38,653 bases of DNA from a virus, in the IMG/VR virus record IMGVR_UViG_3300008516_001273, positions 1 through 38,653 of that record; one strand, written 5' to 3'. Below the pieces are notes generated by a model. It was not told where the DNA came from. It ran no database searches and was given only the letters and a program-made list of their open reading frames with translations. Below, piece after piece: positions 1-38,653 of this stretch. How positions within the stretch are numbered: the first letter of the stretch is position 1; every line of letters begins with the position of its first letter. Position numbers and translations under genes: made by a program.

Positions 1-40
1 CATGTTTCTCACCACATCTATTTTCATGTTTCTCACCACA
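1..40. repeat. Two exact 16-bp direct repeats
   Basis: The 16-bp sequence CATGTTTCTCACCACA occurs at 1-16 and again at 25-40, giving a 24-bp period. Because the first copy begins at the very first base of the window, more copies may lie to the left. The function is unknown. The position just ahead of the terminase genes makes a terminase-binding or regulator-binding array plausible. Confidence 0.8.
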
Positions 41-82
41 CATAATACACAACAAAGCACAGCACAAACATTGTGTCTCCAT

Positions 83-150
83 TGCTCCGTGCCTCTTGTT
101 TCCTTAAGGAGTGAAGTGCTCCGTGCCTCTTGTTTCCCTAAGGAGTGAAA
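83..150. repeat. Tandem duplication of a 34-bp unit containing a palindrome
   Basis: The unit beginning TGCTCCGTGCCTCTTG runs 83-116 and is repeated directly at 117-150. There is one internal T/C difference and a different last base. The first unit contains the perfect 10-bp palindrome TCCTTAAGGA at 101-110; in the second unit it is TCCCTAAGGA, so one half is altered. Tandem units with an internal dyad fit a protein-binding site such as a packaging (cosB/pac-like) or operator element. No spacers are present, so it is not CRISPR. Confidence 0.8.
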
Positions 151-223
151 TACAATTTTATTGACATGACACACATACACATGTTACCAAAGTAAAAAAC
201 ACAATCGGAAGGGAGGAAAAGGA

Positions 224-802
224 ATGACCAGAAGGAGAAGAAGTTATCGTGAGGAAGGGGATGGACTTTACCAAGAGGAACGAGATTTAAAGGTAGCTGT
301 ACCTGATTCTATTGCAATTCCTACCATTATATGGGATGCTGTTCCTAATTGCAGTGTTCACTGTCAGGCATATAATATATGTAGTGTGAAGGATAAGGAT
401 CCACATATGCCTTGCCAACCTCAATTGGATTATATTGATAAGATCTATCAGGCTATTACAAGGGCTTATGGGAAGAGACTGTCTGATGGAACGTTAATAA
501 GGATAGGAATGCATTTAATTCCGTTGTATAGGTTGTTAATACGGTTGAAGATCTATGAATTGGGGTTGGATAAGGTAGATGTGGAAACCGCAAAAGGAGG
601 AACAACCATTAATCCCGTGTTCAGGGAGCTTAGAGAGCTTATTATACGGATTGATAGGATATGGAAGGATATAGGAATAGGAGAGATTGGAGAGGGTCTT
701 GATCCGGGGGGTTTCACAGAGGGTATGGAAGAGGATGGATGGACTCCTATGGAGAGAGATTCGGAAGGAAAACCGGTGAGCAGTATTAAAGGAGGGAGGT
801 AG
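224..802 (+). CDS. Small terminase subunit candidate
   Basis: 192 residues. The gene ends one base into the GTG start of the large terminase, the usual place for a small terminase, which recognises phage DNA and hands it to the large subunit. The N-terminus is basic (RRRR at 3-6). A central cysteine group (C43, C47, C53, C64) could bind a metal. The middle is helical, and the segment NPVFRELREL at about 130-139 resembles the stretch common in small terminases of the P27/phage lambda-like classes. The C-terminal 40 residues are acidic and glycine-rich. The ATG at 224 follows a strong ribosome binding site. I do not recognise a specific family; the call rests mainly on position and general make-up. 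Confidence 0.5.
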   Translation: MTRRRRSYREEGDGLYQEERDLKVAVPDSIAIPTIIWDAVPNCSVHCQAYNICSVKDKDPHMPCQPQLDYIDKIYQAITRAYGKRLSDGTLIRIGMHLIPLYRLLIRLKIYELGLDKVDVETAKGGTTINPVFRELRELIIRIDRIWKDIGIGEIGEGLDPGGFTEGMEEDGWTPMERDSEGKPVSSIKGGR

Positions 803-2637
803 TGACCACATATAAGGATTTTGGGGAAGGAATGTGTTTGTGGTGTGAGGATAGGGTTTTTGTTCCTATATATCCGGAAGGATCTATTGTGCAGAAATGG
901 GTAAGGATAGGAGATCTACCCAGGGAGGAACACGCTGAAACAGGAAAATCATATTGGGAACTGTGGTGCAAGCAGAAGGAGATATTTAAGGAGGCGTTGA
1001 AGGAAGATCCTGATAATCCGGGAAGATTTTTTTACAGGTTGATCGTATTGTGCTGGCCTCGTGGAGAAGGTAAGAGTTTGGGTGCTTGCTTAATACAGTT
1101 ATGGAAATTCTTTAATTGGCCGCGACAAAAGATAATGTTAGGAGCGAATAGTAAGGATCAGATTAAGTTTGCACATTACGATATCATGAGGGATATTATT
1201 ATAAACTCTCCTGATTTGTATAATAGAGTCGGTCCTAAGAACTTGCAGGAGAAGGAGATTCACTTGGTGGATAGAAAAGGGCATGTCAAATCTATAATTA
1301 GGAGCATATCTTCTTTTACTGGTGTTCTTTCTAATATTACTGGATACACCTTCTCTGAGATTTATGATATGAAAAAGCCGCGATTCTTTGTACAATTAGA
1401 TGGCAGTATAAGGACTATTCCGAATGCTTTAGGTGTTATTGATAGCACTGTTAGTGGTAAGGAACATGTGCTATATAATATGTATCAGTCGGCGGTTATG
1501 GGTAAGACTAAGCGAGTTTTCTATTCCTATAGAGGTGTAAAGAAAGGAATACCGGAAGAATATTGGAACCCGAACATGACCGGGGATCAGTTGAATGATT
1601 ATCGGGTGAAGTTTCCTTTTGGAGAGTTCGAAAGATATTTTTTGAATTTGTGGTCCGCGGGTATGGACAATGTTTTTAGCGAGGAGATGGTTGAGGAAAC
1701 AGGAATTACAGGAGTGGACGGATTGTTATTGAATCATAAGGAGATTTATTCCCTGTTGGAACATAGGAATCATTTGATTGAGGTGTTGAAGGATACGCAA
1801 GGTAAGGGATTTAGAGAGACGGCGGAGCAGGAGCAGTCAAATATTACGGCGCTTAATCTACGGTTTGATAAGGTGGAATCGATTTACAGCTTAACCGATC
1901 CTTTTGGAAAACCGCAAATGGCGATGATGGAGGATCTGGAGAAGATGGGGGATGTTTTTGATACTTATTGGGCTATACTGGCTGGAACAGACTTTGGAGA
2001 CCCTTATGTTGTGCGTGGGCAGGCGAGGACGATCTTGGGGGTATTGGCGAAAGGATTACCTGGAAGCAGGACGAAGCCACATATCTTTCATCCTGATGAA
2101 GTGGCACCTAAGTATTTATATGTATTGTTATTGCTGGAGCATGTAGTGGATCACTCTCTGAATAGGGTGAAGACCCTATTGGAAGATGTGGATAGTGAGT
2201 TTGGAGGTCTTGATTCTTTGTGTAGTGAGCGGTATGGAGCATGGGATATGTTGGAGTGGTGTGATGCGAGGAGCATACGCTTTGAGCCCATATACCCGAA
2301 TTATGATAGGCAAAAGGCTGCCTTTAAGGAATTGTTAGAATCAGTAAGAGATGGAAGATATAAGCTTCCTGCTTTGTCGGTGCCGGGATCAAAGAAAATG
2401 GATTTGCACAGGGAGGAGATGTTGGAATTTAGTCATGATGCTGAGGCGCGAAAGTTTGGAAGCAGTGAGAAGATGGAGAAGGGGGGCGTACAGGATGACT
2501 CTATATATGCCATAGGTTGGGGTATGTATGGAGGGCGCACATTGAATGTTGATGACTTTCGGAGCAGAAGTCGGATACAGTTTTTTGGATCTGTCCAACA
2601 AGGTCGTGGCTTAGTTGGTGATTACCGTGCGGCTTGA
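802..2637 (+). CDS. terL: Terminase large subunit (packaging ATPase and nuclease)
   Basis: 611 residues, GTG start overlapping the previous stop by one base. This is the motor that drives DNA into the prohead and cuts it. The N-terminal ATPase domain has a Walker A motif PRGEGKS at about 86-92. A Walker B-like strand with an acidic residue, FSEIYDM, lies at about 184-190, where the usual pattern ends in DE rather than SE. The C-terminal nuclease domain shows its expected acidic residues: GTDFGD at 395-400 (D397, D400), a conserved WDMLEWCD segment at 481-488, and VQDDS at 563-567 (D565, D566). Length and domain order are normal for the family. Head genes follow directly, as in most siphoviruses. 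Confidence 0.93.
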   Translation: MTTYKDFGEGMCLWCEDRVFVPIYPEGSIVQKWVRIGDLPREEHAETGKSYWELWCKQKEIFKEALKEDPDNPGRFFYRLIVLCWPRGEGKSLGACLIQLWKFFNWPRQKIMLGANSKDQIKFAHYDIMRDIIINSPDLYNRVGPKNLQEKEIHLVDRKGHVKSIIRSISSFTGVLSNITGYTFSEIYDMKKPRFFVQLDGSIRTIPNALGVIDSTVSGKEHVLYNMYQSAVMGKTKRVFYSYRGVKKGIPEEYWNPNMTGDQLNDYRVKFPFGEFERYFLNLWSAGMDNVFSEEMVEETGITGVDGLLLNHKEIYSLLEHRNHLIEVLKDTQGKGFRETAEQEQSNITALNLRFDKVESIYSLTDPFGKPQMAMMEDLEKMGDVFDTYWAILAGTDFGDPYVVRGQARTILGVLAKGLPGSRTKPHIFHPDEVAPKYLYVLLLLEHVVDHSLNRVKTLLEDVDSEFGGLDSLCSERYGAWDMLEWCDARSIRFEPIYPNYDRQKAAFKELLESVRDGRYKLPALSVPGSKKMDLHREEMLEFSHDAEARKFGSSEKMEKGGVQDDSIYAIGWGMYGGRTLNVDDFRSRSRIQFFGSVQQGRGLVGDYRAA

Positions 2638-2645
2638 AAAAGTGC

Positions 2646-2674
2646 TTGACAATACTTTTTTCTTGGTTTATAGG
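2646..2674 (+). promoter_or_regulatory. Candidate promoter before the portal gene
   Basis: TTGACA at 2646-2651 is followed after 17 bp by TATAGG at 2669-2674. The -35 matches the sigma-70 consensus fully; the -10 matches at four of six bases and lacks the final T. It lies in the 97-bp gap between the large terminase and the portal, one of the few real gaps in the head region. It could add late transcription of portal and head genes. No terminator hairpin is visible in the gap. Confidence 0.4.
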
Positions 2675-2734
2675 ATGAAGAGATGTTACTGGTTTTATTT
2701 AATGCTTACCTTTTAGGAGAGCTTTGATGCCAAA

Positions 2735-4336
2735 ATGACAGACGCAGATTCCTTACAAAATACCACCACTCTGTCCTCCGAGGCCGTGGAGTACCTTGGT
2801 AAGATGCCTGCCGAGGTACTCCAACGGATTTCCTTTTCCATGCCCTGGCAATATGATTCAGGAGAATATCGTGATCCTGATAAAAGCACCTCAAATGCAG
2901 ATTCTATAAAGGGGGACAAGCAAACCAGAGACTCCATACAAGGAGAGTGTTGGGATAAATTTAATAAGAATCCTCAGATAAGCACTAATGTGAGAGGAGT
3001 TGCTGGCAGACTTGCAGGATGGGGTTTCGAAACAACTTCGGAGATTTTTGAGATACAACAGGTTATTGAAGAGATTGAAGAAGATCCCAGGAATAGATTG
3101 TATAATTATTACCCAAAATGGGTGGCGAGAGCAATTATTGAAGGTGAGTTGCTGGTTTGTTTGACATTACATCTTGATGGCTTTGTGGAAGTCGATTATA
3201 TTGATCCAAGTACTCTTTCCGATAAAGGAGATAACAGTACGGGCATCTTTTTTCACCCGGACAAGCCTTTATTTCCCCTTATGTACTCTTTTACCAGTGA
3301 AAAAGGTAAGGAAATTGCACAAATACCGTCTATATTTCTTGGACGGTACCCTGATTTGCTCTCACAAATCTCTGGACATAAGGATTACAGCAGAGCATTA
3401 CAGCAGAAGGCGCGGAGTCGTAAGCACATCTACAAGAAACTCGGTGGATATTACAAGTTCATCGTTAGTTGGGATCGCGGCTTTATGACTCGTAGGACTG
3501 TATCTTACCTGAGAACCGTACTTTCTTGGCTCAATCACTATGAAAACTTGAAGAAATACGAGATTGATCATAAAAAAGCATCTGGAGCATATGCGTGGGT
3601 GTTCTCCTTTGAAGACCCCAGGTCGTTTAAGATTTGGCTTGCGTTAGATGATACTGATAGAAGAAAGACAGGGGTTATGCAGGAGATCACTCCAGGTAGT
3701 AGGTTGGTGCTTCCTCCGGGCATGAAAGTCCAACCCGAAAATCCTAACTTGACATCCATCAAGGAACAAGATACGGATATATTTCATATGGTCAGTTCCG
3801 GTTTGAATGAAGCTGAGGATGTGACTACGGGGGCCGCAAAGGGAACATTCGCTTCTGTTAAGGCGTCTCGCGGTCCTATGTCAGATAGAATATCAGATGA
3901 GGTTGCTTATTGGGATCGCTTTCTGAAGTTTGATTTTTGGGGCAGTATCTTTTTCCTGAGAGCAGCCATTGACAAATTCCAGAAAACCTTTATTGTAGAG
4001 GAAGCAATAGATTTTAATGAAAATAAAGAACCTGTATTAAAAGGCGTTAAACGGAGACCAGAGAAATTAATTGAGATACAATATCCTGTTTCTGAAACCA
4101 TTGACTATGAATCAAGAGCAAGGGCGTTTCTTGGAGTTAAGCATGGACCATTCAGTCCTTCTATTGGAGTGCCAAACTCTGAGGTTGCAAGAAGATTAGG
4201 TATGGGTGGATATGGTAGAATGCGCTTACAAAAAGCTACTGAGGATGAGAAGTATCCTGAGCTTGTGTATGAGCAAGGTGTGGATGCGGAGTCGTTACAA
4301 GAAACGGTTGAAGGAGAACCAAGCAAAAAGGAATAA
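2735..4336 (+). CDS. Portal protein
   Basis: 533 residues, a normal size for a siphovirus portal, the dodecameric ring at the head vertex through which DNA passes. It lies straight after the large terminase and before the protease/scaffold gene, the expected slot. The sequence has the mixed helix/strand make-up of portals. Around residues 355-400 it has a Gly/Ala/Ser-rich stretch (GLNEAEDVTTGAAKGTFAS) followed by a long helix-prone segment with aromatic residues, compatible with the portal stem and clip region. The C-terminus is acidic and polar. The assignment rests on position, size and general similarity; I cannot place it in a named portal family. Confidence 0.82.
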   Translation: MTDADSLQNTTTLSSEAVEYLGKMPAEVLQRISFSMPWQYDSGEYRDPDKSTSNADSIKGDKQTRDSIQGECWDKFNKNPQISTNVRGVAGRLAGWGFETTSEIFEIQQVIEEIEEDPRNRLYNYYPKWVARAIIEGELLVCLTLHLDGFVEVDYIDPSTLSDKGDNSTGIFFHPDKPLFPLMYSFTSEKGKEIAQIPSIFLGRYPDLLSQISGHKDYSRALQQKARSRKHIYKKLGGYYKFIVSWDRGFMTRRTVSYLRTVLSWLNHYENLKKYEIDHKKASGAYAWVFSFEDPRSFKIWLALDDTDRRKTGVMQEITPGSRLVLPPGMKVQPENPNLTSIKEQDTDIFHMVSSGLNEAEDVTTGAAKGTFASVKASRGPMSDRISDEVAYWDRFLKFDFWGSIFFLRAAIDKFQKTFIVEEAIDFNENKEPVLKGVKRRPEKLIEIQYPVSETIDYESRARAFLGVKHGPFSPSIGVPNSEVARRLGMGGYGRMRLQKATEDEKYPELVYEQGVDAESLQETVEGEPSKKE

Positions 4337-4338
4337 AG

Positions 4339-5721
4339 ATGCCCTGGACCGCTGCTGACGCACCCAAAAAATGTAAGGGTGATGATCGTGCCAAGTGGGC
4401 GAGCATCGCAAATGCTATTTTAAGAGATTGTATAGCAGATGGAGGTACTGATAAGTCTTGTGCACCGAGGGCGATTAGAATAGCAAATTCCAAATTTTCA
4501 ATAGGAGAAGTGAGGATGAAAAAATTATCAAATGTTCCAAAAGGTGCTTTAAGACTTGTTGATGTGGGTTGTCATGCCCTTGCTATCGGAGGGGAGGATG
4601 ACAAACCAAATGAACTTGAAATGACCGTTTATAGTGGAGGCATTATAAAAGACCATTTTTATTGGGGGGATCTTGCAATTGATCTTACAGGTTTGAGCTT
4701 TCCAAAATCGAGATATCCCGTGCTTGAGGAACATGATAATGATAAAAAGATTGCTTTTACAGGCAAACCATCAATCGATAATGGTAAACTCGAACTTAAT
4801 CCCAAAACTACAAAATTTATTAGTACTCCTGAGAGTGAAGAATTTCAGAAGCTTTCCGCTGAAGGTTTTCCTTATCAAGCATCGATGTATGCAGTTCCGA
4901 GTTCTGTTGAACATGTTGAGAATGGAGAATCAATTAAGGTTAATGAGTTGACATTTAAGGGACCAGGTAATATATGGCGTAAGACTGAATTTCGGGAAGC
5001 ATCTGTTTGTGTATTTGGTTGGGATGCCAAAACAAAGGCTTCAGTGTTTTCGAAAACGGAAACTGAGGATATAGACTGTGAGGAGTTTTCCTCACAACCT
5101 GGGGATGATGCTCAGGATGACATTAATTTTAAGTTGGAAAAGGGAGGTGACAAAAAGATGGATCTAAAAGAGTTAGAGGAAAAGCATCCTGAATTGGTAA
5201 CAACGCTGACGAAAAGAGTTACAGAAGAGGTTACGACCACACTCCAAGTTAAATTTGATAAAGATCTAAAGGACGAGAAAGACAAGTTTGACAAGGAGAA
5301 AGAGGGTCTGGAGACCCGTTTGTCGGCAAGTGAGGAAAAGACCCTGAACCTTGAAAAGAAGGAAGATATGCGCCACGAAAGAGAGCAGATCATCCTTGCG
5401 GACAAGATTTGGGACACGGCCCTTGCAGCAAGTCAAATTGCGGAGCACATGTATAGTAAGATTCGTCAGCATGTCTCGCACGCCAAATTCATGAAGGATG
5501 GCGCACTCGATGTTGAAGTATTTACAAAAGCGGTTGATGAGGAAATCAAGGATTGGGAGAAGGATGGTGTTACTACTCCAGTGCTCGGTACCGGCTTCAG
5601 TCAGAGAGATGTGGAAGGCTCTGAGGCCAAAAAGGCTCTGGAGATGGCAAAGAAAGATGAGGACACCACGAATACACTATTGGCGCACGCTGGCCAAAAA
5701 ACAGAGGAAAAGAAAGAGTAG
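4339..5721 (+). CDS. Prohead protease fused to capsid scaffold
   Basis: 460 residues in three parts. Residues 1-59 form a small domain (MPWTAADAPKK...AIRIANS) of a kind often seen at the start of phage protease genes, loosely ChaB-like. Residues 60-245 look like an HK97-type (S78/U35-like) maturation protease: H132 in the segment LEEHDNDKKIAF, S182 in FPYQASMY, and the closing segment FREASVCVFGWDAKTKASVF, which is typical of the domain end. Residues 274-460 are highly charged and coiled-coil-like, as in scaffold proteins. An in-frame ATG at residue 274 has its own very strong ribosome binding site, and another at residue 60 (4516) has a GGAG, so shorter products are likely. Proteases of this class act inside the prohead and remove the scaffold. 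The portal gene ends 2 bases upstream. Confidence 0.82.
   Translation: MPWTAADAPKKCKGDDRAKWASIANAILRDCIADGGTDKSCAPRAIRIANSKFSIGEVRMKKLSNVPKGALRLVDVGCHALAIGGEDDKPNELEMTVYSGGIIKDHFYWGDLAIDLTGLSFPKSRYPVLEEHDNDKKIAFTGKPSIDNGKLELNPKTTKFISTPESEEFQKLSAEGFPYQASMYAVPSSVEHVENGESIKVNELTFKGPGNIWRKTEFREASVCVFGWDAKTKASVFSKTETEDIDCEEFSSQPGDDAQDDINFKLEKGGDKKMDLKELEEKHPELVTTLTKRVTEEVTTTLQVKFDKDLKDEKDKFDKEKEGLETRLSASEEKTLNLEKKEDMRHEREQIILADKIWDTALAASQIAEHMYSKIRQHVSHAKFMKDGALDVEVFTKAVDEEIKDWEKDGVTTPVLGTGFSQRDVEGSEAKKALEMAKKDEDTTNTLLAHAGQKTEEKKE
5142..5150 (+). promoter_or_regulatory. Internal ribosome binding site for the scaffold
   Basis: GGGAGGTGA lies inside the protease-scaffold gene, 7 bases before an in-frame ATG at 5158. 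It is as strong as the sites in front of the capsid and decoration genes, and far stronger than chance purine runs nearby. It marks a separate start for the scaffold part. Confidence 0.75.
5158..5721 (+). CDS. Scaffold protein from an internal in-frame start
   Basis: 187 residues, beginning at M274 of the protease-scaffold reading frame (MDLKELEEKHPE...). Residues 1-85 are rich in K, E and D with heptad-like spacing, typical of a capsid-assembly scaffold. The rest is helical and ends in a charged tail (KTEEKKE). Phage lambda makes its scaffold Nu3 in the same nested way from within its protease gene C, which supports the reading. Many more scaffold than protease copies are needed per prohead, and a strong internal start would supply them. 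Both products share the stop at 5721. Confidence 0.7.
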   Translation: MDLKELEEKHPELVTTLTKRVTEEVTTTLQVKFDKDLKDEKDKFDKEKEGLETRLSASEEKTLNLEKKEDMRHEREQIILADKIWDTALAASQIAEHMYSKIRQHVSHAKFMKDGALDVEVFTKAVDEEIKDWEKDGVTTPVLGTGFSQRDVEGSEAKKALEMAKKDEDTTNTLLAHAGQKTEEKKE

Positions 5722-5738
5722 GAAGGAGGTGAGATTGT

Positions 5739-6413
5739 ATGGCAGTAGGACAAGACACACCGCACATACTATATGGAGCGCAGGAAGATTATAAGAAGTT
5801 ATACTACTCTAATCCTGACGCCGCTTTAAAGGTTGATATTACAATTGGGCCTGGGTATGGTGATTTGAAGATGGGTACAGCCCTTTGTATGAACGACTCG
5901 GCGGCCGGCAATGATGGTAAGTTTCTCCCTTATGATCCGACAGCGACTATAACAGGTGCGGAAGACGCTCCAGGTAGAGCTTATTTGGTGCAGGATTCAG
6001 GAACGACTGCAACTGATTTGTATGTCACAATCAATGATAGTTACAAATTCATTGTTGGTGACGACGTTATCATCAATGACGATGATACCGCGGCTGAAAA
6101 CCTGGGAGCGATTACGGCAATTGATCGTACAACATATACACATATGGCCAAGATTACGGTTACTACGGCGACTGGCGGGGCTTCCTTTACGACCGCTGAT
6201 TTTGCCTACATTACAATCGAAGGTTATGATACGTGTGATGGCATTCTTGAGAAATCAGTTAGCACTGGCTTAGGTGAGGATGCTCAAGGAGCACTTGCGG
6301 TGCTCATCATAAGTAATGCTGTGTTGTACAAAGGTGGTCTTCTTAATGTTGATTCAAATGCTATAACTGATCTTTCCGCGGTTTCAATTGGAAAGTATCT
6401 TGTAATTAAGTAG
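5739..6413 (+). CDS. Head decoration protein (gpD-like) with an inserted beta module
   Basis: 224 residues directly before the capsid gene, the slot of the lambda-type decoration (head-stabilising) protein. The N-terminal part (DAALKVDITIGPGYGDLKMGTAL) and the C-terminal part (TCDGILEKSVSTG...AVLIISNAVLYKG) read like the two halves of a gpD-type fold. Between them, about residues 85-160, lies a Thr/Asp/Val-rich beta segment containing FIVGDDVIINDDD and ITAIDR, resembling the module inserted in the capsid and L-like proteins. The ribosome binding site AAGGAGGTGA is near perfect, fitting a protein made in hundreds of copies. An exact fold match could not be tested. Confidence 0.65.
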   Translation: MAVGQDTPHILYGAQEDYKKLYYSNPDAALKVDITIGPGYGDLKMGTALCMNDSAAGNDGKFLPYDPTATITGAEDAPGRAYLVQDSGTTATDLYVTINDSYKFIVGDDVIINDDDTAAENLGAITAIDRTTYTHMAKITVTTATGGASFTTADFAYITIEGYDTCDGILEKSVSTGLGEDAQGALAVLIISNAVLYKGGLLNVDSNAITDLSAVSIGKYLVIK

Positions 6414-6431
6414 GAAGGAGGTGAAGAACAT

Positions 6432-7679
6432 ATGCCGAGAGGATTAGGCGATATATCAAGTTTAAGGCTGGAGGTATTGCAGGGATTTGTTACAAAATAC
6501 ATGCGACCTCCTAATTTGTTAATGATGAACCTTTTCGGAAGTTCAAACTCTCCTTCTAGTACTGTTAAGTGGGAGAGCCAGGAAGGTGGACGAGGCATGT
6601 CTCCCTTTAAGCCGCCTGGAGCCCCGACTCAGTTGACAGCTCCGTTTGGACTTGCACAACATTCTGCGGAAGCTGCCTTTTGGGGAGATAAAATGTATTT
6701 TGATGAGGAGTTTTTGAATAATCTCCGAAAAGAAGGTACTGAGGCAGAGTATCTTGGGGCGGAACAGCGCCTCGCCAGAGAGCTTGCAGGTATAGTGATT
6801 CGTGCCAGCCGAAGAAAGGAATGGATGTTTGTGAAAATGCTTATGGCCGGTTCATTTACCTATAAAGCAACTGGTGGAGTTAAAATCTCTGTTGATTACG
6901 ATATTCCTTCAGATCATAGTGTCACACTTGCCACGGCAGATAAGTGGCAGTCAGGCACAAACAGGGATATTTTGAATGATATAATCGATGGTAAGAAAAA
7001 GATCTCTGACGATACCGGGATGCCTGTTACTCATGCTGTTTTCAATTCCACGGTTTTGAAGTTTATGGCGCAGGATCCTTCAATACAAACTCTGTTGCAG
7101 AAAACAACATTTGGACGGGGTGATTTGTTTGAAGGTGACGTGAATAAGATCGTGGGCGCAAACCCCAAGGTTATTGGTGGTTTGCTTGATATTCCTAATT
7201 TCGTTTGTTACGATGAGCGTTACGAGGTAAGAGCAAATTTGACCGCTGTGGTAACAGCGGACTCAACTACCACCATTTCTGTGGATGATGTAACTGATTT
7301 TGAGGTGGGGGATACGTTGCGGTTCGTGGATGTCTCTGCTAATACATGGGAGGAGGAAACGATTTCCGCTGTTAATGTTGAGGCAGGCACGCTAACGGTG
7401 TCAACAGCGCCGGCAACCAGTTATAAAGCAATTCAGGATTATGTGACTGTACGCAGAGCCTACCTGCCGGATGACAAGTTCCTTATGTTTGCCAGTCAGG
7501 TTGATGGTCAACCTATTGCAGAGTATAAAGCTGCTCCGTTTGGACTCAACAGAAATTGGGGCCAAGATACGGATAGGTGGGAGGTTAAAGATCCCGATGG
7601 GGTCTTTATACGGGTACAGGATAAAGGATTGCCCGTGCTTTATCAGAGGGACGCAATGTACATCCTTGATGTCAACTAA
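6432..7679 (+). CDS. Major capsid protein (lambda gpE-like)
   Basis: 415 residues. It follows the decoration gene as in lambda, and its ATG is preceded by the near-perfect ribosome binding site GGAAGGAGGTGA. The body reads as a gpE-type capsid protein with the HK97 fold. The C-terminal segments LPDDKFLMFASQVDG and KDPDGVFIRVQDKGLPVL followed by a final DAMYILDV are typical of that family's end. Residues about 268-338 form an extra Thr/Val/Asp-rich beta module (ADSTTTISVDDVTDF, VGDTLRFVDV) that interrupts the usual C-terminal core. It may project from the capsid surface or help hold the shell together. The gene order scaffold, decoration, capsid is the standard one. Confidence 0.85.
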   Translation: MPRGLGDISSLRLEVLQGFVTKYMRPPNLLMMNLFGSSNSPSSTVKWESQEGGRGMSPFKPPGAPTQLTAPFGLAQHSAEAAFWGDKMYFDEEFLNNLRKEGTEAEYLGAEQRLARELAGIVIRASRRKEWMFVKMLMAGSFTYKATGGVKISVDYDIPSDHSVTLATADKWQSGTNRDILNDIIDGKKKISDDTGMPVTHAVFNSTVLKFMAQDPSIQTLLQKTTFGRGDLFEGDVNKIVGANPKVIGGLLDIPNFVCYDERYEVRANLTAVVTADSTTTISVDDVTDFEVGDTLRFVDVSANTWEEETISAVNVEAGTLTVSTAPATSYKAIQDYVTVRRAYLPDDKFLMFASQVDGQPIAEYKAAPFGLNRNWGQDTDRWEVKDPDGVFIRVQDKGLPVLYQRDAMYILDVN

Positions 7680-7697
7680 GGGAAAGGAGGTGTAACT

Positions 7698-8168
7698 ATG
7701 AAACAAGATAGATTGCCTCTGCCCAGTGTTACTTTTGGTGAGTTTGTGAATCAGGAGGTTATGGGGCCGATGGTCTCAGCAATCTCAGGTGAGCTTACCG
7801 CCAGCGTAAAAACCGCCACGCTTGGCGCCGCAAAGAAGTCCGGCACTGTTCGGGATGCATGGTTTTCAGTTGGTGCAAGTGGTAAGGATGACGATGATAC
7901 CTTATCCGTGGCACTTAATGTTTATATTAATGGTACCACATGCCTCTCAACTAATCCGGTCATTGCTCATGTAAGTGGTGAAGTAAGCCAGCAAAAGACG
8001 ACGGCAGCTACTGGTGACACGGGAGTCACACAAGCGGCTATAGACCACTCAGCGGATGATGTTGTAGCAGGAGATGTTCTAACCTACGATCTTACGTTGA
8101 CAAGAACATCCCCGACGACGGAAATGCAATCTCCGGTTGTTGTGGTTGAATTAGAACCTAAACTTTAA
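7698..8168 (+). CDS. Unknown beta-rich virion protein candidate
   Basis: 156 residues, not recognised. It directly follows the capsid gene and has a near-consensus ribosome binding site (AAAGGAGGTG), which in this genome marks the abundant structural proteins. After an N-terminal stretch of about 50 residues the sequence is beta-rich: alternating Val/Thr/Ser strands, an acidic loop KDDDDT at about 73-78, and a final strand VVVVELEP. This suggests a jelly-roll or Ig-like fold, as in secondary decoration proteins or head fibres. There is no signal peptide, membrane segment or catalytic motif. A minor capsid or decoration role is inferred from position, make-up and expected expression only. Confidence 0.55.
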   Translation: MKQDRLPLPSVTFGEFVNQEVMGPMVSAISGELTASVKTATLGAAKKSGTVRDAWFSVGASGKDDDDTLSVALNVYINGTTCLSTNPVIAHVSGEVSQQKTTAATGDTGVTQAAIDHSADDVVAGDVLTYDLTLTRTSPTTEMQSPVVVVELEPKL

Positions 8169-8184
8169 ATAGGAGGTACAATCG

Positions 8185-8622
8185 ATGGACGTCGAAAAAA
8201 TTGAGTTTTTGGTCACTCTAAAGACCGGGAATGTTGTGTATGCTAAAGGCACAACAATGGAGCTTCCATTTCCTTCAGCCGTTATGGATGAAATTAGAGC
8301 ACAGGATCCGAGAGTGCCAACTATACGTATTTTGCATCGTGTGGGTGGTGCTCCGGTTCCTACGGCTGAGCCGAAGAAAGAGAAGGTGCCTGCGCCTACT
8401 CCAATATCATCTGAGGATGTTAAGCGGGTTCTGATTGAGGATGGTTTGGTGATTGGTGCTAAAGATGGGGTTGTAATCACAGAAAATCCTGATGGCACCC
8501 GAACGGCAAAACTTGTACTTAATCTTGCAGTAGAATTTGAAACTCCACAACCTGATACTGTGTTGAAGATTGAACCGAAGAAAAAAGGTAACAGATCCAG
8601 AAGAAAGGTTGGAGAAAAGTAA
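8185..8622 (+). CDS. Unknown head-region protein
   Basis: 145 residues, not recognised. It lies between the putative decoration protein and the connector genes and starts at an ATG after AGGAGGT. The first 55 residues look like a compact alpha/beta unit (IEFLVTLKTGNVVYAKG). A proline- and lysine-rich linker (VPTAEPKKEKVPAPTP) follows. Residues 75-125 form a second unit with regular beta hairpins (VIGAKDGVVITENPDG). The end is strongly basic (KKKGNRSRRKVGEK), which could contact DNA or the acidic capsid interior. The stop codon abuts the next ATG, so it is probably translated together with the adaptor candidate. It is likely a minor head protein. Confidence 0.5.
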   Translation: MDVEKIEFLVTLKTGNVVYAKGTTMELPFPSAVMDEIRAQDPRVPTIRILHRVGGAPVPTAEPKKEKVPAPTPISSEDVKRVLIEDGLVIGAKDGVVITENPDGTRTAKLVLNLAVEFETPQPDTVLKIEPKKKGNRSRRKVGEK

Positions 8623-9075
8623 ATGACCACCAAGGCAGAAATGATAGTTTTGATCACGGCTGAGGTTAAAGGTCTTTCATCTGAGTTTGAGTCCGATGAT
8701 TATACCAATGCTTGTAATGACGCCGCGAGAGAAACAGGTTGGGCATTTCCGGTCACTACTGATTTTAAAATATTTTGGCAGAAGCAAAGAGCCAAACGTC
8801 ATTTATATTCCTACTTGTTGGCGGAGAAATCTGATGAATTTAAGGTACGACAGATCAACCTTCAACAGTCGTTTGAACACCTGATTAAAATGGTTGCAGA
8901 TATGGATACTGCCTTCTTGGCGATTCAAGAGAGCCGCCCAGAGGAATTTGCAGGTGTGGATGCTTACAAGATGTTTGGCACACAAATTGATGCCGGTTTC
9001 CAATATGATGATCTTGGAAAAGACACAACATATGGAGACAATAATGCTGTGTTATTCAATCCTACTGAGAGTTAG
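8623..9075 (+). CDS. Head-tail adaptor candidate
   Basis: 150 residues, mainly helical. It begins immediately after the previous stop codon. Connector adaptors (SPP1 gp15/HK97 gp6 type) are small helical proteins encoded a few genes after the capsid; they form a ring under the portal. The first helices (TKAEMIVLITAEVKGL, DDYTNACNDAARETGW) and the central long helices (RAKRHLYSYLLAEKS, LQQSFEHLIKMVADM) fit that build. The last 40 residues are acidic and flexible. Position is the main support; no specific family motif is recognised. Confidence 0.5.
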   Translation: MTTKAEMIVLITAEVKGLSSEFESDDYTNACNDAARETGWAFPVTTDFKIFWQKQRAKRHLYSYLLAEKSDEFKVRQINLQQSFEHLIKMVADMDTAFLAIQESRPEEFAGVDAYKMFGTQIDAGFQYDDLGKDTTYGDNNAVLFNPTES

Positions 9076-9078
9076 GAA

Positions 9079-9699
9079 ATGAGCGCTACCGATAGCATAA
9101 AAAATGCTTTAGAAAAAGCCGGGTTTGGCGTTACCTATTTGAGGAGTTCAGGAAACGTATCTGGTGAATACATGGATGCGGAACCAAATGCTCAGATAAC
9201 CAAGCCTTTCATACGAGAGTTTTTTCAAGAAGTTATGCTCTCCTATGATACTGTAGCAAATGTTGGTGAAGTGATTAGAAATGATGTCACCAATGATTGC
9301 TTTCTGTTGATGAATAAAACAGCGTCAATTCTAAAAAATGATGTTATATTTTTTGATGGTGTTCTTTATAAATGCAATGTTTCCGGTGAGTTATTTCGTC
9401 CATCTGGAGAGGCTGGATGGGATTCAAGTTACAGGAAAACAACCTCATGGGAAACAATAGAATCCGATTGTTATGCATTGCAAACAGAGCCTTTGCATGG
9501 TATTGAACTTGGTGTTGATGAGGAACTTGCAAATATCGGGATAGAGAATCACGAATTGTATATTCCATCTTCTATAGGGATTCAACAACTTGATCGATAC
9601 CAACCTATGTCTGGAGAGTATTATAAAGTCAATTCTGTAAAGAAGAGACGTTTTCCAGGTGTAGATGTTGCATTACTTGAGGAAGACACGAGAAGCTAA
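9079..9699 (+). CDS. Head-completion (stopper-like) protein candidate
   Basis: 206 residues, just downstream of the adaptor candidate and just before the sugar block. The N-terminal 60 residues are helical; the remainder is beta-rich with many aromatic residues (DVIFFDGVLYKCNVSGELF, and a final block GEYYKVNSVKKRRFPGVDVALL). Head-completion or stopper proteins of siphoviruses are small beta-barrels whose last strands often read like this, closing the portal after packaging. No catalytic motif is visible. It is the last gene of the head section before unrelated enzymes begin, so it marks the left border of the inserted block. The function is inferred from position and fold impression. Confidence 0.45.
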   Translation: MSATDSIKNALEKAGFGVTYLRSSGNVSGEYMDAEPNAQITKPFIREFFQEVMLSYDTVANVGEVIRNDVTNDCFLLMNKTASILKNDVIFFDGVLYKCNVSGELFRPSGEAGWDSSYRKTTSWETIESDCYALQTEPLHGIELGVDEELANIGIENHELYIPSSIGIQQLDRYQPMSGEYYKVNSVKKRRFPGVDVALLEEDTRS

Positions 9700-9737
9700 T
9701 CTTTTTGTTGGACCAAGAGGGTTTAACATCAGCTTGT

Positions 9738-9756
9738 CGAAGTCAAGAGGACTTTG
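9738..9756 (+). promoter_or_regulatory. Small hairpin abutting the cupin start codon
   Basis: CGAAGTC (9738-9744) can pair with GACTTTG (9750-9756), with one G-U pair. The five-base loop AAGAG contains most of the ribosome binding site, and the ATG at 9757 follows immediately. Such a stem could limit entry of ribosomes to the first gene of the sugar block. It is short and may be chance. Confidence 0.3.
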
Positions 9757-10110
9757 ATGTCAAGATTTTACACACAAAGATCACCTAAGACAGTAATGAA
9801 AGTGTGGGGTTGGGAGCTTTGGATCACCAATTCTAAACTTTATTGTGGTAAGATATTACATTTATTAAAGAATTATTGTTGTAGTTATCATTACCACAAA
9901 GTGAAGGATGAGACTTTTTACATATTAAAAGGTTCTGTCAGGATGAATATCGAAGGCTCCGTGACCAATATGCTTCCAGGAAAATCTATTCATATCAAAC
10001 CTGGAACAAAACACCAGTTTCTTGGGTTAGAGGAATCTGAAATCCTTGAAATATCAACCCAACATTTTGATTCTGATAGTTATCGATTATCTAAAAGTAG
10101 GAAATTATGA
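9757..10110 (+). CDS. Cupin protein, phosphomannose isomerase-like
   Basis: 117 residues. A TTG three bases upstream is also in frame, but the ATG at 9757 is the better start, with AGAGG seven bases before it. The single cupin domain has both motifs: H45-x-H47-x4-E52 in motif 1 and PGTKH with H86 in motif 2, the ligands of a bound metal. The sequence (WGWELWITNS, KDETFYILKGSVRMNIEG, PGKSIHIKPGTKHQF) resembles the C-terminal domain of type II mannose-6-phosphate isomerases and related sugar-phosphate cupins. A role in handling a sugar phosphate fits the following HldE-like genes, possibly replacing a missing isomerase, but the substrate is unknown. It is the first gene of the sugar block and overlaps the next gene by 4 bases. 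Confidence 0.75.
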   Translation: MSRFYTQRSPKTVMKVWGWELWITNSKLYCGKILHLLKNYCCSYHYHKVKDETFYILKGSVRMNIEGSVTNMLPGKSIHIKPGTKHQFLGLEESEILEISTQHFDSDSYRLSKSRKL

Positions 10111-10514
10111 AAACAGTTTTCACTAACGGTTGTTTTGACCTATTACATGCAGGACACATTTCTTTATTATCAAAAGCACGAGAGCTTGGAGATAGGCTCG
10201 TTGTTGGTCTAAATTCCGATGCATCTATTTGTGATTTAAAAGGTGTGGAAAGACCTATTGTTAATGAGAAGGATAGACTGGATCAATTGTATGCACTTGA
10301 ATGTGTGGATGAGGTCTATGTTTTTGATAGTGAAGAAGATCTTCTTGATCTGATTATGGATATCATGCCTGATATACTTGTGAAGGGCAAGGATTGGGAA
10401 GGTAACCCGATTACTGGCGCTAATTTTGTTTACCAAAATGGTGGAAAAGTGGTTTTTATTGATTCTGAGTCGGATATCACAACCTCGAAATTAATAGAGG
10501 AATTGAAGAAATGA
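10107..10514 (+). CDS. HldE adenylyltransferase half (RfaE domain II)
   Basis: 135 residues. It belongs to the HxGH nucleotidyltransferase family. The N-terminus FTNGCFDLLHAGHISLL carries the HAGH signature at 14-17; VVGLNSDASI and LKGVERPIVNEKDR follow as in the RfaE/HldE C-terminal domain; PDILVKGKDW and the closing TTSK at 125-128 complete the pattern. In bacteria this domain transfers AMP from ATP to heptose-1-phosphate, giving ADP-heptose for LPS. Here it is a free-standing protein placed before its usual N-terminal partner. It overlaps both neighbours by 4 bases. A related cytidylyltransferase activity cannot be fully excluded, but the adjacent kinase makes the heptose reading strong. 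Confidence 0.85.
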   Translation: MKTVFTNGCFDLLHAGHISLLSKARELGDRLVVGLNSDASICDLKGVERPIVNEKDRLDQLYALECVDEVYVFDSEEDLLDLIMDIMPDILVKGKDWEGNPITGANFVYQNGGKVVFIDSESDITTSKLIEELKK

Positions 10515-11392
10515 AGATTTTAGTGGTGGGTGATTTGATGCTGGATCATTATGTTGCAGGAGTAGTTGAGAGACAATCTCCTGAAGCTTCTATTCCGATT
10601 TTAAAACAAACCAATGAATGGTGGTCTTTGGGTGGAGCAGGAAATGTTGCTGCTAATTTAGCAAGTTTAGGAGCCGAAACGTGGTTTGTCACTTCCATGG
10701 GTAAGGATAGTCAGTATGCCCGAATAATTACCGACCTTTTGCAAGAAAAAAATATTCATTGGAGTTTTGTGATTTCAGAGCAAACCACAACCAAGACCAG
10801 GTTTGTGATTAAAGGAACGTATGAGCCTATGTTACGGGTTGATACGGAGAGTATAAAGCCAATCAATATGTTTCGCAAGGCGTCTCCGTTTTGGCCTGAT
10901 ATTACAGAGGATCTTGACGTTGTTATTGTCTCTGATTATGCAAAAGGTGTTGTGACGAAGCGTTTGATGGAAGAGGTTAGAACGCTTGATGTTCCAATTA
11001 TTGTTGATCCTAAACCTGTGAATGCACACCTCTATAAGGATGTGTATATGATTTGTCCTAATGCAATGGAATGTGATAGAATGATTGAGCTTTTTCCTGC
11101 ATTTTTGGAGGACTTAAATTATGGTTATATAATCAAAACCTGTGGAAGGAGAGGTCTTGAAGTTTTTGACACGTTGAGAAAGCACCACACTATAATTCCT
11201 TCCGAAGAAATAAATGTTGTTGATGTTTGTGGAGCAGGCGATACAGTGACGGCGGTGATGGCAGTTTGTAAAGCGATGAATATGGATATACTCAAATCAG
11301 CAGAGATAGCTTGTCGCTGTGCTGAGTACGTTGTAACACAACCAGGAACCATAACAATTCCAAGGGAAAAGTTTGAGGAATATTTAACATGA
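10511..11392 (+). CDS. HldE kinase half (heptose-7-phosphate kinase, PfkB family)
   Basis: 293 residues, a little shorter than the HldE kinase domain of about 315-330. It shows GDLMLDHY at 7-14, RQSPEASIPI at 21-30, GGAGNVAANLASLGA from 41, then TKTRFV, LRVDTES, VIVSDYAKGVV, IIVDPKP and the PfkB end signature GAGDT at 241-245, with D244 as the likely catalytic base. The HldE kinase phosphorylates D-glycero-beta-D-manno-heptose-7-phosphate at C1, and the adenylyltransferase half then activates it. GmhA, the GmhB phosphatase and the HldD epimerase are not in the window, so the phage would draw on host sedoheptulose-derived precursor and enzymes. It overlaps the preceding and following genes by 4 bases each. 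Confidence 0.87.
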   Translation: MKILVVGDLMLDHYVAGVVERQSPEASIPILKQTNEWWSLGGAGNVAANLASLGAETWFVTSMGKDSQYARIITDLLQEKNIHWSFVISEQTTTKTRFVIKGTYEPMLRVDTESIKPINMFRKASPFWPDITEDLDVVIVSDYAKGVVTKRLMEEVRTLDVPIIVDPKPVNAHLYKDVYMICPNAMECDRMIELFPAFLEDLNYGYIIKTCGRRGLEVFDTLRKHHTIIPSEEINVVDVCGAGDTVTAVMAVCKAMNMDILKSAEIACRCAEYVVTQPGTITIPREKFEEYLT

Positions 11393-13452
11393 AAAATATT
11401 TTGTTTGTAGGAGATCATCCATTTGCAAAAACAGGTAATGCGAAAATGTTACGGGCCTTGATATCCCAATTGGACCCCACGAGGTTTTGTCCATCCGTTA
11501 TTGCCCTGAAACAAGGTTTTATTGATTATGGACCATCTTTATTTAAAACATTGCCTTTTTTTCTTCTCGAACACCCATCAGTAGGGGAGATAAATTGGGG
11601 AAGTGAAATAATACTTGATTTATTGCAAAGATCGGAAGAGATTGATTATTTTGTTATAGTCGGTCTTGATATTTGGAGATATTGCCAAATATTTGATAAG
11701 ATAAAGGAAATTCAGAGAAAAAGGAAGTTTAAGTTCATTTTTATCTTTCCTTATGATTCACAGAATGTAAGGAAAGACTGGATAGAATGGATAAAGAATA
11801 TTGAATATCCTTGTGTATATTCAGAATATGGTTTTAATTTGATAAAAGATCATGTTCCAGGTTTGAGATATTTTAGACCTCCTTTTCAATTACCTGATAA
11901 TTGGAGACCTTATGACGCAGAAGAAAAGGCCAAATTCCGTAAAATTTTATTTCCAACCGTCTCAGAGGATGATATCATCTTTGGCCACATTGGACCAAAC
12001 CAATTCAGAAAAGATCCTTTACGTCTACTTAAAGCCTTTTCCATCTTGAAGAGAAATGCAAAAAATGTGAAATTGTATTTACATATGGATCTACAAGATG
12101 GACCTTTCAATATTATACAAAGTGCTGAAGATTATGGAATAAAGCAGGGAGATTTATTGACAAAACCTTCCAATGTGGTTTTCAAGGCCAACGAAATGAC
12201 ATCTTTTTATAATGCTATGGATGTTTTTATGAATTGCACGTTGCAAGAGGGTTTATCATGGACTGTACTTGAAGCCATGTTATGTGGAACGCCTGTCATT
12301 GCCTCTGATTCAACGGCACATGTTGAACTCCTTAAAAATATTAGTATTTTGGTTCCATGTGAAGAACTCACACATATCCCAACTTTTGGTGAGAGAGGAC
12401 AGATGTGGGGTGAAGCAAAATGTTGCAGGCCAGAAGATATTGCTGCCGCCATGTTTGAGATGGTAGAAAATAAAAAATTAAGAAGTGATTCTGCCAACCT
12501 TGGTAGAAGGAAGGCGCTTGGTTGGCTTGAAGGTGTTTTGAATATAAATGATTTATTGGAAGAGATTGATGCTACTTCAGTGGAAATTAAAACAGCAGTT
12601 AAGGAAGCTGTTTTGTTTATTCAGCATTCGGCGGCAGGTGACGTTTTGATGACCACTCGTTGTTTTAAGGGTCTTAGAGATCGTCATCCTGGCAAGCCTT
12701 TTCATTATATGACTCAGGAAAAATATTGTGATATTCTTGTAAATAATCCTTATGTTGATGAGGTAATCCCTTGGGACGAAAGACAATCTAAGAATTATGA
12801 ATTTGTATATAATCCTCATGGTGAGAGAATACTACCGGGTCATTGGGGTCGTAATTCAAATAGTGTCCTCGCTGATTTTTATTGGAAATTGTTACTGTTG
12901 GATAAACCTGATGATTTTTTCATTGATTTAAAGGAACCTCCTGAGGATATAGCAAAACAGGTGAAAGAATGTCAGTTACCTATTTGTATTTTACACACGC
13001 AAGGTGGGGACAGTCATTTTAGGACATACGAATATATGGGAGATGTTTGTAAAGGTTTGGAAGATAAATTTATCACAATACAAATTGGAGGCATCAATGA
13101 TTATCCTGCTGGTGCGGATTATGATTTTAGAGGTCTTTCTTTTCGGGAGAATGCATGGATTATGAGTCGTGCGAGATTGGCTGTTACAGTAGATAGTTTT
13201 GTTTCTCATTTAGCAGGAGCCCTTGGGGTTTCACAGGTTGCTTTGTATGGAAGTGGAAATGCTGCTGTAACACGACCAGTGCAAACAAAAGGAGAATTGA
13301 TTTGTCTGTCACCATCTTATATTTCAATCTGCCCAGGGTTGGGGCCATGCAGTGCGGCGGTAAGGAACTGTCCAATGCCTTGCACTGGAAGTCATGATCC
13401 ACAAGATATTTTAAAAGCAATTGATGAAATTTTAAAAAAGGAAGAGAATTAA
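11389..13452 (+). CDS. Two-domain glycosyltransferase: GT4 fused to GT9 (heptosyltransferase-like)
   Basis: 687 residues. Residues 1 to about 395 form a GT4-type (GT-B) domain: ILFVGDHPFAKTG at the start, IIFGHIGPNQFRKDPLRLLKAF, and the EX7E motif in EGLSWTVLEAMLCGTPVIA (E287, E295). From about 406 a second GT-B domain begins (VLFIQHSAAGDVLMTTRCFKGL) and ends with FRGLSFRENAWIMSRARL and TVDSFVSHLAGALGVSQVALYG (about 600-621), hallmarks of family GT9, whose members move heptose from ADP-heptose. Thus the same operon encodes the donor-forming HldE halves and a likely user of that donor. The C-terminus has a cysteine cluster (ICPGLGPC, NCPMPC), possibly metal-binding. The fusion implies two consecutive sugar transfers by one protein; the acceptor is unknown. 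Confidence 0.82.
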   Translation: MKNILFVGDHPFAKTGNAKMLRALISQLDPTRFCPSVIALKQGFIDYGPSLFKTLPFFLLEHPSVGEINWGSEIILDLLQRSEEIDYFVIVGLDIWRYCQIFDKIKEIQRKRKFKFIFIFPYDSQNVRKDWIEWIKNIEYPCVYSEYGFNLIKDHVPGLRYFRPPFQLPDNWRPYDAEEKAKFRKILFPTVSEDDIIFGHIGPNQFRKDPLRLLKAFSILKRNAKNVKLYLHMDLQDGPFNIIQSAEDYGIKQGDLLTKPSNVVFKANEMTSFYNAMDVFMNCTLQEGLSWTVLEAMLCGTPVIASDSTAHVELLKNISILVPCEELTHIPTFGERGQMWGEAKCCRPEDIAAAMFEMVENKKLRSDSANLGRRKALGWLEGVLNINDLLEEIDATSVEIKTAVKEAVLFIQHSAAGDVLMTTRCFKGLRDRHPGKPFHYMTQEKYCDILVNNPYVDEVIPWDERQSKNYEFVYNPHGERILPGHWGRNSNSVLADFYWKLLLLDKPDDFFIDLKEPPEDIAKQVKECQLPICILHTQGGDSHFRTYEYMGDVCKGLEDKFITIQIGGINDYPAGADYDFRGLSFRENAWIMSRARLAVTVDSFVSHLAGALGVSQVALYGSGNAAVTRPVQTKGELICLSPSYISICPGLGPCSAAVRNCPMPCTGSHDPQDILKAIDEILKKEEN

Positions 13453-13477
13453 TAAAAATACATGAGAGGTAAAGAAA

Positions 13478-14209
13478 ATGGGGAAAAAGGTAGTTGTGGC
13501 ATCCAATATGCTCAATGAAATCAGCCAACTTATTACGGTTATGGATAATCCAATTGGATCTTGGTTCGATAATATGATCCAGATTGCCGATGGTGGGATG
13601 TTGATTGTTGATGGAGGCAGTACAGATGGGACTCAAGAATTCTTTGAAAAGAAAATTAAAGAAGGATACCCTGTGGTGGTTGTGGTGGATAATGTTATAC
13701 AAATTTCAGGCTATGGTGCAGCGCGCACCCACTTGAGAGACCAAGCAAGGAAACATTTTAGCAATGTGGAGTGGGTTGTTTTTTTCGATGCCGATGAACG
13801 TCTTAATCCGGAAGAATTTCACCATTTCCGGTGGATGAAAGATTATCTCATTCCTACTTTTGATGTAGTTGCATTCCCAAGAATAGATTGGATGGATGAT
13901 CAAAAAACAAGAGCCGCAAAAGATTGGAAAATTAATCCAGATTTTCAAGCGAGGATGACTCGATTAAATAGTCCGCTGCGATATGTCCGCCGAGTACATG
14001 AACAGGTCATGGACTATGAAATGATGTATGCGAATAGTAATACTCCGAAAATAAACCATTTTCACAGAAGTACAGATCAAGATAAACGTGATCGAATTGG
14101 ACGTTTATGTGCTAAATTACATCGTGAAGACGATGTTTATGGAAAAACATATCCGAAACATCATAAGGAAGATTTTTATTATGAACAATTTAAGAGGTGG
14201 GGATTATAA
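13478..14209 (+). CDS. GT2-family glycosyltransferase
   Basis: 243 residues. The GT-A nucleotide-sugar binding start VVVASNMLNE, the motif DGGSTDGT at 45-52 and the metal-binding DADER at 104-108 are clear. Downstream ARMTRLN and RYVRRVHEQVMD are typical of the WaaE/KdtX-like branch of GT2, which adds hexoses to LPS inner core or similar acceptors. No membrane segment is seen, so it is probably cytoplasmic. It follows the GT4-GT9 gene after 25 bases with its own GAGAGG ribosome binding site. The sugar and acceptor cannot be read from the sequence. Confidence 0.8.
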   Translation: MGKKVVVASNMLNEISQLITVMDNPIGSWFDNMIQIADGGMLIVDGGSTDGTQEFFEKKIKEGYPVVVVVDNVIQISGYGAARTHLRDQARKHFSNVEWVVFFDADERLNPEEFHHFRWMKDYLIPTFDVVAFPRIDWMDDQKTRAAKDWKINPDFQARMTRLNSPLRYVRRVHEQVMDYEMMYANSNTPKINHFHRSTDQDKRDRIGRLCAKLHREDDVYGKTYPKHHKEDFYYEQFKRWGL

Positions 14210-14210
14210 A

Positions 14211-15158
14211 ATGAACGTTATGAATTATTTGGAGAAATATACATCGACAGGGAACAAGCTTTTACAACATCCTTTAATAATTGAAAGGATAAAGTATCGG
14301 CAAATGGCTAGTCCTATTTCGGTTTCTGTAGCCCCCACAAGTAGGTGTAATCTTGCTTGTTCCTTTTGTTCAAATGCCAACCGAGAGAAGCATGAAGATC
14401 TCGACATTCTTGATTTGTGTCGCTTCCTTCAAGAAATGAAAAACAGAGGGCTTCAAACGGTTGAATGGACGGGAGGAGGAGACCCCACTTGTTACGAAGC
14501 TATTAATCTTGCCATTGAATCTGCTAAAAAACTGGGACTTGAACAGGGATTTATAACGAATGGAGTTGCATTGGATAATTTAACACAAAAATCCCTTGAT
14601 TCTTTAAAATGGTTACGAATCTCCATGAATAGCCTTGATTATGTTGATGAAATAAAGATTCCCAAAGTCGAAGGTACATTAGGTTTCAGTTATGTGTGGA
14701 ATGAAGAAACTAATGAGAGGAGTTTATTTAAATTAGTAGAATACACTGACAAATATAAACCGGCATATGTAAGGATCGTCCCCAATTGTCAGGCAACTCC
14801 AGAAGAACAGGAAAAGAACAATAGAGAATATGCTGAGAAAGTAAAGGAATGGCATTCTCCATATTTTTATCAAGCAAAAGTATTTGAGAAACCTGAAAGA
14901 TGTTGGTGGTGCTACCTGAAACCGTTTTTATTGCACAATGAATTCGTATATCCCTGTAGTTCGGTTGTCTTAAATGATACTGCGAAGAGAAGCTTTCATG
15001 AGAAATACAGATGGATGCACATGAAAGATTTTGCCGCCTGCTATGGGAGGAGAATGGTTCCATTTGATACTACCCATTGTACACATTGTGTTTTTACCAA
15101 ACAAAATAGAAAGATTGATTCACTTATATATCCTGATGGGATGGAGAATTTTATATAA
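14211..15158 (+). CDS. Radical-SAM enzyme with SPASM-like cysteine tail (copy 1)
   Basis: 315 residues from the ATG at 14211, one base after the previous stop. A longer in-frame extension to 14088 would overlap the GT2 gene by over 120 bases and is unlikely. The [4Fe-4S] motif C46-x3-C50-x2-C53 and the SAM-binding GGGDP at 88-92 are present. The C-terminal third has ERCWWCYLKPF, YPCSS, AACYGR and THCTHC, a cysteine set like the SPASM/twitch auxiliary cluster region. Such enzymes perform radical chemistry on peptides, sugars or alcohols; the substrate is unknown. It is clearly paralogous to the gene at 16720: both share TGGGDP, GFITN-V-A, W-R-S-N-LDY and WNE-T. Its place among sugar enzymes suggests a sugar substrate. 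Confidence 0.82.
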   Translation: MNVMNYLEKYTSTGNKLLQHPLIIERIKYRQMASPISVSVAPTSRCNLACSFCSNANREKHEDLDILDLCRFLQEMKNRGLQTVEWTGGGDPTCYEAINLAIESAKKLGLEQGFITNGVALDNLTQKSLDSLKWLRISMNSLDYVDEIKIPKVEGTLGFSYVWNEETNERSLFKLVEYTDKYKPAYVRIVPNCQATPEEQEKNNREYAEKVKEWHSPYFYQAKVFEKPERCWWCYLKPFLLHNEFVYPCSSVVLNDTAKRSFHEKYRWMHMKDFAACYGRRMVPFDTTHCTHCVFTKQNRKIDSLIYPDGMENFI

Positions 15159-15172
15159 AGTGGCGTTGAATA

Positions 15173-15961
15173 ATGAGAATCATTAATGTTTACGATAAGG
15201 ACGAGCCGAGAGCAGGGGATATTTACTCTGGACCTCACCAGTATTTTAACTGGCCTTGTCCTATTGAGCCGGTAAGTTGCCGAGACCTAAATAAGATTCC
15301 ATTTGAGGATGATTTATTGATTATTCTTGGTGGCGGAGGAATGTTACATATTCCAACTCCTGAATATGACAAGGGAAGATTCCTTTTGGTGGAGCATTTC
15401 CAAAACTATGCTAACAAGGTGATTCTGTGGGGGATTGGTCATAATGTTCATGGCACAACGGAGATTGAGTATCCAAGTTATTTCAGAAACATTTTTGGTG
15501 CCTTTTTGGCTATAGGTGTTAGGGATGTTGGCTGTGATCTGCCGTGGGTGCCGTGTGCCAGTTGTATGCATATAGCACTTCGAAAAAAGTATAAGACAGT
15601 GGATGAAGTTAGGGTTTTACGGAGAGACGATCCTTATAATTGGTGGCCATTTCCTTTTGATCAATATCCGATAATGAGAGATGCCTGTGGACACACGCTT
15701 GATGAAATTGCAGCATTTCTTGGTGGGGCTGAAACAGTCATTACAAATACGTATCATGGAGCATATTGGTCAATGTTGCTTGGAAAGACTGTGAGAATAT
15801 ACAAACCATTCTCCAGTAAGTTTTATGGTTTGACAAAGGACTTTTCCTTTGATGACGATGATATTATTATAAAACCAGAAAAGGGATATTTGGACAGATG
15901 TGTGGAAGCGAATATTGAATTTTATCACAATCTAATCAGAATAATAGAAGGCATGAAATGA
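15173..15961 (+). CDS. Polysaccharide pyruvyltransferase family protein
   Basis: 262 residues. It has the GT-B-like fold signature of the family: an N-terminal strand ending in the glycine run ILGGGGMLH (GGGG at 53-56), KVILWGIGHN at about 84-93, and near the C-terminus GGAETVITNTYHGAYWSMLLGK, the family's most conserved block, with the catalytic-type His in TYHGAYW. Family members add pyruvate ketals from phosphoenolpyruvate to sugars of capsules, colanic acid and cell-wall polymers; some relatives act as sugar transferases. A ketal would bring negative charge to the glycan. The stop overlaps the next start by 4 bases. Confidence 0.78.
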   Translation: MRIINVYDKDEPRAGDIYSGPHQYFNWPCPIEPVSCRDLNKIPFEDDLLIILGGGGMLHIPTPEYDKGRFLLVEHFQNYANKVILWGIGHNVHGTTEIEYPSYFRNIFGAFLAIGVRDVGCDLPWVPCASCMHIALRKKYKTVDEVRVLRRDDPYNWWPFPFDQYPIMRDACGHTLDEIAAFLGGAETVITNTYHGAYWSMLLGKTVRIYKPFSSKFYGLTKDFSFDDDDIIIKPEKGYLDRCVEANIEFYHNLIRIIEGMK

Positions 15962-16719
15962 AGATGGACTATTGTACGGTTGTGGTAAAGGAGCGAGAAA
16001 AAGAGTTTTTGTCAATGCAGGTGAATAGTTTGCTTCATTATTGTGGAAATGATTATTTTAACATTAGGGTGTGCGTTCCAGAGGGCGCTAAAAACATCAT
16101 TAAGCATTGTAAATCACTTCCAGTAGAAATTGTTGAACTTCCAACATTTGAGCAAAATTATAATATAAACGTTTTGGGACGGATAGATTTTGGGGCTTTT
16201 GATTTGTCTAACAGACTAAACCATCTAATGAAGACAAGCAATGCTGATTGGGTTGTTTTGACACACGCTGATATTGCATATAAATCGTCGTTGAGGCACT
16301 CGGCAGAGTTTGTAAGAAAACATACAAAAACCATGGGTATGATGGGGGTTTTCCAACACGGTGTAACTTTTGTTAATTGTGAGGTGTACAACAATTGTCA
16401 TTTTGGGTTTTGGCCATTACCTGTTGCTTATGTGGAAGATTGTGGTGATTATGTGAGGATACACGCTGAAAAAGATGGTTTGCTTGTTGTAGAATCAAAA
16501 CCGGCCATTGCCCTGGATGTTAGTGATTTGTTAAAAATTGAGATAGCTTCTTTTGGATATAAATTTGATAGAACCGTTGTTGCACATTATGGACATGCTG
16601 GCTTTCAATCGGAACATATAGTTAGAAAGGCTGGAGAGAATGAGGATCAAAGAAGGTCTGCTGAAAAATTAATTGTTCAACGAAGGAATGAATTCTTTGA
16701 TGTATTTGGAGGTTTTTAA
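15958..16719 (+). CDS. Probable GT-A type glycosyltransferase
   Basis: 253 residues. The start YCTVVVKEREKEFLSMQVNSLLHY resembles the first strand and helix of GT2-like transferases. WVVLTHADIAYKSSL at about 97-111 is a D-x-D-like site (HAD) in the right place for nucleotide-sugar and metal binding. FGFWPLPVAYVEDCGDYV and VAHYGHAGFQSEHI follow. It has no clear DGS-type motif, so family membership is only probable. The gene at 19670 has the same layout (first strand, HSD site, later aromatic-rich half) and may be a distant paralogue. It overlaps the pyruvyltransferase gene by 4 bases, and its 3' end contains the GGAGG used by the next gene. Confidence 0.55.
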   Translation: MKMDYCTVVVKEREKEFLSMQVNSLLHYCGNDYFNIRVCVPEGAKNIIKHCKSLPVEIVELPTFEQNYNINVLGRIDFGAFDLSNRLNHLMKTSNADWVVLTHADIAYKSSLRHSAEFVRKHTKTMGMMGVFQHGVTFVNCEVYNNCHFGFWPLPVAYVEDCGDYVRIHAEKDGLLVVESKPAIALDVSDLLKIEIASFGYKFDRTVVAHYGHAGFQSEHIVRKAGENEDQRRSAEKLIVQRRNEFFDVFGGF

Positions 16720-17682
16720 ATGGGTGCTAATGCTGGTTATAGTTGCACATCAAACACGGTGAAGTTGTACAAGCATATGGATACTTTAATTCAGTTACAG
16801 AAAGGAATTGTCGTTCCTATTATGTTACATATAGTGCCTACACATAAGTGTAATATGAATTGTGATTATTGTTGTTTTAAAAATAGGAAAGACAGACAAT
16901 TGGATTTACCTTTGGAAGTATTAAAAAAAGGTATTTGGAATTTTTACAGATTAGGAACAAGAAGCATTGAATTTACAGGTGGGGGAGATCCTTCTCTTTA
17001 TCCTCATATAGATGAAGTTTTACAATGGGCGCGTGTGGTTTTGGGCATGAATATTGGTTTTATCACAAATACAGTTGCATCTAAGATTGTAAAAAATTGG
17101 AAGTATTGTAGTTGGGTGCGGGTTTCATTGAACACATTGGATTATTACGACAGTATGAATATTGATTATATTAAAGATTCTGGAACATATGTATCGGGGT
17201 GTTATATATGGAATGAAAGAACCACACCTGACGTTTTTGAGAAGGTGGTAAAATTTGCAGAGAAGGAAAAGATCGTGTGTAGAGTTGCTCCAGATTGCAT
17301 AAAACCTGGACGTGAGATAAATCAGTCAGTAAGAATGTTGACGGAGGTGTTCGAGGAGTATAAAGATAGTAAATATGTCTTCCTTTCTGATTTTAATATT
17401 GTTACGGATCGTCCTAATCTTGATTGCAGGATACATATGATAAAACCTTGTTTTTATGTGGATGGTTATATATATTCTTGTCCAAGTGCTGAATTGGCTT
17501 ATGAGAATAATCGTGCATTGCCTGAATCAATAAGATTGTGTAAGTATGATGAGGTGCTTCATTTTTATGCCGATGAAGCAAAAAATGCAACATTTCGGAG
17601 TTGTTCATATTGTAAGTATGCTGGACAACAAGTTGTACTGGAAGAGGTATTGGCAGAAACTGCATTTAATGAGTTTGCATAA
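16720..17682 (+). CDS. Radical-SAM enzyme with SPASM-like cysteine tail (copy 2)
   Basis: 320 residues. The ATG immediately follows the previous stop and is preceded by GGAGG. The cluster motif C44-x3-C48-x2-C51 and FTGGGDPSLYP (GGGDP at 87-91) mark a radical-SAM core. The C-terminal part has KPCFYVDGYIYSCPS and RSCSYCKYAG, matching a SPASM-like auxiliary cluster arrangement. It aligns along its length with the gene at 14211, so the block carries a duplicated pair that could act on successive or related substrates. The N-terminal 30 residues precede the barrel and have no clear function. The substrate is unknown; sugar modification is inferred from context. Confidence 0.82.
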   Translation: MGANAGYSCTSNTVKLYKHMDTLIQLQKGIVVPIMLHIVPTHKCNMNCDYCCFKNRKDRQLDLPLEVLKKGIWNFYRLGTRSIEFTGGGDPSLYPHIDEVLQWARVVLGMNIGFITNTVASKIVKNWKYCSWVRVSLNTLDYYDSMNIDYIKDSGTYVSGCYIWNERTTPDVFEKVVKFAEKEKIVCRVAPDCIKPGREINQSVRMLTEVFEEYKDSKYVFLSDFNIVTDRPNLDCRIHMIKPCFYVDGYIYSCPSAELAYENNRALPESIRLCKYDEVLHFYADEAKNATFRSCSYCKYAGQQVVLEEVLAETAFNEFA

Positions 17683-17696
17683 TAAAGGAATGCATT

Positions 17697-19001
17697 ATGA
17701 AAGTCGATAAAATTGTATTGATTATACCTCCGAGTCCTTGGCTTATAACTGATAGAGAAATACCTTTTTATGGCATTTTGCACATAGCTTCTGTTCTAAA
17801 ACAGAACACCAATTGTGATGTGGACGTTTGTGATTTGTCGAGTCTTCCAAAAGATAAGTGGTTCATACCAATTGGAGATCTTTACGGAGTGACCGGTGTG
17901 ACTCCGAACTTTATTTACATTAGAGATATAATTACATTACTTAAAGAGAGGGAGCCTGATAAACCTGTTATTGTGGGTGGTGTACACGCAACTGTCTTAC
18001 CTGAACATATTTTACAAAAGACTATGGCAGATGCTTGTGTATTAGGTGAGGGCGAAAACACCATTTGTAAGATTGTAGAGGGTGTTGATTGGAGAGATAT
18101 ACCGGGCATGATGACAAGAGAGTTTAACACAGGATTTCCTCCATTGATCCAAAACTTAGATATTTTACCTCTTCCAGATAGAGATATGATTGATTACTAC
18201 AGCTACCTACCGTCAACGTTATTTAATTATTTGGACACAAGTGTAAAAAGAGAAGGATCATTATTTACGGCCAGAGGTTGTTATTTTAATTGCTCCTTTT
18301 GCTCTAGTAAAAGAATACATCAAGGTAGGGTGCGCTTCAGATCTGCTGAGGCGGTTGTGGATGAGTTTGTTTATTTAAGGGATAAATTTGGAGTAGAAAT
18401 GGTGAACGTTTTAGATGATACTTTCGCCTTTAATAGGAAAAGAGCTTTTAAGATATGTGAGTTGTTGATGGAGAGAAAGGTAGGAGTGAAGTGGTTTTGT
18501 TTAGTGAGGACGGACGACGTTGATTTTGATTTAATGTTAGCAATGAAAAAAGCAGGTTGTTTGTCCGTTGCTCCTGGTTTTGAATCTGGATCGAACAGAA
18601 TCCTTAAACTGTTGAATAAGAAAATGACCATCGAAACATCAAGAAATTGTGTACTGGCCGCACACAAGGCAGGATTGATGATAAACGGACAGTTGATGGT
18701 AGGACTACCCACTGAAACAGAGGAAGATATCGAGCTTACGGCTGAACTTGTTAAAAACAATCCTGAAGTAGATACATTTGGATTGCATACATTTTATCCT
18801 TTTCCAGGATCAGATATATGGGAGAATCCTAAGAAATATAGTATAGAAATAGATAAGGACACTGATTTTTCAGACTATCATTCTGTTGGAAACCATCAAG
18901 GTGCTTACCATAGTGATCCTGTTATTGATGGGCGTTTCAGATATTTGAAGAGTGTGATAGGTGACAAAAGCCGTGAATTGAGAAGGAGATTATTGGGATG
19001 A
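17697..19001 (+). CDS. B12-binding-type radical-SAM enzyme
   Basis: 434 residues. The N-terminal ~150 residues have the Rossmann-like pattern of cobalamin-binding radical-SAM proteins: IPFYGILHIASVLKQ, a strand and turn YGVTGVTPNF, PVIVGGVHATVLPEHIL and ACVLGEGENTICKIVEG. The DxHxxG cobalamin motif is not obvious, which is common in this class. The radical-SAM motif is C195-x3-C199-x2-C202 in ARGCYFNCSFC. It is followed by FRSAEAVVDEF, DDTFAFNRKR, GFESGSNRILKLLNKKMT and QLMVGLPTETEEDI, all typical. Members methylate unreactive carbons or carry out other radical steps. A C-methyl or rearranged sugar is one possible product. It ends in a 4-base overlap with the SGNH gene. Confidence 0.85.
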   Translation: MKVDKIVLIIPPSPWLITDREIPFYGILHIASVLKQNTNCDVDVCDLSSLPKDKWFIPIGDLYGVTGVTPNFIYIRDIITLLKEREPDKPVIVGGVHATVLPEHILQKTMADACVLGEGENTICKIVEGVDWRDIPGMMTREFNTGFPPLIQNLDILPLPDRDMIDYYSYLPSTLFNYLDTSVKREGSLFTARGCYFNCSFCSSKRIHQGRVRFRSAEAVVDEFVYLRDKFGVEMVNVLDDTFAFNRKRAFKICELLMERKVGVKWFCLVRTDDVDFDLMLAMKKAGCLSVAPGFESGSNRILKLLNKKMTIETSRNCVLAAHKAGLMINGQLMVGLPTETEEDIELTAELVKNNPEVDTFGLHTFYPFPGSDIWENPKKYSIEIDKDTDFSDYHSVGNHQGAYHSDPVIDGRFRYLKSVIGDKSRELRRRLLG

Positions 19002-19657
19002 AGATAATATATACATGGGGTGATAGTCATGTCAGCATGTTCGATGAAACTTATAGAGCTTTAGGGGCTCCTAAACCAGATGGAGAGCCAAAGGTTATTT
19101 TTATAGGTAGATCTAATTCGCGTGTTTATACTGCCTATGCTATTGATACGCATGATGACGAAATACAGGAGGTGTTATCTTCAATTGATTTTAAGGAAAA
19201 TGATGAAATGTGGTTTATGTTTGGAGAAATAGACGTTCGTTTTCATATTTTTTATCACCATCAGAAATTGGGGGTGCCTTTGGACTCAATGATTGAAAGC
19301 GTTGCTGAAAGGTATGTTGTATATGTTGGAAAATTAAGGAAACAAGGATTTAATATCCATATTCTCAGTGTGGTTCCTACACAACCAGTACCTGGACCCT
19401 ATCTCCGAGACCCCACATATAATATTAAAGATTGGATTCGAGATGGAGGTAATAATCTTGAGGATAGAATATATATTACCGAAAATTTTAATAGAATCCT
19501 TGAAGTTAAATGTAGAGAAAATGATGTACCATTTAGGAATATTTATCATTATTTGGTGCACCCAACAACAAGATGTAATATTCCTGAAATGACTAGAGAT
19601 GGAATGCATTATAAGTATATTGGAGATTTTATTATTGATGAATTACATTTGGATTAG
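18998..19657 (+). CDS. SGNH/GDSL-type hydrolase or acyltransferase
   Basis: 219 residues. Block I is WGDSHVS at 7-13, with S10 as nucleophile. The usual GxND block III is replaced by FGEIDVR (GEID at 76-79), a variant known in some SGNH proteins of polysaccharide clusters. Block V is DGMHYK with D201 and H204 as the other catalytic residues. There is no signal peptide, so it probably acts inside the cell. In sugar clusters these enzymes add or remove acetyl or other acyl groups. The sequence is noticeably AT-rich by eye compared with the head genes. Confidence 0.75.
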   Translation: MKIIYTWGDSHVSMFDETYRALGAPKPDGEPKVIFIGRSNSRVYTAYAIDTHDDEIQEVLSSIDFKENDEMWFMFGEIDVRFHIFYHHQKLGVPLDSMIESVAERYVVYVGKLRKQGFNIHILSVVPTQPVPGPYLRDPTYNIKDWIRDGGNNLEDRIYITENFNRILEVKCRENDVPFRNIYHYLVHPTTRCNIPEMTRDGMHYKYIGDFIIDELHLD

Positions 19658-19669
19658 GAGGTTTATATT

Positions 19670-20527
19670 ATGCGAGTAGATTTATGTGTTCTTTTTGCTG
19701 GATTAGATTTGAATGCTTTTGCACCATTGTTTTTGGAAACATTATACAGAAATTGTGATGTTTCAAATCTTTGTGTACATGTTGTGGAGAAAGGAAGATT
19801 TGAAAGCGAATACAATGGTACTGAGGAATGGATGAAAAATTTATTTATGGAGAATTATATACCTGGTGTTGGAGATAATGTTCATAATTATTTGTTGAAG
19901 AAAAAGGAAGAATCTTTAGTTCCGTTCACAATTCATGATGCTCACGATGCCAGTATGTTTTTCAACAAACGTACTCCAAGTGAGCCAGAGTATGGTTTAG
20001 GTTCTGATTATGCGGAAACACTTAATTGGGCGATAGATAATTGTGGACAGAATAAGTGGATAATCTTTTGTCATTCAGACATGGTGTTTATAAAGGATAT
20101 TATAACTCCATTTATCGAGAGAATGGGCGATTGGACTGCTGGAATGTTTGGAATATATGGACATTTTATTGCCGTGAATAGAGAAGCCTATCATAAAATA
20201 AATGGAAACTTTAATATCATTTCCAACTTTAGAGCAGTTCCTTTCTCTGCTGCGGGATTTGATTATATAATTCGACACGCCGCAGATCCTCGGTGTCCAG
20301 ATGTTCCGGAGTCAAAAACTATTTATGGATGGGATACATTTCAATTACTTGAACTTATGATGATTGCCAATGGGTGGGTTTGTGATGTGGAGGAGAGGCA
20401 TGATCTTAAAGATTATGTTCATCATATGGCCTCAGGACATGGTTATTTGGGTTCAAAGGAAGCGGTAGATAATCGACAAGGAATAATAAGTGCATGGTTG
20501 AACACATATAAGGTGAAAAGAGTATGA
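19670..20527 (+). CDS. Probable GT-A type glycosyltransferase
   Basis: 285 residues, with a strong ribosome binding site (AGGAGG). The first strand DLCVLFAGLDLNAFAPLFLETLY and the site WIIFCHSDMVFIKDI at 130-144, with SDM as the D-x-D-like element, fit a GT-A transferase. Residues AGMFGIYGHFIAVNREAYHKI resemble the acceptor-side strand of that fold, and YGWDTFQLLELMM reads like a late conserved aspartate region. It is loosely similar in plan to the gene at 15958. The 4-base overlap with the next gene points to coupled translation. The family and donor sugar are not known. Confidence 0.55.
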   Translation: MRVDLCVLFAGLDLNAFAPLFLETLYRNCDVSNLCVHVVEKGRFESEYNGTEEWMKNLFMENYIPGVGDNVHNYLLKKKEESLVPFTIHDAHDASMFFNKRTPSEPEYGLGSDYAETLNWAIDNCGQNKWIIFCHSDMVFIKDIITPFIERMGDWTAGMFGIYGHFIAVNREAYHKINGNFNIISNFRAVPFSAAGFDYIIRHAADPRCPDVPESKTIYGWDTFQLLELMMIANGWVCDVEERHDLKDYVHHMASGHGYLGSKEAVDNRQGIISAWLNTYKVKRV

Positions 20528-21054
20528 AATTGCATATAGGTTGTGGAAAAGCGTATATACCAGGTTGGGTGAATGTAGATATTATCAGTGATGTTCATGC
20601 TGATATTTATTCAAATGCTTTGGCTTTACCTTATGAAAGAGAATCTATTGATCTTATTTATGCCTCACACGTGCTGGAACATTTTGATAGGAGACTTGTT
20701 TTATCTGCCTTAACACATTGGTATTCTTTACTCAAAAAGGAAGGTATACTCAGGTTAGCCGTGCCTGATTTTGAGGCAATAGTTGAGGAATATAATGATT
20801 CATTTTGCGATGTTGGGGGTTTGTTGGGGCTTCTTTATGGTGGACAGGATCATGTGTTGAATATTCATCGTATAGCTTTCGATTATCCATATTTGACAAA
20901 GCTATTAACCACAGCAGGATTTGTGATGACTCGAAGGTGGAATTGGCGTGAAACAGAACATTCCCACATTGACGATTATTCACAAGCTTATCTCCCTCAC
21001 ATGGATAAGGAGAAAGGCAGGTTAATGAGTTTGAACGTGGAGGCAATAAAATGA
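20524..21054 (+). CDS. SAM-dependent methyltransferase (class I)
   Basis: 176 residues, a short class I methyltransferase. Motif I is LHIGCGKAYIPGWVNVDI at 3-20. YASHVLEHF follows at the expected distance, then LLKKEGILRLAVPDFEAI, typical of type 11-like methyltransferases in LPS and capsule clusters. The end is short of a full C-terminal sheet, but no frameshift is visible. Likely substrates are sugar hydroxyl or carboxyl groups of the glycan. It overlaps both neighbours by 4 bases. Confidence 0.8.
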   Translation: MKLHIGCGKAYIPGWVNVDIISDVHADIYSNALALPYERESIDLIYASHVLEHFDRRLVLSALTHWYSLLKKEGILRLAVPDFEAIVEEYNDSFCDVGGLLGLLYGGQDHVLNIHRIAFDYPYLTKLLTTAGFVMTRRWNWRETEHSHIDDYSQAYLPHMDKEKGRLMSLNVEAIK

Positions 21055-22316
21055 AATTGGTTTTGTGTGATATGCAGCATAATATTTACTTGACAAGAAA
21101 GTATTTTGAGCCTCTAGTTGATTACAGCCAGGACAGAGGCACTCCTATCACTGTAGTAGGGTCTCTTGAAGGACTCAAAAATGTTGGCATATTGGCACAT
21201 GCTGAAGATCTTACGCCTGAAGTTATTACAAGGCTTAAAAATGATGGCAATAAGATCTTTTCCTTTGATATAAATGATAACACTCATTTATGTTATACGT
21301 ATGTGAATACGCCGGAAGCCCATGATTTAGATCTTATTTTTAAGGTCAGTGGACTTCAAACAACACAGTTTTCGGATGATATATATATTGATAAAAATCT
21401 GAATTATTCAATTAGATCTCAGCCATTTGATGCTGATGTAAACTGGAAGGGTTATGATAGTTTAATAAAATCTGGAAAAGTGATGTCGTTACCTTATGCA
21501 CCTTGGAATGAATTAGACTTATCTATGCCGCCTTGGGAAGACCGGGTTAAACACTGCCTCATAAGAGGAAGTAATCATTATTTTAGATTCCATTTGTACT
21601 TGAATTTGCTAAAGAGAAATATGGTAGATGCTTTGTCTCATTTCTTTACAGACCCTTATTTTAATCCAGCAATGGCGGATCGTTTTCGATATTGCCCTGA
21701 TTGTATTGCTGCAAGAGAAATGTATGGAGAGCTTTCGTATAGTTTTTATAAGGAACATGATTGGAAGAATTGTAACAATTCCGTAGATTGGGGTAAGGAC
21801 GAGGTGCCGGATGATTTTTTTATAACAAGTACAGGAGCTTGGAATAATCGCTGTGTGCCTATGTTTTATTGGCTGGCTGAACAGTTTGAAAAAACCCATG
21901 GAGAGGTAAATAAAGACCTGCTTCAAATAGCATTAAACGCAACGTTTCTTCCATTAGATCTTTATACCGAAATTTTACATTCATATATTTTATATGGAGA
22001 TTTTAAATGGATGTTTTCGATTTATGCTCCTCCTCGATTTTGGGAAGCTGTAAATGTTCGGGTGATTAATTTTGTTCCTGAGTTTACTAGAGATCAATAT
22101 TATTTTCCTGAAATGAAAGAAGGAGAACATTACTTAACCTATAAAGTGGACTTCTCAAACCTGGAAGATCTTCAAAATGTGAATAAGGAGCAGTACGAAT
22201 ATATTACAAATAATTGTATGAAATTATTTCAGACTTGGATAAAAGGTGATGGGTATGTAACCTCAACCAATTTACTGAATTATATATTGGAGGGAATAGA
22301 AAATGAAATTCTTTAA
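21051..22316 (+). CDS. Unknown protein, possible GT-B glycosyltransferase
   Basis: 421 residues, not securely recognised. The N-terminus KLVLCDMQHNIYLTRKYFEPLVDY reads like the first strand and helix of a GT-B or Rossmann domain. The middle has a cluster of Trp, Tyr and Cys residues (YCPDCIAAREMYGE, WKNCNNSVDWGKDE). The C-terminus MKEGEHYLTYKVDFSNLEDL followed by a long helix resembles the end of CgeB/spore-maturation-type transferases, where a similar phrase precedes the closing helices. Neighbours are methyltransferases and sugar enzymes, so a transferase is likely but not proven. It overlaps the next gene by 14 bases. Confidence 0.5.
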   Translation: MKLVLCDMQHNIYLTRKYFEPLVDYSQDRGTPITVVGSLEGLKNVGILAHAEDLTPEVITRLKNDGNKIFSFDINDNTHLCYTYVNTPEAHDLDLIFKVSGLQTTQFSDDIYIDKNLNYSIRSQPFDADVNWKGYDSLIKSGKVMSLPYAPWNELDLSMPPWEDRVKHCLIRGSNHYFRFHLYLNLLKRNMVDALSHFFTDPYFNPAMADRFRYCPDCIAAREMYGELSYSFYKEHDWKNCNNSVDWGKDEVPDDFFITSTGAWNNRCVPMFYWLAEQFEKTHGEVNKDLLQIALNATFLPLDLYTEILHSYILYGDFKWMFSIYAPPRFWEAVNVRVINFVPEFTRDQYYFPEMKEGEHYLTYKVDFSNLEDLQNVNKEQYEYITNNCMKLFQTWIKGDGYVTSTNLLNYILEGIENEIL

Positions 22317-23151
22317 GTTTGGTGATCCTAAGGACTATAAAAATATGCCCAAAGAAGAAAGGGACAAGCACACTCAAGAAATGATGAAACAGCATAAAGG
22401 ATGGGGGACATCCATGTCTCATAATCCTATAGGGTGGGCTTCATTTAATCAGATTAAAGATGAGGTTCTTCGTTTACCACATCTAACCGGAGAAGTACAA
22501 GCTAAGTGGTTGTTTGACCTTGTGAAAAAAACGAATGATGAGGCCTTGATATGTGAGGTAGGAACATATCACGGTTTTCTTGCTGCTGTAATGGGGTTAT
22601 CTTGTGTTGGGTCCTCTCGAAGGATTGTTGTTGTGGATCATATGATTGGAGATCATTGTGGAGATCATTCAGACCGGGAAAACTTGTCAGTTTATAAGGA
22701 GTTTGTGGATAATATGATTTTAATGGGTATTTGGAATAAAATCATACCATTGCCATTTAAGAGTTTTAATCCAAATATAACAGATTATGAATCATTGAAA
22801 ATGCATGATTTGAAGGCCCCAGTGATACGCACCTTATACCTTGGAGCTTATGAAATGATCTTGGCAATGGGGCTTGAATTTGATCTCATTTATCTTGATG
22901 GCAATCATGATGAGGAAAACGTTTTTAGAGAGTTGGAGCTTTATACAACTGTATTAAAAGTTGGAGGAATGATTACAGGGGATGATGGCATTGACAATTT
23001 TAGTGAGGTGTGGGATGTATTGACTATTGAAGGTGTTCCAAAAACTGGGGGGGCACCTGCCGCTATTTTTCGGTTTTTTAAAGGCAATGAAGATTTTACT
23101 CGGATGAAGTCTGTGCCTGGAAATCAATTTGGATTTAAAAAAATAAGATGA
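22303..23151 (+). CDS. Methyltransferase with an N-terminal tail-chaperone-like module
   Basis: 282 residues. The catalytic part starts near residue 80: CEVGTYHGFLAAVMG (84-98) is motif I, and FDLIYLDGNHDEENV (about 194-208) and VGGMITGDD match the MT24-type methyltransferases of sugar clusters. The first ~40 residues are a separate charged unit with the pattern FKFG-x-P-x-DY-x-NM, then TQ-x-M, H and W. The same pattern forms the C-terminus of the tail chaperone T domain (28329-28448), with 17 identities in the first 36 aligned positions and no gap. The start at 22303 follows GGAGGG and overlaps the previous gene by 14 bases. The shared module suggests a common partner; the methylated target is unknown. 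Confidence 0.78.
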   Translation: MKFFKFGDPKDYKNMPKEERDKHTQEMMKQHKGWGTSMSHNPIGWASFNQIKDEVLRLPHLTGEVQAKWLFDLVKKTNDEALICEVGTYHGFLAAVMGLSCVGSSRRIVVVDHMIGDHCGDHSDRENLSVYKEFVDNMILMGIWNKIIPLPFKSFNPNITDYESLKMHDLKAPVIRTLYLGAYEMILAMGLEFDLIYLDGNHDEENVFRELELYTTVLKVGGMITGDDGIDNFSEVWDVLTIEGVPKTGGAPAAIFRFFKGNEDFTRMKSVPGNQFGFKKIR

Positions 23152-23163
23152 GGAGGTTTTATT

Positions 23164-23931
23164 ATGATAAAGAAACAAGGACCTATTGCAATTTTAACTC
23201 ATTGGAGAACGGGATCAACGCTGTTACGATCCATATTTGTTGCTTGTGGTATGAGCGATTGCGTAACTGAGTTTGAGTATGAATATGGAGATATTAATGG
23301 TGTTGGTAATTGTTTGTACAATAAATTTAAGATGACACAAGAAGGAGTGCCTGCTGAGATTGTGGCGAATGCTTTGAGAATGTTTAAGGAGAAAGCGGAA
23401 GAGAATCAGTGGAAGCATTATGGCATAAAGATAGACCATGCTTTACAAGCTCCTTGCTGGAATGCTGTTGGCAGTCAATTTGAGGAGAATTGGCCTAATG
23501 CTCGATTTGTAATTTCAATACGGCATCCGGATGGTATTATTCGGAGCATAGCAAAACTCAGAGCATTACGTCCGCTTGCTCCTGATTTTACAGCGCAGGA
23601 TATACTTGATTCATGGTTGAGCACATATGAAAGCACCAAACATTTAATTAATGAAGGTGCTCTTGTAGTGTGCTATCCTGATTCACATATTCTTCCAAAA
23701 AATCGATTGAAGAGCGGAGTACATAAGTTGATCACACGACTTGGTATGGAGTGGACGGAAGAGGCGAGCAGTTTATTTGAAGAGGCTGATTCAGGAGAGA
23801 ATATGATTATAGAAAATGGTTCTGTCCGTTTCACTGATGATGCAAATCTAAAAGACAACAGAATATCCGATGAATCCTATAGAAATGCCATTGCGATATA
23901 TGAGGAGTTTAAAAGACATGCAATCACCTAA
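23164..23931 (+). CDS. Sulfotransferase-like protein
   Basis: 255 residues, strong ribosome binding site AGGAGG. The start IAILTHWRTGSTLLRSIF has the RTGST turn at 15-19, the 5'-phosphosulfate loop of PAPS-dependent sulfotransferases. ARFVISIRHPDGIIRSIAKLR at about 112-132 matches the 3'-phosphate binding block (R-x-P followed by a conserved serine). Between them lie helices of the expected length. Such enzymes move sulfate from PAPS to sugars or proteins; here a sulfated glycan is the natural reading. PAPS would have to come from the host because no PAPS-forming gene is in the window. It overlaps the next gene by 14 bases. Confidence 0.72.
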   Translation: MIKKQGPIAILTHWRTGSTLLRSIFVACGMSDCVTEFEYEYGDINGVGNCLYNKFKMTQEGVPAEIVANALRMFKEKAEENQWKHYGIKIDHALQAPCWNAVGSQFEENWPNARFVISIRHPDGIIRSIAKLRALRPLAPDFTAQDILDSWLSTYESTKHLINEGALVVCYPDSHILPKNRLKSGVHKLITRLGMEWTEEASSLFEEADSGENMIIENGSVRFTDDANLKDNRISDESYRNAIAIYEEFKRHAIT

Positions 23932-24580
23932 TGTTTATAACAGGGAATATTTCGAAAATGGGATAGTTTCTGGTAAAAGCAATTATGTAGATTACCGATG
24001 GCTTCCTGAACGAACACTATCAATGGCAATGATTATGATTGACTTTTTAGGAATAGATAAAAAAGAAACAATTCTTGATTACGGCTGTGCCAAGGGTTTT
24101 TTGGTGAAGGCTTTTAGGTTATTACATCGCAGAGCCTGGGGTGTTGATATTAGCAAGTATGCAATTGAAAATGCGGACGAGTCAGTATTGGATTTTTGCT
24201 TCTTGAAACAAGACCAAACTTTGGCTACCAAAGCACTCACATCTCTTCCTGATTCATTTGATTACTGTATTGCCAAGGATGTGTTTGAGCACATTGAAGA
24301 GAAGCAACTTGAACAGGATTTGAGATGGATATGGTCACATGAAATAGATACAATGTTTGCTGTGGTTCCACTTGGTGCAGGTGGTGAATTTGTCGCTCCT
24401 GCAAATAATGCGGATGTGACTCATGTCACTTGTTATCCCACAACATGGTGGTGTGATCTTTTCCAGAACAATAACTGGAAGGTAAAAAATATAAGATTTC
24501 AATTGGAGGGAATAAAAGATGCCTACTACGCAAAGTACCCGACGGCACACGGATTCTTCACACTCAAAAGAACCAACTAA
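23918..24580 (+). CDS. SAM-dependent methyltransferase (class I)
   Basis: 220 residues from the ATG at 23918, which is preceded by GAGGAG. An upstream in-frame ATG at 23870 would add 16 residues inside the sulfotransferase gene and is less likely. Motif I is ILDYGCAKGFLVKAF at 52-66, the acidic strand end is WGVDIS, and FDYCIAKDVFEHIEE holds motif IV. The C-terminal part has a Trp/Tyr-rich strand (THVTCYPTTWWCDLF). It looks like the small-molecule or sugar methyltransferases of polysaccharide clusters. This is the last enzyme of the block; the following zinc-ribbon gene starts 62 bases before its stop. Confidence 0.78.
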   Translation: MQSPNVYNREYFENGIVSGKSNYVDYRWLPERTLSMAMIMIDFLGIDKKETILDYGCAKGFLVKAFRLLHRRAWGVDISKYAIENADESVLDFCFLKQDQTLATKALTSLPDSFDYCIAKDVFEHIEEKQLEQDLRWIWSHEIDTMFAVVPLGAGGEFVAPANNADVTHVTCYPTTWWCDLFQNNNWKVKNIRFQLEGIKDAYYAKYPTAHGFFTLKRTN

Positions 24581-24716
24581 GGCGTCCTTTTGTAAGAGAT
24601 GTGGAGAGCTTTATATAGTTAATCAAGGAGAAATTTGTCCTATATGTGCAAAGGAATTGTCTAAACCTTTACCGGAAGGTGGCTCCTTTAAGATTAATAG
24701 GAAAAATATATGCTGA
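24519..24716 (+). CDS. Small zinc-ribbon protein
   Basis: 65 residues. Two CxxC pairs (C25, C28 and C40, C43) in FCKRCGELY and ICPICAKEL form a zinc ribbon. The first 20 residues are polar and flexible, the last 20 basic. It overlaps the methyltransferase by 62 bases in another frame, which is unusual here, but GGAGGG stands at the right distance from its ATG and the cysteine spacing is too regular to be chance. It bridges the sugar block and the tail genes. The function is unknown; nucleic-acid or protein binding is possible. Confidence 0.6.
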   Translation: MPTTQSTRRHTDSSHSKEPTKASFCKRCGELYIVNQGEICPICAKELSKPLPEGGSFKINRKNIC

Positions 24717-25102
24717 CTTTATTTATTCTCCAAACTGCCTTACCTAAGGCTGATGCAATGGCAACCTTTCGTTCCTTGAATGGACTGGCAGGATATTATT
24801 ATATTGTCCGTAATACTTGGGAGATTAATGCATTGAACAAACCAGAAGGTTGGTATTTGGTTCTTTATGATAATGAGATTGTTGATAAGATGTTGCAAGC
24901 CTCGTTTAAATCCTTTATGGTGGCACAACAGTTTAATGCATATACAATAATGAAAAAGGTTGAGGTACCGAAGAGAGTAGTCACACAAACACCAAGGCTC
25001 TACAGGACTGACATTGAATTGCAAGAGAATTCGTTGTTACCTGTAGAAGGAACAGAGCTTAAACTCACAAGAATTTTAGATGGTTGGATATTAGAACAAT
25101 GA
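24710..25102 (+). CDS. Unknown protein before the tail-completion gene
   Basis: 130 residues, not recognised. The first ~30 residues are fairly hydrophobic (LTLFILQTALP, GLAGYYYIVRN) but do not form a clear signal peptide. The middle is helical with aromatic residues (DKMLQASFKSFMVAQQF), followed by a basic strand (KKVEVPKRVV) and a beta-prone tail ending in DGWILEQ. It overlaps the zinc-ribbon gene by 7 bases and the next gene by 4, so it is part of the same transcription unit. By position it could belong to the head-tail connector set interrupted by the sugar block. Confidence 0.5.
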   Translation: MLTLFILQTALPKADAMATFRSLNGLAGYYYIVRNTWEINALNKPEGWYLVLYDNEIVDKMLQASFKSFMVAQQFNAYTIMKKVEVPKRVVTQTPRLYRTDIELQENSLLPVEGTELKLTRILDGWILEQ

Positions 25103-25650
25103 TACATATGTATTTTAATCCGGGTGATCTTGAACGTTGGGCAAATGCTTTGAGAAGAGCTGATGCTACAGCAAGATTACAAGCAACAGGAGTACCTCGC
25201 CGGAATGCAATTGAGTATAAATGGAAGCTTGTTAATAACATCACTCAGCAAAGATTTCATATTCTGTTTGCTGTCTATAATGAGGGTTATGAGACCTGGA
25301 AGACTAAGTATTTTGGACACACCAAAAATTGGGTCTTGTTGGGCAACTTACTCAAAAGCATTAAAGCAACAAAAACACGTAAGAGGAGACCTTATACATG
25401 GTTTTCAGGTGTTCGATATAATGCAGGTAGTGTTATTAGGTCGGAGACATCATGGTTTCATCCACCTCATAGTGGAAAGGGTAAAAGGAGAAGAATAAGA
25501 ATCTCCAGGTATGGACGTTATGGAGAGTATGGTAGAGAGGGACAACCGTCTCGACCTGTTTTTGTTCCGACAACAGAAGAGTACGTTAAAGATGGTTGGA
25601 TCAAGGTTGCACATAACGCATTAGGAAAAGTAGCACAGCAATGGCACTAG
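25099..25650 (+). CDS. Tail-completion protein candidate (HK97 gp10-like)
   Basis: 183 residues from the ATG at 25099, which overlaps the previous stop by 4 bases; a longer form from a TTG at 25084 has no support. The N-terminal part (DLERWANALRRADATARLQA) is a helix, followed by a middle rich in basic and aromatic residues. The end SRPVFVPTTEEYVKDGWIKVAHNALGKV matches the closing R-P-F-x-P phrase and helix seen in HK97 gp10-like tail-completion proteins. Such proteins seal the tail end that joins the head. The position two genes before the tail terminator candidate agrees. A long basic loop (KGKRRRIRISRYGRYG) is unusual. Confidence 0.55.
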   Translation: MIHMYFNPGDLERWANALRRADATARLQATGVPRRNAIEYKWKLVNNITQQRFHILFAVYNEGYETWKTKYFGHTKNWVLLGNLLKSIKATKTRKRRPYTWFSGVRYNAGSVIRSETSWFHPPHSGKGKRRRIRISRYGRYGEYGREGQPSRPVFVPTTEEYVKDGWIKVAHNALGKVAQQWH

Positions 25651-25661
25651 AGGAGAGGAAA

Positions 25662-26075
25662 ATGACCACAATCGAAGTTACGAATGATGTTCCTTTAACT
25701 GCACGGCAATTTGTGGAGTTGATCGATGAATTTTATCATAATGCAAAGCTCGAAAAACTCTCCAGATTTAGCATAAAGTGGGGTAGATGGTCAACAAAAA
25801 TGAATGTAGAGCTTAGACAGAGAATTGAGACCAAACGCGATCCAGAGGAGCTTAAACTGAAGCATGTTTTTATCTATTGGACATTAAAATCACAGCTATT
25901 GGAATTGTACTACAGGTATCCTTCCCGTGCTTTCAAGGCAGGGCAAAAACGGAGACTCTTAAAGGAGGCTGCCGATAACAGGGCAATAATATTCAGCGTT
26001 GATGGTTTAAATGTTCCAGAACTTGATAGTCAAAGTGCTATCCAAACGATATTAAGAGGTTTAAACATAGCATGA
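25662..26075 (+). CDS. Unknown connector-region protein
   Basis: 137 residues from the ATG at 25662, which has GAGGAGAGG just upstream; an ATG at 25641 lies inside the previous gene and is less likely. The protein is mostly helical and basic (VELRQRIETKRDPEEL, RAFKAGQKRRLLKEAADN) with a short N-terminal strand. No motif is recognised. It overlaps the next gene by 4 bases and lies between tail-completion and tail-terminator candidates, so a role in tail assembly or connection is reasonable. Confidence 0.5.
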   Translation: MTTIEVTNDVPLTARQFVELIDEFYHNAKLEKLSRFSIKWGRWSTKMNVELRQRIETKRDPEELKLKHVFIYWTLKSQLLELYYRYPSRAFKAGQKRRLLKEAADNRAIIFSVDGLNVPELDSQSAIQTILRGLNIA

Positions 26076-26290
26076 AGATCTTAAAAGTAGAGTCGAAAGA
26101 CATATATGTCACGATAGAGCTATCAGTAGCCCAAATCAAGCATATCCTTGACTTCTTGAATCACTGCATATGTAACTATAATTCAGAAGAAGAGCCGTCT
26201 ATGAAAGAATCTGACGCTTATATGAACGAAACCTTTTTTAAAGAGTTAAATGATTTATATGAGAATATTGAAAGAGGGGGAATTGAATAA
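26072..26290 (+). CDS. Small unknown protein
   Basis: 72 residues, acidic, with one central helix (SVAQIKHILDFLNHCICNY) and a second helix at the end. The start overlaps the previous stop (ATGA) and the stop overlaps the next start by one base, so it is almost certainly translated. No motif is recognised. Confidence 0.5.
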   Translation: MKILKVESKDIYVTIELSVAQIKHILDFLNHCICNYNSEEEPSMKESDAYMNETFFKELNDLYENIERGGIE

Positions 26291-26778
26291 TGGCTTTAAA
26301 TCCTACAGCAAGAGAAGCCAATGTAATTGATTCAATCAAAAAGTATTTTGTGGATAATATATATACGACAGAAGGAATTGCAGTTACATTTGATGATTCT
26401 CTTTCACAACCCAAAGTGCAGGGTTCTCCATCAGAAGTAGATAGATGGGTGGGCATTGAAACTGGAGATCTTGAGCTTGATACTTTATCTGAGTTTTTCC
26501 TCGAAATTTATGTTTGCACTAGAAAGGATAATGAAGGTTTTAGAAACGCTCAATTAAGAGACACGATAATGGGGTATCTTGTTGACAGCGAAGGAACATA
26601 TACCGATGGTATGATGCGAATTCCTTTTTATCGTAGTGTGGCTGGAGGGTTTAGTAATTGGACACTTCTTGGTAATTTACTTATACAAGATGTAATAGAA
26701 TCGGGGAGAATGAAAACACCTGATGAAACAAAATTTAAGGTCTTAACTGTGCGTCTACGATTTGCGAGTAAAGTATGA
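26290..26778 (+). CDS. Tail terminator candidate (gpU-like)
   Basis: 162 residues. It begins with a helix (REANVIDSIKKYFVDNIY) and continues with alternating strands and turns: WVGIETGDLELDTLSEFFLEIYVCTR, then a helix with AQLRDTIMGYLVD, and a last strand FKVLTVRLRFASK. This alpha-beta plan, the size and the place two genes before the tail tube match the tail terminator proteins of siphoviruses, which cap the tail tube at the head end and set its length together with the tape measure. A strong GAGGGGG precedes the start. The family is inferred, not proven. Confidence 0.55.
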   Translation: MALNPTAREANVIDSIKKYFVDNIYTTEGIAVTFDDSLSQPKVQGSPSEVDRWVGIETGDLELDTLSEFFLEIYVCTRKDNEGFRNAQLRDTIMGYLVDSEGTYTDGMMRIPFYRSVAGGFSNWTLLGNLLIQDVIESGRMKTPDETKFKVLTVRLRFASKV

Positions 26779-26993
26779 TGGAAAAGATAGAATCATTTAT
26801 AAGGTGTGAGAAATGTGGTAAGAAACTCATTGCCAGACAGGGTAATGGGATATGGCATTTTCGTTTCGGTAGAAGCGAGGATGGTGGAGAACCTCCTGTT
26901 GATATGAAAATATATGGATCAATAAAGATGAAATGCCTACGCAGATCATGTAGGCATATAAATATTTTAAATCATTTTCCATTCAAAATTTAG
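26775..26993 (+). CDS. Com-like zinc-finger protein
   Basis: 72 residues. The start FIRCEKCGKKLIA with C11 and C14, and the second half IKMKCLRRSCRHINILN with C54 and C59, resemble Com of phage Mu, a small zinc-finger protein that binds the mom mRNA and allows its translation. Differences are an insertion of about 25 residues between the two cysteine pairs and CxxxxC in the second pair. Com-like proteins occur in many phages, often without mom. A gene for a Mom-type DNA modification enzyme is not visible in this window. The coding 3' end contains an 8-bp inverted repeat. The gene overlaps the previous one by 4 bases. Confidence 0.6.
   Translation: MMEKIESFIRCEKCGKKLIARQGNGIWHFRFGRSEDGGEPPVDMKIYGSIKMKCLRRSCRHINILNHFPFKI
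26933..26957 (+). repeat. 8-bp inverted repeat at the end of the Com-like gene
   Basis: ATGCCTAC (26933-26940) and GTAGGCAT (26950-26957) form a perfect stem around a 9-base loop inside the coding 3' end. The run after it is A/T-rich but has no immediate T tract, so it is not a standard terminator. It could act as an RNA structure near the following gap. Confidence 0.5.
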
Positions 26994-27022
26994 TTCCTCA
27001 ATCGGTTTTCCGAGTTCTTCAA

Positions 27023-27052
27023 TTGACACAATCGTCAAAATCCGGCTTTAAT
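27023..27052 (+). promoter_or_regulatory. Candidate promoter before the tail tube gene
   Basis: TTGACA at 27023-27028 is followed after 18 bp by TTTAAT at 27047-27052, one base from the TATAAT consensus. The surrounding DNA is A/T-rich, and the 88-bp gap is the largest in the tail region. A sigma-70-like promoter here could raise expression of the abundant tail tube and downstream tail genes. No start site can be proven from sequence alone. Confidence 0.5.
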
Positions 27053-27081
27053 ATATTATATAGAAAGGAGGTGAAGTATTT

Positions 27082-27678
27082 ATGGCAACAGGACCTTTAA
27101 CAAAAGATACTAGTACAGTTGCATTGGGGTTGGCCCAAATCCAAGTTGGGGATTCATCGGATAATATTGCCGATATTAATCCTGCTCTGAGCTCATCCGA
27201 TTCATTGGGCGCCATGGCCGATACTCGTTTTATGGGTGAAACTGATTTTTTCAGACTTGAATCAGGATATCCGTTGATGGAAGACGACGCTCTTCCGATT
27301 CGGGAGAAGGCTGCCTTAGAGTGCTCTTTTAAGGAAATAATTCCCGTAAACGTGGCTTTAGCTTATGGCTTTGATTTTGGTGAGTCGCCTTATGATGGTA
27401 TGACAGTACATTCTGGTGAAGTTCCCTTAGGAGCAAGGATAGCTCCTGTATTTATGAGAATGGAGGCAGAGTATACCTATCCTAGTGGTACAGATTATAT
27501 GTACATAATCTTTCCACGAGCGCAGGTACTTTCGAGTATCGAGATGAATATGGGTGTGGAAGAAGCCGTTGCTGTGCCCATCACATTTGAAGCTAAAAGA
27601 GCTGATAGTGGTATTACTGATGGGGACGCTGCGTGGGATTCAAAGCCTTTAGGACGGATTTTTTGGAAATCAGATTAA
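27082..27678 (+). CDS. Major tail protein (tail tube)
   Basis: 198 residues, preceded by the near-perfect site AAAGGAGGTGA. The protein is beta-rich, with a long first section (TVALGLAQIQVGDSS, MADTRFMGETDFFRLESGYPLMEDDALPI), a helix-turn KAALECSFKEI, strands around YMYIIFPRAQVLSSIEMNM, and a closing VPITFEAKRAD. This is the usual plan of siphovirus tail tube proteins, and the phrase about image-like strands followed by FEA is common in them. Its neighbours, the terminator upstream and the G/GT chaperones plus tape measure downstream, leave little doubt. Tube rings stack around the tape measure to form the tail. Confidence 0.82.
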   Translation: MATGPLTKDTSTVALGLAQIQVGDSSDNIADINPALSSSDSLGAMADTRFMGETDFFRLESGYPLMEDDALPIREKAALECSFKEIIPVNVALAYGFDFGESPYDGMTVHSGEVPLGARIAPVFMRMEAEYTYPSGTDYMYIIFPRAQVLSSIEMNMGVEEAVAVPITFEAKRADSGITDGDAAWDSKPLGRIFWKSD

Positions 27679-27708
27679 ACATTTAACTAACTTTTAAGGA
27701 GAAGTGAT

Positions 27709-28209
27709 ATGCCGGAAGAAAATTTAAAGATCAATCCTCAAATTACGGAGATCGAAATAGGTGTCCGTAATTTGAGGAAGGTAAAAGTTTATCCTCTATC
27801 TATGGCCGATCAAATGGACATGACTGATCTTATTACAGAAGGTTTGAAATCTTTTGTAGAAGGTGGGGAGACGATGGAGGAGATTGAGGAGATTGAGGTT
27901 ATCGGAACCATTGTAGATTTAATCAAGAATAATCTTGGCAGAATATTACATTTTGTTACTGATGAGGATGGAGATGAATTATTAAAAGAAATCTCCAATG
28001 AGCAATTCACCACGATTGCTAAAAAGGTCTACGAAATTAATTATGAAGGAGCAATAAAAAACGTGCAGGGCCTCTTCGACCAGATCAAGACACAATTTCA
28101 ACCGAAGAGGCCATTACCACCGTCTGTGAACGATATCCAGGATACAGACTCGAACATTTCTACCGACTCTCCTATACTCAAGGAGGAGTCACACGCGACC
28201 AATTCTTGA
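27709..28209 (+). CDS. Tail assembly chaperone G
   Basis: 166 residues between tail tube and tape measure, the fixed place of the lambda G/GT pair. It starts after AAGGAG. The N-terminal part (EIEIGVRNLRKVKVYPLSMADQMDMTDL) and the helices that follow are typical of tail assembly chaperones, which keep the tape measure soluble and recruit tube subunits. The last ~50 residues (from about 118) are the zero-frame tail read only when ribosomes do not shift; they are Pro/Ser/Thr-rich. At codons 117-118 lies a slippery A AAA AAC that allows a -1 shift into the T region. Confidence 0.85.
   Translation: MPEENLKINPQITEIEIGVRNLRKVKVYPLSMADQMDMTDLITEGLKSFVEGGETMEEIEEIEVIGTIVDLIKNNLGRILHFVTDEDGDELLKEISNEQFTTIAKKVYEINYEGAIKNVQGLFDQIKTQFQPKRPLPPSVNDIQDTDSNISTDSPILKEESHATNS
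28056..28112 (+). promoter_or_regulatory. Programmed -1 ribosomal frameshift signal (G to GT)
   Basis: The heptamer A AAA AAC at 28056-28062 is correctly phased to the G frame. After a 6-nt spacer, GGCCTCTTCG (28069-28078) pairs perfectly with CGAAGAGGCC (28103-28112): a 10-bp stem with a 24-nt loop. A purine run AAGGAG at 28046-28051 may add pausing. The -1 frame is open from 28041 to 28451, so a shift yields a continuous GT protein. Lambda and many other tailed phages use such a shift at this gene pair. Confidence 0.92.
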
Positions 28210-28451
28210 CTCTATTTAAGCATACACAGAAAAGAGAACGTGAGAAATGGGAAAGGGAAGCTGCGGTACATGGAATAAAGATTAAAAGAGATGCCCAATC
28301 AGTAAGTGAGACAAAGGTAGAAGATTCCTTTAAATTTGGTTCACCTGAAGATTATGAGAATATGACTCAAGAGAAAAAGGAAGAAATCACCCAAAAGATG
28401 AAGGGAAAACATAGAGCATGGAGAAGCTCCGTGACGAATAAACTTGGGTGA
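28062..28451 (+). CDS. T region of the GT tail chaperone (reached by -1 frameshift)
   Basis: About 129 codons read in the -1 frame after the slippery site, added to the first 118 residues of G to give a GT protein of about 247 residues. No good independent start exists: the TTG at 28206 has no ribosome binding site at proper distance. The sequence after the shift (ITTVCERYPGYRLEHFYRLSY, then TRDQFLTLFKHTQKREREKWE) resembles T regions, which bind the tube subunit while G binds the tape measure. The C-terminal ~40 residues carry the module FKFG-x-P-x-DY-x-NM...TQ-x-M...H...W shared with the N-terminus of the methyltransferase at 22303. The stop overlaps the earliest possible tape-measure start. 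Confidence 0.88.
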   Translation, partial: RAGPLRPDQDTISTEEAITTVCERYPGYRLEHFYRLSYTQGGVTRDQFLTLFKHTQKREREKWEREAAVHGIKIKRDAQSVSETKVEDSFKFGSPEDYENMTQEKKEEITQKMKGKHRAWRSSVTNKLG

Positions 28452-28465
28452 TGGGGAGAACTAAA

Positions 28466-31400
28466 ATGGGGGAGCAAGACAAAACATTATCATTAGGAAC
28501 CATTTTTACGGCGAATGAAGCCCAGTTCCTTGCCGCTACTAAAAGAATGAGGACTGCTCTTGGCGGTGTGAATACCGCTATGGGCAATGTGGCAAAAGAT
28601 ACTACAAAGTCCGGTAAGAAGGCCGCAGAAGGATTACATCCTCTAAATAAACAAATCAGTAAAGTTCATGGAGGTTTAAACCGCCTCAGAGCGGCGGCAA
28701 AAGTTACTGCTGCTTATGGATTAGCTGCAACAGCGATTTTTGGTCTCACAAATGCATTGCGAAGTGGTGCTGAAGAGATTGTAAATTTTGACCAGGCTTT
28801 AAGGAATATTGAGGCCATTACTGGAGCAACTTCGGCAGAGATCGCCTTAATGGATGATATCATGCGCCATGTTGCGGAGACCACAAAATTCTCCACAACT
28901 GAAATTGCAGAAGGCATGGTGCTTTTAGGTCAAGCTGGTTTTAGTGCTGGAGAATCAATTTCCGCCATTCAAGCTGCCGCTGATCTTGCCGCTGGAACTT
29001 TAACAGACCTTGCTACTACCACCGATTTACTTACCTCAACTGTACGTGCTTTTGGACTACAGGCCATTGAGGCAAGTCGTGTTGCTGATGTCATGGCTAA
29101 TGCCATCAATAAATCCAAATTAACAGTCGATAAAATTCGGACTTCATTTAACTATGTTGGCGCTGCTGCCGCTCAGGTAGGATTGACTTTAGAACAAACC
29201 GCCGCTTCTATGGCCTTGCTTGCTAATAATGGTTTACGAGCGAGTACGATTGGTACTGGCTTTAGGCAAGTATTGTCTCGTATGATTGCTCCAAATCGGA
29301 AACTTGCTGAGACTTTTGAAGAACACGGTATTGAATTAGATAGTATCAATCCAAAAGTCCAAGGCTATGAAAAAGCCATGCTAAATTTGACAAAAGTTAT
29401 TACTAAGGCTGATGGTGTTACAGTTGATATGACCAAGGCTTTTAGACTTTTTGGATTGAGAGGTGCTCAAGCTGTTGCCGTTTTGACAAGTGGTTTCCAG
29501 GGGGAGTATTCTCCATTTAGTGTAATGCTCAGAAAAATGTTTGAAGTAGGTGCTGCTGAAAAGATGGCAGCCATACAGGCCAGAGGACTTGCTTTCAAGT
29601 TCAAGAATCTACAAGATAGAGCAAAAACCCTTGCCCTTGCTATAGGTGATGCTGGTGTTGCAGGTGCTTTGAGGTCATTGGTTGATGCATTATCGGCTGC
29701 TGTAACAGGAATGGAGAGATTTGTTAAGTCCTCAGGAGGACAGGTTGCCACCCAAATGACATTACTCACAACATTACTCCTTGGTGTTGGTAGTGCTTTA
29801 ACAATTTTATATAAAGCATTGGCTTTTATCGTGATTGGTATAAATAAATGGGTATTGGCGCTTCATCCTACAACACGACTTCTTATGGTAATTGGTGCCG
29901 CAATTTCAGCAATTGCAACCACATTTAATTTCTATAATAAGGCCCTTGAAAGGAATATCAAAGCCAATGAAAAAAGGCAGCAACAGCTTATTATGGAGAA
30001 AGGCTCTTTAATGGCGTATAAAGGGGCGCTTGAAAGCATTATAGAGACTGTTGATAAGACTGATGAGGTATCTGTTGAACATTCTGCCATATTACAAAGA
30101 CTTGCTCATGATCATGAGGATCTTGCAGGTGTTGTTCGGGAATCTGCTGATGATTATAGCAAATTTGGTGATGTTGTGTCTGTGGTAACTGAAAAAATGT
30201 TGAGGGGTGAAGAGGAATTTATTTACAAAGCGAGTGAAAGAATATCACAATATACTGAACAAATAAGAAAACAAGTTAATGTAATACGATCAGCCCAGGA
30301 ACTATCAGGAGAAAGAAAACCTGAAGAAGAATCATTTTTTAAAAGGATAAAGCATTGGTATGAAGTGTTATTGGGTCCGTTTTGGGGCTTGCCAAAAGAT
30401 CTTGAAGAAGAACAAGAAAAACTAAATGAATTATTAGCAGATGAAATTGAACAAATGGACAAACTTTACCATGCCCTTCTCAGACAAGGTCTTTTGCTTA
30501 AAAAAGATGTTGTTCCAACGATGCGTTTTAGAGTTAAGGAATTGGAACGCCTGGGATTCCTTGAAAATTTGGAGGCCACTGTCCTTTTAGATAAATTAAT
30601 CCCGGCATTAGAAAAGGAAATAGAGGCCAGAAAGAAAGGAAAAAAGGAGAGGGAAGTTGAAAAGGAGGCTAAGGAACTTAAGGAATCAGTTAGATTGAAT
30701 ATACGTTTTCTGTCTTTAATGAGAAGTATGGAGCAAGATAGGGTAAAAGAGATAGAGCTTTCATATAAACGTAGAACGGAGCAGATAAAACAATTCTATG
30801 AAGATGAGGTTAAATTCTATAAGAAGTCATTGGAGATAGAAGATGAGGGAGAGAAAATACAAGAAGCAAAAAGATTGGCCAGTATAAGGAAAAAGGAAGC
30901 AGATGCCCAGAATGAAAGGAAACGACAATATGATCTTGCTAAATTACATCGTGATATAGCTCTTGAGGGATTAAAATTAGAAGAACTTGTTGCTAAGAAA
31001 AAGCTTGAACTACAAAGTCAGGCCGTTGCGGTTGATGATCAGGCAACACAACAAGACATAAAAAATGCCCGCAGAGAATTGGAGATTAAAACAAATCAAG
31101 AGATACTCGATCTGGATAAGACCTTTTTAGAAAGCACTTTGGAACAATTCAAAGAGGACAGTAAGGAGGTTTACGCTGCCAGATTGAGGGTGGCCAGAAC
31201 CGAGGTCAATCTTCAAAAATCAAAGACCAAGGATATTGAAGGTGATCGGGAGGACGAGCGTAAAAATTTGTCTGAACATTATGAATTGGAACTCGCAGAA
31301 GTAGAAAAATATTCAGCGGAATGGTTAAAGATCCGGGAAGAGATGTATGCCGAGGATCTTATAACTATGGGAAAATTAGAAGAGGATAGAAAAAGTCGAT

Positions 31401-32254
31401 TAAAGAAACGTGCAGAAGAGGAAGAAAGAGCATATAAATCGGGCGAGATCTCCGCTGAACAATATTATGCCGTACTTAAAGAGCTTGATGAACAACATGT
31501 TGGAGAGCATGAAGAAAATGTAAGAAAAATGATAGCAATTGATGGAACGTGGTTAGAAAATTTACGTGCCGGAGCAAGGAAATGGACAAGTGAGGCAAAG
31601 ACTTGGGGAGAAACGTGGCAGGAAATAGGAGAAGATGTTGCTGATGTGATAAGTACCAATATCACAAGTGCTTGGTTTGATTTCATTGAGGGATCGAAAA
31701 ACGCCAAAGAGGCTATGGCAGACTTTGCAAGAAGCACCCTTAGATGGTTGGGTGAGATCATTGTAAAGCAGATGATATTAAATGCTCTGCAAGGATCACG
31801 AATAGGCAAATGGCTTGGACTTGGAGGTAAAGCCGCCACAACACCATCAACACTATCAACACCAGCACCTATACCCGCTTTTAGAGAAATTAAACATGGT
31901 GGTGGCATTGTAGGTAAGGGTGTCATAAGTCGTATGCAAATGCCTAAGAGGCTTCATAATGGTGGGATTGCCGATAAAGAAGTTCCAATTATTGCAGAAA
32001 AAGGTGAAGGTGTTTTTACAGAAGAACAGATGAAAGCAATGGGACTTATGGTTAAGGAGGGTCAAAAAGTGAGCATTGTAAATAGCTTTGATGGGGCTCT
32101 TTTCATGGATAGAAGACAGTTAATGGAGGTAGTCACCGATGTCGCCTCACAAATTGCTATGACAGTAACACAACAAACCGCAGCCAATGCGGTTGTAGAG
32201 GCAGTTTCAAATGATCATCCGATTAGGCGTGTGATGCAACAAGGAGGTTACTAA
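28466..32254 (+). CDS. Tail tape measure protein
   Basis: 1262 residues from the ATG at 28466. GTG 28448 and ATG 28451 are in frame upstream, but only 28466 has a ribosome binding site at good spacing (GGGGAG, 7 bases away). The N-terminal core (FDQALRNIEAITGATSAEIALMDD, ETTKFSTTEIAEGMVLLGQAGF, LEQTAASMALLANNGLRAST) is the classic tape-measure domain. Hydrophobic segments at about 428-462 and 468-488 could insert in the host membrane. Residues about 710-1000 are long charged coiled coils. The C-terminus has the usual region near GEIIVKQMILNAL and a Gly-rich end. At about 0.15 nm per residue, the tail would be near 190 nm long. Confidence 0.93.
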   Translation: MGEQDKTLSLGTIFTANEAQFLAATKRMRTALGGVNTAMGNVAKDTTKSGKKAAEGLHPLNKQISKVHGGLNRLRAAAKVTAAYGLAATAIFGLTNALRSGAEEIVNFDQALRNIEAITGATSAEIALMDDIMRHVAETTKFSTTEIAEGMVLLGQAGFSAGESISAIQAAADLAAGTLTDLATTTDLLTSTVRAFGLQAIEASRVADVMANAINKSKLTVDKIRTSFNYVGAAAAQVGLTLEQTAASMALLANNGLRASTIGTGFRQVLSRMIAPNRKLAETFEEHGIELDSINPKVQGYEKAMLNLTKVITKADGVTVDMTKAFRLFGLRGAQAVAVLTSGFQGEYSPFSVMLRKMFEVGAAEKMAAIQARGLAFKFKNLQDRAKTLALAIGDAGVAGALRSLVDALSAAVTGMERFVKSSGGQVATQMTLLTTLLLGVGSALTILYKALAFIVIGINKWVLALHPTTRLLMVIGAAISAIATTFNFYNKALERNIKANEKRQQQLIMEKGSLMAYKGALESIIETVDKTDEVSVEHSAILQRLAHDHEDLAGVVRESADDYSKFGDVVSVVTEKMLRGEEEFIYKASERISQYTEQIRKQVNVIRSAQELSGERKPEEESFFKRIKHWYEVLLGPFWGLPKDLEEEQEKLNELLADEIEQMDKLYHALLRQGLLLKKDVVPTMRFRVKELERLGFLENLEATVLLDKLIPALEKEIEARKKGKKEREVEKEAKELKESVRLNIRFLSLMRSMEQDRVKEIELSYKRRTEQIKQFYEDEVKFYKKSLEIEDEGEKIQEAKRLASIRKKEADAQNERKRQYDLAKLHRDIALEGLKLEELVAKKKLELQSQAVAVDDQATQQDIKNARRELEIKTNQEILDLDKTFLESTLEQFKEDSKEVYAARLRVARTEVNLQKSKTKDIEGDREDERKNLSEHYELELAEVEKYSAEWLKIREEMYAEDLITMGKLEEDRKSRLKKRAEEEERAYKSGEISAEQYYAVLKELDEQHVGEHEENVRKMIAIDGTWLENLRAGARKWTSEAKTWGETWQEIGEDVADVISTNITSAWFDFIEGSKNAKEAMADFARSTLRWLGEIIVKQMILNALQGSRIGKWLGLGGKAATTPSTLSTPAPIPAFREIKHGGGIVGKGVISRMQMPKRLHNGGIADKEVPIIAEKGEGVFTEEQMKAMGLMVKEGQKVSIVNSFDGALFMDRRQLMEVVTDVASQIAMTVTQQTAANAVVEAVSNDHPIRRVMQQGGY

Positions 32255-32611
32255 ATGGCAAATTTCACCTGGACCCCAAAAATAGTAATTCCAAGTAAAC
32301 CAACATATAATATACTCCAAACTTTAACAGAGAGTTTCAAGCGGAGATATTATGAGGTTGATTCCAATGAAGAACAACTTTACACTTTGAAGTTTGGTTG
32401 GATTCAAAAAACCACTGTCACAAACAATAGGGATGCTATCTATGCTCATTATACTGGTAATAAAGGTGAATATAGTAGTTTTTCATGGACAGGTGTTCCT
32501 TCATATATTTCCAATGACGCAGTCACTGTTAGATATGTCGATTATCAAGAAACACCCGATGTGGATGGCAATGTGTGGGAAGTCACCATAGTTTTTAGGA
32601 AGGAGAATTAA
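32255..32611 (+). CDS. Minor tail protein M-like
   Basis: 118 residues; the start abuts the tape-measure stop after AAGGAGG. The sequence begins FTWTPKIVIPSKPTYNIL and contains FKRRYYEVDSNEEQLYTLKFGWI, EYSSFSWTGVP and a final WEVTIVFRKE, the pattern of lambda gpM and related minor tail proteins. M joins the tail tube to the tip at the end of the tape measure. The order tape measure, M, L is as in lambda. Confidence 0.8.
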   Translation: MANFTWTPKIVIPSKPTYNILQTLTESFKRRYYEVDSNEEQLYTLKFGWIQKTTVTNNRDAIYAHYTGNKGEYSSFSWTGVPSYISNDAVTVRYVDYQETPDVDGNVWEVTIVFRKEN

Positions 32612-32612
32612 T

Positions 32613-33779
32613 ATGCCAAAAGGTTTAGAAGCTGCTGTCATAACCGAGATCGACGCACAACAAAAAAGAACAAGGTTGCTTGTGGAGGTACAACCTCGTC
32701 CATATTTGATTCCTTTTCGATTTGCTGTTTCAGAATCGAATATTACATTTCCTCATGGAGGATCAATCACTTGGACTGCCAAAACAATTGAAGTTGGCGA
32801 CACTATGCAAAGTCCAGAGGGTCAAATTGGAAGAATCTCCTTAAAGTTTGATGACGTTGCACGGGATATGGCGGCATATGTAGATGCTTATAATTTTGCT
32901 GGTGGCACAATGATAATTAAAAGGATCTATCTTGATGGTAATCATCATGCTCCTACCGATCCGGCAGATTACAACGAGGTCTTCAGAGGTATTATGGAGA
33001 CACCCAAAAATATTGGAGTTCAGTGGGTTGTGATGAACGCCACATCAGGCAAGCCTTTAAATGTAAGAGCATTGAAACAGGTTTATGGTAAAGAGTGTTC
33101 ACACATCTTTGGAGACACACAATGTAATTATAATGATTATGCTGAACTAGAGCATACGGCAGGACAAGCGGATAGTGGAAGTGATACTACTTTAGTTGAT
33201 TCCGATTTATATCAAGCCGATGATTATTGGAATGATGGCTATATTTATATAATGAAAGGAACAGGAATAGGGGTTGGTAAAGTCACAGATTTTGCTGCCG
33301 GAGTGGTGACATTTGCCGACCTTGGAGTAACAGTTGATAGTACATGTGTTTATAGACTGTGTAAGGACTCTACTCTAATGCAAATGGGGGCTGCGGATAG
33401 TGGGTCTACTACAACATTAACGGATGATGGTCTGGCTCAGGTTGATGACTTTTGGAACTACGGTGTTATTGAAATAGTGAAAGCGGGGACCGTTTATCGA
33501 AGAAATGTGAAAGACTTTGATGCTGCCTCAGATACCGTGACCTTTGATGCCGCTCTTCCTATAACTGTTGATAACACATGCAAATTCTTTATACGTGCCG
33601 GTTGTGACAAGACCTATGACACATGTAAAGGACTAAATGCTTGGGGTCCAAGCGATGATAACAATGCAAACTTTCTTGGTTTTACTTACATCGGAACATC
33701 TGCTGGAGGGATTGGTGTTGCACCACCACGGTGGCAAGATCCATCAAATAGACCAAGACCAGGAGGATATATACCTTAA
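32613..33779 (+). CDS. Minor tail protein L-like with duplicated beta module
   Basis: 388 residues. Residues 1-175 and the end match the plan of lambda gpL: a beta-rich first part (SITWTAKTIEVGDTMQSPEGQIG) and four cysteines, C162 and C171 (KECSHIFGDTQC), then C331 and C338 (AGCDKTYDTC). In gpL such cysteines hold an iron-sulfur cluster. Unusually, about 150 residues separate the two cysteine pairs and consist of two similar ~70-residue units, each starting ADSGS-TTL, with DDYW/DDFW-N and ending TVD-TC. The module also resembles segments in the capsid and decoration proteins. Residues after the last Cys read like the normal L end. The gene lies between the M-like gene and the GNAT-like gene. 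Confidence 0.8.
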   Translation: MPKGLEAAVITEIDAQQKRTRLLVEVQPRPYLIPFRFAVSESNITFPHGGSITWTAKTIEVGDTMQSPEGQIGRISLKFDDVARDMAAYVDAYNFAGGTMIIKRIYLDGNHHAPTDPADYNEVFRGIMETPKNIGVQWVVMNATSGKPLNVRALKQVYGKECSHIFGDTQCNYNDYAELEHTAGQADSGSDTTLVDSDLYQADDYWNDGYIYIMKGTGIGVGKVTDFAAGVVTFADLGVTVDSTCVYRLCKDSTLMQMGAADSGSTTTLTDDGLAQVDDFWNYGVIEIVKAGTVYRRNVKDFDAASDTVTFDAALPITVDNTCKFFIRAGCDKTYDTCKGLNAWGPSDDNNANFLGFTYIGTSAGGIGVAPPRWQDPSNRPRPGGYIP

Positions 33780-34190
33780 ATGATTAAAAGAATACAAACA
33801 CCTCACGATGTTGTTATGTTTCACGCGCTGAATGATGAAATTGAGGAGCATTTTCCGTGCGATAAGACAGCATGGATTCAATGGCTTACAGAAAGATCAG
33901 ATAATCCAAATTATCTTATCTTAGCGAATGTTAACAGCCATGATCAAATTGATGCTTACGTAGTGGCTTTTAACAATGTGAATCCACCTTTGCAGGATTT
34001 TGTTGCCGTTATCTATATGTGGGCACCGAACCTCAACGCTTTGTTTGAAATAGCGAGAATGGGTGAAGCCTGGGCACTGGCACAAGGAGCTTCCAAAATA
34101 GTAGCTAAGACTGACTTGGATGATAAGTTCCTTACAGCGTTTGGATATAAACAAACCGCTAAATATGTAGAAAAGAAAATAGGAGCGTAA
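33780..34190 (+). CDS. GNAT-like protein within the tail-tip genes
   Basis: 136 residues; the start abuts the L-like stop, with AGGAGG upstream. The arrangement of a first helix pair, strands (YLILANVNSHDQIDAYVVAF, FVAVIYMWAPN), a long helix (LFEIARMGEAWALAQGASKIVAKT) and a closing FLTAFGYKQTAKYVEKKI matches the GNAT acetyltransferase fold, including the F-GY end phrase. The acetyl-CoA pyrophosphate loop (R/Q-x-x-G-x-G/A) is not clear, so it may be a structural, inactive member. In lambda this place holds gpK, a peptidase; here a different fold occupies it. Similar small proteins occur in tail regions of other phages. Confidence 0.55.
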   Translation: MIKRIQTPHDVVMFHALNDEIEEHFPCDKTAWIQWLTERSDNPNYLILANVNSHDQIDAYVVAFNNVNPPLQDFVAVIYMWAPNLNALFEIARMGEAWALAQGASKIVAKTDLDDKFLTAFGYKQTAKYVEKKIGA

Positions 34191-34191
34191 A

Positions 34192-37100
34192 GTGGGCAAC
34201 ATACCAACATGGAGTGAAGAGCATTTAGGAACTACGGGTACAATAGTGGCTGGTACCGTTTTAGGAGCACTTACTGGAGGGATTGGCTTTATTACACATA
34301 ATCCAGCATGGTGGACATTTAGTGTCACAGCCGCAGCAAAAGGAGCTTTTTGGGGATATACGGCGGGTTCAGCAATATCATCTATGGCTTTGCCTGATGT
34401 TCCTGCCATAGGTTCCACATCTCCCACTTATGATGGAGGCACACCTCAAATCACTGTACAGGAAGGTATTCCTATAGCAAGACCATATGGTTTGTGCCTA
34501 CTTGCTGGTAATGTGCTTCGAATTAATGACACTTCCGAGAGCACTGTAAATTGTGTGGTTGCTCACGGTCAAGGAGTCTTTGATAGTGAAACTCCACTTG
34601 CAACGTGGATTAACGGTGTTATATGGGATGATCTAACCGCTGAACAAGGAGCACATCGTAAGGCTTTTTTAACTGGAACAGATTCACAAACTTCAATACA
34701 GGTAGGCGGAGCAGACTTATTTGCTTTAAACAATTCAGGGCATAGAGGTATTGCCCATTCAGGATTGAAACTCACAAAGGATAATCAAGTTACTGGTTTG
34801 CCTGGGGTTGCAATTATAAGTAGAACACATGAATGCACTCCAATAGGAACCTCCATTGTAAATTCAAGTTATAAGTGGACTGAATCAGAAGCACAAGCAG
34901 GAGAATGGCACTGTGAGGCTTCGGGTGGAGGTGATCCTGGTTTAGATGAACCAACTGCTGTTGAAATTGCTGGAGCCGCTGCTACTAATGGATCAGTAGG
35001 AAGCCTTAATGTACATGAATGGGTTTGGGATGATAATGATAGCTTGGGTTATGATACTGTATATGTGAGAATATCTGGTGATGGTGATCCAGACGACGAG
35101 GATGATAATTTCATTGTGATTGAAGGAGCAGATGCCTTCTCTCGCAGTCCGGCCACGGTTATGTGGGATTGGTATCGTAATGTGGAAGGTTACGAAGCAA
35201 GGGAACTGAACGACCTTGCTTTTAAGTCACTCGCCGCACAAACAGACGCATATCCCACAGAAGGAGATGGTGGTCCAACACGACCTCCTGGCCCCTCAGA
35301 AGAAACAGTAAAAGCCACTACCAAATATAGTGACAACCACAAACCAAGGTTTAGTTGTGACCCTGCACGTGCTTTGGAAGGACCACATACGAAAACCCAA
35401 TGGTGTTCCGCTAATGGAACAAAGACGGAACAACGCGTGAATTTTGATCTCGGTGTTCCGGTAGTTGTTACAAAATTCACTCTCGTCAACAGTCATATTA
35501 GTGGATCGTATGCTAATACAGGTATCAACAATTTCGTTTTGCAGGGATCTAATACATCCGGCTCCTTTGATGAGACCACATATGCAACTGATACTGGATG
35601 GACAACGATTACAATGGATGATAATACCGCATCCAAATATGATTCGGCTGACCCGGATAAAGATTATGTTGTTACTACTCCTGGAACGGCGTATAGGTAT
35701 TACTCCTTAAAGATTGATGATAATCATAATGATGGTACATATGATTGGATGGGTTTTAGAGACATCTATTTTTGGGCAAGGCATCCAAGAAATACCTTTG
35801 ATTTTAATGTTGATTCCACAATTAGTGTAAATGATGCGAAGAAATTAATCTGGAGATCCTTTGATGGTTGCGTCATACAAAGTCAAGGTCGTTTGAAACC
35901 AGTATGGAACTGGAGTGAAGAGGCTGATGGTGCTGGTGGAGTTACTGCAAAAACATCTAGACATACCTTTGATACTGATAATATTATAAAAGGTTCCTTC
36001 TTTTATAATGAGATCGACGCTCCTAACGTGATAACCATACACTATCGGAATTTCGCAGAAGGCTATAAGAAGGACTCCGTTACTATTCGGGACGCAGGTT
36101 CTATCGATGAGAAAGGAGAGATTCCGCACCCTGAAACTTGTTGGTATATAACAAATACAGGTACAGCAAGACGTAGAGCAAGACTTGTGCGTGATGAAAT
36201 GGCATATACTGATTATATTTGCCGTTTAAGTGGAGATGATAGCTCCTCTGATCTTGAAGTCTTTGACCTTGTGAAAGTTACACATTTTAAACCAGGTTGG
36301 ACGGAGAAGCAATTTGTTATTACCAGTAAAGGTGAGGACGCAATTGGTAATCCTACATTTGAAATGAAGGCTTATTTTTCTGGTGTCTTTGGAGATGTTG
36401 AGGAAGGAACACAGGAGAGTTACTTCTCAAACTTTGAAAATCCAATGATGTCACCTAAAGCGGTCACCAGTATTGCTCTATCTGAAATCGACACCTTGGC
36501 TATTGGATATTATCCTTCTGTTAATTTAACATGGACATGGCCGAATGATGATCCTTATTTCTCTCACGTAAAAGTATGGGTATCAACGGATGATTCTTCT
36601 TATATCTTTTATGGAAATGATGATAGTGGAGCCGGCTATAAAATTGAACAAGCTGGAACAAAATTTGTACAGGGAGATACGGTCTATGTAAAGCTCCAGG
36701 CTGTAAGGATTTCTGGCGCAATTCAAGCAATGCCTTCGAGTGCGGATGCAACGCAGTTATTAACAAATGTCATACGTTTAGGAAATTTCTATATCGATAA
36801 TGGAGATTTTTGGGGTGGAAACGCCTCTCTGGACAATGCTGCGACTGTGGTTGTTTTAGGCGATATTGACAGCACCCCGAAACTTGCTCTTGGTGAAAGT
36901 GCTGATAGTATCACTGTAGATAACATAGAAACCCATCCTGGAGTCTTTCAAAGTCCTGGAGGTGTTGCATCCGGTGAATTTAGGGCTGGAGCATCCGGTG
37001 AATATTTTAAGTATTCTGGTGATAAAATATCTTGGAAGACAACCAAGTCCGAATTAACCGAAGATGGTAAACTACGTACCGAATATGCTAATATTGCAGG

Positions 37101-38653
37101 TTGGAATATAGATACCCATCATATCTATAAATTCCATAGTGGTACACCTGGAAGCAGTCCAGAAGGCGGAATCATGCTCGAATCGGCAAATTCAGCACTT
37201 AGATTGTTTAGTTATGGTGGTGTGGAACGGGTGCGAGTAGGTCATTTAGGGTCCGATAAATATGGAATTAAGGCTTGGGATGAAAGCTCAAATATACTTT
37301 TTGAAATATCCGAATCACAAGCGGTGCTGGCAGGTTGGACGGTTAACCCAACCACGTTGGCGAATAGTACTAACATAATCCTTGATGCATCAAGTGGAGC
37401 TATCTCGATAAAGGATGCCGAGTTTGGAAAAGATGGTATTCAGCTTGAGTATAATGCAGGAAACCCCCAATTTTATATGGGCGACGGCTCAAATGAACAT
37501 TTGCAATATACCACCGCTGGCGGTCTCCAAATCAAATCCGCTAAAGCTACTGCTATCAATATCCTGGGCGGTGGAGATATTACTCTTGTTGGTGCGGATG
37601 CAAATCCTGGCAAAATTATTTGGATAGGTACTGGTGAAGCTGTAGGATGGGAGGCACAAGCCATAGCTAGCGGATTAGGCATGTCTATAATTCCAACAGA
37701 TACTAACGCAGCACATACTATGACAATTGGAGAGGTCGATTATACGGCTAACGTTAGTCTTAGATCATATAATCTAATAAGTTTTAGTTCACAAGATAGT
37801 GGCGGCGATTATGCACATGTGAGCATTGTTGGTAGCTCAACGCCCTATGTGCAAATGCAAATTTATGACGCTGAAGACGTTGATCAGCTTTACTTTTATG
37901 GAGGAACAAGTCCATGGTTTGGGCCTTATGATAACAATGAAATTGATCTTGGACGAGATTTATACAGATGGAAAGATGGTTATTTTGCTGGAGATCTTAC
38001 AGCTACAACACTATACGGTGACGGATCTAACTTAACGGATGTTGGGGCTGCCGCTGCGACTGCTTTGACGATTTCTGCTAAAGCGGCAGAAAATTTGGCT
38101 AAGGGTAATGTAGTTTATATATCTGGAGCAACTGGGCAGTTTCCTCAAGTGAGTAAGGCAGATAATACAGATGATGCTAAACATTTTTTTATCGGTGTGG
38201 CTGCTGAGACAAAAACAACAGGGCAGACAGTTTTAATTCGAGTTAGGGGAGAGCTAAAAGGATTTGATACATCGGCTTTTCTTGATGGGGATCGTGTATA
38301 TCTTTCAACTGCTGGTGAATTAACAAAAGTTATACCTACTTCTGGTGCAACAGAACACATAGGTTATATTACTTATTCTCACGCGAATCAAGGAGAAATG
38401 GTGATTATGCATCATTCTCCTCATGCTATAGCTGTTCCTTCTGCAACAGATACATATATTCGAATGGGTGATGATGTTGGAGTAAATAAGACTTCTTTTA
38501 GGAATTATTCGAATTCAGAAGTTGGATACGTTGACAGTTACGGCGATATATCATTTAGGAATGCTGCGTTTAGTGGCACTATTGACGCAGCCAGTCTTGG
38601 TGCGGGAGAAGATAACTCTGTCGTTGTTTTAGATTCAGACGGAAAGCTTAGAA
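34192..38653 (+). CDS. J-like tail tip and fibre protein with discoidin domain (3' end beyond window)
   Basis: An open frame of at least 1487 codons from GTG 34192 (AGGAG six bases upstream) to the window edge with no stop. Residues 1-65 have a Gly/Ala-rich hydrophobic stretch like lambda gpI. From about 75, SPTYDGGTPQITVQEGIPIARPYG and LAGNVLRIN match the start of J-type tip proteins that form the tail hub. Residues about 386-533 read as an inserted discoidin (F5/8C) domain: QRVNFDLGVPVVVTKFTL, FVLQGSNTSG, YRYYSLKIDD. The J core resumes (KLIWRSFDGCVIQSQGRLKP, RRARLVRDEM). A fibronectin-III-like domain lies near 752-849 (VNLTWTWPNDDPYFSHVKVW). The remainder is beta-rich fibre sequence, including YGDGSNLTDV and a long Gly/Ser/Thr section. 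It determines host binding; the carbohydrate-binding discoidin part supports a sugar receptor. Confidence 0.82.
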   Translation, partial: MGNIPTWSEEHLGTTGTIVAGTVLGALTGGIGFITHNPAWWTFSVTAAAKGAFWGYTAGSAISSMALPDVPAIGSTSPTYDGGTPQITVQEGIPIARPYGLCLLAGNVLRINDTSESTVNCVVAHGQGVFDSETPLATWINGVIWDDLTAEQGAHRKAFLTGTDSQTSIQVGGADLFALNNSGHRGIAHSGLKLTKDNQVTGLPGVAIISRTHECTPIGTSIVNSSYKWTESEAQAGEWHCEASGGGDPGLDEPTAVEIAGAAATNGSVGSLNVHEWVWDDNDSLGYDTVYVRISGDGDPDDEDDNFIVIEGADAFSRSPATVMWDWYRNVEGYEARELNDLAFKSLAAQTDAYPTEGDGGPTRPPGPSEETVKATTKYSDNHKPRFSCDPARALEGPHTKTQWCSANGTKTEQRVNFDLGVPVVVTKFTLVNSHISGSYANTGINNFVLQGSNTSGSFDETTYATDTGWTTITMDDNTASKYDSADPDKDYVVTTPGTAYRYYSLKIDDNHNDGTYDWMGFRDIYFWARHPRNTFDFNVDSTISVNDAKKLIWRSFDGCVIQSQGRLKPVWNWSEEADGAGGVTAKTSRHTFDTDNIIKGSFFYNEIDAPNVITIHYRNFAEGYKKDSVTIRDAGSIDEKGEIPHPETCWYITNTGTARRRARLVRDEMAYTDYICRLSGDDSSSDLEVFDLVKVTHFKPGWTEKQFVITSKGEDAIGNPTFEMKAYFSGVFGDVEEGTQESYFSNFENPMMSPKAVTSIALSEIDTLAIGYYPSVNLTWTWPNDDPYFSHVKVWVSTDDSSYIFYGNDDSGAGYKIEQAGTKFVQGDTVYVKLQAVRISGAIQAMPSSADATQLLTNVIRLGNFYIDNGDFWGGNASLDNAATVVVLGDIDSTPKLALGESADSITVDNIETHPGVFQSPGGVASGEFRAGASGEYFKYSGDKISWKTTKSELTEDGKLRTEYANIAGWNIDTHHIYKFHSGTPGSSPEGGIMLESANSALRLFSYGGVERVRVGHLGSDKYGIKAWDESSNILFEISESQAVLAGWTVNPTTLANSTNIILDASSGAISIKDAEFGKDGIQLEYNAGNPQFYMGDGSNEHLQYTTAGGLQIKSAKATAINILGGGDITLVGADANPGKIIWIGTGEAVGWEAQAIASGLGMSIIPTDTNAAHTMTIGEVDYTANVSLRSYNLISFSSQDSGGDYAHVSIVGSSTPYVQMQIYDAEDVDQLYFYGGTSPWFGPYDNNEIDLGRDLYRWKDGYFAGDLTATTLYGDGSNLTDVGAAAATALTISAKAAENLAKGNVVYISGATGQFPQVSKADNTDDAKHFFIGVAAETKTTGQTVLIRVRGELKGFDTSAFLDGDRVYLSTAGELTKVIPTSGATEHIGYITYSHANQGEMVIMHHSPHAIAVPSATDTYIRMGDDVGVNKTSFRNYSNSEVGYVDSYGDISFRNAAFSGTIDAASLGAGEDNSVVVLDSDGKLR

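Follow-up and report, generated by a model that had tools for sequence, protein, structure and literature searches.

The closest described systems are the frameshifted tail assembly chaperones of phage lambda (gpG/gpGT) and of TP901-1, whose genes lie between those for the tail tube and the tape measure, and in which a −1 slippery heptamer places a small T extension on the frameshifted product only. The lambda G protein binds the tape measure, and its T counterpart recruits or binds the major tail protein, as T is taken by analogy to do in TP901-1 (PMC5009743; PMC4493119). A different point of reference is provided by the modification blocks of the mycobacteriophages Corndog, Che8 and Myrna, in which methyl- and glycosyltransferase genes lie inside the structural gene region, as in the methyltransferase-glycosyltransferase block of Corndog (PMC4351075), and which are thought to modify the capsid and tail tube (PMC4351075, PMC12363180). 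Mycobacteriophages glycosylate both structures with glycosyltransferases of their own (PMC12363180).

The viral DNA analysed here, a stretch of 38,653 nucleotides that we call the window (IMG/VR record IMGVR_UViG_3300008516_001273), resembles both groups in gene arrangement (Table 1). Unlike the lambda and TP901-1 systems, its T region bears a conserved C-terminal module on a linker, and unlike the mycobacteriophage blocks, its modification block includes an enzyme fused to an assembly-chaperone module; a limited literature search returned no published fusion of a modifying enzyme to such a module.

Table 1. Features of the window discussed in the text.
Feature	Position	Strand	Evidence
Sugar/modification block between head and tail genes	13478..24580	+	family matches
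Class I methyltransferase (Methyltransf_24 / CmcI-like) with module-bearing N-terminus	22303..23151	+	PF13578 match; secured start
Copy of the T C-terminal module, methyltransferase residues 4–44	22312..22434	+	sequence comparison
Tail tube protein	27082..27678	+	position and conservation; no family match of its own
G, tail assembly chaperone, 0-frame product	27709..28209	+	weak phrog_1442 match; position; homologues in relatives
Slippery heptamer A AAA AAC in the G frame, putative −1 shift into T	28056..28062	+	heptamer and overlap
T region, −1 frame: helical domain, flexible linker, C-terminal module	28062..28451	+	alignment of relatives; AlphaFold model
Native T C-terminal module	28329..28448	+	profile of relatives; module helices of the T model
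Tape measure protein	28448..32254	+	PhageMin_Tail 3e-39; many tape-measure PHROGs

The frameshifted chaperone and its C-terminal module

In the window and in its relatives, the G and T genes sit between those for the tail tube and the tape measure, the tube homologues of the relatives being 55–61% identical and having the same neighbours. The product of the G frame matched phrog_1442 (tail assembly chaperone) weakly (E 0.0024). The T frame overlaps the 3′ end of G in the −1 register, and a heptamer of the form A AAA AAN occurs at the equivalent place in approximately 85% of the relatives; heptamer and overlap together suggest that T is entered by −1 frameshifting at the site listed in Table 1.

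The T region is ordered as a conserved helical domain, with a consensus around GEAVTxVCExY-GYRLEDFYRxSFREGGxT, followed by a linker and the module. Its AlphaFold model (mean pLDDT 79) placed helices at residues 16–71, then a linker below 50, and within the module a short helix at residues 97–100 (PEDY) and a long helix at residues 105–127. The consensus of the module across T sequences reads F-x-F-G-D-P-x-[DE]-Y-...-E-[ER]-...-T-x-x-M-M-...-H-K-x-W. Unlike lambda and TP901-1, the T family of the window yielded no significant match to Pfam, and its fold yielded none among solved structures and viral models (PDB, Foldseek). A weak and partial match of phrog_10474 was obtained in 19 of 70 members, and tblastn of INPHARED records with two full-length members of the family (window 28206–28448 and relatives) returned no match; from these sequence searches, the family is apparently known only from uncultivated phages. 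T families are divergent, and a match to a named family was therefore not taken as a required feature.

The module at the N-terminus of a methyltransferase

The C-terminal piece of T recurs at the N-terminal end of an enzyme encoded in the modification block: residues 4–44 of the methyltransferase, whose N-terminus reads MKFFKFGDPKDYKNMPKEERDKHTQEMMKQHKGWGTSMSHNPIG, are homologous to the C-terminal 40 residues of frameshifted T, whose end reads EDSFKFGSPEDYENMTQEKKEEITQKMKGKHRAWRSSVTNKLG. The first-pass annotation had drawn this alignment from the letters alone, and both of its coordinate ranges proved correct; its count of 18 identities holds for the whole match, which extends to the final N and G (18 of 41 columns, one gap), but not for the first 36 ungapped positions, where there are 16. 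The pair scored 106 under BLOSUM62, where 2000 shuffles reached at most 48, and an all-against-all blastp of the window genes gave E = 1.3e-8, the next-best value between unrelated families being 0.004. The homology, at 44% identity in protein and 65% in DNA, is far above chance.

The start codon of the methyltransferase is the ATG at 22303, closely preceded by a TAG in the same frame and served by the ribosome-binding site GGAGGG, and the module is therefore the genuine N-terminus of the enzyme, as had been claimed. The same start and ribosome-binding site, together with the 35% DNA divergence between the two copies, exclude an assembly artefact as the source of the match. Two further resemblances were set aside: a putative degenerate second copy, in the last part of the gene upstream (22152–22238; tblastn E 0.02, blastp E 0.6), has neither of the invariant residues P and Y and was rejected, and one tblastn alignment of methyltransferase residues 45–80 with the N-terminus of the tape measure is probably a chance match.

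Downstream of the module, PF13578 matched residues 85–228 (E 6.9e-10; 40.2 bits against a curated cut-off of 26.3), and the match to RMNT_CmcI fell below its own cut-off. Like other class I methyltransferases of the Methyltransf_24 / RMNT_CmcI type, the enzyme has motif I, EVGTYHG, and then LDGNHD...GGMITGDD, corresponding to the D-x-x-H ... GG-x-x-x-x-D-D region. It differs from them in an extra N-terminus of 45 residues, which is the T module, and in having no close homologue in the collections searched (viral contigs, phages, plasmids, PDB and ~790 genomes), so that its age and its native N-terminus cannot be fixed. The module on the enzyme was modelled as the same two helices as in T (pLDDT ~95), an agreement that is not independent because the enzyme's alignment contained T modules. 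The catalytic part was modelled at pLDDT <50 from an alignment that held no homologues for it; mixed alignments prepared for folding the enzyme were misaligned and were discarded.

Distribution of the module

Searching with the tail tube, we gathered 80 viral and 5 genomic loci. The first two relatives (L003 and L012) had the same order of tube, G, T and tape measure, with T ending in the module, and an iterated profile detected the module within the T frame at 80 of the 85 loci, that is, in all 80 with an intact G-T-tape-measure junction. In four of the other five, the contig stops short of the module position, and the fifth, L023, has a deletion at ~11015–11290 that fuses T to the tape measure and removes the module along with the first residues of the tape measure; this reflects either a defective genome or an assembly error. 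A profile search of 50 whole records found a single copy in 49 and none in the record of L023.

Searches beyond these loci led back to T. A scan of 2.9 million viral contigs with a pattern for the module alone gave 25 confirmed loci, all of them T ends, and a second pattern, written to detect N-terminal copies, matched three sequences, none of which was a module. In four host genomes, the module occurred in T only, one match at E 0.34 aside, and samples of 398, 345 and 293 genomes from three phyla contained none beyond the three genomes used as centres. Across the 49 whole records, ~110 loci and the sampled genomes, no second enzyme or other protein carried it, and among 28 distinct comparable methyltransferases near tail genes in the fetched loci of relatives the count was zero. 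The window methyltransferase is thus the sole carrier outside T that was found.

On the strength of the record, pattern and genome scans, the module is a conserved element of a single tail-chaperone family, with the methyltransferase as the only exception, and it defines a hitherto unnamed C-terminal module in a large uncultivated family of frameshifted chaperones. The expectation that it would recur at chaperone ends as a discrete, selected piece was borne out in ~80 relatives by profile search; the further suggestion of a tag common to chaperones and enzymes at large was not, since the same scans rule out a general tag on many enzymes. Its absence from the 28 comparable methyltransferases means that it is not a widespread docking tag and that a tie to the tail is not needed for such a block. 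Because ~80 relatives keep the module on the chaperone only, it is the enzyme that looks to have been given the chaperone's tip. The module is neither confined to two genes through recent local duplication, being present in ~80 relatives and no recent copy of the window's own T, nor a patternless low-complexity charged helix, given its specific F/P/Y/T/M/H/W pattern and the lack of any match in ~1000 unrelated genomes.

Two similar tail regions of the window's phage family (L101 and L102) lie on separate contigs of one Sulfuricurvum MAG, and another (L104) sits on a contig that binning assigned to a Thermoplasmata archaeon, which may be a host or a binning error.

Origin and possible role of the enzyme's copy

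Under a profile built from T sequences only, the enzyme's copy scored 59.4 bits, the window's own T module 65.2 and the others 57–75; it matched the consensus at 10 of 12 conserved columns (T mean, 81%) and is no more degraded than real T modules. When neutral drift was simulated from the own T at 17.5% of sites, half the observed divergence, none of 1000 simulations reached the enzyme copy's score; drift of less than ~10% from the T of L108, L024 or L073 reached it in 116–135 of 1000. A score within the range of real T modules and these drift results together indicate a copy that either has long been maintained by selection or was acquired recently from a T outside the sample. Relative to the own T, the same synonymous codon was used at 9 of 13 positions (expected 6.75 ± 1.7), which is near saturation, so the two did not part recently. 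In protein, the copy is closer to other T modules (~60% for L115, L108 and L024) than to the own T (44%), and in DNA the own T is closest among 109 rows (65%), and a donor therefore cannot be named. The identity, codon and drift comparisons rule out a recent duplication of the own T, relative to which the enzyme's copy appears to be old or foreign.

A foreign copy might also be a young one, in which recent illegitimate recombination with the T of an unsampled relative left a passenger segment too recent to have decayed. Phages commonly undergo mosaic exchange, and both the closer protein identity to other T modules and the compatibility with limited drift from L108, L024 or L073 point in this direction. 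We nevertheless judge such an origin quite improbable, as the nearest sampled T is no closer than ~63%, the own T heads the ranking in DNA, and a clean start codon and ribosome-binding site stand right at the module.

The explanation we favour, at somewhat below an even chance, is that a domain fusion put the tail of T on a modifying enzyme and thereby docks the enzyme on the complex that assembles the tail. A class I methyltransferase would have acquired the C-terminal end of T at its front, and selection would then have retained it. In T, a flexible linker would tether the short and long helices after the remainder of GT; carried by the enzyme, the module would bind T's partner, for which the lambda precedent makes the tail tube protein or the GT/tape-measure complex the likeliest candidate. 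The enzyme would thereby be placed next to its putative substrates, tail proteins or the glycans they carry, and methylation would take place during tail assembly. Standing against this proposal is the fact that one enzyme in one genome bears the module. Across 59 loci, the correlation of distances with those of the module was 0.02 ± 0.08 for the tube, 0.01 ± 0.07 for the tape-measure N-terminus, 0.12 ± 0.07 for the T helical domain and 0.15 ± 0.08 for G, a weak partial correlation; these values being nil or weak, no partner is named. The part of T that binds the tube could be the conserved helical domain rather than the module.

The lack of a named partner, the use of the module by a single enzyme and its compact helical form in the models would also suit a fusion that was real and selected as an N-terminal helical cap, stabilising, solubilising or oligomerising the methyltransferase with no link to the tail. 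The enzyme, however, keeps the whole T signature up to its very end (NPIG, vs PMG / KLG in T), which goes beyond helix propensity, and we regard a mere cap as unlikely, if still worth serious attention. Very improbable, in our assessment, is a protein that tunes tail assembly by competing with T or by binding G or GT, with catalysis secondary: tails depend critically on the G:GT ratio (PMC4493119) and the weak correlation was with G, but that correlation lies within two standard errors and the catalytic motifs of the enzyme are present.

If docking through the fused chaperone tail is correct, it would connect the modification of virions directly and physically with the assembly of their tails. 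It is possible, though doubtful, that phages can more generally graft the substrate-binding tail of their own tail chaperone onto a modifying enzyme and so deliver it to a tail protein during assembly, a form of chaperone-guided virion modification. The same module on an enzyme also constitutes a natural experiment from which the binding roles of the different parts of T could be worked out.

The block that includes the methyltransferase contains genes for a glycosyltransferase, three radical SAM proteins, a polysaccharide pyruvyltransferase, methyltransferases and a sulfotransferase. The radical SAM proteins at 14088–15158 and 16720–17682 are diverged paralogues (26% identity, E 1e-31), the third, at 17697–19001, has a B12 domain, and two unannotated proteins of the block, at 15958–16719 and 19670–20527, are distantly related to each other (E 0.004).
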